From Bradyrhizobium sp. CB1650 (GTDB lineage: Bacteria > Pseudomonadota > Alphaproteobacteria > Rhizobiales > Xanthobacteraceae), in assembly GCF_029761915.1 (NCBI RefSeq), contig NZ_CP121695.1:2633501-2697500 (forward strand): DNA of 64,000 nt. Direction: 5' to 3'. Each line of letters starts with the position of its first letter. The stretch's first letter is position 1. Shown piece by piece: positions 1 through 64,000 of this stretch. A program made the position numbers and the translations under genes. The notes under the pieces are model-generated. The model was not told where the DNA came from and made no database searches. It worked only from the letters and a program-made list of their open reading frames with translations.

Positions 1-850
1 AGATTTTGATTGCATCGCGCGGGCGACCGGTTTCAGGCTTGCATTGTCATACGCAAATCGGCCGGAGGAATTTCGCAAGGCAAGCCGCCATGCTCTTGCG
101 TCACCAGCCTGACGATGGCTCGTCTGTGGGTGGAGGCCTGGCCAATGAAGACGCAGATGAAGCGTTACCGCCGCTCGGTCGCTCGATCGGGAGCGAGCGC
201 GTTCCGGCATTGGCGCGTCGTCGTTCAAGAAAACGCCTGCTGTTCCTCAGAGGAACTGCCGGCATTGCTGCTTTCGGTTGCGCGCAATTTTCGCAAGAGA
301 TGAAGCGGGAGACGGCCGCAAAGATCGGATTGCGCTCCATTGAAGACTGTCGAGATGACGCGCTCGGGCGATCGGAATCGCCTCGAGAATCTCCATAAGA
401 TTCCCATGCCCTCGAATCGAGATCTCCTTCGCTTGGGGACAAACCGGGCCGTCGCCGCGCTGCAACGGTCCGCGGAGGCACCTTGGGACGATCGGCGGGC
501 GCGCGTCAATTTATCAAGTAAATTCAACGTATTATCGGGTTGTTCGCCTCTCACGGCGGCGTGATATTTGTGCAACATCGGCGCGAAAACGCTCCGTTCA
601 GGGGCAAAACCACGCGGTCTTCCGTTGATTGATCACAACTCTTCGGTTCTTATCAAAACCGCGACGGAGGGGGGCATCCCGAGGTCGTCCCGTTTTAGGT
701 GGTTCGCTTAAGTCCCTCGCGTTCATGCGGGTGTGTCCGAAGGCGCGAAGCGACTAAGCGGTGGGTCAAGGGACAAGGGAACCTACCTTAGGGTGTCGTC
801 ACCCAGCGGATCCGGAACCTTCCCTAAATAGAGCAACTTGGAGGTTTAAC
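1..850. other. No recognisable gene; region upstream of the porin
   Basis: Several overlapping open frames exist on both strands here, up to about 130 codons. None gives a protein I recognise; they are rich in Arg, Ser and Ala, as chance frames in high-GC DNA are, and none has a convincing ribosome binding site. The A/T content rises between about 510 and 700, which fits a promoter region for the porin, but I cannot assign -35 and -10 boxes with confidence. The stretch could also hold a decayed gene that I fail to recognise. Confidence 0.4.
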
Positions 851-2413
851 ATGAAGTTGGTTAAGAGCCTTTTGCTCGGTTCTGCGGCGGGTCTGATCGC
901 CGTGGGCGGAGCGCAGGCAGCCGATCTTCCCGTGAAGGCCAAAGCGGTCGAATACGTGAAGATCTGCACCTTGTACGGTGCCGGATTCTACTACATCCCG
1001 GGCACTGACACCTGCATCAAGCTGGGTGGTTATCTGCGTGCTGAAGTCGCGCTGAACACCAACAGCGTCTACGGCATCAAGAGCGGCACTCCCGCTGGCG
1101 GCAACAATCGCCTCAGCAACTATTACACCATGCGCGCTCGTGAAGACCTCAACATCGACACGCGCACCGCGACCGAGTACGGCGTGGTCCGCACGTTCTT
1201 CGATGCGACGTTCTCGTGGACCACGCCTGGCTACGTTGGCTTGGGCAACGCCACGGGTCTGACCCAGGCGACTAGCGGCCTCGCCATCAACTCGGCAGGT
1301 GGTCTCGCTGGTGCGAGCGCCGTCAACCCGACCGACGGCGGTACCTCGGGCGGTTCGCTCGGGGTGTACTATGCGTTCATCCAGTTCGCCGGCTTCACGA
1401 TGGGTAAGGCCGTGTCGCAGTTCGACACGCCCTGGACCAACTACCCGGCTAACAACTTCGACGGTCTCGTCGGCGGCGGCGGCACGGTCACTGGTGTCAA
1501 CCAGTTCACCTACACCGCTGATTTCGGCCAGGGCGTGACGGCGTCGTTCTCGGCGGAAGACGCGGCCGCGTACTACCAGGCCGGCAACCTGAACCTGAAC
1601 GGTGCGACGGGCCTCGGTGCGATCACCGGCGCTGCGTACGGTTCCAACGCCATCGGCGGATCGCGTTCGCCGAACCTCGTCGGTATGGTGCGTGTCGACC
1701 AGGCTTGGGGTCTCTTCCAGGCGTCGGTCGCCGCGCATGACAACCACGTTGCCTATTATGGCAATAGCGAAGTGACTGGCCATCCCAGCGACAAGTGGGG
1801 TTGGGCGGCTCAGCTCGCTCTGTCGATCAAGAACATCCCGACCGGTGCGGGTGACACGATCAACATCCAGGGCGTCTACACGGACGGCGCGACTCGCTAC
1901 AACTTCCAGAACCTGGCCGGCAGCTCGTTCGCCGTCTTCGGCAGCTCGAGTGTTGCCTACGGCAGCTTCGGCGGCGGCTTTGCCCCGGACACCGTGTACG
2001 TCACCGGCGGCTCGCAGGAAAGCATCAAGACCTGGGGCTTCCGTGGCGGTTACACCCACAACTGGGATCCGTACTGGAACTCCTCGATCTACGGTGCTTA
2101 CGGTGCGGTTCAGTGGGGTGGTGGGGCCAAGACCTTCCTTTGCGGAGCCGGTGGTCTCATCTCGTCGATCGCAGGCGTGACGGGTTGTAACCCCGACTTC
2201 AACATCGCCCAGGCAGGTTTCGTCACCCGCTGGACTCCGGTGAAGAACCTGACGTTCTCGGCTGACTTCAACTGGACTCACATCGATCAGAAGTATTCTG
2301 GTGTCGTGACCACCACCTCGGTGGCCACCGGTGTCGCCAAGCCGATCGCGACCTACGAGCTGAAGGACCAGGACTCGTTCACCCTGCTCCTCCGCGCTCA
2401 GCGCAACTGGTAA
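851..2413 (+). CDS. Outer-membrane porin, alphaproteobacterial Porin_2 family
   Basis: This is a 520-residue outer-membrane porin that would form a trimeric 16-strand beta barrel for passive uptake of small solutes. The ATG at 851 was chosen because GGAG lies about 7 bases upstream (840-843) and a signal peptide follows directly: MKLVKSLLLG, a hydrophobic stretch and an Ala-Gln-Ala-Ala cleavage region near residue 24. The mature N-terminus (ADLPVKAKAVEYVKIC), the Cys pair in the first 60 residues, the KLGGYLRAEV segment and the C-terminal aromatic residue (LLLRAQRNW) are typical of Bradyrhizobium and Rhodopseudomonas porins. An in-frame start 30 codons upstream would place an implausible leader before the signal peptide. 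The gene stands alone, followed by a strong terminator, and its regular codon use suggests high expression. Confidence 0.95.
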   Translation: MKLVKSLLLGSAAGLIAVGGAQAADLPVKAKAVEYVKICTLYGAGFYYIPGTDTCIKLGGYLRAEVALNTNSVYGIKSGTPAGGNNRLSNYYTMRAREDLNIDTRTATEYGVVRTFFDATFSWTTPGYVGLGNATGLTQATSGLAINSAGGLAGASAVNPTDGGTSGGSLGVYYAFIQFAGFTMGKAVSQFDTPWTNYPANNFDGLVGGGGTVTGVNQFTYTADFGQGVTASFSAEDAAAYYQAGNLNLNGATGLGAITGAAYGSNAIGGSRSPNLVGMVRVDQAWGLFQASVAAHDNHVAYYGNSEVTGHPSDKWGWAAQLALSIKNIPTGAGDTINIQGVYTDGATRYNFQNLAGSSFAVFGSSSVAYGSFGGGFAPDTVYVTGGSQESIKTWGFRGGYTHNWDPYWNSSIYGAYGAVQWGGGAKTFLCGAGGLISSIAGVTGCNPDFNIAQAGFVTRWTPVKNLTFSADFNWTHIDQKYSGVVTTTSVATGVAKPIATYELKDQDSFTLLLRAQRNW

Positions 2414-2438
2414 TTCCGGTCTAACGACCTGAATTGAG

Positions 2439-2467
2439 AACCCCGGCGGGAAACCGCCGGGGTTTTT
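2439..2467 (+). terminator. Rho-independent terminator of the porin gene
   Basis: A 9-bp perfect GC-rich stem (CCCCGGCGG pairing with CCGCCGGGG) with a GAAA loop is followed directly by five T residues. It lies 26 bases after the porin stop codon and is the clearest intrinsic terminator in the window. Confidence 0.9.
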
Positions 2468-2585
2468 CTTTTATGGTCGGGGTCGTTGTCACACGACCCT
2501 GATGGTGAGGAGCGCGGAACGAGCATCGTCGGACGATGCTTTGCATCACCGGGCGAACCATGAAAGCCCGGCACTTGCCTGCGGC

Positions 2586-2629
2586 CATCCTTCGAGACGC
2601 CCGCTTGTCGCGGGCTCCTCGGGATGAGG
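2586..2629. repeat. Dispersed palindromic repeat of Bradyrhizobium type
   Basis: This intergenic stretch is an imperfect inverted repeat: CATCCTTCGAGACGCCCGC on one side and GCGGGCTCCTCGGGATG on the other, around a short TTGTC loop. I recall elements with the arms CATCCTTCGAGACG and CTCCTCAGGATG as abundant between genes in Bradyrhizobium and relatives. That is from memory and was not searched. Only this one copy was noticed in the window. It may act as a REP-like mRNA stabiliser or as a target for mobile elements. Confidence 0.6.
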
Positions 2630-2690
2630 GTGGGTGCTTGTGAGACAATAGACCTAACGCCAATGCCCTAAGCGCAGACGTCGTCGTGGT

Positions 2691-3680
2691 TCATGCCTGG
2701 TCGGGCGCCCCGCGCCGAAGGTCCTCGGTCGCGCGCCGGAGGATTTCGTGAAGCCATTCGTGCGATGGCTCGCCCTCGACACGCTCGTGCCACAGCAGCC
2801 GCACCTCGACGGGCGTCGTGGTGTAGGGCAACTCGTAGGTCGTGATCGCATGGGATTGCGCTAGCGCTCGTGCCAACGGACGCGGGACGATGGCCGCGCG
2901 TTCGGAATCGACGAGCAGTGCGGGCAGCGCCAGAAAATGCGGCAAGGACACCGCGATTCGCGGCGGACGGTCGCTTTCGGACAGCGCTCGTTCCAGCGCG
3001 GCGCGGTCGTACATTTCCGAGCGCCTGGCAAGACCCCGCTCCGAGATGAAGCCTCCGATCGCGCCTTCCTGCTCGCCGCCGAAGGACACGACGACCAGCG
3101 GCAGGCCCGCAAGCTTCGCCTTGTCGAGCCGTCCGAGCTTGCGCCTTCCCCCGACGATCAGCACATCGTCATATTCGAACAGCAGCGCCGTGCGGAAGCG
3201 GCTCGGCGGAATCGAGAAGACGCCGATGGCGACGTCGATGCGGCCAAGGTCGATTTGTTCGGCAAGATCGATCCGCGTCACCGGCTTGATGACGAGGTCG
3301 ACGGCGGGCGCCTCGCGACCGAGGATTCCGAGGAGCGGAGACGCCAGCACCATCGTGGTGAAGTCGTTGGCGGCCAGCGTGAATTGCTTGGTGGAGGCGG
3401 CCGGGACGAACGTCGGCAGTTCGACCGCCGCCTCGAGCGATCGCAGCGCCTCGCGAACCTGCGGAGCCATCGTCAGTGCGCGCGACGTCGGCTGCATTCC
3501 GGTTGCCGTCCGCACGAACAGCTCGTCTTCGAGCATCTCGCGGAGCCGCGCGAGCGAGTGGCTTACGGCGGACTGGCTCAGTGCGACCTTCTGGCTGGCG
3601 CGCAGCACGCTGCGTTCCTCCATGACGGCGTCGAAGACCTTGAGCAGGTTCAAGTCAAACGTCTTGAAGGAAACGGACAC
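2691..3680 (-). CDS. LysR-family transcriptional regulator (candidate PnbR)
   Basis: This 329-residue protein is a LysR-type regulator. Residues 8-66 hold the winged helix-turn-helix (FDLNLLKVFDAVMEERSV, then ASQKVALSQSAVSHSLARLR), and the remainder is the periplasmic-binding-protein-like effector domain. Length and layout are normal for the family. It is transcribed away from the solute-binding protein, nitroreductase and DUF4863 genes and is the obvious candidate for their inducer-dependent regulator. In Pseudomonas putida TW3 a LysR regulator, PnbR, accompanies pnbA and pnbB; assigning that role here is inference from position. A dyad lies 38 bp upstream of its start, in the shared intergenic region. 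Confidence 0.9.
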   Translation of the reverse strand: MSVSFKTFDLNLLKVFDAVMEERSVLRASQKVALSQSAVSHSLARLREMLEDELFVRTATGMQPTSRALTMAPQVREALRSLEAAVELPTFVPAASTKQFTLAANDFTTMVLASPLLGILGREAPAVDLVIKPVTRIDLAEQIDLGRIDVAIGVFSIPPSRFRTALLFEYDDVLIVGGRRKLGRLDKAKLAGLPLVVVSFGGEQEGAIGGFISERGLARRSEMYDRAALERALSESDRPPRIAVSLPHFLALPALLVDSERAAIVPRPLARALAQSHAITTYELPYTTTPVEVRLLWHERVEGEPSHEWLHEILRRATEDLRRGAPDQA

Positions 3681-3717
3681 GACTAGGGATTTCCGTTCGT
3701 GGGCGGATCGCGCGCCA

Positions 3718-3735
3718 TTAACCGGCCCAAGTTAA
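3718..3735. promoter_or_regulatory. Possible LysR-type operator
   Basis: TTAAC-N8-GTTAA is a perfect interrupted inverted repeat between the divergent LysR gene and the solute-binding protein gene. It contains a T-N11-A arrangement as expected for LysR binding. The assignment rests on position and symmetry only. Confidence 0.35.
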
Positions 3736-3898
3736 AGCCAGGCGTGCCGGCGACGCAACCGCACGGGACGTCCATGGCAGGCGGCGATGCCGTCGCGTCG
3801 GCAATCTGAAGCCGGTTCAGGACCAATCTGCAAGAGTTTCACTTCCGCAATGGAGCGATCCCGTCATTATCACCGCGCGTTGTCCGGAGGAGGCGGCC

Positions 3899-5131
3899 AT
3901 GAAATGCGGCGGGATGTCGATGGGAGTTTTCAAGGGTAACGCGGTCGGGGCGATCCTGGCGTTGACGCTCTTCGCACCTACGTCCGCGACTGCACAGGAG
4001 GGCCCGGTCAAGCTCGGGGTGCTTACCGATATGTCCTCCCTTTACGCCGACAATGGCGGCCAGGGCTCGGTGGTCGCGGCGCAGATGGCCGTCGACGACT
4101 TCAATGGCAAGGTGCTGGGACGCGCCGTCCAGATCGTCGCCGGCGATCATCAGAACAAGGCCGATGTGGGATCGGCGATCGCGCGACGATGGCTGGAGCA
4201 TGAGGCCGTCGAGGTGATCCTCGACGTACCCAATTCCGCCGTTGCTCTGGCGGTGCAGGGCATCACCCGCGACAAGAACAAGCTGTTTCTCGCCACCGGC
4301 GCTGCGACGTCGCGCCTGACCGGTGATGAATGCTCGGCGACCGGCATTCACTGGACCTATGACACCTACGCGCTGTCGCAAGGCACGACCAAGGCGATCT
4401 CGCGTCTCGGCGCGAAATCCTGGTTCTTCCTTTCGGCCGATTACTCCCTCGGCGCCCAGCTCGAGGCTGATAGCCGCAAGGTCATCGATGCCACGGGCGG
4501 CAAGGTCGTCGGCGCCGTGAGGCATCCGATCAACACGCCCGATTTCTCGTCCTTCCTGCTGCAGGCGCAAGCATCCAAGGCGGAGGTGATCGCGCTTGCC
4601 GACGCCGGCGGCGATTTCATCAACGCCGTCAAGCAGGCAGGTGAGTTCGGGGTGACGCGCCAGCAGAAGCTCGCCGGCCTGATCGTGTTCATTGCCGACA
4701 TTCACAGTCTCGGGCTGCAGAGCGCCCAGGGTCTGATGCTCAGTTCGGCATTCTACTGGGACCTCAACGACGAGACGCGGGCATGGTCGAAGCGTTTCAT
4801 CGCGAAGACCGGGAAGGTCCCCACCATGATCCACGCCGGCACCTATGGCGCGGTCATGCACTATCTTAGGGCGGTCGAGGCGGCGGGCACGCTGGATGGT
4901 CCGACCGTTGCTTCCAAGATGCGCGAAATGCCCGTCAACGATTTCATGACGAGAAATGGTCGCATCCGTCAGGACGGCCGGCTGGTCCGCGACATGTACC
5001 TGTTCCGCGTCAAGGCTCCGGAGGAGTCCAAGTACAAGTTCGACTACTACAAGCTGCTCGCGACAATTCCCGGAGAAGAAGCATTCAGGCCGATGGAGGA
5101 GGGAGGATGTCCGCTCTTGAAGAAGTCGTGA
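3899..5131 (+). CDS. Periplasmic ABC solute-binding protein, branched-chain amino acid/aromatic type (Peripla_BP_6)
   Basis: This 410-residue exported protein belongs to the family of leucine/isoleucine/valine and aromatic-acid binding proteins. The ATG at 3899 is preceded 5 bases upstream by GGAGGAGG (3886-3893), the best ribosome binding site in this region. A signal peptide runs over residues 1-32 (hydrophobic AVGAILALTLFAP, then ATAQ). The mature start (VKLGVLTDMSSLYADNGG) and the later hinge segments are typical. No permease or ATPase gene accompanies it, so it is an orphan that must use a transporter encoded elsewhere, or act in sensing. The nitroreductase start lies 25 bp inside its 3' end, so the two are translationally coupled. 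An aromatic acid such as nitrobenzoate is a likely ligand by context only. Confidence 0.88.
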   Translation: MKCGGMSMGVFKGNAVGAILALTLFAPTSATAQEGPVKLGVLTDMSSLYADNGGQGSVVAAQMAVDDFNGKVLGRAVQIVAGDHQNKADVGSAIARRWLEHEAVEVILDVPNSAVALAVQGITRDKNKLFLATGAATSRLTGDECSATGIHWTYDTYALSQGTTKAISRLGAKSWFFLSADYSLGAQLEADSRKVIDATGGKVVGAVRHPINTPDFSSFLLQAQASKAEVIALADAGGDFINAVKQAGEFGVTRQQKLAGLIVFIADIHSLGLQSAQGLMLSSAFYWDLNDETRAWSKRFIAKTGKVPTMIHAGTYGAVMHYLRAVEAAGTLDGPTVASKMREMPVNDFMTRNGRIRQDGRLVRDMYLFRVKAPEESKYKFDYYKLLATIPGEEAFRPMEEGGCPLLKKS

Positions 5132-5835
5132 TCGGTGAGCGCGCGGCGGGCGACGGTTCGCTGAGCCGGATCGACGAGATCATCGCTTCCCGATTCGCGT
5201 GCCGAGAGTTCTCCGGCGATCCGGTCCCGCGACAGACGATCGAGCAGATTCTCGGCGTGGCGCGGTTCGCACCGAGCGGCGCGAACATCCAGCCCTGGTA
5301 CGTCCACGTGCTTGCCGGCGCAACAAAGGAGAAGGTGTCGGCGGCCCTTCTGCGCGCGCACGAGGAGGAACGAAGCGAGCACGTGTCCGAGTACCGATAC
5401 TATGCAAGCGACTTGCCCGAGCCGTACCTCGATCGGCGGCAGGAGTTCGGTCGGCTGTTCTACGGCTCGCTCGGCATCGCTCAAACGGATATCGAAGCGA
5501 GGGGCAGGCAAACCGCCAGGAACTACGCATTCTTTGGCGCGCCGGTGGGGTTGATCGTGACCATCGATCGCCGCCTCGAAGTCGGGAGCTGGCTCGATCT
5601 CGGCATGTTCATTCAAAACGTACTGCTGGCCGCGGCTGGGCGAGGGCTGCATTCGTGCCCGCAGGAAACGTTTGCCAAATATCACCGGATCCTGCGCCCG
5701 CTGCTCCCGATTCCCGCAGAGCAGATGGTGGTATGCGGCATCTCGATCGGCCGTGCCAAGGTCGAGACGAGGGAAAGATTGATGCCGCGAGCGGACGTCG
5801 ATGCGTTCGCGACGTTCGCGGGATTCGAAGTTTAG
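5107..5835 (+). CDS. pnbA: Nitroreductase family flavoprotein (candidate 4-nitrobenzoate reductase)
   Basis: This 242-residue FMN-dependent nitroreductase carries the conserved N-terminal FMN-binding pattern (IIASRFACREFSGDPV), the APSGANIQPWYVHVL segment and the C-terminal CPQETFAKYHRI and GISIGRAKVE regions. The start overlaps the preceding gene by 25 bp, with a purine-rich GGAGGAGGGAGG stretch just upstream. Such enzymes reduce an aromatic nitro group to a hydroxylamine with NAD(P)H. The pairing with a DUF4863 protein 24 bp downstream matches the pnbA-pnbB arrangement of 4-nitrobenzoate degraders, where the hydroxylamine goes to the lyase. The substrate is inferred from that pairing; a broader nitroreductase role or another nitroaromatic acid remains possible. 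Confidence 0.8.
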   Translation: MSALEEVVIGERAAGDGSLSRIDEIIASRFACREFSGDPVPRQTIEQILGVARFAPSGANIQPWYVHVLAGATKEKVSAALLRAHEEERSEHVSEYRYYASDLPEPYLDRRQEFGRLFYGSLGIAQTDIEARGRQTARNYAFFGAPVGLIVTIDRRLEVGSWLDLGMFIQNVLLAAAGRGLHSCPQETFAKYHRILRPLLPIPAEQMVVCGISIGRAKVETRERLMPRADVDAFATFAGFEV

Positions 5836-5859
5836 GACAATCGAGGCAAGGAGACGACC

Positions 5860-6399
5860 ATGGGAAGCCGAGAAGACCTCATCCAGCGCAGCATCCCGTT
5901 TCTACGGGAAGTCAAGGATATGACGCCTGGCGCCAAAATGGAGCGCTGGCTCAACGACAAGTACGGCGAGGAAAGCGCGCTCTATCAAGACCTCTCGCGC
6001 CTCATCAAGATGGGCGTCGAGGAGGGTTGGGCGGCGAATCAGGAGGTGGAGGGCCCGAACTATCGACGCAGCCGTATCCTGGAACCGACGCCTGAGACAT
6101 TCCAGTTCAGCATCACCGCCGTCTACATGAACAGCGCCGATCCACGCCGCTTCAAGGACGAGGACGATCAAGACGTGTTGCGCGGGCAGTATCACGGCCA
6201 TCCCTATGGCGAACTCAACCTCGTGGTACCCTTGAACAAGGGCGCGGAATTGAAGGGACTGCAGGGCTGGCAGGGGCCGGGTTGGACGGCGCCGGATCCC
6301 GGCAGCCGGCACTATCCGGAGGTCAGGGGTGGCGCGGTCATCGCGCTGTTCTATCTACCGGCTGGACGCATCTCCTACGATTTCAAGGCTCCAGCCTGA
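5860..6399 (+). CDS. pnbB: DUF4863 family protein, probable 4-hydroxylaminobenzoate lyase
   Basis: This is a 179-residue soluble protein. From memory it matches the DUF4863 family, whose characterised member PnbB converts 4-hydroxylaminobenzoate to protocatechuate and ammonia. Visible features are the N-terminal helical part (REDLIQRSIPFLREVKDM) and a C-terminal cupin-like part with GQYHGHPYGELNLVVPL and WTAPDPGSRHYPEVRGGAVIALFYLPAGRISYDF. The His and Glu residues of HGHPYGE and the His of SRHYPE are good metal or active-site candidates. It lies 24 bp downstream of the nitroreductase, with AAGGAG 7 bases before the ATG. Protocatechuate pathway genes are not in the window. The family call is fairly firm; the exact substrate is inference. 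Confidence 0.65.
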   Translation: MGSREDLIQRSIPFLREVKDMTPGAKMERWLNDKYGEESALYQDLSRLIKMGVEEGWAANQEVEGPNYRRSRILEPTPETFQFSITAVYMNSADPRRFKDEDDQDVLRGQYHGHPYGELNLVVPLNKGAELKGLQGWQGPGWTAPDPGSRHYPEVRGGAVIALFYLPAGRISYDFKAPA

Positions 6400-6473
6400 T
6401 GGCCGACGGCACGCCGGCGGCGCCTCTGACGGCGCCACCGTCGGCCTCAGCCGTGCGGCGCGCGGACCGTCTG

Positions 6474-7808
6474 CTACTTTTGCCGAAATCCGTGTTTGAA
6501 CGACATCACGAGCGGACCTACGAGATATTCAAATGCCGTCCGCTCCGTCGTAGGCACCATGACGGTGGCCGGCATGCCCGGATAGAGCCGAACGTTTGGC
6601 ATGTCCGCAAGTTCGGCCTCGTCGAGCTTGAGCAGGGCGGTGTAGTACGGCGTGCCCGTCCTGTTCTCCGTGAGCCGATCCGCCGAAACCTGAGTTACGG
6701 TACCGTGAACGATCGGAGTGATTCGCTGCTTGTAGGCGGTCAGGTGCACTTCAGCGCGCATCTTCGGCCGCACCTCGCTGATGTCATCGACCGCAACCTG
6801 GGTCTCCACCACAAGAGCGTCCTCTTCAGGAACGACGTCCAGAATCCTTTCTCCGCGCTGGATCACCCCGCCAACAGAAAAGACGGTGAGGCCGACGACG
6901 CGACCAGCGTACGGCGCGCGAATCTCCATTCGCGTCAGTACGGCACCCGCATTCGCCAGACGCGGAATGACCTCGAGAAGTTTCGCCTGGACGTCCCGCA
7001 ACTCCTTGGTCACGTCGGCCATACGATCGTTGTCGAGTTGCACCATCTGCTGCTGCTGCTCGGCAATCGCCTGCCGGGCCTTGGCTATGTTTGCCATCGC
7101 GTCGGCCGATTGCCCCTCGAGTCCCGCACCGGCGCGCTCGAGTTGCAGATAGCGCGGCCGCGCAATGAGTCCCTTGTCCACCAGGGGGGCAATGGACTTC
7201 ATCTCTTCGCGAACGGAGTCGAGCTGCGCGTTGAGAGCTCTCACCTGCGCTTCGCCGCCGACGATCTGGTGTTCGAGCTGCGAGATCTTCTCCTTGATGA
7301 TGTTGCGCTGGCCCTCCAACGCCACGCGCCGGCTCTCGAACTGGCGGACCTGGTTGTCCCAGATGCTCCTGGCCTGGGTATCCTCCCCGACATCAGCCGG
7401 CACAACGAGACTTGAGCCACCTGTGAATTCCGTCCGAAGCCTCTCTTCCGTCGCACGCAGAACGGTGAACTGTTCGGACAGCACGTCGAACTCTGCGCGC
7501 GCCTGCGTGTCGTCGAGGACGATGAGGGTCTCGCCGACTTGAACCTGATCTCCTTCCTTGACCCGCAATTCCTTGACGATGCCGCCATCGAGATGCTGAA
7601 CGCTCTTCCTGTTGCCGTCGACCTTCACGACACCGTTCGCCACGACGGCACCATTGAGCGGTGCCGTCATGGACCACACGCCGAAGCCGCCAAAGAACGC
7701 GAGTATGACAAGCCATCCAGCGATGGCCGAGCCATGAAAGGAATCGCTGGGCCCCGCCTGGTCGGCAAGGGGCGCCGGCAAAATCGCTGAAATCGCGGCT
7801 TTAGTCAT
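6474..7808 (-). CDS. Type I secretion membrane fusion protein (HlyD/PrsE family)
   Basis: This 444-residue protein is the periplasmic adaptor of a type I secretion system. It has a cytoplasmic N-terminus, one membrane segment at about residues 30-48 (AGWLVILAFFGGFGVWSM), a biotinyl-lipoyl-like strand region (VKVDGNRKSVQHLDGGIV), a long coiled coil (about residues 120-290, rich in Glu, Gln and Arg) and the C-terminal beta barrel (VRLYPGMPATVMVPTTERT). It follows the ABC exporter gene after 27 bp and completes the inner-membrane part of the machine for the two RTX proteins encoded upstream. It is convergent with the DUF4863 gene. An outer-membrane TolC-like partner is not in the window. Confidence 0.93.
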   Translation of the reverse strand: MTKAAISAILPAPLADQAGPSDSFHGSAIAGWLVILAFFGGFGVWSMTAPLNGAVVANGVVKVDGNRKSVQHLDGGIVKELRVKEGDQVQVGETLIVLDDTQARAEFDVLSEQFTVLRATEERLRTEFTGGSSLVVPADVGEDTQARSIWDNQVRQFESRRVALEGQRNIIKEKISQLEHQIVGGEAQVRALNAQLDSVREEMKSIAPLVDKGLIARPRYLQLERAGAGLEGQSADAMANIAKARQAIAEQQQQMVQLDNDRMADVTKELRDVQAKLLEVIPRLANAGAVLTRMEIRAPYAGRVVGLTVFSVGGVIQRGERILDVVPEEDALVVETQVAVDDISEVRPKMRAEVHLTAYKQRITPIVHGTVTQVSADRLTENRTGTPYYTALLKLDEAELADMPNVRLYPGMPATVMVPTTERTAFEYLVGPLVMSFKHGFRQK

Positions 7809-7835
7809 GCATCCTCCTGCGCAGCTTCGGCTAAT

Positions 7836-9608
7836 CTACGACGCGAGGCTTTTCGATGCCGCAGCCGGAACGACCACCGGCTTCGTCAACCGTGCCATGA
7901 TCTCGCCCCGCGGACCGAACAACTCCACTGCACCGTCTCGGATCATCACGATCTTGTCGACCACACCAAGCGTGCTCGGGCGATGGGAAATGATGACGAC
8001 GGTGGTCCCGGCCTTCTTCATCTGCACGAGGCACTCCGTCAGCGCGGCGTCGCCATCGATGTCGAGGTTCGATGCGGGCTCATCGAGCACGACCAGGCGC
8101 GGATTTCCATAGATCGCACGCGCCAGTCCGATCCGCTGTCGGTAGCCACCCGAGAGGATTGCGCCGCCTTCACCGACCTGCGTGTCGTAGCCATCGGGAA
8201 GGCGCAAGATCATCTCATGAACGCCGGCGAGCTTTGCAGCCTTGATGACGCTCTCATCGCTACCCTCGTTGAATCGGCTGATGTTCGCCGCGACGGTATC
8301 GGCGAACAATTCGATGTCCTGCGGCAGATACCCGACATGCCGACCAAACGAGCCTCTCGGCCAGGTCGATACATCGGCGCCATCGAGACGGACCGAACCG
8401 GCTGAGGGCGCCAGCACGCCGACGATGTGGCGCGCGAGCGTCGATTTTCCGGCACCCGAAGGCCCTACGAGGCCAAGCAGTTCGCCTGCCGCTACGTCAA
8501 AGCTTATGTTGCGGAGTATCGGCCGCTTGCTTCCCTGAATCGAATAGCTCACGTTTTCGACGGACAGGTCGCCGGCGGGCTGTGGCAGCGAAAGTCGCGG
8601 CTCGGTTGCCGGAATCGCCTTGAGCAGCGCCTCGACGCGCCTGTAGGAGTTGCGTGCAGACGCGATGCTGCGCCAGACACCCACGATCTGCTCGACCGGC
8701 TGCATCGCGCGGCCGAGAAGGATCGAGGCGGCAAACATGGCGCCAACGGTCGTGACGCGCTCGATGACGAGATAGGCGCCGAGGCCAAGAACGATGGATT
8801 GAACGGACAATCGAAGGAAGCGGGTCAGGCTCGACATGGCCGCCGCGCGGTCACTCGCGACCACTTGGCGATCCAGAGCCAGATTGCGGTCGCGCCCCCA
8901 CCTGTGGAGCAGGCCGTCAAGCATTCCCATCGCCTGTATGGCCTCCGAGTTGCGAAGGCTCATGTCGGTGAAACCGTAGCTTCTGGCCCCGGCTTCAGTT
9001 GCTTCCGCGAGTGGCGTGCGCACCCAGCGTTCATTCAGGAGCGCGAGGAGCAGCAGCGCCAGTGCGGAGGCAAGCGCGAACGCTCCCAACAGCGGATGCA
9101 GGAGGAAGATCACCGCAACGTAGATCGGCGCCCACGGGAGGTCGAAGATGGCGTGAATCCCGGCCCCGGTGGCGCACTGGCGAAAGTTATCGAAATCGCG
9201 CAGATACTGGCTCTTTGCGACACCCGTCTTCAGCGACGCATCGACGATTGCCGAGATCACGCGTCCCGCCATCCGCTGGTCGAGCCGAACCGACGCGCGC
9301 GCGAGGATCCGCGCCCGGATCATGTCGAGGGCGCCAAGCGCTGCGAATGCGATCAACAACAGAATCGACAGCATCACGAGCGTGACGACGCTCGCGCTCG
9401 ATATGACGCGATCATAGACCTGAAGCATGTAGAGCGGCCCGGCGAGATACAGCAGGTTGATTGCCAGGCTGAAGATCAAAGCCGTGACGAAGTAGCTCTT
9501 GCACGAAATGAGCAGATCCCGCAGCTCGTCCTTGTGCCGATAGATCCGTCTCCCTCCGTCCGTTGGCGGGGTAGCGACTGACTTCTTGTTGAAGAGTCCG
9601 AATTTCAT
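7836..9608 (-). CDS. Type I secretion ABC transporter (PrsD/LapB-like permease-ATPase)
   Basis: This 590-residue protein fuses a six-helix exporter membrane domain (residues about 25-310) to a nucleotide-binding domain (about 345-560). The ATPase shows Walker A (GPSGAGKST), the ABC signature (LSGGYRQRIGLARA), Walker B (RLVVLDEP) and the switch His (IISHRPS). It lacks the N-terminal C39-like peptidase domain of colicin/HlyB exporters and so belongs to the PrtD/PrsD subtype, which exports RTX proteins with uncleaved C-terminal signals. It lies 76 bp downstream of the giant adhesin gene on the same strand and is likely co-transcribed with it and with the fusion protein. Confidence 0.95.
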   Translation of the reverse strand: MKFGLFNKKSVATPPTDGGRRIYRHKDELRDLLISCKSYFVTALIFSLAINLLYLAGPLYMLQVYDRVISSASVVTLVMLSILLLIAFAALGALDMIRARILARASVRLDQRMAGRVISAIVDASLKTGVAKSQYLRDFDNFRQCATGAGIHAIFDLPWAPIYVAVIFLLHPLLGAFALASALALLLLALLNERWVRTPLAEATEAGARSYGFTDMSLRNSEAIQAMGMLDGLLHRWGRDRNLALDRQVVASDRAAAMSSLTRFLRLSVQSIVLGLGAYLVIERVTTVGAMFAASILLGRAMQPVEQIVGVWRSIASARNSYRRVEALLKAIPATEPRLSLPQPAGDLSVENVSYSIQGSKRPILRNISFDVAAGELLGLVGPSGAGKSTLARHIVGVLAPSAGSVRLDGADVSTWPRGSFGRHVGYLPQDIELFADTVAANISRFNEGSDESVIKAAKLAGVHEMILRLPDGYDTQVGEGGAILSGGYRQRIGLARAIYGNPRLVVLDEPASNLDIDGDAALTECLVQMKKAGTTVVIISHRPSTLGVVDKIVMIRDGAVELFGPRGEIMARLTKPVVVPAAASKSLAS

Positions 9609-9684
9609 CGTGTGACTCCGCCAAATTGCGCTTCCGTCAGGCCGCTCTCATCAACCTGGCACATGCGACACCTGCCCCCGTTGA

Positions 9685-12600
9685 TCAGACGATGAAGTCC
9701 GTCGTGTGCAGGAGCGGGGCGCCAGCCAGCTTGATGACGGCGTCGTTTCCGGCCTTGTAGCCGGCGGCTCCGTCGTTGATGATCACGTAGGTGCCGGCGT
9801 CGCTACCGCTGGCGATGGTGACTTCCGCGGCACCATTGGCCTTGAGGTTCGTGTTGTTGAGGACGCTCGCGAGATCTGTCGCCAGATCGCCGGTGATTCC
9901 GGTAGTTTTCGTCAGGCCGGTGGTCAGGCCGTTGAGCGCGTGACCGATCTGGAGCTTGTCGGCACCGGTCGTGAAGTCGGTGATGGTGTCGAACGCCGCC
10001 GCCCGCGAGTTCGCCAGCGTCGTGTAGATGAATGTATCGTTTCCATCGCCACCAGTGAGGGTGTCGGCTCCGCCGCCGCCATCGATCTTGTCGTTTCCGG
10101 CGCCACCGACGAGCTGGTTGGCCGCCGCATTTCCGACCAGCGTGTCGTTGCCGCTGCCTCCGGTGACGTTCTCGACGCCGGCGACCCAGGTAAATCCCGT
10201 CCCGGTCTGATTGGCCAGATTGACCGAGATGTTCGACGTGGTCCCGGCGAAGCTCAGCGTGTCGCTGGTACCGCCAGCAAGATTGAGCTCCACCTTCTCC
10301 ACATTGGTAACCGTTCCTCCGGCAAGTCCTGTGATTGTGGAGCCGGTCACCACGACGTTGATGAAATCGTTGCCGGCGGTTCCGTCGATTTCCAGCGTAT
10401 CGGTGCCGGCGCCGCCGTCGATGGTATCCATCCCATCGCCGACCTTGTAGATGATAAGATCGTTGCCGGCACCACCAAAGATTGTGTCATTTCCGCCGCC
10501 GCCGGTGATCGTGTCGTTGCCGGCACCGCCATCGATCACGTTGTCATGGGTGTCTCCGGTCAGATTGTCCGCGCCCGACCCGCCGGTCACGTTCTCGACG
10601 CCCGCGATCGAGTTGAACCCGGTCGCGTTCGACTGCAACAGGTTGACGTTCAGGTTCGCGGTCGTGCCGGCGTAGCTCAGCGTGTCCGCGTTTCCTGCGC
10701 CGAGATCGAGATACACGCGCTCGATGCTGGTGAGTGTGCCTCCCTCGAGCCCGGTGAGAGTGCTGCCTGATGCCACGACGTGGATGGTGTCGTCACCGGT
10801 AGTCCCCGTAATGTAGAGGCTGTCGGTGCCTGCGCCGCCGTCCATGGTATCGGCGCCATCGCCGACCTTGTATATGAACGTGTCGTTGCCGGCTCCGCCC
10901 AGGAGATGGTCGTTGCCGCCATTGCCAATCAGGGTGTCGTTGCCGCCGAGACCGCTCAAGGTGTCATCGAAGGGCGTGCCTGTCATGACGTCGGGACCGG
11001 GCGTGCCGGTCTGGGTGATGCCGCCCGAGCTCGTGCTCAAGCTTGCAGTGTCACCGATACCTGTAGCGCTGTTGCCGGCAATATCCGTCAATGTGATCGA
11101 TGCAGTTACGGTCCCGTCACTCAGGGACGTCAGATCGGCGGTGTGCGGGCCATTGCCCAGCGCGTTTACCGTCACGGAGCCGCCACCGCTGCTCGTGAAG
11201 TTAATGCTGGCGGTCGCATCAGAATCGACGCCCGCAATCGTGTATGCGACGGAAGTCTTGCCGGCGCCATCGATTGTGGCCGGCGTGATGTCAACTGCCG
11301 CCGTGGGTGCGGAGTCGGCCGTGGTGTCCAGCGTGAAGGTGATGCTGGCAGTCGCGCTGCCGCCCGCCGTGTTGGCGTCGGTCACCAGCACGGTGTGGAC
11401 ACCATCCGTGGTCGGAGCGGTGTAGGTCGCGGCAGCCGTTCCGCCGTCGACCGTGTAGGTGCGGGTGACGCCGGCCGCAGCCGCGCTTACCGTGAGCGAG
11501 GCATCCTTGGTGATGTTGTCGCTGCTCGAGCTGCCGGTGTCGTGGGTGAGTGCCACCGTCGGGGTCGCAACGGCATTCTGGAGCGTGAAGGTGAGGCTGC
11601 CGCTGGCGCTGTTGCCGGCGGTATCGGTATCCGTCACCACCACGGTGTGGGCACCGTCCGTCGTCGGGGCGACATAGCTCGCCGAGGCAGTTCCGCCGTC
11701 GACCGCATAGGTCCGCGTGACGTCACCGGCAGCCGCACTGACCGTGAGCGAGGCATCGCTGGTGATGCCGTCGCTGTCCGAGCTGCCGGTGTCGTGGGTC
11801 AGCGCCACCGTCGGGGTGGCGATGGTGTTGTCGAGCGTAAAGGTGATGCTGGCAGTCGCGCTGCCGCCCGCCGTGTTGACGTCGGTCACCAGCACGGTGT
11901 GGACACCATCCGCCGTCGGAGCGGTGTAGGTCGCGGCAGCCGTTCCGCCGTCGACCGTGTAGGTGCGGGTGACGCCGGCCGCAGCCGCGCTTACCGTGAG
12001 CGAGGCATCCTTGGTGATGTTGTCGCTGCTCGAGCTGCCGGTGTCGTGGGTGAGTGCCACCGTCGGGGTCGCAACGGCATTCTGGAGCGTGAAGGTGAGG
12101 CTGCCGCTGGCGCTGTTGCCGGCGGTATCGGTATCCGTCACCACCACGGTGTGGGCACCGTCCGTCGTCGGGGCGACATAGCTCGCCGAGGCAGTTCCGC
12201 CGTCGACCGCATAGGTCCGCGTGACGTCACCGGCAGCCGCACTGACCGTGAGCGAGGCATCGCTGGTGATGCCGTCGCTGTCCGAGCTGCCGGTGTCGTG
12301 GGTCAGCGCCACCGTCGGGGTGGCGATGGTGTTGTCGAGCGTAAAGGTGATGCTGGCAGTCGCGCTGCCGCCCGCCGTGTTGACGTCGGTCACCAGCACG
12401 GTGTGGACACCATCCGCCGTCGGAGCGGTGTAGGTCGCGGCAGCCGTTCCGCCGTCGACCGTGTAGGTGCGGGTGACGCCGGCCGCAGCCGCGCTTACCG
12501 TGAGCGAGGCATCCTTGGTGATGTTGTCGCTGCTCGAGCTGCCGGTGTCGTGGGTGAGTGCCACCGTCGGGGTCGCAACGGCATTCTGGAGCGTGAAGGT

Positions 12601-15600
12601 GAGGCTGCCGCTGGCGCTGTTGCCGGCGGTATCGGTATCCGTCACCACCACGGTGTGGGCACCGTCCGTCGTCGGGGCGACATAGCTCGCCGAGGCAGTT
12701 CCGCCGTCGACCGCATAGGTCCGCGTGACGTCACCGGCAGCCGCACTGACCGTGAGCGAGGCATCGCTGGTGATGCCGTCGCTGTCCGAGCTGCCGGTGT
12801 CGTGGGTCAGCGCCACCGTCGGGGTGGCGATGGTGTTGTCGAGCGTAAAGGTGATGCTGGCAGTCGCGCTGCCGCCCGCCGTGTTGACGTCGGTCACCAG
12901 CACGGTGTGGACACCATCCGCCGTCGGAGCGGTGTAGGTCGCGGCAGCCGTTCCGCCGTCGACCGTGTAGGTGCGGGTGACGCCGGCCGCAGCCGCGCTT
13001 ACCGTGAGCGAGGCATCCTTGGTGATGTTGTCGCTGCTCGAGCTGCCGGTGTCGTGGGTGAGTGCCACCGTCGGGGTCGCAACGGCATTCTGGAGCGTGA
13101 AGGTGAGGCTGCCGCTGGCGCTGTTGCCGGCGGTATCGGTATCCGTCACCACCACGGTGTGGGCACCGTCCGTCGTCGGGGCGACATAGCTCGCCGAGGC
13201 AGTTCCGCCGTCGACCGCATAGGTCCGCGTGACGTCACCGGCAGCCGCACTGACCGTGAGCGAGGCATCGCTGGTGATGCCGTCGCTGTCCGAGCTACCA
13301 GTGTCGCGGGTCAGCGCCACCGTCGGGGTGGCGATGGTATTGTCGAGCGTGAAAGTAATGCTGGCGCTGGTCGTGTTGCCAGCGGTGTCGGTGTCGGTCA
13401 CCACCACGGTGTGAATGCCGTCCGCGTCCGGAGCGGTGTAACTCGCAGCGGCTGTCCCGCCGTCGACCGAATAGGTCCGAGTGACGTCGGTCGCGGCCGT
13501 GCTGAAGCTCAGGGCTGCATCTTTAGTGATGTTGTCGCTGCCGGAGCTGCCGGTGTCGTTGGTCAGCGCCACCGTCGGCGTGACGATGGTGTTGTCCAGG
13601 GTAAAGCTGATGCTGGAGGTTATGGTGTTGCCGGCCGTATCGGTGTCCGTGACCTCCACGGTATGAACGCCATCCGCGGTCGGAGCGGTGTAGCTCGTGG
13701 CGGCCGTCCCGCCGTCGACCGTGTAGGTTCGGGTGACGTCGGAGGCCGCGGTGCTCACCGTCAGGGTGGCATCCTTGGTGATGCCGTCGCTGTCCGAGCT
13801 GCCGGTGTCGTGGGTCAGAGCCACCGTCGGAGTATCGATGCTGTTGTCCAGCGTGAAGCTGAGGTTGGCACTGGCCGAGACGCCGGCCGTATTGGTGTCG
13901 GTCACCACCACAGTGTGGATACCATCAGCGGTCGGAGCAACATAAGTTGCCGAGGCTGTCCCGCCATCGACTGTATAGCTCCGGGTGACGTCAGGCGCGG
14001 CCGCACTCACCGTGAGCGACGCATCCTTGGTGATGTTGTCGCCGGCCGAGCTGCCGGTGTCGTGGGTGAGAGCCACCGTCGGGACGGCAATCGCATTCTG
14101 CAGTGTGAAGCTGAGGCTGGCGCTGGCGGTATTGCCAGCAGTGTCGGTGTCCGTCACCAGCACGGTATGGGCGCCGTCCGTGCTTGGGGCAGCGTAAGTT
14201 GTCGAGGCGGTCGCGCCGTCGACCGAGTAGGTCCGGGTCACGTCCGCGGCTGCCGCGCTCACCGTGAGCGAGGCGTCGCTGGTGATGCCGTCGCTGTCCG
14301 AGGTGCCGGTGTCGTGGGCCAGCGCCACTGTCGGGGTGGCGATTGTGTTGTCCAGGGTGAAGTTGAGGCTGGTGCTGATCGTATTGCCGGCGGTGTCGGT
14401 GTCGGTCACCACCACGCTGTGGTCGCCGTCCGCGGTCGGGGCGGCGTAGCTTGCCGCGGCGATCCCGCCGTCGACCGAGTAAGTGCGGGTGACGTCTGTG
14501 GCGGCTGCGCTCACCGTGAGCGACGCATCCTTGGTGATGTTGTCGCTGGCCGAGCTTCCGGTGTCGTGAGTCAACGTCACCGTCGGGGTAGCGATGCTGT
14601 TGTCCAGGGTGAAGCTGATGCTGCCGGTCGCAATATTGCCCGCGGTGTCGGTGTCCGTTACCACCACGGTGTGGTCGCCGTCCGCGGTCGGAGCGACATA
14701 GTTCGCCGCGGCGATCCCGCCGTCGACCGAGTAGGTCCTGGTTACGTCGGAGGCCGCCGCACTCACCGTGAGCGAGGCGTCCTTGGTGATGTTGTCGCTG
14801 GCCGAACTGCCGGTATCGTGGGCGAGTGCCACTGTCGGCGTGGCGATCGTGTTGTCCAGCGTGAAGTTGAGGGTGGCGCTGGCAGTATTGCCGGCGGTGT
14901 CGGTATCGGTCACCACCACCGTGTGGTCACCGTCGGCGGTCGCGGCGACATAGCTTGCTGATGCGGTTCCGCCATCGACCGTATAGGTGCGTGTAATATC
15001 GGCCGCGGGCGCGCTCACCGTGAGCGAGGCGTCCTTGGTGATGTTGTCGGTGGCCGAGCTGCCGGTGTCGTGGGCGAGCGCCACCGTCGGGGTCGCGATC
15101 GTATTGTCCAGCGTGAAGCTGACGCTACCGGTCGCGATGTTGCCCGCGATGTCGGTGTCGGTCACCACAACGGTGTGGTCGCCATCCGCCGTCGGGGCGG
15201 CATAAGTTGCCGAGGCGGTCCCGCCATCGACCGAGTAGGTCCTGGTCACATCGGAGGCTGCCGCACTCACCGTGAGCGAGGCATCCCTGGTGATGCCGTC
15301 GCTAGCCGAGCTGCCGGTGTCGTGGGCGAGCGCCACCGTCGGGGTAGCGATCGTGTTGTCCAGCGTAAAGCTGAGGCTGCCGGTCGCGATGTTGCCAGCG
15401 GTGTCGGTGTCGGTCACCACCACCGTGTGGTCACCATCTGCGGTCGGGGCGACATAGCTTGCTGATGCGGTTCCGCCATCGACCGTGTAGGTGCGTGTAA
15501 TATCGGCCGCGGGCGCGCTCACCGTGAGCGAGGCGTCCTTGGTGATGTTGTCGGTGGCCGAGCTTCCGGTGTCGTGGGTGAGCGCCACCGTCGGAGTGGC

Positions 15601-18600
15601 AATGACACTCTGCAGCGTGAAGCTGAGGCTGGCGCTGGCGGTATTGCCAGCGGTGTCGGTGTCCGTCACCACCACGGTGTGGTCGCCATCCACCGTTGGG
15701 GCAACATAGTTCGCCGTGGCCGTCCCGCCGTCGACCGTGTAGGTCCGCGTGACGTCGATCGCAGCCGCACTCACCGTGAGCGAGGCGTCGCTGGTGATGC
15801 CATCGGTGTTCGAGCTGCCGGTGTCGTGGGTCAGCGCCACCGTCGGTGTGACGATGGTGTTGTCAAGAATGAAGCTGACACTGCCGGTCACGATATTGCC
15901 GGCGGTGTCGGTGTCCGTTACCACCACGGTGTGGTCGCCATCTGCGGTCGGAGCAACATAGCTTGCCGAGGCGGTCCCGCCATCCACCGAGTAGGTGCGT
16001 GTGACGTCGCCCGCGGCCGCGCTCACCGCCAGGGCGGCGTCCTTGGTGATATTGTCGCTGCCCGAGATGCCGGTGTCGTGGGTGAGCGCCACCGTCGGCG
16101 TGGCGATGGTGTTGTCCAGGGTGAAGCTGAGGCTGGTGCTGGTCGTGTTGCCAGCGGTGTCGGTGTCGGTCACCACCACGCTGTGGTCGCCGTCCGCGGT
16201 CGGAGCGATATAGTCTGCCGAGGCTGTTCCGCCGTCGACCGCATAGGTCCGGGTGACGTCTGCGGCGGCCGCGCTCACCGTGAGCGACGCATCCTTGGTG
16301 ATGTTGTCGCTGCCCGAGCTGCCGGTGTCATGGGTCAGCGCCACTGTCGGCGTGGCGATCGTGTTGTCCAGCGTGAAGTTGAGGGTGGTGCTGACAGTAT
16401 TGCCGGCGGTGTCGGTATCGGTCACCACCACCGTGTGGTCACCGTCGGCGGTCGGGGCGATATAGCTCGCCGCAGCGATCCCGCCGTCGACCGAGTAGGT
16501 GCGCGTGACATCGGTCGCAGTCGCGCTCACTGTGATCGACGCGTCCTTGGTAATGTTGTCGCTGTTCGAGCTGCCGGTGTCGTGGGCGAGCGCCACCGTC
16601 GGGGTGACGATCGTGTTGTCCAGCGTGAAGCTGATGCTGCCGGTCGCGATGTTGCCCGCAGTGTCGGTGTCGGTCACCACGACGGTGTGGTCGCCGTCCG
16701 CGGTCGGAGCGACATAGCTTGCCGAGGCGATTCCGCCATCGACCGAGTAGGTTCTGGTCACATCGGAGGCTGCCGCACTCACCGTGAGCGAGGCGTCCTT
16801 GGTGATGTTGTCGCTGGCCGAGCTGCCGGCGTCGTGGGCGAGTGCCACTGCCGGCGTGGCGATCGTGTTGTCCAGCGTGAAGTTGAGGGTGGTGCTGACA
16901 GTATTGCCGGCGGTGTCGGTGTCGGTCACCACGACGCTGTGGTCGCCGTCCGCCGTCGGAGCGGTGTAGCTCGCCGCAGCGATCCCGCCGTCGACCGAGT
17001 AGGTGCGCGTGACATCGGTCGCAGTCGCGCTCACTGTGATCGACGCGTCCTTGGTGATGTTGTCGCTGCTCGAGCTGCCGGTGTCGTGGGCGAGCGCCAC
17101 CGTCGGGGTGACGATCGTGTTGTCCAGCGTGAAGCTGATGCTGCCGGTCGCGATGTTGCCCGCAGTGTCGGTGTCGGTCACCACGACGGTGTGGTCACCG
17201 TCTGCGGTCGGAGCGACATAGCTTGCCGAGGCGATTCCGCCATCGACCGAGTAGGTTCTGGTCACATCGGAGGCTGCCGCACTCACCGTGAGCGAGGCGT
17301 CCTTGGTGATGTTGTCGCTGGCCGAGCTGCCGGTATCGTGGGCGAGTGCCACTGCCGGCGTAGCGATCGCGTTGTCCAGGGTGAAGTTGAGGGTAGTGCT
17401 GACAGTATTGCCTGCGGTGTCGGTGTCGGTCACCACGACGCTGTGGTCGCCCTCCGCCGTTGGGGCGGTGTAGCTCGCCGCAGCGATCCCGCCGTCGACC
17501 GAGTAGGTGCGCGTGACATCGGTCGCAGTCGCGCTCACTGTGATCGACGCGTCCTTGGTGATGTTGTCGCTGCTCGAGCTGCCGGTGTCGTGGGCCAGCG
17601 CCACGGTCGGTGTGCCGATCGTGCTGTCCAGCGTGAAGCTGATGCTGCCGGTCGCAATATTGCCCGCGGTGTCGGTGTCCGTTACCACCACGGTGTGGTC
17701 GCCATCTGCGGTCGGAGCGACATAGCTTGCCGCGGCGATCCCGCCGTCGACCGAATAGGTCCGGGTGACGTCTCCGGCGGCCGCGCTCACCGTGAGCGAC
17801 GCATCCTTGGTGATGTTGTCGCTGCCCGAGCTTCCGGTATCGTGGGTCAACGCCACCGTCGGGGTAGCGATCGTATTGTCCAGGGTGAAGTTGAGGGTGG
17901 TGCTGACAGTATTGCCGGCGGTGTCGGTATCGGTGACCACCACAGTATGGGCGCCATCCGCCGTTGGGGCGGTGTAGCTCGCAGCGGCTGTCCCGCCGTC
18001 GACCGAATAGGTCCGGGTGACGTCTCCGGCGGCGGCGCTCACCGTGATCGAGGCGTCCTTCGTGATGTTGTCGCTGGCCGAGCTTCCGGTGTCGCTGGTG
18101 AGCGCCACCGTCGGGGTCGCAATGGTGGTATCGAGCGTGACCGCCAGCGCCGATGTTGTCGACGTGTGCCCCGCCACGTCGGTAAATTTGGCCGAAATCG
18201 ACTTGATGCCATCGGTACCGAGATCACCGTCCGTGACGGTGAGATCCACGTGGCCGGCGCTGAGGTCGGCAAACGAGATCGTATGCGTGACGGCATGCGC
18301 GAGCGGCGAGCCGCCGAGCAGCAACTGAACGGTATCGCCAACAGCTACCGTGCCATCGAGCGTGACGGTGAACGTGGGTGCCGTGACATTCGTAACGTCG
18401 TCGGTATGCGATAAACCGGAGTCCGACGTTGCGATCAGGTCCGGCGTTCCACCGGTCGGCGTCGTCGTGTCGGCGTGCACCGAAATGGTGCCGCTTGAGA
18501 CGGAAAACTCGCTGCCGACATACGAGGTGGACAGATTGAGGGTCCCGAGAGAGTTGTGCGCGGAGTCATAGACGGTGATGAAGGTGCCCGATGAATCGAG

Positions 18601-21162
18601 CACGACAGCGGAAGCTCCATTGACCTTGATGCCTTCGCCGTTGGTGAAATTGGCGATGGTGGCGTGGAAATTCGGAAGCGTGTCGGACGAGAGGTCGAGA
18701 ACGCCCTGGCCGCCATCGAACGTAATGGTCGGCTGGATCGACGCAGTGCCGACGGCTCCATCGAACTTCAGCACCGAGCCGACGACATCGGCGATGTGGA
18801 ACGATGTCGCGCTTGTGCTATCGACGGCCCCCGTAAACTCGAGCGTGCCGCCGTTTGCCGTGATGGTTCCGGTGCCATTCACCGGGGCCGCCACCGTACC
18901 CTTTCCGACCAGGGACGCGCCACTGTCGATCGTCAGGCCGGATGCGTCGGTCAGCGTGCCGCCGTCGAGCTTGATCTTGCCATCGGTGATGCTTTCCGCC
19001 GCGGTTAGCGTCAAGCCGCCGGTGGCACCGATCTCCAGCGTTTGGTTGGCACTGCTGATCGAGATCGCGCCGGAAGATATCGTTCCATCAATTTTGAGAG
19101 TTGCCGCTGCGCTGGAATCAATAGCGAGCGTGCTGGTCCCAGCAATCGACCCGAACAGGTCGAGCGTCCCGCCCTTGGCGGTGATCGCCGCATTGGTGAT
19201 GGTGCCGTTTACAGAGCCGTTGCCGGTGATGCTCGCCAGAGTCAGCGTGCCGCCGGTCTGGCTGATCGTTCCAGCCGAAAGCGTGATTGCACCGGCCGTG
19301 CCCGTGCCGCTCAGTGTCGCGCCGCTGCCAATGGTGACGCCGGCGCTGTCCGTCAGCGTACCGCCGCTCAATACGATCGTGCCATTGGTGATGCTTTCCG
19401 CCACGCCGATCGTCAGGTTGCCGCCGGTGCCGATCTCGAGTGTCTGATTGGCGCTGCTGATCGAGATCGCAGTCGCCGCGGTCGCCGTGTTGGAGAACTT
19501 CAGCGTCGAAGCCGACCCGGACCCGATCGTGAACGCGTTGCCGCTGGCCACGGTCCCAGTCAGGTTCAACGCGCCGCCGCTAGCCGTGATCGTGCCGGTG
19601 CCGGCCGCGATATTCGCGGCGACCGTGCCGAAGCCCGTCAACTTGCCGCTGGAGCCGATTGTGAGGCTGGACGCATCCGTCAGCGTGCCGCCGTCGAGCT
19701 GAATGGTGCCGTTGGTGATGCTTTCCGCCGCGGTGAGCGTCAGGCTGCCGCTGGCGCCGATCTCCAGCGTCTGGTTCGCATTGTTGATGGTGATCGCAGC
19801 CGACGTCGCCGTGTTCGAAAACTTCAGCGTCGAGCCCGCCGCGGTGGCGATCGTGAATCCCGGGCCGCCACTGGCCACCACCGTTCCGGTCAGGTTCAGA
19901 ACACCGCCGCTGGCCGTGATCGTGCCGGTGCCGGCGGCGATGTTCGCTGCCACTGTGCCCGAACCGGTCAACGTCGCGCTGCTGCCGATCGTCAGGCCGG
20001 ATGCATCGGTCAGCGTGCCGCCGTCGAGCTGGATCTTGCCGTTGGTGATGCTCTGCGCCGCGCTGATCGTCAGGTTGCCGCCGGCGCCGATCTCCAGCGT
20101 CTGGTTGGCGTTGCTGATCGAGATCGCGGCCGCCGAGGTCGCAGTGCCCTCGATCTTCAGGTTCGAATTAGGCGAGGTGCCGATCGTCAAGACAACGCCG
20201 CTGTCGACCGTCCCGAACACATCGAGCGTGCCGCCGGTCGCGGTCAGCCTGCCGGTGCTGGTGTAGTGACCGGAAACATTCAGCGTACCAAAACCGGTCA
20301 CGTTGGCGCTGGCGCCGGTCAGCGTGAGGGTGCCTGCGTTGACCATGCCACCCGACATCGAGATGGTGTTGGTCCCGGTCAGGCTCACGGTATTGGTCAC
20401 GTTGAGCGTCTTGCCGCTGCCGATCGACAGCGTCGCCGTATTGCCCGTGAAGTTTATCGTGAGCGAGTTGAGTGCCGGAGTCGCCGACGCGACATCGAGA
20501 GTAACGGTATAGCTGCCGCCGGAATTGCCGCCGATCACGACGTCATCACCGGCCGCGGGAGCGCCGCTCGGACTCCAGCTGCCCGAAGAACTCCAGTTTG
20601 CGGTGTTCGGATTGCTCGTGGTGCCGCCGCCGGTCCAGGTCTTCGTCGCCATCACGGCCACGTAATTCGCCATTCCATGCGCTGTTAGCGGCGCGCGGGC
20701 CTCACTCGCGCCCGATCGCGCGCGAAGCTCCCAGTCACCACCGAGCGCGGCGGCGCCGACCAGACCCGTTGCAGCCAAGACCTCGACGCCCGTCGCCCGC
20801 GCCAACGCGTCGACGAAGGTCGCTCCGCGTTCGCCCCTGGCCGCGTTGCACGCCCAGAGCTGCAGGGAGCCGCCGTCGCCCAATGCGCGGCCGATTGTGG
20901 CGAGATCTTCGCCATCGTGTTCAATCGTCTCGAGCGCGAGTGCGCTCGCTCCGCAGTTCACCTGGCCCGGCGCGCCGTGCGCGATCAGGTGGATGGCCGC
21001 GAGATCCGACCGATGTTGCAAGACCTCGGCCATCTGGCGCGGAGCGGGGGCATCGGTCGACAGCACGATTGGCTCGACCTCCGATCGCAAACCTGCCAGC
21101 AATGCGGCCAGATCGTCTACGTTACGGTCGATGAAAGCGATCTCGTGCTGCTTAATGATCAT
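9685..21162 (-). CDS. Giant RTX/Bap-like surface adhesin with 27 tandem Ig-like repeats
   Basis: This 3825-residue protein is the probable main cargo of the adjacent type I exporter. Residues about 5-165 form a DUF4347 domain (IHLIAHGAPGQVNCG, LQLWACNAARG), often found at the head of large adhesins. Residues about 170-900 are beta-helix repeats (TLEIGASGSLTLTAAESITNG and variants). Residues about 915-1013 form a first Ig-like domain. Residues 1014-3281 are 27 repeats of exactly 84 residues, ending in variants of FTLDNT. After one more Ig-like unit come RTX calcium-binding nonapeptides (GGAGNDTFIYK, GGSGADNLTG and others) and a type I secretion C-terminus (FDTITDFTTGADKLQIG). No Sec signal peptide is present, as expected. 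GGGG about 8 bases upstream supports the ATG at 21162. The role is probably attachment or biofilm formation. Confidence 0.92.
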   Translation of the reverse strand: MIIKQHEIAFIDRNVDDLAALLAGLRSEVEPIVLSTDAPAPRQMAEVLQHRSDLAAIHLIAHGAPGQVNCGASALALETIEHDGEDLATIGRALGDGGSLQLWACNAARGERGATFVDALARATGVEVLAATGLVGAAALGGDWELRARSGASEARAPLTAHGMANYVAVMATKTWTGGGTTSNPNTANWSSSGSWSPSGAPAAGDDVVIGGNSGGSYTVTLDVASATPALNSLTINFTGNTATLSIGSGKTLNVTNTVSLTGTNTISMSGGMVNAGTLTLTGASANVTGFGTLNVSGHYTSTGRLTATGGTLDVFGTVDSGVVLTIGTSPNSNLKIEGTATSAAAISISNANQTLEIGAGGNLTISAAQSITNGKIQLDGGTLTDASGLTIGSSATLTGSGTVAANIAAGTGTITASGGVLNLTGTVVASGGPGFTIATAAGSTLKFSNTATSAAITINNANQTLEIGASGSLTLTAAESITNGTIQLDGGTLTDASSLTIGSSGKLTGFGTVAANIAAGTGTITASGGALNLTGTVASGNAFTIGSGSASTLKFSNTATAATAISISSANQTLEIGTGGNLTIGVAESITNGTIVLSGGTLTDSAGVTIGSGATLSGTGTAGAITLSAGTISQTGGTLTLASITGNGSVNGTITNAAITAKGGTLDLFGSIAGTSTLAIDSSAAATLKIDGTISSGAISISSANQTLEIGATGGLTLTAAESITDGKIKLDGGTLTDASGLTIDSGASLVGKGTVAAPVNGTGTITANGGTLEFTGAVDSTSATSFHIADVVGSVLKFDGAVGTASIQPTITFDGGQGVLDLSSDTLPNFHATIANFTNGEGIKVNGASAVVLDSSGTFITVYDSAHNSLGTLNLSTSYVGSEFSVSSGTISVHADTTTPTGGTPDLIATSDSGLSHTDDVTNVTAPTFTVTLDGTVAVGDTVQLLLGGSPLAHAVTHTISFADLSAGHVDLTVTDGDLGTDGIKSISAKFTDVAGHTSTTSALAVTLDTTIATPTVALTSDTGSSASDNITKDASITVSAAAGDVTRTYSVDGGTAAASYTAPTADGAHTVVVTDTDTAGNTVSTTLNFTLDNTIATPTVALTHDTGSSGSDNITKDASLTVSAAAGDVTRTYSVDGGIAAASYVAPTADGDHTVVVTDTDTAGNIATGSISFTLDSTIGTPTVALAHDTGSSSSDNITKDASITVSATATDVTRTYSVDGGIAAASYTAPTAEGDHSVVVTDTDTAGNTVSTTLNFTLDNAIATPAVALAHDTGSSASDNITKDASLTVSAAASDVTRTYSVDGGIASASYVAPTADGDHTVVVTDTDTAGNIATGSISFTLDNTIVTPTVALAHDTGSSSSDNITKDASITVSATATDVTRTYSVDGGIAAASYTAPTADGDHSVVVTDTDTAGNTVSTTLNFTLDNTIATPAVALAHDAGSSASDNITKDASLTVSAAASDVTRTYSVDGGIASASYVAPTADGDHTVVVTDTDTAGNIATGSISFTLDNTIVTPTVALAHDTGSSNSDNITKDASITVSATATDVTRTYSVDGGIAAASYIAPTADGDHTVVVTDTDTAGNTVSTTLNFTLDNTIATPTVALTHDTGSSGSDNITKDASLTVSAAAADVTRTYAVDGGTASADYIAPTADGDHSVVVTDTDTAGNTTSTSLSFTLDNTIATPTVALTHDTGISGSDNITKDAALAVSAAAGDVTRTYSVDGGTASASYVAPTADGDHTVVVTDTDTAGNIVTGSVSFILDNTIVTPTVALTHDTGSSNTDGITSDASLTVSAAAIDVTRTYTVDGGTATANYVAPTVDGDHTVVVTDTDTAGNTASASLSFTLQSVIATPTVALTHDTGSSATDNITKDASLTVSAPAADITRTYTVDGGTASASYVAPTADGDHTVVVTDTDTAGNIATGSLSFTLDNTIATPTVALAHDTGSSASDGITRDASLTVSAAASDVTRTYSVDGGTASATYAAPTADGDHTVVVTDTDIAGNIATGSVSFTLDNTIATPTVALAHDTGSSATDNITKDASLTVSAPAADITRTYTVDGGTASASYVAATADGDHTVVVTDTDTAGNTASATLNFTLDNTIATPTVALAHDTGSSASDNITKDASLTVSAAASDVTRTYSVDGGIAAANYVAPTADGDHTVVVTDTDTAGNIATGSISFTLDNSIATPTVTLTHDTGSSASDNITKDASLTVSAAATDVTRTYSVDGGIAAASYAAPTADGDHSVVVTDTDTAGNTISTSLNFTLDNTIATPTVALAHDTGTSDSDGITSDASLTVSAAAADVTRTYSVDGATASTTYAAPSTDGAHTVLVTDTDTAGNTASASLSFTLQNAIAVPTVALTHDTGSSAGDNITKDASLTVSAAAPDVTRSYTVDGGTASATYVAPTADGIHTVVVTDTNTAGVSASANLSFTLDNSIDTPTVALTHDTGSSDSDGITKDATLTVSTAASDVTRTYTVDGGTAATSYTAPTADGVHTVEVTDTDTAGNTITSSISFTLDNTIVTPTVALTNDTGSSGSDNITKDAALSFSTAATDVTRTYSVDGGTAAASYTAPDADGIHTVVVTDTDTAGNTTSASITFTLDNTIATPTVALTRDTGSSDSDGITSDASLTVSAAAGDVTRTYAVDGGTASASYVAPTTDGAHTVVVTDTDTAGNSASGSLTFTLQNAVATPTVALTHDTGSSSSDNITKDASLTVSAAAAGVTRTYTVDGGTAAATYTAPTADGVHTVLVTDVNTAGGSATASITFTLDNTIATPTVALTHDTGSSDSDGITSDASLTVSAAAGDVTRTYAVDGGTASASYVAPTTDGAHTVVVTDTDTAGNSASGSLTFTLQNAVATPTVALTHDTGSSSSDNITKDASLTVSAAAAGVTRTYTVDGGTAAATYTAPTADGVHTVLVTDVNTAGGSATASITFTLDNTIATPTVALTHDTGSSDSDGITSDASLTVSAAAGDVTRTYAVDGGTASASYVAPTTDGAHTVVVTDTDTAGNSASGSLTFTLQNAVATPTVALTHDTGSSSSDNITKDASLTVSAAAAGVTRTYTVDGGTAAATYTAPTADGVHTVLVTDVNTAGGSATASITFTLDNTIATPTVALTHDTGSSDSDGITSDASLTVSAAAGDVTRTYAVDGGTASASYVAPTTDGAHTVVVTDTDTAGNSASGSLTFTLQNAVATPTVALTHDTGSSSSDNITKDASLTVSAAAAGVTRTYTVDGGTAAATYTAPTTDGVHTVLVTDANTAGGSATASITFTLDTTADSAPTAAVDITPATIDGAGKTSVAYTIAGVDSDATASINFTSSGGGSVTVNALGNGPHTADLTSLSDGTVTASITLTDIAGNSATGIGDTASLSTSSGGITQTGTPGPDVMTGTPFDDTLSGLGGNDTLIGNGGNDHLLGGAGNDTFIYKVGDGADTMDGGAGTDSLYITGTTGDDTIHVVASGSTLTGLEGGTLTSIERVYLDLGAGNADTLSYAGTTANLNVNLLQSNATGFNSIAGVENVTGGSGADNLTGDTHDNVIDGGAGNDTITGGGGNDTIFGGAGNDLIIYKVGDGMDTIDGGAGTDTLEIDGTAGNDFINVVVTGSTITGLAGGTVTNVEKVELNLAGGTSDTLSFAGTTSNISVNLANQTGTGFTWVAGVENVTGGSGNDTLVGNAAANQLVGGAGNDKIDGGGGADTLTGGDGNDTFIYTTLANSRAAAFDTITDFTTGADKLQIGHALNGLTTGLTKTTGITGDLATDLASVLNNTNLKANGAAEVTIASGSDAGTYVIINDGAAGYKAGNDAVIKLAGAPLLHTTDFIV
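11320..13335 (-). repeat. Four near-identical 504-bp tandem copies (recent amplification)
   Basis: The last eight 84-codon repeats alternate between two types (SSDSDGITSDAS...FTLQNA and SSSSDNITKDAS...FTLDNT) and therefore form four copies of a 168-residue unit. Over long runs the four copies are base-for-base alike, for example in the segments starting near 11459, 11963, 12467 and 12971. The outer copies carry a few changes. This points to recent duplication or ongoing homogenisation, and it is a place where assemblies can miscount. Confidence 0.93.
11320..18123 (-). repeat. Array of 27 in-frame 252-bp tandem repeats inside the adhesin gene
   Basis: Counting the translated units gives 27 repeats of 84 codons (252 bp each, 6804 bp in all) from 18123 down to 11320. 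Each begins with a variant of IATPTVALTHDTGSS, contains SDNITKDAS, VTRTYSVDGG and TVVVTDTDTAGN, and ends in FTLDNT or FTLQNA. No repeat is interrupted and no unit changes length, so recombination between units would keep the frame. Copies at the 5' end of the array are more diverged than those at the 3' end. Confidence 0.95.
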
Positions 21163-21282
21163 GTGAGTGACCCCATAAAATGCACTATCTGAGCTTGGCG
21201 ACTAATGGCGCTACATGAGAGTCATGCAGCTCAAAGAACAAAGTGATTGCCTGCGTAAGTAAGCCGAACCGTTTCCTCTCGG

Positions 21283-24200
21283 TCAGAACAGGTGGATGTC
21301 AGTTGACGCGCCGGTCTTGAGCAGCGTCAGCGAAACGTTGTTGAGGGTGATCGTGTCGGTCGGATCCACCGTGATCACGACGTTGGACCCGGACTGCACG
21401 ACGCTGACGAGGCCGCCTGCAACATTGTGCGCCGTCCCGTTCGCGATTGCCGATGCGGTGGTGCCTGCGGCGAACATCGACGAGGAAAGCTGCAGGACGT
21501 CGTGATCGGAGCTGATCGGATTGGCGTTGAAGTCGGTGATCACATCGAGACCGAAGCCGGCGTTGTAGACGCCATTGGTCGTAGTGGGATTGACCGGCGC
21601 GAACACGAAGTTGTCGACACCCCCACCGCCGCCTGACATGCGGTCGTTTCCGGCTCCGCCGATCAGCGTATCGGCGCCGCCGCCGCCGGACAGCGTGTCG
21701 TTGCCTGCGCCGCCCGTGATGGTATTCGCCGAGGAGTTGCCCGTGCCGGTGAAGGCGCCGGACCCGTTGTAGGTCAGGTTCTGGACATTGTTCGTCAGCG
21801 TGTAGCTGGATAGCGTCGTCGTTACGCTCGAGCTCGCGTTGCCCGTTTCGACGACTGTCGTCGAAGCACTGGTCACGAAGAACTTGTCGGCGCCGCCATT
21901 GCCTCGGAGTGTGACGCTGCCGAATCCGCCATCGCTGAGCGTGTCGGCTCCGGAGCCGCCGGAAATCGTTTGCCCCGCCGCAGTTGCGGTCGATGTAAAA
22001 CTTCCACTTCCGGTGTAGGTGAGGCTCTCGATATTGACGGGAAGCTGATAGCTCGTCAGGGAGGTCTGAACGGCATCCGTGCCGTTGCCCGCAAGCTCGG
22101 TAACGACAGTGCCTGCGCTGGTCACGACGTAGGTGTCGTTGCCCGCTCCGCCAAACAGGATGACGCCGGTCTTGCCGTTGTCTCTCAACGTATCGTTGCC
22201 GGCTCCGCCGTCGAGAATCTGATTGTTGGCGCCGGCCGTCATGGTGTCGTTGCCGGCAAGCCCGGAGATGATGGCACCCGCCGATGTGCTCGTCTGGGTG
22301 TCGTTGCCGGATGTTCCATTGACGACGATCGCCGGACCGATCTGCGTCGCGGTGAGGACCAGCCCGTCGCTGAACTGGAACACCTCGATGTTGCTGAAGG
22401 TGGCGGTACCGTCCGGCGAACCTGTTCTCGTATCGACAAGCCTGATGCTGCCGTCGGCATTCTGCGTCTTGGTGTATTGGCCGAATTCGCCCGTGAACAA
22501 GACGGTGTCGGTGCCGTCGCCTCCGTTGAAAGTGGTGGTGCCGTGAAAGCCGCTGAACGTGTTCGCCGACGCATTGCCGGTGAGGGCGATACCAGTCGTC
22601 CCCGTGTAGATCACGTTGTCGACGTTATCGGCAAGCACAAGACTGGCAAGGTTGGTGCGAAGCGTGTCGGTGCCGCCGTTGGGCTGTTCGACGATGACGT
22701 CATTGGCCCGCGTCACGATATAGGTGTCGTCGCCGGCTCCGCCGATCATGGTGTCGACGATGCTGGCCGGAGCGGCCGCGCCGGCGTCGGTCAGCGTGTC
22801 ATTGCCGTCGCCGCCGTCCAGCGTGACGTTGCCTCCCGCGCCTGCGGTCAATGTGTCGTCGCCGGCCAGCCCGAAGAGGGTCTGACCCGTGCTGGGGATC
22901 ACGGCGGAGCTGGTCAAAGTGTCGTTCCCAGCCGTTCCCATGATGGCGGAAAACGGCAATTGAGCCTTGACCACCACGCTGGCGTCGACGAACTGGAAGT
23001 TCTGGATATTGATGTCGGTGTCGGTACCGTCAGGCGAGCCGTCGCGCATGTCCGCTACGATGACGCTGCCGTCGGCGTTCAGGGTGAAATTGTAGTCGCT
23101 TGGAAGGCCCGAGTAGACCGCGGTGTTGGTGCCGATTCCTCCGTCGATGATGTCGTTCCCGCCGCCGCCGCCGATGGTGTCGTTGCCGGCGAGCGCGCTG
23201 ATCGTATCGTTGGCCGAACCGCCGAAGATGATGTCGTTACCGCTTGTGACGACCGCGGCAACTCCATCCGTGATCGTGACATCGTGCCTGACCGCCAGGC
23301 CTTGCGGCCCGTTAGGATCGACGGCCAGCGCGCCATCATTGAATATCAGCGCCAGATCGTATCCGCCCAGCGTCGCAGTTTGGCCGCCCTGGATCGAAAT
23401 GATGTTTGCGCCTGGTGTCTGGACGTGGACGTCGACCTCGCCGTCGCCTGTCATCGAAAACGACAGGTTCGCCCCGTCGCCGGTCACCGACAGCAGGTCG
23501 GCGCGCATCGGCAGAAAGTTGATATGCGTGACGTCGTCCGCGCTGGTGCCGAGCGTGACGTTGAAGGTTCCGCCACCGCGCGGCAGGAAGATGCTGTCGT
23601 TGTCGTAGGCGTACCAGTTGCCTGCGTTCTGGATGATCTGGCCGGCGCCGTTGGTGACGTTCAACGCCATCGCGCCGAGGTCCGGTGCCGTCGGATCCGG
23701 CGTGATCGTCGCGGTGATCACGTTGCCATTGGTGGTTTCGGAGAGCGTCGCCTTCTGCTGGGCCGCGATGCGCGCGGCGAGATCGTCGACCGTGACGAAC
23801 TCATAGCCCTGGTTGTAAGCGTAGGCGATGAAGTCCGTGAACATCTGCGTGGTGTAGCCCGAATCTGCGCCCGTGCCGTTGGTGTCCCAGTTTGTCGGGC
23901 CATAATCGTGCCACGGCCATACGATGATCGGTGCCGACGAATTCGCCGAAAGCTGGCCGAACAGTGTCTGCCAGTCGGCCAGCGCCTGTGCCGGCGTCTT
24001 GTGCTGGTAGCCGATCTCGGTGAAATCGAAGGTGACGTTCGGCGCGATATAGACCGAGTTGGTATTGCTCGGGTCGATATAGCCGAAGGCATTGGGATAG
24101 CCGGCGCCAGCGCCGGTCCAGCCGCCGGTGACGTAGCCGGTGAGGCCCGCCGTGCTCTGGAAGTAGGGCAGGATCTGCAGGGAGTCTGCGACAAAGTCAT

Positions 24201-26670
24201 TGGCGCCGGGCACGGCCGCGCCGGCAAGGGTGATGCCGAGCTGCTGCTCAAGGATCGCCTTCGATTGCCCGAACTCGTAGGCATACGTCCAATTCGGCGC
24301 CGAGCCGTTGGCTGGCGCTGTCACGTAAAGCGTGTTGGTGTTCTCGTTCCAGGTGGAGACCACCTGGCCGTTGATGACAGTGGTCGGCACCGGATTGCCG
24401 TTGGCGTCGACCGTCGGCGGATTGATCAAATGAGTATAGGAGTGGGTACCGATCTCGTTGCCCATCGCCATCAACGCCTTGTAGATGGGAGCGGACACGG
24501 CCCAATTCGTAGTGTTCTCGTTGGCAGGATTGGCGTTGTCGCCGATATTGGCGTAATAGCTGCCGACGAAATCGAACTGCTGCTTCCATTGCTGCAGGAT
24601 CGGGATCAACTGGGCGTAGATGCCTGTGCCGCTCGCGGGCGAGACATCGGACGGGAACTGCGACTGGTCGAGGTCAGTGCGCGAGGCGAGCACGCCCTGC
24701 ATGCGGGAGACATCGAGCGTCAGGCTCGGCGTCGTGCCGAACACCGCGTTCTGGATCGCGTGTTGCAGCAGATTGCTGTCGCCGAGCAGGCCGGTGGTCG
24801 AAAATACGGTGTTCGTGCCGCCCGTGGACGTCTGCACCACGCCGGCCACGGAGCTTCCGCCCTGGATGTTGATATCCGCCAGCACCGTGGCGGGCTGCGT
24901 CACGCCGTTGAAGGTGAGATAGCCGGTGTTGGTGTAATAGCCTGCCGGCTGGCCGGCGAATTGGCCGCTGGCACCGCCGATCAGCTCGCCGGCCGTGTAG
25001 CCGGAGATCACGGAGTTGTTGCCGGCCAGTGCAGCCGCATTGGCCGTCACGGAATACGTCGCGGTGCCGGACTGGCCCAAGGTGACGTTCAGCAGCGACT
25101 GCATGTTGGCGTAGGAATTGCCGGACAGCGGTGCGCCGGTCTCGTCGTTGGTCAGGAAATTGCCGGCGGTAATGATCGGCACATGGTAGTCGTAGACCAC
25201 ATGGGTCAGCGCGTTGACGATCGCTGACACCTGGCTCGATTGCACGTTCTCCATGCTTGGGAAGATCAGTGCGCTGTACTGAGAGAGCTTGGCGACGTTG
25301 GTCAGGTCGGCCTCGGTCAGCAGGTCGTAAGAGACGCCGGCTGCCGCAGCCTGATGCTGCGCGGCCATGAACAGGTCGGCATAGGCGGTCGCTCCCGCCC
25401 CGCTGGCGCCAGGAACCGTTCCCACGCCTCCCTCGCCGGGGCCGCCGCTGCCGGCGCCGCCGAAATACAGGGCCGCCGTCGTTGCCGAATAGATGATGGC
25501 GACCTTCTTGACCGTGTGATCAACCGGGACCAGCGTCGATGGATCTGTGATGGTGTATTGCGGACCGCTGAAATCGCCTGGCAGTGCGACCGCGCCATTG
25601 TTGACCAAGGCGGCGAAATTGATCGAGGTGGGCGCTGAGCCGCCGGCGGGCGTCAAAAGGGCCTGCGGGATCGCCAGTTCGACGCTCTTGCCATCGGCCG
25701 ACATGGCAAAATTGAGCGGTGCGCCGTTGTTGAGCAGGGTCTCAGCGCCATTCGACGCCACGGAATACAGATAGGGCTTAAGCGTGTTGTTGCTGCTCAC
25801 GTCGGGCGCGAACTTCACGTAATATTCCGCGCCGATCGTGCTGCCGAATACCTTGTAGCCGGTTGCGGCGTTTTGATCCGTATTCAGGTAGATGAAGGTA
25901 TTTGCTGCGATGACCGGATCTGCCGCGGCGGTCGCTTCGATGCCGATGACGTAAGTCTTGCCGAGGCTGGCATCGTCGATCAGGGCGCCGTCGATCTGGT
26001 AATCCGCAACCGTGTTTCCCGGCCGCTCGACGGAGTCGGCCGCGGGCCAATCCGCAAACTGACCATCGAGCGTGATCAAATTCCCGATCGTGACGGGTGG
26101 ATTTGCCGAAACGGAGGGATCTGTGATGACGTATTGCGGGCTGCTGCTGAAATCCCCGGGCAGAGCAGCCTGACCATTGTTGATCAAGGCTGCGAAATTG
26201 ATCGAGGTGGGCGCGGTGCCGCCCGATGGCGTCAGCAGGGCTTGCGAGATCGCGAGCTCGACACTTTCACCGTCGGCCGAGATGGCGAAGTTGAGCGGCG
26301 CTCCGCCGTTGAGCTGGGTGGCAACACCGGCGGAATCGACCGAATAGAGATAAGGCTGGAGCGCGCCGCCCTGACCGGCGATGAACTGCACGAAGTACTC
26401 CGCCCCGACGCTGCCGAACGGGCTATAGCCGGTCGTTCTGCTCTGATCCGTGTTCAAGTAGATGTACGTGAATGCAGCAAGGATCGGATCTGTCGCCAGC
26501 GTCGCGTTGATGCCGATCACATAGGTCTTGCCGAGTGTCGCATCGTCGACAAGGGCGCCATAGACCTGATACCCGGCGACGGTGTTTGACGGCGTCATGA
26601 TGGCGTCGGCCGCTGGCCAATCCGCGAACTGCCCATCAAGCGTGATCAAGTTGCCAATCGTGGTCGCCAT
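21283..26670 (-). CDS. RTX-type secreted protein with NodB-like polysaccharide deacetylase domain
   Basis: The protein has 1795 residues from the ATG at 26670, preferred over 26679 because GAGGA sits 9 bases before it and directly abuts the other. It starts with two copies of a 190-residue domain (TIGNLITLDGQFADWPAAD..., possibly carbohydrate-binding). A Rossmann-like segment follows (VKKVAIIYSATTAALYFGG, YSALIFPSME), then a NodB-like deacetylase region: SRTDLDQSQF as divergent motif 1, VGSYYANIGD, EIGTHSYTH as motif 2 near residue 740, and IIVWPWHDYG as motif 5 near residue 914. RTX repeats fill residues about 1140-1795 (SGNDIIFGGSAND, GGAGNDRMSGGGG). There is no Sec signal peptide. The RTX tail and position 120 bp before the adhesin gene imply export by the type I system. 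The likely role is modification of an exopolysaccharide. Confidence 0.8.
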   Translation of the reverse strand: MATTIGNLITLDGQFADWPAADAIMTPSNTVAGYQVYGALVDDATLGKTYVIGINATLATDPILAAFTYIYLNTDQSRTTGYSPFGSVGAEYFVQFIAGQGGALQPYLYSVDSAGVATQLNGGAPLNFAISADGESVELAISQALLTPSGGTAPTSINFAALINNGQAALPGDFSSSPQYVITDPSVSANPPVTIGNLITLDGQFADWPAADSVERPGNTVADYQIDGALIDDASLGKTYVIGIEATAAADPVIAANTFIYLNTDQNAATGYKVFGSTIGAEYYVKFAPDVSSNNTLKPYLYSVASNGAETLLNNGAPLNFAMSADGKSVELAIPQALLTPAGGSAPTSINFAALVNNGAVALPGDFSGPQYTITDPSTLVPVDHTVKKVAIIYSATTAALYFGGAGSGGPGEGGVGTVPGASGAGATAYADLFMAAQHQAAAAGVSYDLLTEADLTNVAKLSQYSALIFPSMENVQSSQVSAIVNALTHVVYDYHVPIITAGNFLTNDETGAPLSGNSYANMQSLLNVTLGQSGTATYSVTANAAALAGNNSVISGYTAGELIGGASGQFAGQPAGYYTNTGYLTFNGVTQPATVLADINIQGGSSVAGVVQTSTGGTNTVFSTTGLLGDSNLLQHAIQNAVFGTTPSLTLDVSRMQGVLASRTDLDQSQFPSDVSPASGTGIYAQLIPILQQWKQQFDFVGSYYANIGDNANPANENTTNWAVSAPIYKALMAMGNEIGTHSYTHLINPPTVDANGNPVPTTVINGQVVSTWNENTNTLYVTAPANGSAPNWTYAYEFGQSKAILEQQLGITLAGAAVPGANDFVADSLQILPYFQSTAGLTGYVTGGWTGAGAGYPNAFGYIDPSNTNSVYIAPNVTFDFTEIGYQHKTPAQALADWQTLFGQLSANSSAPIIVWPWHDYGPTNWDTNGTGADSGYTTQMFTDFIAYAYNQGYEFVTVDDLAARIAAQQKATLSETTNGNVITATITPDPTAPDLGAMALNVTNGAGQIIQNAGNWYAYDNDSIFLPRGGGTFNVTLGTSADDVTHINFLPMRADLLSVTGDGANLSFSMTGDGEVDVHVQTPGANIISIQGGQTATLGGYDLALIFNDGALAVDPNGPQGLAVRHDVTITDGVAAVVTSGNDIIFGGSANDTISALAGNDTIGGGGGNDIIDGGIGTNTAVYSGLPSDYNFTLNADGSVIVADMRDGSPDGTDTDINIQNFQFVDASVVVKAQLPFSAIMGTAGNDTLTSSAVIPSTGQTLFGLAGDDTLTAGAGGNVTLDGGDGNDTLTDAGAAAPASIVDTMIGGAGDDTYIVTRANDVIVEQPNGGTDTLRTNLASLVLADNVDNVIYTGTTGIALTGNASANTFSGFHGTTTFNGGDGTDTVLFTGEFGQYTKTQNADGSIRLVDTRTGSPDGTATFSNIEVFQFSDGLVLTATQIGPAIVVNGTSGNDTQTSTSAGAIISGLAGNDTMTAGANNQILDGGAGNDTLRDNGKTGVILFGGAGNDTYVVTSAGTVVTELAGNGTDAVQTSLTSYQLPVNIESLTYTGSGSFTSTATAAGQTISGGSGADTLSDGGFGSVTLRGNGGADKFFVTSASTTVVETGNASSSVTTTLSSYTLTNNVQNLTYNGSGAFTGTGNSSANTITGGAGNDTLSGGGGADTLIGGAGNDRMSGGGGGVDNFVFAPVNPTTTNGVYNAGFGLDVITDFNANPISSDHDVLQLSSSMFAAGTTASAIANGTAHNVAGGLVSVVQSGSNVVITVDPTDTITLNNVSLTLLKTGASTDIHLF
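25522..26661 (-). repeat. Two tandem copies of a 570-bp segment (N-terminal domain duplication)
   Basis: The first 190-residue unit (TIGNLITLDGQFADWPAAD at 26661) is repeated with the same start after exactly 570 bp (26091). Both copies keep LGKTYVIGI, YIYLNTDQ, GAEYFVQF or GAEYYVKF, SVELAI.QALLTP.GG and a C-terminal ITDPS. The copies differ at many codons, so this is an older domain duplication than the 504-bp amplification in the adhesin gene. Confidence 0.85.
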
Positions 26671-27135
26671 GTCTGCCATTCCTCAAGCGGTCTCGCCCTA
26701 GCCATGACAGCGACGTTGCGTGGCGCGTGAAGCGGCGCAATGTTTCCGTCGTGGAGCTGGCGCGGACAATGATTGCGTGATGCAAGAAGACGCGGTGAGT
26801 TCCCCCTTTGGAGAGCCAGTCGAGCCCCGGGCGAGTGCGCCGGCTACCACAATGCAAAGCGTGCAATCGGTCCAGCAGGATTCCCTGTCTCATGTCAGAT
26901 TTCGCCTGATGGCTGATCGAGAACGGAAATGACGAGCTGACGCCGCCACCAGCCTGGCGGTAATCTGGCGCTCCCTCGTCAAAGCAAATGAAGATTTGCG
27001 GTCGCTTTGGCAGGCAACGCGGCAGGCGAGCTTGTATTGACGAGCGGATCAAATCTGAGGATAGGCAGCATCGGGGCGCTGGCTAAAAGCGGATGAGCCG
27101 AGCGCACGCACGGCCGTTCTGCTCCGAGGCCCCGA
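26671..27135. other. Intergenic region, no gene recognised; upstream region of the RTX locus
   Basis: About 465 bp separate the start of the RTX deacetylase gene from the end of the GNAT gene, both on the minus strand. The open frames here yield no recognisable protein. The promoter of the type I secretion cargo genes should lie here. I see no FixK-type box and no clear terminator. Confidence 0.4.
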
Positions 27136-27657
27136 TCAGGTCAGCTTCAACACCAAATGAATGGTCTGCGGGTCCCGTGTTGACGCGGGCCCGAAGCCGA
27201 GCTTGTCGAACACGCGGCGCATCGCGGTATTCTCCGGCAGCACTTCCGCTGTGAGCTCGTTCAAGCCGGCCTCCCGTGCGAGCGCGACGAGATGGCGCGC
27301 CAGCATCGCGCCGATGCCGCGTCCCTGCCACGCGTCGATCACGACGAAGGCCAGCTCGGCTTGGCCGGGCGCTGAGACGATATAGCGGCCGCCGCCGACG
27401 ATGAGGCGTCGGCCCGCATCGTCCGCACAGGCAACCAGCGCCACATGGGTCTTGAAATCGATCTCCATGAAGTAGGCGCGCTCCTTGTCGGAGAAATGAC
27501 GCTTTAGCGCGAAGAAGCGGCGCCGGAGCGATTGCGCGCTGGTGTGGTCGAGCGCGGCCACCATTTCGGCCTCGTCCTCCGGACGAAGCGCCCGGATCTC
27601 GACCGACCTGCCGTCGCGCAACTGCTCCTGTCGCGTGTAGCTCGCTGGGTCCTGCAT
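27136..27657 (-). CDS. GNAT family N-acetyltransferase
   Basis: This 173-residue protein is a stand-alone GCN5-related acetyltransferase. The acetyl-CoA pyrophosphate-binding motif is visible as AWQGRGIGAMLARHLV (about residues 109-124), preceded by the strand ELAFVVID and followed by LTAEVLPENTAMRRVFDKLGF. The N-terminus (LRDGRSVEIRALRPEDEAEM, then RRRFFALKRHFSDKE) resembles the GNAT domain of protein lysine acetyltransferases of the Pat/AcuA type, so a protein substrate such as acetyl-CoA synthetase is conceivable. That would fit the acetate genes nearby but is inference. A perfect FixK/FNR box lies 48 bp upstream of its start, between it and the divergent AI-2E-type permease, so it is probably induced at low oxygen. 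Confidence 0.88.
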   Translation of the reverse strand: MQDPASYTRQEQLRDGRSVEIRALRPEDEAEMVAALDHTSAQSLRRRFFALKRHFSDKERAYFMEIDFKTHVALVACADDAGRRLIVGGGRYIVSAPGQAELAFVVIDAWQGRGIGAMLARHLVALAREAGLNELTAEVLPENTAMRRVFDKLGFGPASTRDPQTIHLVLKLT

Positions 27658-27704
27658 GTGGTGGTCTCGCTGCGCCGATCAGGCCGTAGACCGGAACCCC
27701 CGGC

Positions 27705-27718
27705 TTGATCTGGATCAA
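27705..27718. promoter_or_regulatory. FixK/FNR-type box (TTGATCTGGATCAA)
   Basis: This is a perfect match to TTGAT-N4-ATCAA in the region between the divergent GNAT and AI-2E-type permease genes. Centred at -41.5, it would place a start of transcription near 27753 on the plus strand and near 27670 on the minus strand, both upstream of the proposed start codons. Confidence 0.85.
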
Positions 27719-27787
27719 GCTTGTCGCGCGAGAGGCGCCGCTACGCTGCGCGAGAGTGGCCGCCCCTCGAGACACAGGCATCAGGCC

Positions 27788-28879
27788 TTGAAGACACTTC
27801 GCCAACTCCTTTCCACCGACGACGTCGTTCAGATCGTGATCAGGCTCGGGTTGCTGGCGCTGCTGATCGTCTGGACCTTCCTCATCATCAAACCCTTCGT
27901 GCCGATCCTGACCTGGAGCGCGGTGCTTGCGGTGGCCTTCTATCCGGCGTTCGGCTGGCTCGCCAAGCGCCTTGGTGGCCGGCCCCGGACCGCGGCGGCC
28001 ATTCTGACCCTGGTCACGCTCGGCATCGTCATTGGGCCTGCAGCCTGGCTCGGCCTCAGCGCCGTCGAAGGGATCAGGGATATCGCGAGGCAGATCGGCA
28101 CCGGCGATTTCGCGCTTCAGCCCGCTCCCGAGCAGATAAAGGGCTGGCCGCTGATCGGACCATGGCTCTACGATCTCTGGACCGAAGCCTACACAAACAT
28201 CCGCGCGGCCCTGCGCGAGGTGGCGCCGTATCTGAAGCCGCTTGCCGGGATGATGCTGTCGTTCGCGGGCGGTGCCGGCGTCGGCACGCTCGAGTTCCTG
28301 CTGTCGGTATTCGTCGCCGGTTTCCTGTTGCCGTACGGGCCGCAGCTCGTCGGCGCGATCCGCCGCTTCCTGCTTCGCGTCGTGCCGGAGCAGAGCGAGC
28401 GTCTTCTGGAGCTCGCAGGCGCGACCATCCGCGCGGTGTCGCAGGGCGTGATCGGTGTCGCGATCGTGCAGGCGCTCCTGGCAGGCATCGGCTTCAAGCT
28501 CGCAGCCGTCCCGACCGCGGGCCTGCTGGCCGTGATCGTGCTGTTGCTGTCGATTGTGCAGATTGGCGCCACCATCGTCCTTGTTCCCGTGGTCATCTGG
28601 ATCTGGATGGACAAGGACGTGACCACGGCCTTGCTCTTGACGGTCTATCTCGTCGTCGTCGGTCTCCTCGACAACATCCTGAGGCCGCTCGTCATAGGCC
28701 GCGGCCTGACGACGCCAACGCTCGTCATCCTGGTCGGGGTGATCGGGGGAACGCTCGCGCATGGAATCATCGGTCTCTTCATCGGGCCGATCATTCTGTC
28801 GGTTGCCTGGGAACTGGCGGCGGCCTGGATCCGGATCGATCGCGCGACGCCGGCCTCGCACGTCGTCGCCGACCGTTGA
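27788..28879 (+). CDS. AI-2E family transporter (YdiK/PerM-like membrane protein)
   Basis: This is a 363-residue integral membrane protein if started at the TTG at 27788 (KTLRQLLSTDDVVQIVIR). The longer frame to 27656 runs back through the FixK box and codes for an unlikely Arg-rich leader. About eight hydrophobic segments are visible, including LGLLALLIVWTFLIIKPFVP, TWSAVLAVAFYPAFGWL, AILTLVTLGIVIGPAAW and the C-terminal LVILVGVIGGTLAHGIIGLF with the family's GP(I/L)IL signature (FIGPIILSVAWEL). The family includes transporters of autoinducer-2 and Na+/H+ antiporters, so the cargo cannot be named. The stop codon overlaps the FixK box of the next operon. No strong ribosome binding site supports the TTG. 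Confidence 0.85.
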   Translation: MKTLRQLLSTDDVVQIVIRLGLLALLIVWTFLIIKPFVPILTWSAVLAVAFYPAFGWLAKRLGGRPRTAAAILTLVTLGIVIGPAAWLGLSAVEGIRDIARQIGTGDFALQPAPEQIKGWPLIGPWLYDLWTEAYTNIRAALREVAPYLKPLAGMMLSFAGGAGVGTLEFLLSVFVAGFLLPYGPQLVGAIRRFLLRVVPEQSERLLELAGATIRAVSQGVIGVAIVQALLAGIGFKLAAVPTAGLLAVIVLLLSIVQIGATIVLVPVVIWIWMDKDVTTALLLTVYLVVVGLLDNILRPLVIGRGLTTPTLVILVGVIGGTLAHGIIGLFIGPIILSVAWELAAAWIRIDRATPASHVVADR

Positions 28880-28889
28880 CCTATGTCAA
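28876..28889 (+). promoter_or_regulatory. FixK/FNR-type box (TTGACCTATGTCAA)
   Basis: The match to TTGAY-N4-RTCAA is perfect and overlaps the stop codon of the AI-2E-type gene. A class II promoter here would start near 28924, 19 bases before the proposed ATG of the DUF3141 gene. This is one reason to reject the in-frame ATG at 28883, which lies inside the box. Confidence 0.85.
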
Positions 28890-28942
28890 CGTCTGCGATT
28901 GCAGACCTCCTTGAATGGAGTCCTGCGACGGCGAGGTCGAAG

Positions 28943-31165
28943 ATGCCGATGGAAAACGTAAGACTGCCGGGCGGCCCAATGTCGGGCTGGGTGGCCTCCG
29001 CCGTGGAATACATGGTCGATGCGGGACAGCGCAGTGTGCTGTTCCTGGACATCATGCGCCAGCGCGGTGACCAGTATCGCGAGCATGTCGCACAGACCGC
29101 CCCGCACGTCCTGCAATATGCTGCCGAATTGATCATTGACGGCCGTACGCTGGACGAGCCGGTCAATTACGCGCTGGTGCGCATCATTCCACCCAGGGAT
29201 GTCGAGATCGACATGAGCCGGCGGCCGTTCGTCGTGGTCGATCCGCGTGCCGGCCACGGTCCGGGGATCGGCGGCTTCAAGGCGGACAGCGAGATCGGTG
29301 TTGCGATCAAGGCGGGACATCCCTGCTATTTCATCGGCTTCCTGCCCGAACCGGTGCCGGGCCAGACCATCGAGCGGATCGCGCGCGCGGAAGCGAAGTT
29401 CCTCGAGACGGTCATCAGCCGTCATCCCGAAGCCGACGGCAAGCCCTGCGTGATCGGAAATTGCCAGGCCGGTTGGGCCGTCATGATCCTGGCGTCGCTG
29501 CGGCCCGAGCTGTTCGGCCCCCTGATCATCGCAGGCGCGCCCCTCGCATACTGGGCGGGCGTGCACGGCAAATATCCGATGCGCTATTCCGGCGGCCTGC
29601 TGGGCGGGAGCTGGCTGACGGCGCTGACGAGCGATCTTGGCGCCGGCAAGTTCGATGGCGCCTGGCTGGTGCAGAACTTCGAGAACCAGAATCCGTCGAA
29701 CACGCTCTGGACCAAGCAGTACAACGTCTATTCCAAGGTCGACACCGAGGCCGGGCGCTATCTCGATTTCGAGCGCTGGTGGGGCGGGCACGTCAACCTC
29801 AATGCCGAGGAGATCCAGTTCATCGTCGACGAGCTGTTCATCGGCAACAATCTCGCGGCCGGCCGCATCGAGATGTCCGACGGACAGAAGGTGGACCTGC
29901 GCAACATCCGCTCACCCATCGTGGTTTTCTGCTCCAAGGGCGACAACGTCACCCCGCCGCAGCAGGCGCTGGACTGGATCCTCGACTGCTACGCCGACGT
30001 CGATGAGATCAGGGCCTACGGCCAAACCATCGTCTACACCGTTCACGAAAGTATCGGCCATCTCGGGATCTTCGTTTCCGGCGGCGTCGCGAAGAAGGAG
30101 CATGCCGAATTCTCGAGCAATATCGACCTGATCGACGTGCTGCCGCCCGGACTCTATGAAGCCACGTTCGAGGCTCGCGGCACCGAGACGCTCAATGCCG
30201 ATCTCGCGGTCGGCCAGTGGGTGATGCGCTGTGAGGCCCGAACGCTCGACGATGTCCGTGCGATGGGCGGCAATTCGCCCGAGGACGAGCGACGCTTCGC
30301 CGCCGCCAAGCGGGTCTCCGAACTCAATCTCGCGGCCTACCGGAAGTTCGTGCAGCCCTGGGTCAAGCGGATGGTGACACCGCAGATGGCCGAATGGGCG
30401 CGCAAGATGCATCCGCTGCGGCTGCAATATGAGGCGTTCAGCAGCCGAAATCCCTGGATGTTTCCCGTCAAGGCGGCCGCCGATCACGTCGAGGACAACC
30501 GCAAGCCGGCTTCGGACGACAATCCGTTCCTGGCGTTCCAGGAGCAGATCTCGAAGCAGATCGTCCATGCGCTCGATAGCTGGCGCGACGCGCAGGAGGC
30601 GCTGAGCGAGACGATCTTCCTCAACGTCTACGGCTCGCCCGCGCTCCAGGCCGCTGTCGGCGTCGATCCGAATGCCGCGCCGTCGCGACTGCGCGAGATG
30701 TCGCCGGAGCACCGCGCCATGCTCGCGAAGCGGATCGCCGAGCTGAAGGCGGGGATCGGCGAGGGCGGACTTCGCGAAGCCGCACTCCGCGCGCTGCTTT
30801 ATGTCGGCTCCGCCCGCGGCATGGTCGACGAGCGAAGCATCGAGGCGCTGCGGCGGGTTCGGCGCGACCACGCGGGTCCCCGCCTGACGCTGTCTGAATT
30901 CAAGATGCTGGTGCGCGAGCAGTTCTTCATGCTGCTGCTGGATAGCGAGGGCGCCCTGGCCGCGATCCCGCGGCTGTTGCCCGACGACATGACCGAGCGG
31001 CGCGCGGCCTTCGCCGCGATGCGCGAGGTGCTGTCGGCGAGCGCGGACATTACCGGTGAACGTGCCAGGCGCCTGAAGCGCGTCGCCGGGCTGTTCGGTC
31101 TGGACGGGGAAGGGGAGTCGGCCTCGAACGTCGCCCCTTTCGACCCCAAGGCAAGGGCGTCGTAA
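28943..31165 (+). CDS. DUF3141 protein, poly(3-hydroxyalkanoate) synthase-like alpha/beta hydrolase
   Basis: This 740-residue protein matches my memory of the DUF3141 family, which is related to PHA synthases. The N-terminus (SGWVASAVEYMVDAGQRSVL) is typical, and the hydrolase core shows VVDPRAGHGPGIGGFK and the nucleophile elbow IGNCQAGWAV with Cys174, equivalent to the PhaC catalytic Cys box. Later come SPIVVFCSKGDNVTPPQQAL and YTVHESIGHLGIFVSG, which supply the Asp and His of the triad. The C-terminal half (about residues 400-740) is helical and of unknown role. It heads an operon with pta, ackA and fabI behind a FixK box. Acyl-CoA or hydroxyacyl-CoA handling at low oxygen is a reasonable inference; true polymer synthesis is not shown. 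Confidence 0.85.
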   Translation: MPMENVRLPGGPMSGWVASAVEYMVDAGQRSVLFLDIMRQRGDQYREHVAQTAPHVLQYAAELIIDGRTLDEPVNYALVRIIPPRDVEIDMSRRPFVVVDPRAGHGPGIGGFKADSEIGVAIKAGHPCYFIGFLPEPVPGQTIERIARAEAKFLETVISRHPEADGKPCVIGNCQAGWAVMILASLRPELFGPLIIAGAPLAYWAGVHGKYPMRYSGGLLGGSWLTALTSDLGAGKFDGAWLVQNFENQNPSNTLWTKQYNVYSKVDTEAGRYLDFERWWGGHVNLNAEEIQFIVDELFIGNNLAAGRIEMSDGQKVDLRNIRSPIVVFCSKGDNVTPPQQALDWILDCYADVDEIRAYGQTIVYTVHESIGHLGIFVSGGVAKKEHAEFSSNIDLIDVLPPGLYEATFEARGTETLNADLAVGQWVMRCEARTLDDVRAMGGNSPEDERRFAAAKRVSELNLAAYRKFVQPWVKRMVTPQMAEWARKMHPLRLQYEAFSSRNPWMFPVKAAADHVEDNRKPASDDNPFLAFQEQISKQIVHALDSWRDAQEALSETIFLNVYGSPALQAAVGVDPNAAPSRLREMSPEHRAMLAKRIAELKAGIGEGGLREAALRALLYVGSARGMVDERSIEALRRVRRDHAGPRLTLSEFKMLVREQFFMLLLDSEGALAAIPRLLPDDMTERRAAFAAMREVLSASADITGERARRLKRVAGLFGLDGEGESASNVAPFDPKARAS

Positions 31166-31194
31166 CACGGATTGGCAGAATCGGGAGTGGCATC

Positions 31195-32157
31195 ATGTCA
31201 GCCGACACGACGCAAGCCCAGCCCGGCAGCAAGTACGACCGCCTGATCGCGGCAGCCAGAGCCGCGCCGCCGACCCCGACCATCGTCGTGCATCCCTGCG
31301 ACGAGACCTCGCTGCGCGGCGCGGTCGACAGCGCCGGCGCCGGTATCATCCGGCCGATCCTGGTGGGACCCGAGAAAAAGATCAGGGACACGGCCGCCAA
31401 ATTCGATCTTGACCTCTGCGGCCTCGAGATCGTCGACGCGGCACATAGCGACGCGGCGGCCGCGAAGGGCGTCGAGCTGATTCATGCCGCCAGGGGCGAG
31501 CTGCTGATGAAGGGCAGCTTGCACACCGACGAGCTGATGCGCGCCGTGACCGCCAAGGACGGTGGCTTGCGCACCAATCGGCGCATCAGCCATGTCTTCG
31601 TCATGGACGTGCCGGCCTATGCCGAAACCATCTTCGTGACGGATGCCGCCATCAACATCTTTCCGGATCTGGACGCCAAGCGCGACATCATCCAGAACGC
31701 GATCGACCTGTATAATCAGGCCGGCTTCGGCAAGACGCCACGCGTCGCGATTCTGTCGGCAGTCGAGACGGTGACCTCGAAAATCCCCTCCACCATCGAA
31801 GCCGCGGCCCTCTGCAAGATGGCCGATCGCCGCCAGATCACCGGCGGCGTGCTCGACGGTCCCCTCGCATTCGACAATGCCATTGACCTGGAAGCAGCAC
31901 GGATCAAGGGTATCGCCTCCGAGGTCGCTGGCCGTGCGCAGATCCTGGTCGTTCCGGACCTCGAGTCCGGCAACATGCTGGCCAAGAACCTCGCCTATTT
32001 CGCCAAAGCGGACGGCGCCGGTATCGTGCTCGGTGCCCGGGTGCCGGTCGTCCTGACGTCGCGTGCGGATACGCCACGGGCGCGAATGGCGTCCTGCGCG
32101 GTGGCTGCGCTCTACGCTCGTGCGCGGCGCGAGAAGCCGCCGACGGTTGCAGCGTGA
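31195..32157 (+). CDS. pta: Phosphate acetyltransferase (short, single-domain; PTA/PTB family)
   Basis: This 320-residue enzyme of the phosphotransacetylase/phosphotransbutyrylase family interconverts acetyl-CoA and acetyl phosphate. Visible family segments are [62 protein letters not shown] and [16 protein letters not shown]. It lacks the large N-terminal regulatory domain of the enterobacterial enzyme. The next gene, acetate kinase, overlaps it by 4 bp (GTGA), which makes acetate the likely acyl group, although phosphobutyryltransferase activity cannot be excluded from sequence. It lies 29 bp behind the DUF3141 gene in the same FixK-box operon. Confidence 0.92.
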
Positions 32158-33377
32158 CTGCCATGGATACGATCCTGGTCATCAATGCAGGCTCTTCCAG
32201 CGTCAAGTTTCAGGTCTTTTCGGTCGAAGGCGAGGGCGTGCTTCGCCGTCAGATCAAGGGGCAGATGGACGGCATCGGCAGCCGGCCGCGCCTGCGGGCG
32301 ACCGGCGCAGGCGGCGCCCCGCTCGCCGACCGCGCCTATCCGATCGAAGCCGTTCCGGATGTTCCGGCGGCGATGGCGGTTGCGGGAGATTGGTTGCGGG
32401 ACGAGATTCGGGTCATGCCGATCGCGGTCGGCCACCGCGTCGTGCACGGCGGTCCGGACTATGCCCGGCCGGTCCTGATTGACCACGGCGTCGTGTCCCG
32501 TCTCGAGCGTCTCGTTCCGCTCGCGCCACTGCATCAGCCGCACAATCTTGCGCCCATCCGATCGCTGCTGGCGAACTTCCCGGCGCTGCCCCAGATCGCG
32601 TGCTTCGACACGGCGTTCCACCGTACGCACGACGCGGTTGCCGATCACTACGCCATTCCGCACCAGCTTCATGCCGAAGGCGTGCGGCGCTACGGCTTTC
32701 ATGGACTGTCCTACGAATATATCGCCAGAACCTTGCCGAGCGTGGCGCCCGATATCGCCAGGGGGCGGGTGATCATCGCCCATCTCGGCAGCGGAGCCTC
32801 GATGTGTGCGCTGAAGGACGGGCGCAGTGTCGAAAGCACCATGGGTTTCACCGCGCTCGACGGCCTGCCGATGGGAACGCGTCCGGGACAGATTGATCCC
32901 GGCGTGGTGCTCTATCTCATCTCGGAGAAAGGAATGTCGGCGACGAAAGTGCAGGACTTCCTCTACCGCGACTGCGGCTTGAAGGGCCTCTCCGGCGTCA
33001 GCAACGACATGCGCGAGCTGGAGGCGAACGCGGATCCGCATGCACGGCTCGCGATCGACTATTTCGTGTACCGGATCGGCCTCAACGCCGGCATGCTGGC
33101 GGCCGCCTTGCAGGGCCTGGACGCCTTCGTGTTCACGGCCGGGATCGGCGAAAACTCCATATCCATCCGCGCGCGCATCGCGGAGCAGCTCGGATGGCTC
33201 GGTGTTGCGCTCGATGCGACCGAGAACGCGCGTCATTCGCGGCTGATTTCCCGGCCCGGCTGTCCGGTCCCCGTCTATGTCGTCCCGACCGACGAGGAGT
33301 TGATGATCGCGCAGCACACGCTGTCGCTGCTGATGAATTGTCAATCACGCAGCGCAAAATCTGAGAGGATGTCATGA
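32154..33377 (+). CDS. ackA: Acetate kinase
   Basis: This 407-residue enzyme makes ATP and acetate from acetyl phosphate and ADP. Signature 1 of the acetate/propionate kinases is visible at the N-terminus ([16 protein letters not shown]), and signature 2 as [14 protein letters not shown] (His in the active site). Other landmarks are [29 protein letters not shown] and FTAGIGENS. The GTG at 32154 overlaps the pta stop; the ATG at 32163 is an equally likely start giving 404 residues. The fabI start overlaps its stop by 4 bp. With pta it forms the acetate branch that yields ATP when respiration is limited, which fits the FixK box at the head of the operon. Confidence 0.96.
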
Positions 33378-34162
33378 TCCCCGTATTTCCGGATAGCAAG
33401 GTAGCCCTGAAGGGAAAGCGAGGGCTGGTCGTCGGCATCGCCAACGATCAGTCGATCGCCTGGGGCTGCGCGCGCGCGTTTCGTGCACTCGGGGCCGATC
33501 TCGCCGTCACCTATCTGAACGACCGCGCCAAAAAGCATGTCGAGCCGCTCGCCCAGGCGCTGGAGGCGCCGATCTTCATGCCGCTGGACGTGATGACCGA
33601 AGGCCAGACCGAGGCGGTGTTCGAGCGCATCGCGGCCGAATGGGGCCAGCTCGACTTCCTGCTTCACTCCATCGCCTTCGCGCCCAAGGAGGCATTGCAC
33701 GGCCGCGTCGTGGATGTCGGTCGCGACGGCTTCCTCAAGACCATGGACGTGTCGTGCTGGTCGTTCATGCGCATGGCTCATCTCGCCGAGCCCCTGATGA
33801 AGAACGGCGGCACGATCTTCACTATGACGTACTACGGCAGCCAGATGGTGGTGGAGAACTACAACGTGATGGGCGTGGCGAAGGCAGCGCTCGAGGCATC
33901 GGTCCGCTATATCGCCGCGGAGCTTGGCCCGAAAGGCATCCGCGTGCACGCCATCTCGCCTGGGCCGCTGGCGACGCGTGCGGCGTCCGGCATACCCGAG
34001 TTCGACGAACTCATGGACAAGGCGCAGTCGAAGGCGCCTGCGCGCAGCCTGGTCAGCATTGACGATGTCGGTAACGCCACCGCGTTTCTAGCGCTCGATG
34101 GTGCCAAGCTGATCACAGGCAGCGTCATGTACATCGATGGTGGCTACCACATCATCGACTGA
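33374..34162 (+). CDS. fabI: Enoyl-[acyl-carrier-protein] reductase, FabI type
   Basis: This 262-residue short-chain dehydrogenase-like enzyme reduces enoyl-ACP with NADH. The nucleotide-binding segment is the FabI-type [17 protein letters not shown], not the classical TGxxxGxG. The catalytic residues sit in [12 protein letters not shown] (Tyr-x6-Lys), followed by [20 protein letters not shown] and a C-terminal MYIDGGYHI. The ATG overlaps the ackA stop by 4 bp and GAGAGGATG lies upstream, so it is the last gene of the DUF3141-pta-ackA operon. FabI is normally housekeeping; a copy in a low-oxygen operon is probably a second paralogue with a special acyl substrate, which is inference. Confidence 0.93.
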
Positions 34163-34242
34163 ACGCGAAGCGGCGTGTCGGCATGTCACGGCTGGCAACT
34201 TCCGGACACCCGGTTAGGACAGATGGGGCTAATGGTGCCATC

Positions 34243-34356
34243 ATGCCGGTGTTTTGCCCGACGAGTCAAACGCCCGAGCTGACGAAAAGCATTGTGCCGA
34301 CAACGCCCACGCTACTTTGCATGGGGTTGTTTTTCGTATTTTACGCTCAGCGATAG
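34243..34356 (+). CDS. Possible 37-residue small membrane protein
   Basis: An ATG-initiated frame of 37 codons lies in the otherwise empty 268-bp stretch between fabI and the CoA-transferase genes. The peptide has a polar N-terminal half (MPVFCPTSQTPELTKSI) and a hydrophobic C-terminal half (TLLCMGLFFVFYAQR). The ribosome binding site is poor (only GGTG nearby) and codon use is not strongly biased. It may be chance. Confidence 0.2.
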   Translation: MPVFCPTSQTPELTKSIVPTTPTLLCMGLFFVFYAQR

Positions 34357-34430
34357 TGCCGGGCGATCAGCTCGGCGACACAGGCGGGCTTCCTGCCGGC
34401 TTCGATCGCGATCACGAGATGGTAATTTAC

Positions 34431-35081
34431 TCAAATCCTCATTTCCGGCACGGTATCGGCGACCACGAGATCAGCTTCCGTCACCGCCAGGACCTCGCCG
34501 ATGCTGACGCCGGGAGCGGTCTCCAGCAGCGTCGCCTTGCCGTCGGGAAAGCCGATCACGGCCATGTCGGTGACGACCAGGTTTACCGGCCGTACCGAGG
34601 TCAGGGGCAGGGTGCATTTGGCGACGATCTTCGACTTGCCCTTGGCCGCGTGCTGCATGGCGACGATGACGCGCCTGGCACCGCTGACGAGGTCCATCGC
34701 ACCGCCCATGCCCGGGACCATTTTGCCCGGGATCATCCAGTTGGCGAGAAGGCCGTGAGCATCCACCTGGAGGCCGCCGAGGACGGTGATATCGACATGG
34801 CCGCCGCGGATCAGGCCGAACGACATCGCGCTGTCGAAGGTGGAAGCTCCGGGCAGTGCGCTGATCGGGCGTCCGCCGGCATCGGTGAGCAGGGGATGGG
34901 CCATCCCTTGCTCCGGAACCGGCCCGGTGCCGATCAGGCCGTTCTCGGACTGGAAGAAGACCTTGAGATCGGACGGAACGTAGTTCGCGACCAGGGTTGG
35001 GATGCCGATGCCGAGATTGACGAGGTCGCCGTTTTTCAACTCTCTGGCGACACGTCGGGCGATGATGACCTGCGCGTCCAT
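34431..35081 (-). CDS. CoA-transferase subunit B (3-oxoacid or acetate CoA-transferase type)
   Basis: This 216-residue protein is the beta subunit of a family I CoA-transferase. The catalytic Glu lies in the motif SENGLIGTGP (about residues 45-54). NLGIGIPTLVANYVP at the start and GGLQVDAHGLLANWMIPGK, GMGGAMDLVSGARRVIVAMQH in the middle are typical of ScoB/AtoA-type subunits. It follows subunit A after 4 bp on the same strand. The pair would move CoA between acetate, succinate, acetoacetate or a similar acid and its acyl-CoA, which fits the neighbouring pta-ackA and PHA-like genes. The exact acids cannot be read from sequence. Confidence 0.93.
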   Translation of the reverse strand: MDAQVIIARRVARELKNGDLVNLGIGIPTLVANYVPSDLKVFFQSENGLIGTGPVPEQGMAHPLLTDAGGRPISALPGASTFDSAMSFGLIRGGHVDITVLGGLQVDAHGLLANWMIPGKMVPGMGGAMDLVSGARRVIVAMQHAAKGKSKIVAKCTLPLTSVRPVNLVVTDMAVIGFPDGKATLLETAPGVSIGEVLAVTEADLVVADTVPEMRI

Positions 35082-35085
35082 GATC

Positions 35086-35733
35086 TCACCCGTTCGTAAT
35101 GAGGAAGTCGACCAGTGGCGCCGGCGTCATGATGTGATCGGGCGCGATGACACCGACCGGAACGATGTTCTCAGCGGTGACGATGACGGTGTCGGCGGCC
35201 ATCGCCATGATCGGGTTGAAGTTGCGCGCGGTCAGGGCGTAGGCAAGGTTTCCGAGATAATCGGCAAGAAAAGCGTGCACCAGCGCGAACTGCGCCCGCA
35301 GCGCGGTCTCCACCAGGAACGGCTTTCCGTCGACCTCGATTTGGCGCTTGCCTTCGGCAACTAGCGTGCCGACGCCGGTCGGCGTCAGCACACCGCCAAG
35401 TCCACAGCCGCCTGCGCGAATTCGTTCCACCAAGGTGCCCTGGGGAACGAGGTCGACGGTGACCTGGCTCGCCAGCATCTGCTGCTGCGCCTTCGGATTG
35501 AGCCCGATGTGGGTCGCCGTCAGCCGGGACACGAGTGACGCGTCGAACAGCTTGCCGACGCCCTTGCCGGGGGTCGAGGCGTCATTGCAGATCAGCGCCA
35601 GTCCTGATTTATGCTGCCGCACGACTTCATCAAGCAGACGCTCCGGCGTCCCGACGCCCATGAAGCCCCCCACCATGATGCTCGCGCCGGTCGGGATCAT
35701 CGCAACGGCTTCTTCGACGGAAACGGCCTTCAT
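35086..35733 (-). CDS. CoA-transferase subunit A
   Basis: This 215-residue alpha subunit starts at the ATG at 35733 (MKAVSVEEAVAMIPTGASIM). The open frame continues far upstream to 36315 but there runs antisense through the ion-channel gene, so that extension is not real. Family landmarks are GGFMGVGTPERLLDEVV, LTATHIGLNPKAQQQM, LVPQGTLVERIRAGGCGLGG and NFNPIMAMAADTVIVTAENIV. A FixK box lies 72 bp upstream, which predicts transcription from near 35771. It is the first gene of the two-gene CoA-transferase operon and must pair with subunit B. Confidence 0.93.
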   Translation of the reverse strand: MKAVSVEEAVAMIPTGASIMVGGFMGVGTPERLLDEVVRQHKSGLALICNDASTPGKGVGKLFDASLVSRLTATHIGLNPKAQQQMLASQVTVDLVPQGTLVERIRAGGCGLGGVLTPTGVGTLVAEGKRQIEVDGKPFLVETALRAQFALVHAFLADYLGNLAYALTARNFNPIMAMAADTVIVTAENIVPVGVIAPDHIMTPAPLVDFLITNG

Positions 35734-35805
35734 GGTCGGAACTCCGGTCGGTCGGCGCAAGAATTGACGGCAGAGGGATGTTTGGCGGCGCACTGTCTCG
35801 CACCG

Positions 35806-35819
35806 TTGATCTGCGTCAA
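35806..35819. promoter_or_regulatory. FixK/FNR-type box (TTGATCTGCGTCAA)
   Basis: This perfect TTGAY-N4-RTCAA match sits between the divergent CoA-transferase and ion-channel genes. On the minus strand it would drive the CoA-transferase from near 35771; on the plus strand it could drive the channel gene from near 35854. Confidence 0.82.
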
Positions 35820-35904
35820 GGTTCGACGCATTCGCGAGGTGCGATGTCGATACGGTCCAGCGCCTCGCGCCGGAGCGAGGCAAATTGAGGTCTGGTCGGG
35901 CGCT

Positions 35905-36360
35905 ATGCTGCTTCAATTCCTGACCGGTGTGATCGTCAGCGCGATCAACATCGGAATCCACGCGCTGGTGACGATCGTCGCCGTCTGGATCGCGCGCAGC
36001 GCCGGCCTGCGGAAAACCGCAAGGCCAAGATTGCACTTGATGGGCGTGATGGTCGCGACGGCGGCGGTGCTGCAGGTCGCCCACACGCTGGAAATCCTGG
36101 TCTGGGCTTTGACGTATGGCATCGTCCAGGCCGCCGCTCCCGGGAGCAATTTGCTCTATTTTGCCTTCGTCAACTACACCACGCTCGGCTACGGTGATAT
36201 CACGCCGGTACGCGAATGGCGGCTCATCGGCCCGATGACCGCCATGAACGGCGTTCTGCTGTTCGGCTGGTCGGCCGCCATCTTGTTCGAGGTCTTGTGC
36301 AAGACGCTCGAGCACCTCGGGCTGACCGATGCGACGGGCTCCAGACCGCCATCGACCTGA
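35905..36360 (+). CDS. Small K+-channel-like membrane protein (Ion_trans_2)
   Basis: This 151-residue protein has three clear hydrophobic segments: about residues 3-28 (LQFLTGVIVSAINIGIHALV), 42-66 (LMGVMVATAAVLQVAHTLEI) and 110-133 (MNGVLLFGWSAAILFEVL). A pore loop between the last two carries VNYTTLGYGDITP, the K+ selectivity-filter motif. It therefore resembles the pore module of two-helix potassium channels with one extra helix and no visible RCK or cyclic-nucleotide domain. The ATG at 35905 was chosen because the longer frame to 35611 overlaps the FixK box and the divergent gene. It may adjust K+ or membrane potential under low oxygen, but the ion is inferred from the motif alone. Confidence 0.8.
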   Translation: MLLQFLTGVIVSAINIGIHALVTIVAVWIARSAGLRKTARPRLHLMGVMVATAAVLQVAHTLEILVWALTYGIVQAAAPGSNLLYFAFVNYTTLGYGDITPVREWRLIGPMTAMNGVLLFGWSAAILFEVLCKTLEHLGLTDATGSRPPST

Positions 36361-36390
36361 TGCGAACCTACGGCATCGGCGGGGGCGGGC

Positions 36391-36480
36391 TTATCCCAGG
36401 AAAAGGATAATGGCCGTGAGCGCGACCGGTAACGTCCCGAAAACAATCACTGCAATCCGAAATGCGTTCTCGCTCCACAT
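36391..36480 (-). CDS. Possible 29-residue small membrane protein
   Basis: A 29-codon frame on the minus strand encodes a short peptide beginning MWSENAFRIAVIVFG, then TLPVALTAIILFLG. It is one continuous hydrophobic helix with a charged N-terminus. It lies between the ion-channel gene and the FixK-like regulator, convergent with the former and downstream of the latter. No good ribosome binding site is visible, so translation is uncertain, but the composition is that of a real single-pass small protein rather than of a chance frame in GC-rich DNA. Confidence 0.35.
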   Translation of the reverse strand: MWSENAFRIAVIVFGTLPVALTAIILFLG

Positions 36481-36614
36481 GGCTTGACGATAGCAGCGGG
36501 CGGAGCGGGTGTGATGTGCAGTTTGTGCCACTCGCCGGGACGGTGGCCCTGGAGGCTCCGCCGGACGCGCTCATCCTGGACGACGCTTGCCGCGAACTCG
36601 CCGGTTTTGTCCGT

Positions 36615-37298
36615 TCAGGGCTGCAGGTCGAGGCTCGCGAGCTGATGCCGGTCCAGCAGCACGATCTGACGCTGGGTATTGCCGACAAAGCCGAGGACGC
36701 CGTATTCGTGCAGCCGCGATAGCGCACGGGACACCGTTTCCAACGTCAGCCCGAGATAATCGGCAATATCGCGCCGCGACATTGGCAACGCCATGACGCC
36801 AGACGCCGTCAACCGCTTGTCCATCTCGAGCAGGAAGGCGGCGACCCGTTCCAGCGAGGTCTTGCGGCCGAGCAGCAGCATGTGGTCCTCGGCATGCTGG
36901 AGATTGCTGGTGGTCATGCTGAGCAGGTTTCTGGCAACCAGGGCATCGCTCTCGGCGACCATTTCGAGGCTTTGCCGTCGGACCAGGCGCACCGTGGTGT
37001 CGACGATCGCTTCCGTCGTGAACCGGTGCTCGCTGCCGTTCTCGAGCCCGAAGATGTCACCCGCGAGATGAAAAGCACCGATCTGCCGGCGGCCGTCCGA
37101 TAGCAGCTTGTAGCTGCGCACTGCACCGGATCTGACCTGGTAGACGTATTCGGCCGGCTCCTTCTCGCCGTAGATCTCGGTGCCTTTTTTGTAGGAAAAT
37201 TCGCTTAAACTGACGAGCGTACCGGGATCGCTGGTCATTCCGAGATCACGGAGGGAATTGGGACGCGGGGCGGGGTCCATCGTGATGCGAACGAACAT
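36615..37298 (-). CDS. FixK/FNR-like transcriptional regulator without cysteines
   Basis: This 227-residue Crp/Fnr-family protein has an N-terminal cyclic-nucleotide-binding-like beta roll (YQVRSGAVRSYKLLSDGRRQIGAFHLAGDIFGLE), a long dimer helix (SMTTSNLQHAEDHMLLLGRKT) and a C-terminal helix-turn-helix (SRRDIADYLGLTLETVSRALSRL). The recognition helix has E-x-x-S-R, as in FNR and FixK, which read TTGAT half sites. No Cys is present anywhere, so it cannot bind an FNR-type Fe-S cluster and must be controlled through its own synthesis or another signal, as FixK proteins are by FixLJ. The ATG at 37298 has GAGGAG about 8 bases upstream; a TTG 5 codons earlier lacks such support. It is the best local candidate to act at the seven boxes. 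Confidence 0.92.
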   Translation of the reverse strand: MFVRITMDPAPRPNSLRDLGMTSDPGTLVSLSEFSYKKGTEIYGEKEPAEYVYQVRSGAVRSYKLLSDGRRQIGAFHLAGDIFGLENGSEHRFTTEAIVDTTVRLVRRQSLEMVAESDALVARNLLSMTTSNLQHAEDHMLLLGRKTSLERVAAFLLEMDKRLTASGVMALPMSRRDIADYLGLTLETVSRALSRLHEYGVLGFVGNTQRQIVLLDRHQLASLDLQP

Positions 37299-37611
37299 AG
37301 GCCAACTCCTCAACTCATCGCTGAATTGGTTCGTCAGACAAAATATTACAGCAAGGAATGCGCCGCGCTATCCCACTCCCGCCGAAGTTGATTTACGACT
37401 AAGGCGGTATTCTAAACCATTGTCCCAAGGGCCAATGTACCAAGGGGCGGCGTGGGCATCGGTCGGGCGTTTGTTGCGCGCAGTGAGAAGTTGTCGTCGC
37501 GTTCGAGGTGCATTTGTTGCGAAGCAGAAATTTCGATTATCGATTTTTTTTATGACACTTTGCAGAGAGAGGATTTCGATGATTATCGGCGCATTCGGGG
37601 AGAGGTGAGGG
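37299..37611. other. Intergenic region between divergent regulators; no gene seen
   Basis: This 313-bp stretch separates the divergent FixK-like and FixJ-like genes and is more A/T-rich than its surroundings, for example TTTCGATTATCGATTTTTTT near 37527. It must hold both promoters. No TTGAY-N4-RTCAA box is present. An open frame of 116 codons runs through it but starts inside the regulator gene and gives no recognisable protein. Confidence 0.45.
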
Positions 37612-38235
37612 GTGCCTGGCCTCGTTCACGTGGTCGACGATGACAACTCCTTTCGGACGGCGATAGAGCGTCGGCTGAGGCTGGCCGGTTATGACGTCGC
37701 AACCTACGCGTCAGCACAGGAGCTGCTGGATGCCGCGCTGGACGACGACCGGCCGGGATGCATCCTGCTCGACGTGCGGATGCCGGGAATGAGCGGCCCC
37801 GACTTGCAGACCCGCCTGATCGAACAAGGCTCGACGCTGCCGATCATCTTCCTGACAGGACATGCCGACACACCGACCACCGTGCGAGCCATCAAGGCCG
37901 GCGCGGAGGATTTTCTGACAAAGCCGATATCGTCGACGCAGTTGATCGACGTGATCGAGCGCGCGCTGGCACGCCACCACGCGGCGCGCGCGCAGCGCGG
38001 CAGGCTCGACGCGTTTCGCGCTCATCTCGCCACGCTCACACAGCGCGAGCGGCAGGTGTTCGATCTCATCGTGCGCGGCAGGATCAACAAGCAGATCGCG
38101 CACGAACTCGGAACGACCGAGCGCACGGTGAAAGCGCACCGCCATCAGGTGATGGAGAAGATGCAGGTTCATTCGCTCGCCGAGCTCGTGTCGATCGCGG
38201 AACGACTGGGAATGCTCGATCCGAACGGTCATTAG
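37612..38235 (+). CDS. FixJ-like response regulator (receiver plus LuxR-type HTH)
   Basis: This 207-residue two-component regulator has a receiver domain (residues about 3-120) with the acidic cluster VVDDDN, the phosphorylation site Asp54 in ILLDVRMPG, the Thr in FLTGH and the Lys in FLTKPIS. A LuxR/FixJ-type helix-turn-helix follows (TLTQRERQVFDLIVRGRINK, then GTTERTVKAHRHQVMEKM). The GTG at 37612 has GAGAGGTGAGG just upstream. In rhizobia FixJ activates fixK genes when oxygen is low; here the FixK-like gene is divergent and adjacent. No kinase gene touches it; the nearest is at 45054. FixL-FixJ pairing is therefore open, and FixJ-family paralogues are frequent. Confidence 0.92.
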   Translation: MPGLVHVVDDDNSFRTAIERRLRLAGYDVATYASAQELLDAALDDDRPGCILLDVRMPGMSGPDLQTRLIEQGSTLPIIFLTGHADTPTTVRAIKAGAEDFLTKPISSTQLIDVIERALARHHAARAQRGRLDAFRAHLATLTQRERQVFDLIVRGRINKQIAHELGTTERTVKAHRHQVMEKMQVHSLAELVSIAERLGMLDPNGH

Positions 38236-38429
38236 CTGCTTCATCGTCGCGACATGAGTTTCGGCGATGAGACTTCCCCAAGGGACAATATCACAGTTTA
38301 TTGACAGTGCGCGACGCGGCGTGCGCAATGGTGCGACGGCGTTCGGCCGGTAACGCAGAGCACGCGCGTCGCGCATCCCGCCGGCGCCGGCGTCTGACTA
38401 TTTGCTCAGTTCCGCGGAGGGCCGCACCA

Positions 38430-38798
38430 TTGCCGACGCGCGGTTCCGTTTTTGTCGTCGATGACGACCTGTCCATGCGGATCAGCATGAAGCGGTTGTT
38501 GCGCGAGCACGGCTTCGTGGCCAAGCTGTTCGATTCCGCCGCCGCCTTGCTCGATTACGGCAATTTCGACGAGGCAATCTGCTTCGTCCTCGACATCAAT
38601 CTTGACGGCAAGTCCGGCATCGATCTGCGGCAAGAGTTGATGGACGTAGGTGCCACCGCCCCGGTCATCTACATCACGGGAAACGACAGCTCGGCGAACC
38701 GCGCCGCCGCGATCGCATCAGGGTGCATCGCCTATTTGACCAAGCCGTTCACGGCGCAATCCCTGATCGAGTCGGTCGCGCGGGCATCTGTCGCGTAG
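38430..38798 (+). CDS. Stand-alone response-regulator receiver protein
   Basis: From the TTG at 38430 this is a 122-residue single receiver domain: acidic pocket FVVDDDLSM, phosphorylation site Asp55 in FVLDINLDGKSG, Thr in YITGNDSS and Lys in YLTKPFTA. No output domain follows. GGAGGG (38416-38421) lies 8 bases before the TTG, which supports this start over the longer frame from 38301, whose first 43 residues are Arg-rich and unlike any receiver. Single receivers can act as phosphate sinks or pass phosphate to other proteins. Its place after the FixJ-like gene suggests a part in the same signalling circuit. Confidence 0.82.
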   Translation: MPTRGSVFVVDDDLSMRISMKRLLREHGFVAKLFDSAAALLDYGNFDEAICFVLDINLDGKSGIDLRQELMDVGATAPVIYITGNDSSANRAAAIASGCIAYLTKPFTAQSLIESVARASVA

Positions 38799-38873
38799 AT
38801 CCGCCGCAAGCCGGCTCATTCGTCGACATATTGCTCCAGCGTCCTGATTTGATTTGCGGCAGGGCGGATTTGC

Positions 38874-38887
38874 TTGATCCAGATCAA
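38874..38887 (+). promoter_or_regulatory. FixK/FNR-type box (TTGATCCAGATCAA)
   Basis: This perfect TTGAT-N4-ATCAA match lies upstream of the SulP gene. A -10-like TATGAG (38913-38918) at the right distance predicts a transcription start near 38924, leaving a leader of about 100 bases before the ATG at 39023. Confidence 0.85.
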
Positions 38888-39022
38888 GCCTCGCCAACGA
38901 CAAGGTGCGGCCTATGAGAACATGCTGAACCTGCGACAACCCCGTATCGCCAACATGAGCATTCCCGTCGCTGCCTTGTTCGTCGTGTTGCCGCGCTGCG
39001 AGGTCCCACGTCGGGAATCGCG

Positions 39023-40717
39023 ATGAGCGCGTCGTCCGAGCCTTGGTGGATCCGGTTCTTTCCGCCGGCCGGCTGGCTCTCCGCCTATCAGCGCAATTGG
39101 CTGCCGGCCGACGCGGTTGCCGGCGTCACCCTGGCCGCTTACGCCATTCCAGTCTCGCTCGCTTATGCGGCCCTGGCCGGGCTGCCGCCGCAGGTCGGCG
39201 TCTACGGCTACCTGCTCGGCGGCATCGGCTACGCTTTGTTCGGCGCGTCGCGGCAGCTCGCAATCGGCCCGACTTCGGCGATCTCCCTGATGATTGCCAG
39301 CACCGTCGGTGCGCTCGCCGACGGTGATGCGGTGCGCTATGGGCAGATCGCAAGCCTTGCGGCTTTCTCGGTGGCGGCGCTGTGCCTGATCGCCTGGCTG
39401 TTCAGGCTCAGCGTTCTCGTCCGCCTTGTCAGCGACAGCATCCTGGTCGGCTTCAAGGCCGGTGCCGGGCTCACGATCATCATGAGCCAGTTGCCGAGCC
39501 TGCTGGGTGTCGCCGGCGGCGGCCACAATTTCTTCGATCGCGTCATCAAGCTGACAGGGCAACTCGGCCACGTCGACCCGCTCGTGCTCGCGATCGGAGC
39601 CGTTGTGCTGCTATTGCTCCTGCTCGGCGAGCGGTTTCTGCCGGGAAAGCCGGTCGGTATCACCATCGTGGCCTTGTCGATCGTGGCGTCAACGCTCCTC
39701 GGTTTTTCGTCCCTCGGTGTGGCCGTCACCGGGAAGATTCCGGAAGGTTTGCCGGCCCTGGGGCTGCCGACATTCGGGCTCTTGGAATTCGACGATCTGT
39801 TTCCGCTCGCCGCCGGATGCGTGCTGCTGGCCTATATCGAAGGCGTCTCGGCGGCCCGCAGCTTTGCCGCGAAGCACGGTTATCCGCTCGACGTCCGGCA
39901 GGAATTTTTGGGGCTGGGAGCCGCAAACCTCGCGGCCGCCTTCGGCCATGGCTATCCCGTCGCCGGCGGCCTGTCGCAATCGGCCGTCAATGACAGCGCC
40001 GGCGCGCGGACGCCGCTGGCCCTGGTGATCTGTTCGGTGACGCTCGGGCTATGCCTGTTGTTCTTCACGGGGCTTCTGACCAACCTGCCCAAGGCGGTGC
40101 TCGCGGCCATCGTCTTTGCCGCCGTCTACAGGCTGGTGGACGTCCGCGCACTGCTACGGATGTGGCAGGTCAGCCGGATCGACTTCTACGCCGCCGCTAT
40201 TGCGCTGGTCTCTGTGCTGTTGCTCGGGATCCTCCAGGGCGTCCTGCTGGCATCGATTGCGTCGATCTTCCTGCTGCTGGCGCGGGCCTCGCAGCCGAAC
40301 GTCGCCTTTCTCGGCCGGTTGCCGGGCAGCGGCCGGTACTCCGACAGCGCCAGGCACGATGGCGTCGAACCACTGGCGGGCGTCATCGCGTTCCGGCCGG
40401 AGGCCTCGCTGCTCTACATCAATGCCGAGACGATCCTGGAGACGGTCCTCGTCGCAATCCGGAACTCGCCGGACATCCGGCTGGTGGCCTGCGACCTTTC
40501 GGCGTCGCCCTATATCGACCTGGCGGGGGCGCGCATGTTGCATGACCTCTATGACGAGCTTGCCTCGCGTCAGGTCGCGTTCTGTATCGTCGGCGCGCAT
40601 GCGCAATTGCGCGACCTGTTGCGGGCCGAAGGGCTTGCGGAGAGGACCGACAGCGGCCAGTGGCTGCGGTCGCTCGACAGTGTTCTCGGCGACGACCCAG
40701 CCAGCATCGCCAACTAG
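39023..40717 (+). CDS. SulP family anion transporter with STAS domain
   Basis: This 564-residue transporter belongs to the SulP/SLC26 family, which moves sulfate, bicarbonate and other anions. The N-terminal part holds the family motif around LPADAVAGVTLAAYAIPVSLAYAALAGLPPQ and about 12 membrane segments up to residue 420 or so. A cytoplasmic STAS domain follows (about 450-560), with VACDLSASPYIDLAGARML as its core. The ATG is preceded by GGGAATCG, a moderate binding site. The FixK box upstream implies induction at low oxygen. Without a fused carbonic anhydrase or clear sulfate genes nearby the anion is not predictable. Confidence 0.92.
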   Translation: MSASSEPWWIRFFPPAGWLSAYQRNWLPADAVAGVTLAAYAIPVSLAYAALAGLPPQVGVYGYLLGGIGYALFGASRQLAIGPTSAISLMIASTVGALADGDAVRYGQIASLAAFSVAALCLIAWLFRLSVLVRLVSDSILVGFKAGAGLTIIMSQLPSLLGVAGGGHNFFDRVIKLTGQLGHVDPLVLAIGAVVLLLLLLGERFLPGKPVGITIVALSIVASTLLGFSSLGVAVTGKIPEGLPALGLPTFGLLEFDDLFPLAAGCVLLAYIEGVSAARSFAAKHGYPLDVRQEFLGLGAANLAAAFGHGYPVAGGLSQSAVNDSAGARTPLALVICSVTLGLCLLFFTGLLTNLPKAVLAAIVFAAVYRLVDVRALLRMWQVSRIDFYAAAIALVSVLLLGILQGVLLASIASIFLLLARASQPNVAFLGRLPGSGRYSDSARHDGVEPLAGVIAFRPEASLLYINAETILETVLVAIRNSPDIRLVACDLSASPYIDLAGARMLHDLYDELASRQVAFCIVGAHAQLRDLLRAEGLAERTDSGQWLRSLDSVLGDDPASIAN

Positions 40718-40787
40718 GAGTCTGACGAAAGCACGTTGCGATGGGAAGGGTAGCCGTGCTCGACGGCCCTATCAGAATGTGCGACCA

Positions 40788-40801
40788 TTGACTTGGATCA
40801 A
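40788..40801 (+). promoter_or_regulatory. FixK/FNR-type box (TTGACTTGGATCAA)
   Basis: This perfect TTGAY-N4-RTCAA match lies 70 bp after the SulP stop. It predicts a transcription start near 40836 for the small secreted protein whose ATG is at 40927, giving a leader of roughly 90 bases. Confidence 0.82.
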
Positions 40802-40926
40802 TGGAGTTTCCCCGCCGTCGAACCAAGCATCTTTGCAGGGCATCGAGAGAGCCACAGGTCCAAGGACGCCTCTTCGCGATGTCCCTGGCCCAACAAGCTG
40901 CCCGTAACCAGAAGGGAAGGAACGTC

Positions 40927-41358
40927 ATGAGAAAACTTGCCATCGGCGCCGCACTGGTTGCCTTCGCGGCCGTCGCCGGCCTCAGCACGCCGTCACGTGC
41001 CGATACCGGCCAGGTTGCGGTCGTCTTCACCAAAGGCGGCTTCGTCGTCGGTGTCGGTGGTGGGGAGGGCGTGCTGCTGTATAGGGGCAAGAAGTACCCC
41101 TTCACGGTCTCGGGCATGAGCGTCGGCTTCACGATCGGGGCCTCGACCACCAAATATGTCGGCCGGGCCCTCAACCTCAGGGGACCGCAATCGCTCGAAG
41201 GCTCCTACGCGGTGGGCGGGGCAGGCGGCGCCGTCGCCGCGGGCGCGGGTGCCGTTCAGCTCCAGAACAGCAATGGCGTGATCCTGCAGCTCAGTGGTCC
41301 CAAGGTGGGCGCGGAAGTGTCGGCTGCGGTCGGCGGCGTCACGATCCGGCTGAAGTAG
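40927..41358 (+). CDS. Small exported protein, EipA (DUF1134)- or YSC84-like, paralogue 1
   Basis: This 143-residue protein has a signal peptide (MRKLAIGAALVAFAAVAGL, then TPSRADT). The mature part is Gly- and Val-rich: TKGGFVVGVGGGEGVLLYRG, GMSVGFTIGAST, LEGSYAVGGAGGA and NGVILQLSGPKVGAEVSAAV. This order of segments resembles the EipA/DUF1134 envelope proteins and, more loosely, YSC84-type lipid-binding domains, but I cannot assign it firmly. AAGGGAAGGA before the ATG supports the start; the longer frame from 40801 begins at the FixK box. A paralogue at 49660 shares the GVL.YRGK.YPF and GMS.G.T.GA patterns. A structural role in the envelope under low oxygen is inference. Confidence 0.75.
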   Translation: MRKLAIGAALVAFAAVAGLSTPSRADTGQVAVVFTKGGFVVGVGGGEGVLLYRGKKYPFTVSGMSVGFTIGASTTKYVGRALNLRGPQSLEGSYAVGGAGGAVAAGAGAVQLQNSNGVILQLSGPKVGAEVSAAVGGVTIRLK

Positions 41359-41412
41359 GGCAGGGGATAAGTCGAGGTAAATCGGGGCGCGCCACCGCGG
41401 CCCGAGCGCCTC

Positions 41413-42213
41413 TCAATATCTCTCGGCGACGAAATTCATCTCGTTCAGACTGGCCTGGTCGTCGTAGCGCCCCTTGTCGGAGCGCTTCGGCAGCTTGATC
41501 TTGTCCTTCTTGACGCGCTTGTAGGGGATCGCGCCGAGGAGATGCGCGATGCAGTTCAGCCGCGCCCGGCGCTTGTCGTCAGAGCGGATGATGTACCAGG
41601 GCGCCTCTTTCGTGCTGGTCTTCTGCAGCATCAGATCGCGCGCCCGCGAATAGTCGTACCAGCGCCGGTAGGATTCGAGGTCCATCGGGCTCAATTTCCA
41701 TTGCCGCACGGGATCGTCAATGCGGGCGTGGAAGCGGCGTTCCTGCTCGTCCATTCCGACTTCGAGCCAGATCTTGATCAGGATGATGCCGCCCTCGATG
41801 ACGTATTTTTCCATCTGGGGGCACAGGTCCAGGAACCGCTCGTGCTCAGCCGGCGTGCAAAAGCCCATCACGTATTCGACACCGGCACGGTTGTACCAGC
41901 TCCGGTCGAAGATCACGATCTCGCCGCCGGCAGGAAATCTCTCCATGTAGCGCTGGAAGAAGAGCTGGGTCTTTTCGCGGTCCGACGGCGCCGGCAGCGC
42001 GACGACGCGAAATACGCGCGGGCTGACCTTTTCCGTGATCGCCTTGATCGTGCCGCCCTTGCCGGCCGCGTCCCGGCCTTCGAACAGGATGATGACCCGG
42101 AGCTTGTTTTCCCTCACATAGTCCTGGAGGTGACACAGCTCGACCTGGAGCTTCTCCAGCTCCTTCTCATAGTCTTTCCGCTTCATTCGCTCCGCGGCTT
42201 CGTCCTTGGCCAT
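41413..42213 (-). CDS. ppk2: Polyphosphate kinase 2
   Basis: This 266-residue enzyme uses polyphosphate to phosphorylate nucleoside mono- or diphosphates. Walker A is seen as FEGRDAAGKGGT (about residues 44-55), Walker B as VIFDRSWYNRAG, and the lid region as DDPVRQWKLSPMDLESYRRW. FCTPAEHERFLDLCPQME and APWYIIRSDDKRRARLN are further PPK2 hallmarks. It is of one-domain (class I-like) length. The gene is convergent with the small exported protein and starts 38 bp after the preceding hypothetical gene on the same strand, so both may be transcribed from the FixK box at 42779. Polyphosphate as an energy store would fit low-oxygen life. Confidence 0.95.
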   Translation of the reverse strand: MAKDEAAERMKRKDYEKELEKLQVELCHLQDYVRENKLRVIILFEGRDAAGKGGTIKAITEKVSPRVFRVVALPAPSDREKTQLFFQRYMERFPAGGEIVIFDRSWYNRAGVEYVMGFCTPAEHERFLDLCPQMEKYVIEGGIILIKIWLEVGMDEQERRFHARIDDPVRQWKLSPMDLESYRRWYDYSRARDLMLQKTSTKEAPWYIIRSDDKRRARLNCIAHLLGAIPYKRVKKDKIKLPKRSDKGRYDDQASLNEMNFVAERY

Positions 42214-42251
42214 GCCTGTCCTTTCGCTGCTTCAACGGCCTCTGGCGGCTG

Positions 42252-42707
42252 TCAATCATCGCCCCAGGAAATGGTCACGCCGACATCGCCCGGCACGCCG
42301 CCCGGAAAATCGATGATCTGATAGGCGATGCGATAGCCGCGCGGCTTCAGATAGTCGGTCCAGAGCTGGAAGATTTCCTTGGGGATGCCGGTCAGCGTGT
42401 TCTCCCAGCCCTTTTCCTGCTGGTTGATGGCGCGCCCCTTGTCCGTGCACAGCGTGTTGGGGAAGCGATAGACCTGAACCTGGGTAAGGCCGTTGCGCAC
42501 CGCACGCTGGATGATGGTCGAAGCGAGCTGGATTTTCTCCTCTTCGGTCTTGCCCGACGGCTTGCCGAGGCGCTCGATCAGCGCGCGCTTTTCGGCGTCG
42601 GCGGCGGCCGCGAGGCGGGCATATTCCTCGGCCTTCTCGGCCTCCTTGAGGGCGGCTTCCTTCCGGATCTGGGCGGCGTTGGGAATGAGTTCATCGAGGC
42701 CGGGCAT
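42252..42707 (-). CDS. Conserved-looking hypothetical cytoplasmic protein
   Basis: This 151-residue protein of unknown function starts at the ATG at 42707 (MPGLDELIPNAAQIRKEAAL). Residues about 10-60 are Ala-, Glu- and Lys-rich and likely form a coiled coil. The C-terminal half has a mixed fold with VQVYRFPNTLCTDKGRAINQ, WTDYLKPRGYRIAYQIIDFP and DVGVTISWGDD. No signal peptide or membrane segment is present. The longer frame to 42752 adds a leader with no support. It sits upstream of ppk2 on the same strand and 72 bp downstream of a FixK box. Confidence 0.75.
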   Translation of the reverse strand: MPGLDELIPNAAQIRKEAALKEAEKAEEYARLAAAADAEKRALIERLGKPSGKTEEEKIQLASTIIQRAVRNGLTQVQVYRFPNTLCTDKGRAINQQEKGWENTLTGIPKEIFQLWTDYLKPRGYRIAYQIIDFPGGVPGDVGVTISWGDD

Positions 42708-42778
42708 GGCTGCGGCTCCTGCATGTCGGTTTGCAGTTCGGTGTTCGCGCAAAGCTACGCCGGGCGGGGGGCATTCCC

Positions 42779-42792
42779 TTGACTCAAATCAA
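42779..42792. promoter_or_regulatory. FixK/FNR-type box (TTGACTCAAATCAA)
   Basis: This perfect TTGAY-N4-RTCAA match lies between divergent genes. On the minus strand it would start transcription near 42744 for the hypothetical-ppk2 pair, with a possible -10 TAGCTT. On the plus strand it would start near 42827 for the membrane protein-HlyD pair. Confidence 0.82.
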
Positions 42793-42866
42793 GCAAACCC
42801 GCAGCCTGTCTGTCCAAAGTGCCGCACATGTCTGCACGAGGCCGGATTCCTGGTTGGGAGAGCCAG

Positions 42867-43307
42867 TTGAGCGATCAGCTTCACCCAATGGCGCCGCACG
42901 ATCTGCCCTTCTATCTCGCGCCGGGAAGCGGGACCGATACGCTGATGGTGGTGATGGGGGTGTTCCTGATCGGCACCGTGCTCTGGGTCGGAACGCTCTA
43001 TTGGAAGCTGCACAGTCTTCCCGAGCGAATGGCGCACAAGTCGCAGAAGCTGCAATTCGAGTTCGTCGCCGTGCTCGGCCTGATCTCGCTGTTCACGCAC
43101 ATGCACATCTTCTGGATCGCGGGCCTGTTGCTCGCGCTGATCGACATCCCCGACTTCGGCACGCCGCTGCGCAGCATCGCCGATTCGGTCGAGAAGATTG
43201 CCGACGCGACGCCTGGAGAGGAGGGCCAGCCGGCGCAACCCGGTTCAGCTTCCGCTGCTACGGACAAGCCGGACACGACAAGGCCCAAGGAGCACAGTCA
43301 TGCTTGA
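42867..43307 (+). CDS. Small inner-membrane protein partnered with an HlyD-type protein
   Basis: From the TTG at 42867, which has GGGAGAG upstream, this is a 146-residue protein with two membrane segments (about residues 26-48, TLMVVMGVFLIGTVLWVGTL, and 68-92, FVAVLGLISLFTHMHIFWIAG) and a polar, Pro-rich C-terminal tail. The ATG at 42888 is an alternative; the frame from 42819 would start upstream of the predicted transcript. The HlyD-type gene overlaps its end by 8 bp. The layout recalls E. coli yibI-yibH, a small DUF3302 membrane protein before an HlyD protein. That likeness is in architecture and in a few residues (SLFTH), not a firm family match. Confidence 0.7.
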   Translation: MSDQLHPMAPHDLPFYLAPGSGTDTLMVVMGVFLIGTVLWVGTLYWKLHSLPERMAHKSQKLQFEFVAVLGLISLFTHMHIFWIAGLLLALIDIPDFGTPLRSIADSVEKIADATPGEEGQPAQPGSASAATDKPDTTRPKEHSHA

Positions 43308-44532
43308 GCTCATGATTTGCTCCCTTGTGACGATCCTGCCCGATTACCTCTACCGGCGCTATGTGCAGGGCAAGCACTTGGGCAAGGAGATCACCTTCTT
43401 CTCGATCTGGTACGAGTTGCGCTGGGGCATCACCGGCTGCCTCATGCTGACGATCTCGTTGATCACGATGATCTTCTACTTCCATCCGTCGACGTCGTCG
43501 GCGGCACTGTATTTCCGCACCGTGCCGATCCTGCCTGAAGGTTCGGGCCGCGTCGCCGATGTCAAGATCGGCTTCAGCGCGCCGGTGAAGAAGGGCGACG
43601 TGCTGTTCACGCTGGACAGCTCGAAGCAGCAGGCCGCGTTCGAGACCGCCAAGCGGAAGGTCGCCGAGGTGGATGCAGCCGTGCAGACGGCGCAGGCCGA
43701 CGTGGTCAAGGCCGAGGCGCAGATCGGGGAGGCAAGGGCCAATTATCAGCAGGCCAAGGACGAACTTGAGGTCAAGACCGAGCTGCAGCGCCGCAATCCG
43801 GGCATCGTCCCGCAGCGCGACATCGAGAAGCTCCAGGTGCTGGTCGATCAGCGCCAGGCCGGCATTGACGCGGCGGTCGCCATCAAGCAAGCGGCGATCC
43901 TGCAGGTGTCGACGTCGCTCCCGGCGCAGAAGGCCAGTGCCGAAGCCGCACTCGATCAGGCCCAGGTCGATCTCGACAAGACGATTGTCCACGCCGGCGT
44001 CGACGGGCGGGTCGAGCAATTCCTGATTAGGCCGGGCGACGTCGTCAACCAGTTCATGCGCCCAGCAGGGGTCCTCATTCCGGAAGGCGCGGGCCGCAAG
44101 GTGCTCCAGGCAGGCTTCGGCCAGATCGAGGCTCAGGTGATGCAAGTCGGAATGGTCGCCGAGGCAACCTGCATCTCGAAGCCATGGATCATCATCCCCA
44201 TGGTGATCACGACGGTGCAGGACTACATCGCCGCAGGACAGTTCCGTTCCGGCGAGCAGTTGATCGAAGCGCAGAACGCGGTCCGTCCCGGCACGATCCT
44301 GGTGTTCCTGGAGCCGCTCTACAAGGGCGGTCTCGATGGCGTGACGCCGGGCAGTAGCTGCATCGTCAATGCCTATACCAGCAATCACGAGGAAATCTCG
44401 GCCAAGGACACCAGCACCAGCCGCAAGATTGCGCTGCACGTCATCGACGGCGTCGGCCTCGTGCATGCGCTCCTGCTGCGCATCCAGGCGCTGCTGTTGC
44501 CGATCCAGACGCTGGTGCTGAGCGGCCATTGA
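43300..44532 (+). CDS. HlyD/EmrA-family membrane fusion protein (YibH-like)
   Basis: This 410-residue protein has a membrane segment at about residues 44-64 (GITGCLMLTISLITMIFYF), a lipoyl-like strand (GRVADVKIGFSAPVKKGDVLFTLD), a long coiled coil (about residues 108-230: KQQAAFETAKRKVAEVDAA and onward) and a second lipoyl half (KTIVHAGVDGRVEQFLIRPG). The C-terminus has a hydrophobic stretch (ALLLRIQALLLPIQTLVL). No matching ABC or MFS pump gene follows, so its transport partner is unknown. The ATG at 43300 lies 8 bp inside the preceding gene, which indicates translational coupling. It may be FixK-controlled through the box at 42779. Confidence 0.9.
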   Translation: MLELMICSLVTILPDYLYRRYVQGKHLGKEITFFSIWYELRWGITGCLMLTISLITMIFYFHPSTSSAALYFRTVPILPEGSGRVADVKIGFSAPVKKGDVLFTLDSSKQQAAFETAKRKVAEVDAAVQTAQADVVKAEAQIGEARANYQQAKDELEVKTELQRRNPGIVPQRDIEKLQVLVDQRQAGIDAAVAIKQAAILQVSTSLPAQKASAEAALDQAQVDLDKTIVHAGVDGRVEQFLIRPGDVVNQFMRPAGVLIPEGAGRKVLQAGFGQIEAQVMQVGMVAEATCISKPWIIIPMVITTVQDYIAAGQFRSGEQLIEAQNAVRPGTILVFLEPLYKGGLDGVTPGSSCIVNAYTSNHEEISAKDTSTSRKIALHVIDGVGLVHALLLRIQALLLPIQTLVLSGH

Positions 44533-44558
44533 CCGCGCACGAAGAAAGGACGACGAGA

Positions 44559-44969
44559 ATGGATTTGCGAAAGCCAATCGCGCCGGGCGCGCTGCTGCTT
44601 GCATCGCTGCTCATCACGGGCGGCCGTGCCGACGCGCTCGATCTCAACGGTGCCTGGGCCAGCGATGCCGACAACTGCGCAAAGGTCTTTGCGCGCCAGG
44701 GCGCGCAGCTCGGCTTCACGGATATGTCGGATGTCTATGGCGGCGGCTTCATCATCGACGGCGACCAGATCATCGGCAAGTTCGCACGTTGCCGGATCAA
44801 GGCCAGGAAGGACAATGGGCCGAACGTCAGCCTGATTGCGGCTTGCGCGACCGACATGATGCTCTCCAGCGTTCAGTTCAGTCTCAAGGAGCTGGATGCC
44901 GACAGTCTCGTCCGCCTGTTCCCGGGTATGGAGGATATGGAGATCCGCTATCACCGCTGTCTGAAATAG
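44559..44969 (+). CDS. Exported hypothetical protein with four cysteines
   Basis: This 136-residue protein has an N-terminal signal peptide (RKPIAPGALLLASLLITGG, cleavage likely at GRADA). The mature part starts LDLNGAWASDADNCAKVF and carries four Cys residues (DNCAKVF, FARCRIK, AACATDM, YHRCLK), well placed for two periplasmic disulfides. The ATG at 44559 follows AAAGGACGACGAGA; a TTG 10 codons upstream overlaps the previous stop and is less likely. It lies 26 bp behind the HlyD-type gene and is probably in its operon. The WASD...C start resembles small proteins that bind ligands in the periplasm, but I recognise no named family. Confidence 0.75.
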   Translation: MDLRKPIAPGALLLASLLITGGRADALDLNGAWASDADNCAKVFARQGAQLGFTDMSDVYGGGFIIDGDQIIGKFARCRIKARKDNGPNVSLIAACATDMMLSSVQFSLKELDADSLVRLFPGMEDMEIRYHRCLK

Positions 44970-45053
44970 CGACAGGGCCACGGGTTGTTGGTGCTCGGCG
45001 ATCCCCGCTAGAATTGTCCCGGGGAGCGGGATCGGAAGCTGCCGAGGAGAGGG

Positions 45054-46955
45054 ATGAGCGGGCGCGCGACCATTGCGTCGATCAAGCCGTGGCGAGCCGC
45101 GGCGGCGCTGCTGTGTCTCAGTCTCTTATTCGCTGTGTGCATCTTGCCCGAGCCCGCGGCCGCCGCCGAGCCGAACGCCCCCACGCGAAGCGAGCCCAAG
45201 CGCGTATTGGTGCTGCATTCTTTCGGCCGCGAATTCCGGCCATGGAGCGAATATGCGCGCAGCATCAAGGCCGAACTCGAGCGGCAGTCGCCCTGGCCGC
45301 TCGACATTCAGGAGCATGCGCTCCTGGCCGCGCGCTTCAACAATCCGGGACCGGAAGCGCCCTTCGTCGAATATCTCGGATCACTCTATCATGGAGCGCC
45401 GCCCGATATCGTGCTGAGCATCGGCGCGCCCGCGGCACGGTTCGTGCAAGGGTACCGGGGCAAGCTCTTTCCGGACACGCCGATGGTGCTGACCGTGGTC
45501 GAGCAGCGGCTCGTGAATCGGCTCGATCTCATCGAGAACGACGTCGTCGTAGCAGTCCGCAACGATTTCATGGCTGCCTTCAACAACATCCTCCAGGTTC
45601 TGCCCGAGACCAGGACGGTCGCCGTCGTGGTCGGTGCCTCACCGCTCGAAAGGTTCTGGATCGACGAGGTGAAGCGAGAGCTGAAGCCTCTAGACGGCCG
45701 GCTTGACCTCGTCTGGTACTCTGATCTGTCATTCGAGGAGATCCTGAAACGCGCATCGAATCTTCCGCCGCACACCGTGCTGTTCTGGGGACTGATGTCG
45801 GTTGATGCCGCGGGGATCGTCCACGAGGGCGATATCGCCCTGCGCAGTCTGCATGCGGTCGCGAACAGGCCGATCTTCTCCTACCAGGAGCCATTCTTCG
45901 GCGGCAGCACCGTCGGAGGGCCTATGCATTCGCTCGCGGAAACCAGTTCAAAGACCGTCGGTGCCGCCATCCGCATTCTCAGCGGCGAGAAGCCCGCCAC
46001 GATCAAGTACGAGCCGATCGGTTTCGGCCCGCCGAAATATGATTGGCGCGAAATGAAGCGCTGGGGAATCAGCGAAAGCGATTTGCCGCCGGGCAGCGAA
46101 ATCCTGTTTCGCGAGCCGGCCCTCTGGGAAAGCTACCGATGGCAGATGTTGTTGATCATGGCCGTGATCGTGGTGCAGGCGGGCCTGATCAGCGGATTGC
46201 TCCATGAGCGCCACCGTCGCCAGATCGCCGAGGTCGAATCGCGTCAGCGCCTCGCCGAACTCGTCCACGTCAATCGCTACTCGGCCGTCGGCGAGTTGAC
46301 GACCTCGATCGCGCATGAACTAAACCAACCGCTCGGTTCAATCCTGACCAATACGGAGACCGCGGAGCTGATGCTCCAGGGTGTCTCCCCGGATCTCGAC
46401 GAGATCAGGCAGATACTCGCCGATATCAGGCGCGACGACCAACGCGCGAGCGAGGTGATCCGCAGGCTGCGCAGCGTGCTGAAGAAGGCTCCGTTCGAGA
46501 TCCGGGATATCGAGCTCAATGACACGGTACGCGACGTGATCGGCTTCGTAGCCGCCGTCGCCGAAGGGCGCCGGGTCGCATTGACCTATGTGCCCGCCAT
46601 CGCCGATCTTCACGTCAAGGGCGATCCGGTCCAGCTCCAACAGGTCATTCTCAACCTCATCATCAATGCGATGGACGCGGTCTCGGACGCGGACATGAAG
46701 AAGCGTGAGGTCAGCGTCTCGACCGAGCGTGCCGGCAACCAGGCCGAGATCAGGGTCGTCGATACCGGTCCGGGGATCGCGACCTCCGATCTCGCAAATG
46801 TCTTCAATCCGTTCTTCACCACCAAGCCGCAGGGCATGGGCATGGGCCTTGCGATCGCCAAGACCATCGTCGAGGCCCATCACGGCACGATCGCAGCGAC
46901 GACCCCGGCGTCGGGCGGGGCGCTGTTCACGATCAGGTTGCCGATCATCCGCTGA
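45054..46955 (+). CDS. Sensor histidine kinase with ABC-type solute-binding sensor domain
   Basis: This 633-residue protein has a signal or first membrane segment (residues about 14-36), a periplasmic domain (about 48-340) of the ABC substrate-binding type (KRVLVLHSFGREFRPWSEY, PDIVLSIGAPAARFV, AVVVGASPLERFWIDEV), a membrane helix (about 362-385, MLLIMAVIVVQAGLISGLLH) and a kinase core. The H box is SIAHELNQPLGSIL with His421. The N box is NLIINAMDA and the G boxes are DTGPGIA and GMGMGLAIAKT. No PAS or haem domain is present, so it is not a FixL. It lacks an adjacent response regulator; the FixJ-like protein at 37612 and the receiver at 38430 are the nearest candidates. The signal is probably a small periplasmic solute. 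Confidence 0.92.
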   Translation: MSGRATIASIKPWRAAAALLCLSLLFAVCILPEPAAAAEPNAPTRSEPKRVLVLHSFGREFRPWSEYARSIKAELERQSPWPLDIQEHALLAARFNNPGPEAPFVEYLGSLYHGAPPDIVLSIGAPAARFVQGYRGKLFPDTPMVLTVVEQRLVNRLDLIENDVVVAVRNDFMAAFNNILQVLPETRTVAVVVGASPLERFWIDEVKRELKPLDGRLDLVWYSDLSFEEILKRASNLPPHTVLFWGLMSVDAAGIVHEGDIALRSLHAVANRPIFSYQEPFFGGSTVGGPMHSLAETSSKTVGAAIRILSGEKPATIKYEPIGFGPPKYDWREMKRWGISESDLPPGSEILFREPALWESYRWQMLLIMAVIVVQAGLISGLLHERHRRQIAEVESRQRLAELVHVNRYSAVGELTTSIAHELNQPLGSILTNTETAELMLQGVSPDLDEIRQILADIRRDDQRASEVIRRLRSVLKKAPFEIRDIELNDTVRDVIGFVAAVAEGRRVALTYVPAIADLHVKGDPVQLQQVILNLIINAMDAVSDADMKKREVSVSTERAGNQAEIRVVDTGPGIATSDLANVFNPFFTTKPQGMGMGLAIAKTIVEAHHGTIAATTPASGGALFTIRLPIIR

Positions 46956-47011
46956 CGGCCACGGTCTCGGACCATCGTTCTCGCGTTGCAACAACGTGAG
47001 GGGCCGTTTCG

Positions 47012-47025
47012 TTGATCTTGATCAA
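47012..47025 (+). promoter_or_regulatory. FixK/FNR-type box (TTGATCTTGATCAA)
   Basis: This perfect TTGAT-N4-ATCAA match lies upstream of the DUF3300 gene. Centred at 47018.5, it predicts a transcription start near 47060, about 20 bases before the ATG at 47081. Confidence 0.86.
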
Positions 47026-47080
47026 CAAACACCCGTGCCCCGGCCCGATCTTCCTGGACTGGAAGTGAAGGGAGATAGTG

Positions 47081-48517
47081 ATGTTTCGCTGCGGCAAGAT
47101 CCTGATGGCGCTTGCGCTGGTGATGGCGATCCCGGTCGCCGCAACGGCGCAGACCACCGACAAGCCGGTGACCCCCGCTACGCAGGCGCAGCCTTCAAGT
47201 CCGCCGGCACCGGCCGCGGAGCTTCTTAAGCCCGAACAGCTCGAAGCGCTGGTCGCGCCGATCGCGCTCTATCCCGACGAGCTCCTTGCCAACGTGCTTG
47301 CCGCCTCGACCTATCCGCTCGAGGTGGTGCAGGCCGACCGCTGGCTGAAGGAGCGCAAGACCCTGAAGGGCGATGCGCTGAAGGCGGAGGTCGACAAGCA
47401 GGCCTGGGACGACAGCGTCAAGGCGCTCGCCAGCACCGCCGATGTGCTCGCGATGATGAGCGACAAGCTCGACTGGACCCAGAAGCTCGGCGATGCCTTT
47501 CTCGCACAGCAGCCCGACGTGATGGACGCGATCCAGCGTTTGCGCAACAAGGCCTATGACAACAAGAAGCTGGTCACCACCAAGCAGCAGAAGGTCAGCG
47601 TCCAGACCCAGGAAGGCAAGCAGGTCGTGGTGATCCAGCAGGCCGATCCTGCGGAGATGTATGTGCCGTATTACGATCCGGCGACGGTCTACGGCACTTG
47701 GCCCTATGCTGAGTACCCGCCGTACTATTGGGGCTATCCGTCCTATATCGGCGCCGGTGTGATTGCCGCGGGCTTGGCCTTCGGCACGGCCTGGGCGATC
47801 GGACGCTGGGGCAATTATTGGGGCGGCGGCTGCAATTGGGGCAACCGCAACGTCTATGTGAACCATCGGAACGTCAACATCAACAACGGCTGGCAGCACA
47901 ATCCGGCGCATCGCCAGGGCGTACGCTACAACAACGCCAATGTTGCGCAGCGCTTCGGCAACAACAATCTGAGGGCCGGCGCGTCGGACCGGATGGATTT
48001 CCGCGGCCGGGACGGCCAGCAGGTGCTGCGGCCCAATCAAGGTGCAGGAGATCGGGCGGGTGATCGCGCCGGTGACCGTGCCGGAGACAGGGCGGGCGAT
48101 CGCGCCGGAAATCGCGGTGGCGATCGTCCGGGAGCAGGTGATCGTGGCGGTGACCGTGCAGGGCGGGATCGACCGGGCGGCGATCGTGCCGGTGCCGGTG
48201 ATCGCGCCAAGGGCGGCGGCGAGCGTGCAAAGGCTGCCAACCGCGGAGGTGGCAGTGCTGGCAACCGGGCCGGCGGCGGCAACCGCGGTGGCGCCATGAA
48301 TGTCTCATCCGGCCGTGCGGCGGCCGCGGCATCGGCACGCGGCCGCGCGAGCATGGCAAGCATGCCGCGCGGTGGCGGCGGTGCGCCGAGCTTTGCCGGG
48401 CGCGGCGGAGGTGGCGGCATGGCCATGCGTGGTGGCGGTGGTGGCGGCTTCCGCGGGGAGGCGGAGGGGGCGGCTTCCGCGGAGGAGGCGGCGGCCGGCG
48501 CTCCGATATCGCGCTGA
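47081..48517 (+). CDS. DUF3300 exported protein, C-terminus lost by frameshift
   Basis: The current frame codes for 478 residues. A signal peptide (ILMALALVMAIPVAATAQ) is followed by the DUF3300 core (LEALVAPIALYPDELLANVL, then ASTYPLEVVQADRWLK, and PYYDPATVYGTWPYAEYPP), a Tyr/Trp/Asn-rich linker, GDRA repeats and a Gly-rich tail. At the GGGG run 48455-48458 the frame moves off the expected Gly-Phe-Arg-Gly pattern and ends 20 codons later with an Ala/Glu-rich tail. Adding one base there would restore GFRGGGGGG and join the domain annotated next. The ATG at 47081 has GGGAGA upstream; a GTG one codon earlier is possible. The gene lies behind a FixK box and in front of its usual DUF2950 partner. 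Confidence 0.85.
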   Translation: MFRCGKILMALALVMAIPVAATAQTTDKPVTPATQAQPSSPPAPAAELLKPEQLEALVAPIALYPDELLANVLAASTYPLEVVQADRWLKERKTLKGDALKAEVDKQAWDDSVKALASTADVLAMMSDKLDWTQKLGDAFLAQQPDVMDAIQRLRNKAYDNKKLVTTKQQKVSVQTQEGKQVVVIQQADPAEMYVPYYDPATVYGTWPYAEYPPYYWGYPSYIGAGVIAAGLAFGTAWAIGRWGNYWGGGCNWGNRNVYVNHRNVNINNGWQHNPAHRQGVRYNNANVAQRFGNNNLRAGASDRMDFRGRDGQQVLRPNQGAGDRAGDRAGDRAGDRAGDRAGNRGGDRPGAGDRGGDRAGRDRPGGDRAGAGDRAKGGGERAKAANRGGGSAGNRAGGGNRGGAMNVSSGRAAAAASARGRASMASMPRGGGGAPSFAGRGGGGGMAMRGGGGGGFRGEAEGAASAEEAAAGAPISR

Positions 48518-48765
48518 AGCACGATGTCGTTCTCCTCGGTCATCTCGCCAACGGCCTCGGCTATTACCGCTTCAGCTATATCGGGAGCGACAAGGCCTAT
48601 GTCGGCGTCATCGCGCAGGAGGTCGAGCAGGTGGCGCCGGACGCGGTGACCCGCGGCAGCGATGGATATCTGCGGGTCCATTACGAAAGGCTCGGACTGA
48701 AATTCCGCACCTACCGCGACTGGCTCGCCGGCGGCGCGAGGACTCCTGCGGAGGTGTCGCCATGA
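48459..48765 (+). pseudogene. Frameshifted S74-type C-terminal domain belonging to the DUF3300 gene
   Basis: In the frame shifted by one base the sequence continues without a stop as GGGGGGFRGGGGGRR, then SDIALKHDVVLLGHLANGLG, YYRFSYIGSDKAYVGVIAQE and YLRVHYERLGLKF, ending at TGA 48763-48765. This looks like the endosialidase-chaperone (peptidase S74) type tail that follows a Gly-rich linker in many related proteins. Its stop overlaps the ATG of the DUF2950 gene by 4 bp (ATGA), the spacing of a natural operon, so the tail was or is part of the gene. Whether the missing base is real, a sequencing fault, or bypassed by slippage cannot be told here. Confidence 0.75.
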
Positions 48766-49676
48766 TCGGCCTGAAATCGCTTCGACATGCGGCCCTGGCG
48801 AGCCTCGTGGCGCTGGCGCTGCCCGGGGCGTCACAGGCACAGGAGGCCTACAAGACGCCGGAGGACGCGGCCGCTGCGCTCGCGACCGCAGTCAAGAGCG
48901 GCCCCCGCGACATCCTGAAGGTGCTCGGCAAAGCCGCCGAAGACATCGTCTCCTCCGGAGATGAAGTCGCCGACACGGACGCGCGCCAGCGCTTCACGTC
49001 GATGTATGACGCCAAGCACGGGATCAAGGCGGAAGGCAACAAGACGGCGACGCTGATGCTGGGACCGGACGAATTCCCGTTCCCGATTCCGCTGGTGAAC
49101 AGCAAGAGCGGCTGGGCGTTCGATACCGACGAGGGGCGGAAAGAAGTGCTGTATCGGCGGATCGGCCGCAACGAGCTGGATGCGATCCAGACCGCGCTCG
49201 CTTATGTCGATGCGCAGAACGAATATGCCGTGAAGGATCGCGGCGAAGGCGTGGGCGTCTACGCCCAGCGCATCGTCTCCACGCCCGGCAAGAAGGATGG
49301 CCTGTTCTGGCGCGACGACAACGATCCGAGCCCGCTCGGCGCGCTGGCGGCCGAAGCGTCGAAGGAGGGTTACAAGGCGGGCGATGCGGGGCCGGCGCCG
49401 TATCACGGCTATTACTTCCGTATCCTGAAGGCGCAGGGGTCCGACGCCCCCGGCGGCGCGCTCAACTATGTCGTCAAGGGCAAGATGATCGGCGGCTATG
49501 GACTGATTGCGTGGCCCGCGGAATACGGTAACTCCGGCGTCATGACCTTCCTGGTCAATCATGCCGGCACCGTGTACCAGAAGGATTTGGGCAAGCGGAC
49601 CGAGTTCATCGCAGAGCGTACGACGCTGTTCGATCCGGATCAGACCTGGAAGAAAGTCGATGCCGCAAAGCCATGA
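48762..49676 (+). CDS. DUF2950 family exported protein
   Basis: This 304-residue protein has a signal peptide (LRHAALASLVALALPGASQAQ) and the DUF2950 core: YKTPEDAAAALATAVKSG, then DEFPFPIPLVNSKSGWAFDT, GRNELDAIQTALAYVDAQNEY and AGPAPYHGYYFRILKAQG, ending in GVMTFLVNHAGTVYQKDLG. Its function is unknown. DUF2950 and DUF3300 genes are commonly neighbours, as here, which suggests one periplasmic or cell-surface function. Its ATG overlaps the stop of the frameshifted DUF3300 tail. The frame continues upstream to 48300 as a shadow of the Gly-rich region. Confidence 0.9.
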   Translation: MIGLKSLRHAALASLVALALPGASQAQEAYKTPEDAAAALATAVKSGPRDILKVLGKAAEDIVSSGDEVADTDARQRFTSMYDAKHGIKAEGNKTATLMLGPDEFPFPIPLVNSKSGWAFDTDEGRKEVLYRRIGRNELDAIQTALAYVDAQNEYAVKDRGEGVGVYAQRIVSTPGKKDGLFWRDDNDPSPLGALAAEASKEGYKAGDAGPAPYHGYYFRILKAQGSDAPGGALNYVVKGKMIGGYGLIAWPAEYGNSGVMTFLVNHAGTVYQKDLGKRTEFIAERTTLFDPDQTWKKVDAAKP

Positions 49677-50130
49677 GCAGCGAGTGGCGTTGCGCCGGTG
49701 CGCAGGCTGCTTGATCGCGATCGTCCTGTTGGCACTGGCGCTCGCCGTGCCGGTCACGCCCTGCTTCGCGCAGGCCGTCGGCCATGTCCGCGTCAAGATC
49801 GTCAAGGCCGGCCTCCTGGTCGGCGGCGGTGCCGGCAACGGCGTGCTGAGCTACCGCGGCAAGGCCTATCCCTTCAAGATCACCGGCATGAGCTTCGGCA
49901 TCACGGTCGGCGCCACGGTCGGCCGGCTCGACGGCTGGGCATCGGGTATCCGCGAGGTCGGTGACTTCGCCGGCACCTACAGCTCCGTCGGCGGCGGCTT
50001 CGCCCTGCTCGGGGGCGTCAACGGCGTCCACTTGCGCAACGAGAAGGGCGTCACGATCGCGCTGCAAGGCGCGAAAGCGGGCCTGGAGCTTGCAGCCAAC
50101 ATCAGCCAGATCACGATCTCGCTGAGGTGA
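49660..50130 (+). CDS. Small exported protein, EipA (DUF1134)- or YSC84-like, paralogue 2
   Basis: This 156-residue protein has a longer N-region and signal peptide (CLIAIVLLALALAVPVTPC, then FAQA). The mature part (VRVKIVKAGLLVGGGAGNGV, then LSYRGKAYPFKITGMSFGI and VGGGFALLGGVNGVHLRN) clearly matches the protein at 40927. The ATG at 49660 lies 17 bp inside the DUF2950 gene; a GTG at 49683 could also serve. It closes the DUF3300-DUF2950 operon. Two copies in one FixK-linked region suggest that the family serves the low-oxygen envelope, but no activity can be named. Confidence 0.75.
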   Translation: MPQSHEQRVALRRCAGCLIAIVLLALALAVPVTPCFAQAVGHVRVKIVKAGLLVGGGAGNGVLSYRGKAYPFKITGMSFGITVGATVGRLDGWASGIREVGDFAGTYSSVGGGFALLGGVNGVHLRNEKGVTIALQGAKAGLELAANISQITISLR

Positions 50131-50530
50131 TCTGGTGACTTGAGTGCGTTCTCACGAGGAGAATGACGGCTGCTCCGGGCGGAAATCCCGACCGGTGTAG
50201 CGATGCCGGAATAGCCCGCAGAGCGCAGTGGCGTTCAAAAGATCAACGCAATTCCGGTGCACACGTTCTGGTAGAAATCCTCTTGATGCAAAAATGACGG
50301 CGGGCTAAATTCCGTCCGGTGATTGCCGCAGGGGCCTTGCGTCGTGCCGGGAGTGTGAACGCTCGTCCCCATTTCTGCGGGAAGACTCGACCGATTTCTT
50401 TGTCGAAAGTGAATTGCTTCACACGCGCCGGCGAATTTCGGGGCTTATGAACCGGTCAATGCAAGTGCCGTGAGGACGCGACGCCAAGTATTTTCAGATC
50501 AACCGACTCATATCGCTGGGGAAGCCGGAT
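50131..50530. other. Intergenic region without recognised gene; upstream of the flavoprotein-cytochrome cluster
   Basis: This 400-bp stretch separates the FixK-type island from the next cluster. I see no FixK box, no coding frame with a plausible product and no clear intrinsic terminator. It should contain the promoter for the gene at 50531, and the weak base bias near 50270-50330 (GATGCAAAAATGACGG) is compatible with that. Confidence 0.4.
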
Positions 50531-51925
50531 ATGACGCAGGTTTCGGATCGATCATTTTTACACGAAGACAACGCCGCGCTCATCTTCTCGCCGCTGAAAT
50601 TTCGGCGCCTCGAAGTCAAGAACCGCCTGTTCCGCTCAAATCTCTCGGGCATGTTTGACGAGTACAACGGCTATGGCGGGCATACGCGGATAAACTGGGA
50701 GGAGAAGTTCGCCAAGGGCGGCGTCGGCTGCATCATCTCGTCCTACACCCCCGTCTCGGTGCGGGGGCGGATCCTGATCCGTTACGCCATGATCGATCAC
50801 GACGACAAGATTCCGTTCTGGCGTGCGGTCGGCAAACGGGTCCACGAGCATGATTGCAAGTTCATCATGCAGCTCAGCCATTCAGGGCGGCAGCAGGACA
50901 TGGGCGGCGTCGAGAACCTCTTCAAGAAGGCGCTGAGTTCGACGAGTCAGAAGGACTTCTTTCACGGGATATTGGCGCAAGCCATGACCGTTGCCGAGAT
51001 CCGCGAGACCGTCGAGCTCTTCGCGCAGGGAGCGCGACGCGCCAGGGAGGCCGGTCTCGACGGGGTCGAACTGCACGGCGCAAACGGCTATCTCATCACC
51101 CAGTTCCTGAGCTCGGGGATCAACGATCGGACCGACGACTATGGCGGGCCCGTGGAGAACAGGGCACGGTTCGTTCTGGAGATCGTACGCGCGATCCGCC
51201 GCGAGGTCGGACCGGATTTTCATCTCCAGATGAAGATCAACGGCGTCGACCACAACGACTGGCTCTATCCCTGGAAAAAGAAGGGCAACACCCTCGAGGA
51301 TACGCTGACGATCTGCAAGATGTTGCTCGACGACGGCAAGGGCGTGGACGCCTTTCACATCTCGAGCGGCTCGACGTTTCCCCATCCGCGCAATCCACCG
51401 GGCGACATCTCGGTGCAGGATCTGGTGCGCTGGTATTGCGGCATGCTGCCCTCGGGCGTCCGCACGCGCTTCAACTACGCGATCTTCAACAGTCCGGTCG
51501 GCGGGCCGCTGTTCCGGTGGCTGTGGCGCCTGCGGCGCGGCAAGGTCATCGAGGGGATCAATGCCGGCTACAGCAGATATCTGCGCGACGAGATCACGAA
51601 GATCGATCCGGGCATCAAGTTCATCTGTACCGGCGGCTTTCAGCACGCCGCCAACATCGCCGGCGTCATCAGGGACGGCTTGTGCGACGGCGTCAGCATC
51701 GGGCGGCCACTGATCGCCAACGAAAACCTGCCGCAGATCCTGCGCACCGCGAATGGTCCGGTCAAACAGAAGGAATGCACCTACTGCAACAAGTGCCTGC
51801 TTAACGATCTCGCCAATCCACTCGGTTGCTACGAGGTGTCCCGCTACGACGGCGATACCTTCGATGAGAAGCGGGACAACATGATCGAGAGCGTCATGTC
51901 GGTCTTCCAGCCGCCGCTCTTCTGA
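50531..51925 (+). CDS. Old Yellow Enzyme-family FMN oxidoreductase with Fe-S-type Cys cluster
   Basis: This 464-residue flavoprotein has the OYE barrel: SPLKFRRLEVKNRLFRSN at the start, IMQLSHSGRQ, GVELHGANGYLITQFLS with the substrate-binding His and Asn, and DDYGGPVENRARFVLEIVRA. Near the C-terminus Cys416, Cys419, Cys422 and Cys433 (CTYCNKC...GC) resemble the 4Fe-4S site of the 2,4-dienoyl-CoA reductase branch, yet the flavodoxin-like and FAD domains of that branch are absent and the protein ends soon after. Electrons must then come from a separate partner. GGGGAAG before the ATG supports the start. It heads the cytochrome-GMC-patatin cluster, so reduction of an enone or dienoyl compound is likely. 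Confidence 0.85.
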   Translation: MTQVSDRSFLHEDNAALIFSPLKFRRLEVKNRLFRSNLSGMFDEYNGYGGHTRINWEEKFAKGGVGCIISSYTPVSVRGRILIRYAMIDHDDKIPFWRAVGKRVHEHDCKFIMQLSHSGRQQDMGGVENLFKKALSSTSQKDFFHGILAQAMTVAEIRETVELFAQGARRAREAGLDGVELHGANGYLITQFLSSGINDRTDDYGGPVENRARFVLEIVRAIRREVGPDFHLQMKINGVDHNDWLYPWKKKGNTLEDTLTICKMLLDDGKGVDAFHISSGSTFPHPRNPPGDISVQDLVRWYCGMLPSGVRTRFNYAIFNSPVGGPLFRWLWRLRRGKVIEGINAGYSRYLRDEITKIDPGIKFICTGGFQHAANIAGVIRDGLCDGVSIGRPLIANENLPQILRTANGPVKQKECTYCNKCLLNDLANPLGCYEVSRYDGDTFDEKRDNMIESVMSVFQPPLF

Positions 51926-51957
51926 CGGGAGCCGACATACGGAGAGGGGGTGTTGTC

Positions 51958-53526
51958 ATGAACTACGATCCGCCTACCCCGGTCGAACGCGTTCTGGCCC
52001 GCTATCGGTGGATTCGCTTCCTCGTCATTCTGCTGTTGCTGCTGCTCGCCGTCTACTACCTGGTCTTCGTGAATCAGTACGTTGTCGCCTACAAGGACGC
52101 CCGGGAGCATTTCAAATACGGGTCGATCGGCAGCGAACCGAACAACGGGATTCCCATCCTGGTGTTCAAGGCGCTCGCGGTCATGTACCGCGACGAACTC
52201 GGGCCGACCGGTTACCGCCGGTTTGGGTTGCTCTACGAAACCGAGCAGTCCGAGCTGCCGGTCGGCATGTCGAAACGGATCGTCTCCGGCGTCGAGCGTG
52301 TCTGGCTCAATTGCGCCGTTTGCCACGTCGGCACCTACAGGATCAATCCGGCGGACAAGCCGACCCTGATTCTCGGCGCGCCCTCGAACAATCTTCGTCT
52401 TTATGATCTGCTGAGATTCTTCCTCAAGGTCGGCGCCGATCCAAAGTTCAATGCCGACGCCCTGATCGCGGCCATCGACAGTCCCGAGGTCGGCGGACAC
52501 CTGAATTTCATTGATCGGGCGATTTACCGGTACATCGTGTTTCCGCGCGTGCAGGCGGCATTCCTGCACCTCTCGCAGCAATTTGCGTTCCTCGGCAGGC
52601 AGGGTGACGGTGGAGGCAACGGGCACCCCGCATACCATCCCTATTACGATTGGGGCCCGGGGCGGGTCGATACCTTCAATCCCTACAAGGCGATCCAGTT
52701 CAACTTCCCGATGAACGCCGCACGCATTTCGCTGACGGAGCTGAACGGCTCATCTGATTTCCCCTCGATCTGGGCGCAGCACCCGCGCGACGGGATGCAT
52801 CTGCACTGGGACGGCAACAACACCTCCGTTGACGAGCGCAATCTGAGTGCCGCGCTCGGCGCCGGTGTTACGCCGGTGAGCGTCGACATTGCCGCGATCA
52901 AGCGGGTTCGCGCCTGGATATGGGAGCTGCCGCCGCCGGCATTTCCGGACCCCAGGTCGATCGACCAGGCGAGGGCTGATCGCGGTCGCGAACTCTTTGC
53001 AGACCATTGCGCGGCGTGCCACGGCATGAGCCGGTCGGGAAAGTACAGCTACGATACCAACCGATTCCCGCGCCTCGGCCAAATCGAGAGCCTGAAGCAG
53101 ATCGGCACGGATTCCGGGCGCTGGCAGTCCTACACGCAGGACTTTGCGGCCGCGCAGAACACGCTCTATGCCGGCTATCCCTGGCGCTTCAGCCATTTCA
53201 GCAAGACCGGCGGCTATGCCAATCAGCCGCTCGACGGCATCTGGGCGCGTTCGCCCTATCTCCATAACGGCTCGGTGCCGACGCTGCGCGATTTGCTCGA
53301 GCCCGCCAATGGCCGCCCGGCGAAATGGTACCGCGGCAGCGATGTCCTCGACGTCGCCAAGGTCGGCTACCGCTACGACGGATATGGGGCGGCGCCGGAG
53401 GACTTGTTTCTCTACGACACCGGCATCCCCGGCAATTCGAACGTCGGACACGAGGGCAGGGTCTACGGCACCGAACTTCCCGCGGCCGATAAGGATGCTC
53501 TAGTGGAATATATGAAGACGCTATGA
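51958..53526 (+). CDS. Membrane-anchored di-haem cytochrome c, CcP/RoxA-like superfamily (1)
   Basis: This 522-residue protein has an N-terminal membrane anchor (about residues 18-38, IRFLVILLLLLLAVYYLVF) and two haem c sites: CAVCH at 119-123 and CAACH at 351-355. Between them lie DWGPGRVDTFNPYKAIQFN and LHWDGNNTSVDERNLSAALG, and near the end SPYLHNGSVPTLRDLLEP. These three are shared with the two other cytochromes of the cluster. The layout resembles the di-haem peroxidase superfamily, which includes rubber oxygenase RoxA and the Pseudomonas fatty-acid dioxygenases. GGAGAGGGGG lies upstream of the ATG, and the next gene overlaps its stop by 4 bp. The protein is expected on the periplasmic side, as electron acceptor or as oxygenase. 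Confidence 0.85.
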   Translation: MNYDPPTPVERVLARYRWIRFLVILLLLLLAVYYLVFVNQYVVAYKDAREHFKYGSIGSEPNNGIPILVFKALAVMYRDELGPTGYRRFGLLYETEQSELPVGMSKRIVSGVERVWLNCAVCHVGTYRINPADKPTLILGAPSNNLRLYDLLRFFLKVGADPKFNADALIAAIDSPEVGGHLNFIDRAIYRYIVFPRVQAAFLHLSQQFAFLGRQGDGGGNGHPAYHPYYDWGPGRVDTFNPYKAIQFNFPMNAARISLTELNGSSDFPSIWAQHPRDGMHLHWDGNNTSVDERNLSAALGAGVTPVSVDIAAIKRVRAWIWELPPPAFPDPRSIDQARADRGRELFADHCAACHGMSRSGKYSYDTNRFPRLGQIESLKQIGTDSGRWQSYTQDFAAAQNTLYAGYPWRFSHFSKTGGYANQPLDGIWARSPYLHNGSVPTLRDLLEPANGRPAKWYRGSDVLDVAKVGYRYDGYGAAPEDLFLYDTGIPGNSNVGHEGRVYGTELPAADKDALVEYMKTL

Positions 53527-53963
53527 CAAAACCCATCGAACATACGGTGAGCGCGTGGATCCTCCGCCACACCATCCTGGTATGGTTCGGCATCCTGCTG
53601 AACGCGTTGTTCGTCATCCCGCTGCTGTTCTGTCCGCGATGGTTCCTCGATCTGTTCAACATCCCGCTCGATCAACTGATCTGGGCGCGCGCGTCGGCCG
53701 GACTGTTGATGATCATCTCGGTGTTCTATGTTCCAGCCGCCGTCGATTTCGTGCGTTATCGCGCCAATGCCTGCATCGCCGTGTTTCCATCGCGGACATT
53801 CGGCGCCACGTTCTTCGTCCTCGCCGTGGTGCTGTTCGGGCAGCCTCCCGGTTTCCTGTCGATTGCGTTCGTCGATGCGCTGATCGGATCGGCCACGCTG
53901 TACTGTCTGATCCGCATCAGGAGGCTTGAGCAGCAGGGCCTTGGGACGGGGCTGATCAAATGA
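53523..53963 (+). CDS. Small membrane protein with four predicted helices
   Basis: This 146-residue protein has four hydrophobic segments: about residues 16-38 (LVWFGILLNALFVIPLLFC), 58-80 (ASAGLLMIISVFYVPAAVDF), 88-108 (VFPSRTFGATFFVLAVVLFG) and 111-132 (PGFLSIAFVDALIGSATLYC). I recognise no named family. It overlaps the cytochrome genes on both sides by 4 bp (ATGA), so the three are translationally coupled and probably act together. It could anchor the cytochromes, deliver a lipophilic substrate or carry quinone-linked electrons, but no haem- or quinone-binding residues stand out. Confidence 0.8.
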   Translation: MTKPIEHTVSAWILRHTILVWFGILLNALFVIPLLFCPRWFLDLFNIPLDQLIWARASAGLLMIISVFYVPAAVDFVRYRANACIAVFPSRTFGATFFVLAVVLFGQPPGFLSIAFVDALIGSATLYCLIRIRRLEQQGLGTGLIK

Positions 53964-55495
53964 TCAGGATCATCTCCATCGTCCTGGCGATCCTGCTCGC
54001 GCTCATCGCGATCGTAGTCCCGCTCGCCTGGTTCGTGCTGTTGCGTCCCGTCGCGCAGCCCGCCACCAACGATCCGCTGCGGGTCTTCGACCACGGCTCC
54101 ATCGGCAACGAGAACGCCCAGGGGATTCCCTATTGGATCTGGCGAGTGCTGCCGACGTTGTTTCCCGACTATCTGCCGGGCAATCAGGATGGCTATGGAT
54201 CGATCGGCGTCTATTGGATCGCCGGCGAGGAGCTGCCCGTCGGATTCTCCAAGAAGACTCTCGGGGTCATTCCGCGGGTCGCGCCGAACTGCGCATTTTG
54301 CCATCAGGGCAGCTATCGTCTGCATGCCGATGATCCCGCCACCTTTGTCCCTGCAGGAGCCGGGACGCGGATCAATGTCCAGGGCTTCCTGCGCTTCCTG
54401 ACCGCGATCGGCCGGGACAACGATCGGTTCACCGCCGACAATGTCATGACTGCGATCACGGCGATCTACGACATGCCGCTCGGCGAGCGCCTGCTGTATC
54501 GCTACTTGCTGATTCCGGCGGTGCGCAAAGGCTTCGCGGAGCAGGCCACGCGATTCGCCTGGATGGATGCGCGGCTCGATTGTTCGCTCGTTGGCGGCAC
54601 GGCCGACGCCCACTCGCGAACGTCGCTGCGCCCGGACTGGGGGCCGGGCAGGATTGATCCGTTCAATCCAGCCAAGTTCTTCAACCTGAAGCTGCCCGAT
54701 GATTGCACGATCGGCAATTCCGACATCATGCCGCTCTGGCATCTCGACGGGCTGACTGATCCCAGCCGCGACTATTCGCTGCACTGGGACGGGCTCAGCA
54801 CCAGCCTGAGAGAGACCGCAATCTCGGGTGCGATCGGTGACGGCATGGACTATCAGGGCTATGCCGGCGCCAAGGCGGCGCTGGACACGATCATGGACTT
54901 CGTCCGATTGCAGAGACCGCCGCCCTCGCCATTCTCCGCCGAGCGCGGTGAAGATGATCCCTATCACGTCGATGCGGTGCAGGTGGCGAAGGGGAAGGCG
55001 GTCTATGCGGATCGCTGCGCGGCCTGTCACGAGCCGGGCGGATCACGCTACCGCACCGTGATTTCGGCGACAGAGCTCGGCACCGACCGTCATCGCATCG
55101 ACATGTGGACCGAAGCCGCGAAGGAGCGCTACTCCAGTTATCGGGAAGGCGGCTACGATTGGGGTTTTCGCGCCTTCCACAAGACCAATGGCTACACCGC
55201 AGGCGAACTGAGCGGACTGTGGCTGCGCGGCCCCTATCTGCACAACGGTTCGGTGCCCACGCTGCGCGATCTCCTGTCGCCGCCGTCCGAGCGGCCCAAG
55301 ACGTTCTACCGCGGCTACGACCTCGTCGACGCCTCGAATGGCGGCTTCGTCAGCCAGGCGGGAACGGTGGCCGCGCGGTTTGGCACGCTCTACGACACGT
55401 CGCTACCCGGAAATGCCAATGGCGGACACGCTTACGGCACCGATCTGCCCGCGACCGAGAAGGATGCGCTTTTAGCTTTCCTGAAGACGTTGTGA
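53960..55495 (+). CDS. Membrane-anchored di-haem cytochrome c, CcP/RoxA-like superfamily (2)
   Basis: This 511-residue protein is a paralogue of the cytochrome at 51958. It has an N-terminal anchor (residues about 3-29, RIISIVLAILLALIAIVVPL) and haem c sites CAFCH at 111-115 and CAACH at 353-357. It shares FDHGSIGNENAQGIPYWIWR, LPVGFSKKTLG, DWGPGRIDPFNPAKFF, LHWDGLSTSLRETAISGAIG and GPYLHNGSVPTLRDLLSP. The strictly kept WGPGR and LHWDG segments suggest distal-haem pocket or substrate-site residues. It starts 4 bp inside the preceding gene. Two similar enzymes in one operon may act on different positions of one substrate, as the Pseudomonas 10S-dioxygenase and diol synthase pair does; this comparison is inference. 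Confidence 0.85.
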   Translation: MIRIISIVLAILLALIAIVVPLAWFVLLRPVAQPATNDPLRVFDHGSIGNENAQGIPYWIWRVLPTLFPDYLPGNQDGYGSIGVYWIAGEELPVGFSKKTLGVIPRVAPNCAFCHQGSYRLHADDPATFVPAGAGTRINVQGFLRFLTAIGRDNDRFTADNVMTAITAIYDMPLGERLLYRYLLIPAVRKGFAEQATRFAWMDARLDCSLVGGTADAHSRTSLRPDWGPGRIDPFNPAKFFNLKLPDDCTIGNSDIMPLWHLDGLTDPSRDYSLHWDGLSTSLRETAISGAIGDGMDYQGYAGAKAALDTIMDFVRLQRPPPSPFSAERGEDDPYHVDAVQVAKGKAVYADRCAACHEPGGSRYRTVISATELGTDRHRIDMWTEAAKERYSSYREGGYDWGFRAFHKTNGYTAGELSGLWLRGPYLHNGSVPTLRDLLSPPSERPKTFYRGYDLVDASNGGFVSQAGTVAARFGTLYDTSLPGNANGGHAYGTDLPATEKDALLAFLKTL

Positions 55496-55519
55496 TCCCG
55501 CAATCGACGAGAGCCAGCC

Positions 55520-58309
55520 ATGAGACGCATTGCGATACGCATTTTCAAATGGGCGGTCGTTTCGCTGGCGGTGCTGTCGGTGTTGCTCGTCGTAGGTGCT
55601 ATCCTCCTGTTCCGGGCGATCGTCGAACCGGAGAGCGAAAAATTCGGCACGCGCCCGGACGAAGCGAAGCAGGCCAACCGGCCACGGCAGTCGCTGCGGG
55701 CCGTGGCGAAGCCTTGCAGCGAGGTGCCGGCGGATTGCAGCTATTTCGCCGAGATGGACAAAGGCCTTCTTGTGAAGCCGGCCGATGGCGCCTCCTATCC
55801 GAAGGAGGTGATGGAGGTCGCCGCCCTGACAAAGCTGCCGCCGGAGCAGGTGCGCGTGAGCGCGAGCCTCGGCCAGACCGCCTGGATGATCTGGACCGGC
55901 GGCAATGATCGGTTCTGGGATTTTGCCGCGAGCAATACGACCGGCGCGTTTGATCTGTTGAAGACGGTCTCGTCCTACAAGGACGCGACAGGGAAAGGCA
56001 TGGCCTACGGACGCCGCAATCGCTGGTCCTGGCTGGGCCTCGTCAACGAACCATGCTTCAGCGAAGCCACGGAGGGCGACGCGTCGCGCTTCGGGCTGTG
56101 GCTCGACCGGCGCGATCCGAATTGCGCGCCTGATCCGTTTGCCGATCCGGACAAATATCCGGGCGTGCGGGTCGGCGCGCGCGACAAGACGGTGCCTCTC
56201 GGCTCCTATTACGGAGAGCCGACCGGTGTCGTCGGCTTGCGGCTGTTCCCAAATCCGGATTTCGACGAGAACGCGCAGAAGGCGTGGAACGCAGAGCGCT
56301 ACTACACCGATCCGTCCTATTACAACAACGCCAAGCTGATCCGCCCGTACCGCGTCGGCATGTCCTGCGCGTTCTGCCACGTCGGTCCGAGTGCGATCAA
56401 TCCGCCGGCCGACCCGGAAAAGCCAAAATGGGAGAACCTCGCCTCGAACCCCGGCGCTCAGTACTATTGGGTCAACCGCGTCTTCTTCTGGAACACCAGG
56501 CCGCGCGACAAGGGCAACGCGCCCGCGCCCAACGAAGGAAATTTCCTCTACCAGCTCTTTCACACCAATCCGCCCGGCAGCCTGGACACGTCGCTGGTCT
56601 CCACGGACTACATGAACAATCCGCGGACGATGAACGCCGTCTACAGCGTCATCCCGCGTCTGAAATTGAGCCTGGAGCGCGGCGCCGAGCACTTGTCGGG
56701 CGGGGAGCTGGATAACAAGCAGCTCCAGGACTATCCGCAGACGGCAGCGCTCCCCCAGTTCTGGGATCCCGCCAGCGGCACGTCGCACACCATGCGGGTG
56801 CTGAAGGACGGCGCCGACGCCGTAGGCACCCTCGGCGCGCTCAACCGCGTCTATCTGAACATCGGCACGTTCAGCGAGGAATGGCTGTTGCATTTCCGGC
56901 CCTTCCTCGGTGGGCGCAAGATCACGCCGATCAGGATCAGCGATGCGGAGAAGCAATCGATTTACTGGCAAGCGACGGAAGATCGAACGGCGGACATGGC
57001 GGTCTTCTTCCTCGTCACCGCGCGTCCCGATCGTCTGGAGGACGCCCCCGGCGGCAAGGCGTTTCTCGAGCCGCTCGATTCCGATAAGGTCAAACGCGGC
57101 AAGGTGGTTTTCGCCGAAAATTGCGCCGCCTGCCACTCGAGCGACGTACCCAGGGCCCCCGCGAATTCGGGCATCGAGGACGGCATCTGTGCGGGCGGCG
57201 GCAACGGGCCGAACTATCGCCAATGCTGGGACCGCTATTGGGCATGGGCGCAGTCCAAGGCATTCAAGGAGGCGATGGTCAAGCGGATCGTGGAGCCCGA
57301 TGAGCTCGGCCGCGACTTCCTCGATGGCAATTACCTGTCGTCCGAGCGACGTGTTCCTGTCGACCTCTTGCAGACCAACGCCTGCACGCCGCTCGCCACC
57401 AATGGTCTGGCCGGCGACATCTGGGACAATTTCACGTCGTCGTCGTATAAGAGCTTGCCGCCGGTCAAGGAGCTCACCGTCCAGCATCCGGTCTCCGGCG
57501 CTTCGATGCCGCTGCGGCCGCTCGGCAATGGGCGTGGCTATCTCCGGCCGCCCTCGCTGATCAGCCTGTGGTCGACGGCCCCGTTCCTGTCGAACAACTC
57601 GGTCGGCCACGAGGATGATGCGACATACCGCTACAGCTATCGCGCCTCGACATCTGAGGGCGGCGGTGGTGACTACACCGGCGCGGCAAGCTGCCCGGCG
57701 GCGAGCGACGACAATCCCTATCTGCCGTGTGTCGCCAACCGGGTGAAGGTGTTCGAACGATCGATCCGGCAGTTGCTGACCCCCTCCACGCGGCGCTTGG
57801 ACAAGCACACGCAGATTCCAGTTCCCGGCTACATCTATCGCACGACTGCGCCGGCCTGCATGCTGGTCGCAAAGGGTTACATGCCGTCGTGGGAGCAGCG
57901 CCTGGCCCGCCCCCTGCATTGGCTGGCGCCGTGGGCAATCGACGAGGAGGGCGGAATTGCGCTCGGACCGTTGCCGAAGGACTTCCCCATCAATGCGCTG
58001 ACCAACACGAAATTGCTACCCGATAACGACGAGCCCGGCGGGATCGGCCATTACTGGCGGCTTGCGAAGGCAATGCCGACGCTGGCCAGCGCCTTCAAGA
58101 AGATGGGCGGCAAATGCTCGCCGGACGAGCTTGCTGATCCACAAACCCAGGCCAACTCCGAAGCCGCCGTGCGCGACACAGGATTGGTCGACGCGCTGGT
58201 CGGGCTGAGCAAATGCCCGGACTACGTCGTCAATCGCGGCCACTATTTCGGGGCCGATCTGCCCGCCGACGATAAGGAAGCGCTCGTGGCCTATCTGAAG
58301 CATTTCTGA
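55520..58309 (+). CDS. Large membrane-anchored di-haem cytochrome c (3)
   Basis: This 929-residue protein has a membrane anchor (about residues 9-32, FKWAVVSLAVLSVLLVVGAI) and haem c sites CAFCH at 283-287 and CAACH at 535-539. Compared with its two neighbours it has an additional N-terminal region of about 170 residues, a larger inter-haem domain (YVNRVFFWNTRPRDKG-like stretches, FTNPPGSL-like turn) and a longer C-terminus. It keeps the theme STAPFLSNNSVGHEDDA near the second half, equivalent to PYLHNGSVP of the others. The start follows the previous gene after 24 bp. It may be the main oxygenase or a peroxidase-type partner; the haem spacing fits the di-haem peroxidase fold. Confidence 0.82.
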   Translation: MRRIAIRIFKWAVVSLAVLSVLLVVGAILLFRAIVEPESEKFGTRPDEAKQANRPRQSLRAVAKPCSEVPADCSYFAEMDKGLLVKPADGASYPKEVMEVAALTKLPPEQVRVSASLGQTAWMIWTGGNDRFWDFAASNTTGAFDLLKTVSSYKDATGKGMAYGRRNRWSWLGLVNEPCFSEATEGDASRFGLWLDRRDPNCAPDPFADPDKYPGVRVGARDKTVPLGSYYGEPTGVVGLRLFPNPDFDENAQKAWNAERYYTDPSYYNNAKLIRPYRVGMSCAFCHVGPSAINPPADPEKPKWENLASNPGAQYYWVNRVFFWNTRPRDKGNAPAPNEGNFLYQLFHTNPPGSLDTSLVSTDYMNNPRTMNAVYSVIPRLKLSLERGAEHLSGGELDNKQLQDYPQTAALPQFWDPASGTSHTMRVLKDGADAVGTLGALNRVYLNIGTFSEEWLLHFRPFLGGRKITPIRISDAEKQSIYWQATEDRTADMAVFFLVTARPDRLEDAPGGKAFLEPLDSDKVKRGKVVFAENCAACHSSDVPRAPANSGIEDGICAGGGNGPNYRQCWDRYWAWAQSKAFKEAMVKRIVEPDELGRDFLDGNYLSSERRVPVDLLQTNACTPLATNGLAGDIWDNFTSSSYKSLPPVKELTVQHPVSGASMPLRPLGNGRGYLRPPSLISLWSTAPFLSNNSVGHEDDATYRYSYRASTSEGGGGDYTGAASCPAASDDNPYLPCVANRVKVFERSIRQLLTPSTRRLDKHTQIPVPGYIYRTTAPACMLVAKGYMPSWEQRLARPLHWLAPWAIDEEGGIALGPLPKDFPINALTNTKLLPDNDEPGGIGHYWRLAKAMPTLASAFKKMGGKCSPDELADPQTQANSEAAVRDTGLVDALVGLSKCPDYVVNRGHYFGADLPADDKEALVAYLKHF

Positions 58310-58320
58310 GGTGTGGCGTG

Positions 58321-60243
58321 ATGGCAGTGGAACGCTATGACTATGTCGTGGTCGGGGCGGGCGCCGGCGGCGGCGTGCTGGCGGCGCGTTTGGCCGAGGC
58401 TGGCCGGCGCGTTCTGGTCCTGGACGCAGGCGATGATCCCGTCAGGCCCGCGGGCGACGTCTCACCGGAAAGCCGAGCCGTCGGGCCGGACTATCAGGTT
58501 CCTGCCTTCCACCCCTACGCGTCCGAAAACCCTTCGCTGAGATGGAATTTCTGGGTGCGCCATTACGTGAATGACGAGCAGCAGCGGAAGGACTGGCGCT
58601 ATTACGAGAACTGCGACGGGGAAGCGGTCGACGGCGTGCTTTATCCCCGCGCCAGCGGTCTCGGCGGCTGCACCGGCCACAATGCGATGATCATCGTCCG
58701 GCCGAACAACGCCGACTGGAATCATATCTGGCAGACCACCGGTGACGCCTCGTGGCGGGCGTCCAACATGCAGCAATATTTTCGCCGCCTCGAGCGCTGC
58801 CGCTACCGCTGGTTCGTCCTCGGATGGCTCGACCGGCTGTTCGGCTGGAATCCGACCGGACACGGCTGGCGCGGCTGGCTGACGACCGAACGCGCATTGC
58901 CGCTGCGGGCTGTTCTCGATTGGCGGCTTCGGCGCACGATGTGGCGCGCCTTGCTCGCCACCGCCAGCCTGCTGCCGGACGCGTCCGAGGGCTGGGGGTG
59001 GCTGATGCGCAGCCTCGGCGATCCCAATGACGAGAGACTTTTGGACGCCGAGGCCTCGACCATCTGCCTGACGCCGATGTCGTCGGCGCGGCATGCGCGC
59101 ACCGGACCTCGCGAATTCCTGCGCGAGGTGCAAAAGCGATTTCCGAACAACCTGACGATACGGCTGAACGCGTTCGTCACCCGCATCGAGATCGACCCCG
59201 TCTCGCGCACTGCATCCGGCGTCTTCTATTGCGAAGGCAAGCGGATCTATCGGGCGGCGGCACAGCCTCGCGGCGCGGCAGGGCAAGAAAGATTCGTCGG
59301 CGCGAGCCGCGAGGTGATCCTGGCCGGCGGCGCCTTCAACACCCCGCAATTGCTGATGCTGTCTGGGATTGGCGATCGTGCGCATCTGGAGGAGTACGAG
59401 ATCGCAGCGGTGAAGCACCTGCCGGGGGTCGGCCAGAATCTCCAGGACCGATACGAGATCGGCGTGGTCAATCGCGTCAAGAAGCCGTGGAAAGCCCTGC
59501 GCGGCGCGACATACACGACCAAGGATCGCCTGTATCGTCAATGGCGTCGGTGGGGGACCGGCGCCTACACCAGCAACGGTCTCCTGTTCTCGGCCAAGTT
59601 CCGGTCGCGGACCGATCAGGACCGTCCCGACCTCTTCTGCTTCTGTCTCCTCGCCGATTTCCGCGGCTACTATCCCAACTATTCCGAGCGCGTCCAGAAG
59701 CTCAACTATTTCACCTGGGCCGTCCTCAAGGCGTACACGCACAACACGGCAGGCACGGTGCGATTGAGATCCGATGATCCGCTGGACCGGCCGCTGATCA
59801 ACTTCAACCATTTTCCTGAAGGCGAGTTGGCTTCCGGCGCTGATCTCGACGCAATGATCACCGGCATCCGCGTCGGGCGCAAAGTGACCGATGCATTGGG
59901 GAAGCTGATCGTCGAAGAAGAGGTTCCCGGCCGCCATGTCTACACCGATGATCAATTGCGACGCCATGTCGAGGATAACGCCTGGGGCCATCACGCCTGC
60001 GGCACCTGCGCCATGAAGCCGGAAGATCGGGGTGGCGTGGTCGACAGCAAATTCCGTGTCCACGGCATCGGAAATCTCCGCATCGTCGATGCATCGGTCT
60101 TTCCGCGCATCCCCGGCTATTTCATCGTGACAGCCGTGTACATGATCGCCGAGAAAGCGGCCGACGTCATTCTGAGTGAATGCGACGAGGCAAGTGAGAT
60201 GAGTGATCGCCCCAGAGGTACAGCACCGGGAGACGCGTCGTGA
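58321..60243 (+). CDS. GMC-family FAD oxidoreductase
   Basis: This 640-residue flavoenzyme of the glucose-methanol-choline family oxidises an alcohol. The N-terminal FAD motif is DYVVVGAGAGGGVLAARLAE, followed by LYPRASGLGGCTGHNAMIIV (GMC signature 1) and REVILAGGAFNTPQLLMLSG (signature 2). The C-terminal catalytic region is NAWGHHACGTCAMKPED with tandem His, ending in IVDASVFPRIPGYFIVTAVY. No signal peptide is seen. GAGGTG precedes the ATG at 58321 (a GTG one codon earlier is possible) and lies at the end of the cytochrome gene. Membrane-bound GMC dehydrogenases usually pass electrons to c-type cytochromes, which are encoded directly upstream. The substrate, perhaps a hydroxy-lipid or sterol-like alcohol, is not readable. 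Confidence 0.92.
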   Translation: MAVERYDYVVVGAGAGGGVLAARLAEAGRRVLVLDAGDDPVRPAGDVSPESRAVGPDYQVPAFHPYASENPSLRWNFWVRHYVNDEQQRKDWRYYENCDGEAVDGVLYPRASGLGGCTGHNAMIIVRPNNADWNHIWQTTGDASWRASNMQQYFRRLERCRYRWFVLGWLDRLFGWNPTGHGWRGWLTTERALPLRAVLDWRLRRTMWRALLATASLLPDASEGWGWLMRSLGDPNDERLLDAEASTICLTPMSSARHARTGPREFLREVQKRFPNNLTIRLNAFVTRIEIDPVSRTASGVFYCEGKRIYRAAAQPRGAAGQERFVGASREVILAGGAFNTPQLLMLSGIGDRAHLEEYEIAAVKHLPGVGQNLQDRYEIGVVNRVKKPWKALRGATYTTKDRLYRQWRRWGTGAYTSNGLLFSAKFRSRTDQDRPDLFCFCLLADFRGYYPNYSERVQKLNYFTWAVLKAYTHNTAGTVRLRSDDPLDRPLINFNHFPEGELASGADLDAMITGIRVGRKVTDALGKLIVEEEVPGRHVYTDDQLRRHVEDNAWGHHACGTCAMKPEDRGGVVDSKFRVHGIGNLRIVDASVFPRIPGYFIVTAVYMIAEKAADVILSECDEASEMSDRPRGTAPGDAS

Positions 60244-62660
60244 CGACGAGCGAGCGTTTGTCGACGGAAGCAGCTCCAGAAAAGACGGTGAAGCCGTGCG
60301 CTCCGCCGCCGGTACCGCGATGGTGGCAATGCGTGCTCAGCGTCGCGCTCGTCCTGTGGGTCCTCCGTGTGCCGACGACAACGACCGTGCTCGGATGGCT
60401 TCTGCTCGGTGTCGCCCCGCAGGCGCAGGACCTGTTCACCGAGTTTACGGATCTGGCTGACACGTGGTTGCGGATGGTTCTGTTCGTGTTCGTCCTGACC
60501 CTGCTCTGGGCCCTGCCGACTCATTATGCCGCCCGCATGCTGATCAACAGCGATTCCAGGCTGCCCGCGAAAGGAGGCCCGTGCCTCGAGCGCGCGGCAA
60601 TCTATCTGCCCCGCCTGCTGGGATTGCTGACATTCGTGGCTGTCGAGGTCTCGATCCTGCGCTCCTACATGAACATTCCGACGCTGGACGAGCAGGACGT
60701 CGTGCAGCGTGTCGAGCATGCGCTGCTCGCATTGGCCGTCCTGGTCGCGCTCGGTGCCAGCGCATATCTGGCCTGGATCTACCTGCGGCCCCGTCATTTC
60801 AGGCCGAGAGGCCTGCTTGGGCGCCTCAATGCCAAGCTCGGATGGTTCTGGCAGGCGGTCTCTCCGGGACGCAAAAGCGGAGCGGCAGACGAGGAAAGCC
60901 GCGACTTCGGCAGGCTCATCCTCGCCGGCGTATTCGTCATCTTTGCATTGATATTTCTGCTGGGCGCCGATCGCGTGGCCGGCTGGTTTCCGCGGTCGAT
61001 GGCGATCCCGTTCATCCTCGGCGGATGGTTGCCGTTTCTGACCTATCTGTCCGGTGTTGGGCGGCAGCGCCGCGCGCCGCTGATCACGGGTCTGGCCGTG
61101 CTGGTTGCCATCCTCGCCGTCATCTTCGGCGACAACCACTCGGTGCGCCGCGTGGCGTCCAAAGACGCCGCACCCGTGAAGATCGAGGAGGCGATCGATC
61201 TTTGGATGACCGAGAACGGCTGCAATCCGAAGACCTCCAACGACAAGACTGTCCCGAGTTGTCCGCGCCCGATCATCGTCGCGGCGGCCGGTGGTGCAAG
61301 CCGCGCAGGCTTCATGATGGCAAGCATGATCGGCTACTTCATCGATACCGACCAAGGGGAATCGTATGGGATCAACACTCTGAGCTCCAGGGATGTCCGC
61401 AACCGCCTGTTCGCGATTTCAGCCGTATCGGGCGGAGCAATGGGAGCGGTGATGGTCACCGCAGCGCTGGGCGCGGCATCGCCGGTCGCCGACAAGCCGC
61501 CTTGCGTGAACGCGGCTGTCGATCAGTGGTGGGGGTTCAAGGTCAACAACTGGCGCGATTGTTTCGAGGCCTTGACCAGCGGGGACTTCCTGACGGCCGG
61601 TTTTCTCGGCTTTGCCTTCAACGATGCGCTGCCCTTCGCCTTCCGCGACCGCGCCGCGGTGCTGGAAGACAGTTGGCGCAATCGCTTCCGCGATGTCGTG
61701 CCGCTGGCAAAGGAAAAGACGGAGTCGGACTGCCGGGGCCTGGATTGTCCTTTTCTCTCGTTGCGGCCGAAGCCCGGACACTGGATTCCGCTGCTGGTTC
61801 TCAACGGCACCTCCGAAGCGATCGGTCGCCGCATCCTGACCACGCCACTGGCGATGAGCTATGTGTCGCCGGGCCAATGCCCGACGGCTGTTGCAGCCAA
61901 CCCCTGTCCGTTGTTCGTGGAGGCTGACAGTTTTCATCAGTTGCTGCGGACGCAGAAGGCATCCCGGCATCAGCGCGATCGATTGGGCATGTCAGGGCAA
62001 TTTTTGTACGGCAAGCCGCAGAACAATGATCTCCGCCTGAGCACGGCGGCACTCAACTCGGCGCGCTTCCCGCTAATCTCCCCGCCGGGCTCGGTCCGCA
62101 ATCAGGATTATCGGCTCGTCGACCGCATCGTGGACGGCGGCTATTTCGAGAATTACGGCACGGTAACCGCCAGGGAGTTGGCCCTGGCCCTGCACGCGAT
62201 CGCTCCGCAACTCAAGCCGCTCGTGATCGTGATCTCGAATGATCCCGCCGATCAGCTCGGACCCACCGACGACGTCGCCAATGATCCGCAGGTTCCGTCA
62301 CGCCCGACGGCAACCGCGGGGGAGGTGCTCAGCGAAGTCACGGCTCCGATCACCACAGTCTTCAACGCCCGGACGGCGCACGGCGTGCAGGCCGTCGACG
62401 CATTGCGTACCTGGTTGCACGCTGCCATTCCGGAGTGCGACAAGCTCGTGATCCAGCTCCGCATCTCGCCGGATGGCGACAAAGCCTTGTCCATGAGCTG
62501 GTGGGAATCGCCGCTGGTACAGCGTCGGATCCATCGTCAGACCGAAGGCGATCCGAATTCCAATTCCGGAAGCGGGAAGGAGAGCAACCAGAACCTTCCG
62601 CGTTTGAAGGCCATCTGGCAGGAAATGCAATCATCAAGCTGCAAGGCAAATCCCGCGTAG
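60240..62660 (+). CDS. Membrane-embedded patatin-like phospholipase
   Basis: This 806-residue protein joins an N-terminal membrane part (about seven hydrophobic segments, residues 30-300, such as CVLSVALVLWVLRV and ILAGVFVIFALIFLLG) to a patatin-like hydrolase part (about 340-790). The oxyanion loop is AAAGGASRAGF (351-357), the nucleophile is Ser397 in SAVSGGAMG, where the usual first Gly of G-x-S-x-G is Ala, and the catalytic Asp632 lies in VDGGYFENYG. The GTG at 60240 overlaps the GMC stop by 4 bp (GTGA). It closes the cluster and probably releases acyl chains from membrane lipids, which would supply a substrate to the oxidising enzymes upstream; that link is inference. Confidence 0.85.
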   Translation: MTTSERLSTEAAPEKTVKPCAPPPVPRWWQCVLSVALVLWVLRVPTTTTVLGWLLLGVAPQAQDLFTEFTDLADTWLRMVLFVFVLTLLWALPTHYAARMLINSDSRLPAKGGPCLERAAIYLPRLLGLLTFVAVEVSILRSYMNIPTLDEQDVVQRVEHALLALAVLVALGASAYLAWIYLRPRHFRPRGLLGRLNAKLGWFWQAVSPGRKSGAADEESRDFGRLILAGVFVIFALIFLLGADRVAGWFPRSMAIPFILGGWLPFLTYLSGVGRQRRAPLITGLAVLVAILAVIFGDNHSVRRVASKDAAPVKIEEAIDLWMTENGCNPKTSNDKTVPSCPRPIIVAAAGGASRAGFMMASMIGYFIDTDQGESYGINTLSSRDVRNRLFAISAVSGGAMGAVMVTAALGAASPVADKPPCVNAAVDQWWGFKVNNWRDCFEALTSGDFLTAGFLGFAFNDALPFAFRDRAAVLEDSWRNRFRDVVPLAKEKTESDCRGLDCPFLSLRPKPGHWIPLLVLNGTSEAIGRRILTTPLAMSYVSPGQCPTAVAANPCPLFVEADSFHQLLRTQKASRHQRDRLGMSGQFLYGKPQNNDLRLSTAALNSARFPLISPPGSVRNQDYRLVDRIVDGGYFENYGTVTARELALALHAIAPQLKPLVIVISNDPADQLGPTDDVANDPQVPSRPTATAGEVLSEVTAPITTVFNARTAHGVQAVDALRTWLHAAIPECDKLVIQLRISPDGDKALSMSWWESPLVQRRIHRQTEGDPNSNSGSGKESNQNLPRLKAIWQEMQSSSCKANPA

Positions 62661-62682
62661 ACGGTGTGTGCCAGTGCACGCC

Positions 62683-62802
62683 CAAGGGAGCCGGTGTATC
62701 GATCGTAGCTTCGCTACCCGTTGCACTGTTGCCGCCTCCGGCGATGCGCTGGGCGGCACCAAGTATTGGGGCGCATCGCTGGAGCTGCAGATCTACGGCT
62801 AA
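62683..62802 (+). pseudogene. Probable Omp85/BamA-like C-terminal remnant
   Basis: In the frame ending at TAA 62800-62802 the last residues read GDALGGTKYWGASLELQ (62740-62790), then IYG. This closely resembles the conserved GDALGGxxYWGASLE strand region of BamA-type Omp85 barrels. The frame upstream gives no further barrel sequence and has no good start, and the real domain continues for about 100 residues after this motif, which are missing here. It is therefore a fragment, not a gene. The rest of 62661-62969 holds nothing I can recognise. Confidence 0.4.
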
Positions 62803-62969
62803 TCCGTCGGGTTGCCCCTGCAACATTGCAGCCTCCCATCCTTTTCGTCGGGCAAGCCACGATGCGCTGCGTTGCTGACCCGAGCCATCGTACGAGAGGC
62901 TCGGCTCCTAATCTCTTGGTCTAGGTCAGGCTGGACCTGCGAGGGGGGCTCCCCAGATACGGAGATCGT

Positions 62970-64000
62970 CTAGCCGCCGAGGATGCGCCGGCAGGCCTCG
63001 ACGAAGACCTGTGCGCCCGTGATGATATCGGCGTCGGCTGTGTTTTCGGTCCAATGGTGGCTGATGCCGCCGATCGACGGCACGAACAGCATGCCCGCGG
63101 GCATGACCGTCGCGAGCATCTGCGCATCATGGCCGGCTCCGCTGGGCATGCGGAGCGATCGTCCGTCCGCAACGGCCTTGCTCGCCGCCTCGATCGCCTC
63201 CTGGAAGCGGGAATCCATCATGGCAGGAGCGCCGGTGCGGATCCGCTCTACCGTCGCGGTGCAGGGACCTTTCGTGTTGACCTCATCCGCCATCGTCCGC
63301 AGCAGCTCCTCAAGCCGCGCGATCACCGCCGGGTCGTCGTCGCGGATCTGGAACAGCATCTCGGCACTGCCGGGGATGATGCTCGGAGCGCCCGGATCGA
63401 GCGTGATCCGGCCGGTGGTCCAGACGGTGCGCGGTCCGCATGCCGCCGGGAAGCGCTCGTCGATCGCCACGCAGAACTTGGCCAGCGCCAGACCCGCATC
63501 CTTGCGCGCGGCCATGCGGGTGGTGCCGGCGTGATTCTGCTCGCCGATGAAATCGATGCGATACTGCCAGATGCCGACAATGGAGGTCACGACGCCGATC
63601 GCAAGCCGCCCGCTTTCGAGCGTGTCGCCTTGCTCGATATGCGCCTCGAGATATCCGATATGGCGCCCCGGCTCGGCGGTAATGCGCACGCGTCCGGCTA
63701 GGCCCATGTCGGCGAGTGCATCGCGCATGGTCAGGCCGCTGGTCCGGTCGCGTGCTGCGTCGATGTCGGCCTCGGTCACCTGCCCGACATAGGAGCGCGA
63801 GCCAAGGAAGTGGCCGAAGTGCCCCTCCTCGTCGCACCAGGCGGCAACCTCGACCGCGCCCTTCAGCGAGGGATCAGAATTGAGCACGCGCGCCGCTTCC
63901 AGCGCATAGATGACGCCCAGAGGACCATCGAGCCAGCCGGCGTAGTTCTGGCTTTCCAGATGCGATCCCGCCAGCAGCTTTGGCCCGGGTTTTGCGCTGG
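62970..64000 (-). CDS. M20-family amidohydrolase (allantoate amidohydrolase / N-carbamoyl-L-amino acid hydrolase), 5' end outside the window
   Basis: About 343 codons of the C-terminal part are present; the gene enters from beyond 64000 on the minus strand. The metal-binding pattern is visible near that edge: GSHLESQNYAGWLDGPLGV (His and Asp), then VAAWCDEEGHFGHFLGSRS (Glu pair). Downstream come HIGYLEAHIEQGDTLESG, then GEQNHAGTTRMAARKDAG in the lid domain and MPSGAGHDAQMLATVMPAG with the last His ligand. Members remove carbamoyl or ureido groups in purine, pyrimidine or hydantoin breakdown. The substrate cannot be fixed from sequence. It is convergent with the patatin-like gene and has no obvious link to it. 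Confidence 0.88.
   Translation of the reverse strand, partial: SAKPGPKLLAGSHLESQNYAGWLDGPLGVIYALEAARVLNSDPSLKGAVEVAAWCDEEGHFGHFLGSRSYVGQVTEADIDAARDRTSGLTMRDALADMGLAGRVRITAEPGRHIGYLEAHIEQGDTLESGRLAIGVVTSIVGIWQYRIDFIGEQNHAGTTRMAARKDAGLALAKFCVAIDERFPAACGPRTVWTTGRITLDPGAPSIIPGSAEMLFQIRDDDPAVIARLEELLRTMADEVNTKGPCTATVERIRTGAPAMMDSRFQEAIEAASKAVADGRSLRMPSGAGHDAQMLATVMPAGMLFVPSIGGISHHWTENTADADIITGAQVFVEACRRILGG

Follow-up and report, generated by a model that had tools for sequence, protein, structure and literature searches.

Organization of the gene cluster

Seven open reading frames, all on the forward strand, lie between positions 50,531 and 62,660 of a 64,000-nt stretch of DNA from Bradyrhizobium sp. 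CB1650, a soil bacterium with root-nodule symbionts among its relatives (the whole stretch analysed, hereafter the window). Their coordinates agree with those given by a previous reading of the sequence alone, which had described seven tightly spaced genes on one strand; the intergenic gaps are, in order from the first gene to the last, 32, –4, –4, 24, 8, and –4 bp. The genes are as follows:

50531..51925, + strand, OYE: old yellow enzyme family FMN oxidoreductase, 464 aa
51958..53526, + strand, cyt1: membrane-anchored di-haem protein with a predicted RoxA fold, 522 aa
53523..53963, + strand, mem: protein of 146 aa with four hydrophobic segments, without a family
53960..55495, + strand, cyt2: 511-aa paralogue of cyt1, likewise di-haem and membrane-anchored
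55520..58309, + strand, cyt3: divergent di-haem protein with an N-terminal helix, 929 aa
58318..60243, + strand, GMC: GMC flavoprotein without a hydrophobic leader, 641 aa
60240..62660, + strand, patatin-like protein: 806 aa, a divergent patatin domain preceded by six hydrophobic segments at the N-terminus

The GC content of the cluster (60–65%) is unremarkable in the window apart from the 5' end, which is the lowest-GC 2-kb bin (0.601). A promoter scan returned 0 sites against 2.7 expected, and a terminator scan was near expectation (9 sites against 9.2).

Families and motifs of the encoded proteins

The motifs on which the assignments are based are listed below:

51776..51829, + strand: OYE Cys416-419-422-433, C-terminal CxxCxxCx10C, probable iron-sulphur site
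52312..52326, + strand: cyt1 haem motif 1 (CxxCH), CAVCH119-123
52804..52815, + strand: cyt1 HWDG283-286, in which W284 aligns with the inter-haem W302 of RoxA
53008..53022, + strand: cyt1 haem motif 2 (CxxCH), CAACH351-355
53263..53277, + strand: cyt1 HNGSV, MauG/RoxA-type signature
53446..53469, + strand: cyt1 C-terminal GH497-498, at the position of the third axial His
54290..54304, + strand: cyt2 haem motif 1 (CxxCH), CAFCH
55016..55030, + strand: cyt2 haem motif 2 (CxxCH), CAACH
56366..56380, + strand: cyt3 haem motif 1 (CxxCH), CAFCH283-287
57122..57136, + strand: cyt3 haem motif 2 (CxxCH), CAACH535-539
58238..58252, + strand: cyt3 C-terminal GHYFG
59983..59997, + strand: GMC WGHHA, in which H559 falls on the active-site His of GMC enzymes
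60112..60123, + strand: GMC PGYF, with F602 at the position of an Asn in 8b7s, where the second catalytic residue would stand
61422..61436, + strand: AVSGG, candidate nucleophile motif of the patatin-like protein (the B. neotropicale orthologue has GVSGG)

In all three cytochromes CxxCH occurs twice and a hydrophobic segment lies at the N-terminus, but the proposal that they are three di-haem proteins of RoxA-like structure holds for them unequally. Both cyt1 and cyt2 match the RoxA-like family PF21419 (E 1.1e-16 and 1e-13, respectively), are related to each other over 467 profile columns with 36% identity, and share the motif PY[FL]HNGSVP and a C-terminal His; HNGSV is described as a MauG/RoxA-type signature in one published account (PMC4496055). 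The best fold match of cyt1 is the rubber oxygenase RoxA (4b2n), and the structural check proposed for the cytochromes thus supports, for the cyt1 model, a RoxA-type fold rather than a plain electron carrier. Trp284 of cyt1, conserved in at least 90% of the rows of its alignment (A3), faces RoxA Trp302 in a stretch of 12.6 bits where both proteins have WDG; in the same alignment, of 12.6 bits only, the distal-pocket Phe317 of RoxA falls on Ala302. In comparison with the di-heme cytochrome c peroxidase model NF040606 (curated cut-off 150 bits), cyt1 is above the cut-off with 192.9 bits, cyt2 misses it with 131 and cyt3 reaches the model weakly with 34.1. The latter belongs to a divergent di-haem family: HNGSV is absent, structure comparison gave no clear match, and the only stretch that aligns with cyt1 and cyt2 at the profile level is the one containing GHYFG. 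This family of 929-aa di-haem proteins has no name; cyt3 has at least 6189 homologues, and two CxxCH motifs are present in the cyt3 of each of the 79 loci listed. For mem, detected in 30 loci, no Pfam or NCBIfam match was obtained.

The OYE protein matches PF00724 (E 1.2e-51) and no other Pfam family, and among solved structures it is closest to an NADPH dehydrogenase (3.7e-34), with OPR1 at 9.3e-27. Its four C-terminal cysteines, which probably form an iron-sulphur site, are present in 26 of 26 aligned sequences, an alignment that leaves out loci L013, L016 and L080. GMC matches PF05199 (E 8e-30) and PF00732 (E 1.6e-21), both over the cut-off. The position of F602, which we take to be that of the second catalytic residue (Asn/His) of GMC enzymes, is occupied by Phe in all 72 alignment rows with residues there and by Asn in 8b7s. 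Neither OYE nor GMC has a hydrophobic segment, and no common leader is found in the GMC alignment. The idea that membrane anchors place the chemistry on the periplasmic side is therefore tenable for the cytochromes and not for the pathway as a whole, since no export signal is seen on these two enzymes.

The name of the patatin-like protein comes from its GGASR, AVSGG and DGG motifs, the last two being candidates for the GxSxG and DGG dyad of patatins (relatives have GVSGG in place of AVSGG); the window protein itself has no Pfam match at 1e-3. Its orthologue in B. neotropicale, 82% identical, reaches PF01734 with E 9.3e-6 and 26.4 bits, just under the cut-off of 27.7, so that the patatin identity stands on motifs and on this orthologue. 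Patatins were counted in 20 loci, a figure that omits the motif hits L026, L029 and L069 and includes L035, added after Pfam confirmation. Twelve of these were scanned with Pfam: nine are over the cut-off (L014, L028, L035, L042, L064, L068, L071, L074, and L080), L008 and L049 are just below it, and L073 has no match at 1e-3, yet is related to L071. Five further hits (L052, L065, L076, L083, and L084) were dropped as ORFs antisense to gene c9, the one in L084 being antisense to GMC as well. The patatin recurs among relatives, is not obligatory and changes family.

Conservation and exchangeable neighbours

The gene neighbourhood was compared in 80 loci, those of the nearest among 303 cyt3 relatives. 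In this sample the order OYE-cyt1-mem-cyt2-cyt3 is preserved in 27 loci, which argues against a chance arrangement, and a GMC hit occurs in 75, in 64 of them as the next gene after cyt3 in the same orientation, making cyt3-GMC the most constant pair. Co-occurrence elsewhere, which the sequence-only reading had proposed as a check, is thus supported. The cluster is conserved in rhizobia and Paracoccus, and in legume-associated Rhizobium and Sinorhizobium plasmids carry it, while relatives of the core genes are present in Methylocystis, Nitrosomonas and Acidobacteria.

Lipases and fatty-acid-oxygenating haem enzymes make up the exchangeable neighbours of the core genes in relatives, among them a catalase-fold family nearest to coral allene oxide synthase. 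A full-length relative of the plant-type alpha-dioxygenase lies near OYE-cyt1-patatin in L109, and another relative near the six-gene block in L040; the window, unlike these two loci, has no relative of the plant fatty-acid alpha-dioxygenases (4kvj, 4hhr). Such recurrence supports the lipid context suggested from the window alone, although 34 of the 80 loci have neither a lipase nor a haem enzyme of this kind. Among other neighbours, one in L048 was read by eye as papain-like and has no Pfam match, and one in L011 that matched a subtilase query likewise has none.

Proposed function and comparison with known systems

Since relatives of these genes recur together in distantly related bacteria, often with lipid-cutting and fatty-acid-oxidising enzymes next to them, the cluster probably makes or degrades oxidised fatty acids. 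More specifically, we consider it, with a probability of about 0.5, an accessory module of scattered occurrence that oxygenates fatty-acyl chains and processes hydroperoxides at the cytoplasmic membrane. The gene set, its conservation, the predicted fold of cyt1 and the haem and cofactor motifs are observed, while we infer the substrate, the product, the order of the steps and the direction (synthesis or clearance). In such a module, the patatin would release acyl chains from membrane lipid and cyt1, perhaps with cyt2, would oxygenate the chain with O2 at the periplasmic face, in the way that PA2077 treats oleate. Cyt2 and cyt3 could then convert the hydroperoxide or transport its electrons, the cytosolic GMC might take the hydroxy or carbonyl product as its substrate, and the cytosolic Fe-S OYE might reduce a conjugated enone.

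To our knowledge, few bacterial systems are known to synthesise oxylipins enzymatically. It is tempting, although speculative, to see here the bacterial equivalent of a scheme familiar from animal eicosanoids and plant oxylipins, a phospholipase combined with an oxygenase. In this membrane module, exchangeable lipases and exchangeable haem oxygenases (of the RoxA-type di-haem, alpha-dioxygenase, catalase-fold and DyP kinds) would surround a constant cyt3-GMC or OYE-cyt1 core, with cyt3 as a new di-haem enzyme family, a mechanistically altered GMC and a new class of oxidised lipids in rhizobia as well as in other bacteria of soil and sea. The conserved cluster would provide enzymes that can be tested as a set and, possibly, a lipid that acts as signal or defence between bacteria and plants.

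The same proteins might serve clearance instead of synthesis, a possible but doubtful reading in which the peroxidase-like cytochromes and an OYE with 12-oxophytodienoate-reductase-like chemistry remove hydroperoxides of lipids, along with reactive enals or enones, derived from the cell's own lipids or from a plant. Such reductases are indeed among the solved relatives of OYE, though not the nearest, peroxidase families recur beside cyt3-GMC, and plasmids of legume-associated bacteria carry the cluster; however, a patatin and a fatty-acid alpha-dioxygenase resemble producers rather than scavengers, and the cyt3 relatives of Acidobacteria, Nitrosomonas and Paracoccus make a plant link unnecessary. 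The constancy of the cyt3-GMC pair recalls FAD-dependent glucose and gluconate dehydrogenases, in which a GMC dehydrogenase passes electrons to a cytochrome and the respiratory chain. A role in energy metabolism, with electrons from alcohols passed to cyt3, is nevertheless improbable, given the invariant Phe at the second catalytic position, the lack of a leader on GMC, the absence from the seven-gene set of a recognisable small exported subunit, and the OYE, lipases and dioxygenases that it leaves unaccounted for.

A conflict or stress-response system with lipases and proteases as effectors is very improbable: Tle1-like lipases are neighbours in some loci, subtilases occur in L049, L057 and L072, L040 has a caspase-domain protein and L109 a WD40 protein whose start looks TIR-like by eye, but comparison with PADLOC at 1e-3 gave no match for any of the seven, and protease-like neighbours were found by sequence search in 8 of the 80 loci, with only four confirmed by Pfam. 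Least credible to us is the modification of hopanoids, sterol-like lipids or polyisoprenoids, also raised by the sequence-only reading, even though the window's genome encodes a squalene-hopene cyclase and RoxA cleaves polyisoprene (PMC4496055). Hopanoids are an unlikely substrate and this suggestion was not borne out, because the cyclase family PF13249 is seen in three of 17 carriers, all Bradyrhizobium, and not in the other 14 (the completeness of the 16 genomes other than the window's is not given). Polyisoprenoids of exogenous origin may still be a substrate.

No described system with this gene set was found in the open-access library searched, in agreement with the original proposal; most subscription journals lay outside the search. 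Like the Fe-S old yellow enzymes FadH, BaiCD and trimethylamine dehydrogenase, which carry a Cys cluster after the barrel, OYE has a barrel followed by cysteines, but at 464 aa, with PF00724 alone matched, it is devoid of the FAD/NAD half that follows the Fe-S site in FadH-type enzymes. GMC shares both domains and the active-site His with the chloramphenicol-inactivating oxidoreductase 8b7s and with fatty-acid photodecarboxylase, and differs from both by the Phe that replaces the second catalytic residue. RoxA (4b2n) and cyt1 have in common the haem motifs, the equivalent of Trp302 and the C-terminal His; nevertheless, RoxA is a single enzyme acting on rubber whereas cyt1 sits in a seven-gene cluster, and it scores far below the curated RoxA and RoxB families of NCBIfam (47.3 bits against a cut-off of 1000 and 51.2 against 900, respectively).

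A close parallel is PA2077-PA2078, the oleate-diol synthase operon of Pseudomonas aeruginosa (FadCcp), in which PA2077 adds O2 to oleate (PMC4496055). Its proteins, of 634 and 624 aa, have oleate-diol activity, whereas cyt1 and cyt2, shorter and anchored, are known here from their genes, and no OYE, GMC, patatin or cyt3 is named in the part of that account consulted. By the published description, however, both pairs are tandem periplasmic di-haem paralogues of RoxA type with HNGSV and a C-terminal His, and PA2077, as cyt1, retains the RoxA Trp.

Anatomy of the cluster and its surroundings

The window lies inside a single 9.43-Mb contig. Among named species, Bradyrhizobium neotropicale and B. 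centrolobii carry the cluster's closest relatives. The sequence-only reading had described seven closely packed genes on one strand, and all seven ORFs were recovered on the forward strand with gaps of 32, –4, –4, 24, 8 and –4 bp. The features concerned are:

50531-62660 (+): cluster, in the order OYE, cyt1, mem (small membrane protein), cyt2, cyt3, GMC, patatin-like gene
45054-49676 (+): histidine kinase, DUF3300 and DUF2950 genes, upstream of the cluster
9685-21162 (-): giant gene, 3825 aa, encoding 23 stretches of bacterial Ig-like repeats as well as DUF4347 and RTX calcium-binding repeats
21283-26679 (-): giant gene, 1798 aa, with RTX repeats
L106, elsewhere in the same genome, 9833-12661 (-): 942-aa RoxA-like di-haem protein without partner genes

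Pfam and NCBIfam searches with the seven proteins assigned the OYE, the two RoxA-like cytochromes (cyt1 and cyt2, which are paralogues, 467 profile columns at 36%) and the GMC protein; mem and the patatin-like protein reached no model in either collection, while the matches of cyt3 were to generic models of cytochrome c, with a weak one to NF040606. The presence of three di-haem cytochromes also held, with two CxxCH motifs in each; in cyt3 both are kept in 79 of the 79 listed loci (L072 being outside the listing), and many of its more distant relatives have N-termini that, read by eye, resemble lipoprotein signals. Of the tblastn loci, L008 of B. neotropicale alone shares the adjoining histidine kinase, DUF3300 and DUF2950 genes, which are therefore placed outside the cluster. 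Both giant genes look like large secreted RTX proteins.

Conservation and distribution

A scan of GTDB species genomes gave 303 relatives of cyt3, of which the best 80 were retained, so that the counts apply to those family members that are closest to the window. Co-occurrence of the gene set elsewhere was borne out by tblastn with the window proteins: OYE-cyt1-mem-cyt2-cyt3 recurs in the same order and strand in 27 of the 80 loci, with GMC in 26 of them, the remaining one (L039) reaching a contig end. L009 and L030 start within cyt1, and the presence of OYE is not judgeable there. Beyond the 27, in the acidobacterial L080 the genes OYE-cyt1-mem-cyt2, together with a patatin and a Tle1-like gene, diverge from cyt3-GMC. 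GMC is matched in 75/80 loci, directly 3' of cyt3 in 64 and on the opposite strand in eight.

Searches by taxon, each including the window's own genome and not selected solely on cyt3 similarity, agree with this result. Within the genus, four of 195 genomes have OYE (E<=1e-120), the same four that have cyt3 at 86-100% identity, and three further genomes carry cyt3 at 57-58% without OYE. In the class (385 genomes) OYE (E<=1e-100) occurs in three, two of them with cyt3 (E<=1e-60); in the order (150 genomes) cyt3 (E<=1e-30) occurs in three, one weak. The cluster is therefore an accessory one with a rare and scattered distribution. Its copies in Rhizobium and Sinorhizobium are located on plasmids (21 plasmid records matched, 18 at 60-80% identity).

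Lipases and haem peroxidases as neighbours

The window patatin found its sole tblastn match among the 80 loci in L008. Membrane patatins, which form two groups, lie 3' of GMC in L008, L013, L014, L016, L017, L020-L023, L027, L028 and genome G173; those of L014 and L028 match PF01734, and the gene of R. johnstonii 3841 is annotated as patatin-like. In L110 (G708) a lipoprotein-like patatin lies upstream of OYE and divergent from it, in L031 a Tle1-like lipase gene overlaps the GMC stop, and these locus searches found no lipase partner in B. centrolobii (L010, L102). A lipase is thus a common yet exchangeable partner.

Neighbour families of the 80 loci were defined by all-against-all ORF comparison and local phmmer (E<=1e-5).

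Neighbour families in the 80 loci
Patatins: 20 (19 phmmer loci after removal of five artefacts, plus L035)
Tle1-like lipases: 6
Catalase-fold family: 22; nearest, coral allene oxide synthase-lipoxygenase (1u5u, E 4.6e-6)
DyP-type peroxidases: 19; TIGR01413 E 2.3e-21, 76.4 bits, below the cut-off of 100.5
Animal-haem-peroxidase proteins: 5
Unnamed families: about 433 aa, 20; 156 aa, 25 (no Pfam or NCBIfam match for the one member of each scanned)
Protease-like: 8; Pfam-based in L040, L049, L057, L072 (three subtilases, one caspase domain), by sequence search only in L011, L015, L032, L048

Of the 80 loci, 46 hold a lipase or a haem peroxidase, two of them (L035, L048) having both, and the other 34 have neither. 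A cassette of DyP-type, catalase-fold, 433-aa and 156-aa genes recurs beside cyt3-GMC in Proteobacteria and Acidobacteria (L036, L041, L048, L050, L052, L053, L055, L063, L065, L069, L070, L079, L082-L085, L105). Comparable arrangements are found within the genus: L105 joins these four genes to cyt3-GMC, and L103 and L104 carry a gene related to the L042 patatin (at 33-38% identity), cyt3, GMC (in L103 by short matches only) and the 156-aa gene.

Proposed role in fatty-acid oxygenation, and known systems

The most telling locus is L109 (G503), found via OYE:

L109, 6212-13297 (-): stretch with genes for OYE, a RoxA-like cytochrome, a small protein, a patatin and a plant-type fatty-acid alpha-dioxygenase, without cyt3 or GMC

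It contains contiguous genes for OYE (52%), cyt1 (46%), a 144-aa protein that occupies the position of mem without matching it in sequence, and a patatin (PF01734, 1.5e-22). On the same strand, 0.4-0.9 kb upstream, lies the gene of a haem protein whose best solved relatives, over nearly the full length, are plant fatty-acid alpha-dioxygenases (E 3.9e-101). Alpha-dioxygenases act on free fatty acids. L040, a carrier of the OYE-to-GMC block, likewise encodes an alpha-dioxygenase-like protein (2.2e-59), with a catalase-fold protein. For OYE-cyt1, L109 makes the connection with fatty-acid oxygenation firmer than the window could by itself, as a single locus and by association rather than function.

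The best reading is that acyl chains would be set free and oxygenated on the periplasmic side by a RoxA-type protein, the product then being processed by cyt2/cyt3 and, in the cytosol, by GMC and OYE; what is shown of this is the anatomy, the conservation and one predicted fold. Such a module might make oxylipins or clear them. Hopanoids, among the substrates proposed earlier, are unlikely because 14 of 17 carriers have no PF13249 match.

Combinations of the gene names retrieved no description of this gene set in the open-access literature searched. We rate cyt3 and the altered GMC as the new parts of the cluster; the nearest system found is PA2077-PA2078, the oleate-diol synthase operon of Pseudomonas aeruginosa, with its tandem periplasmic di-haem RoxA-type paralogues.
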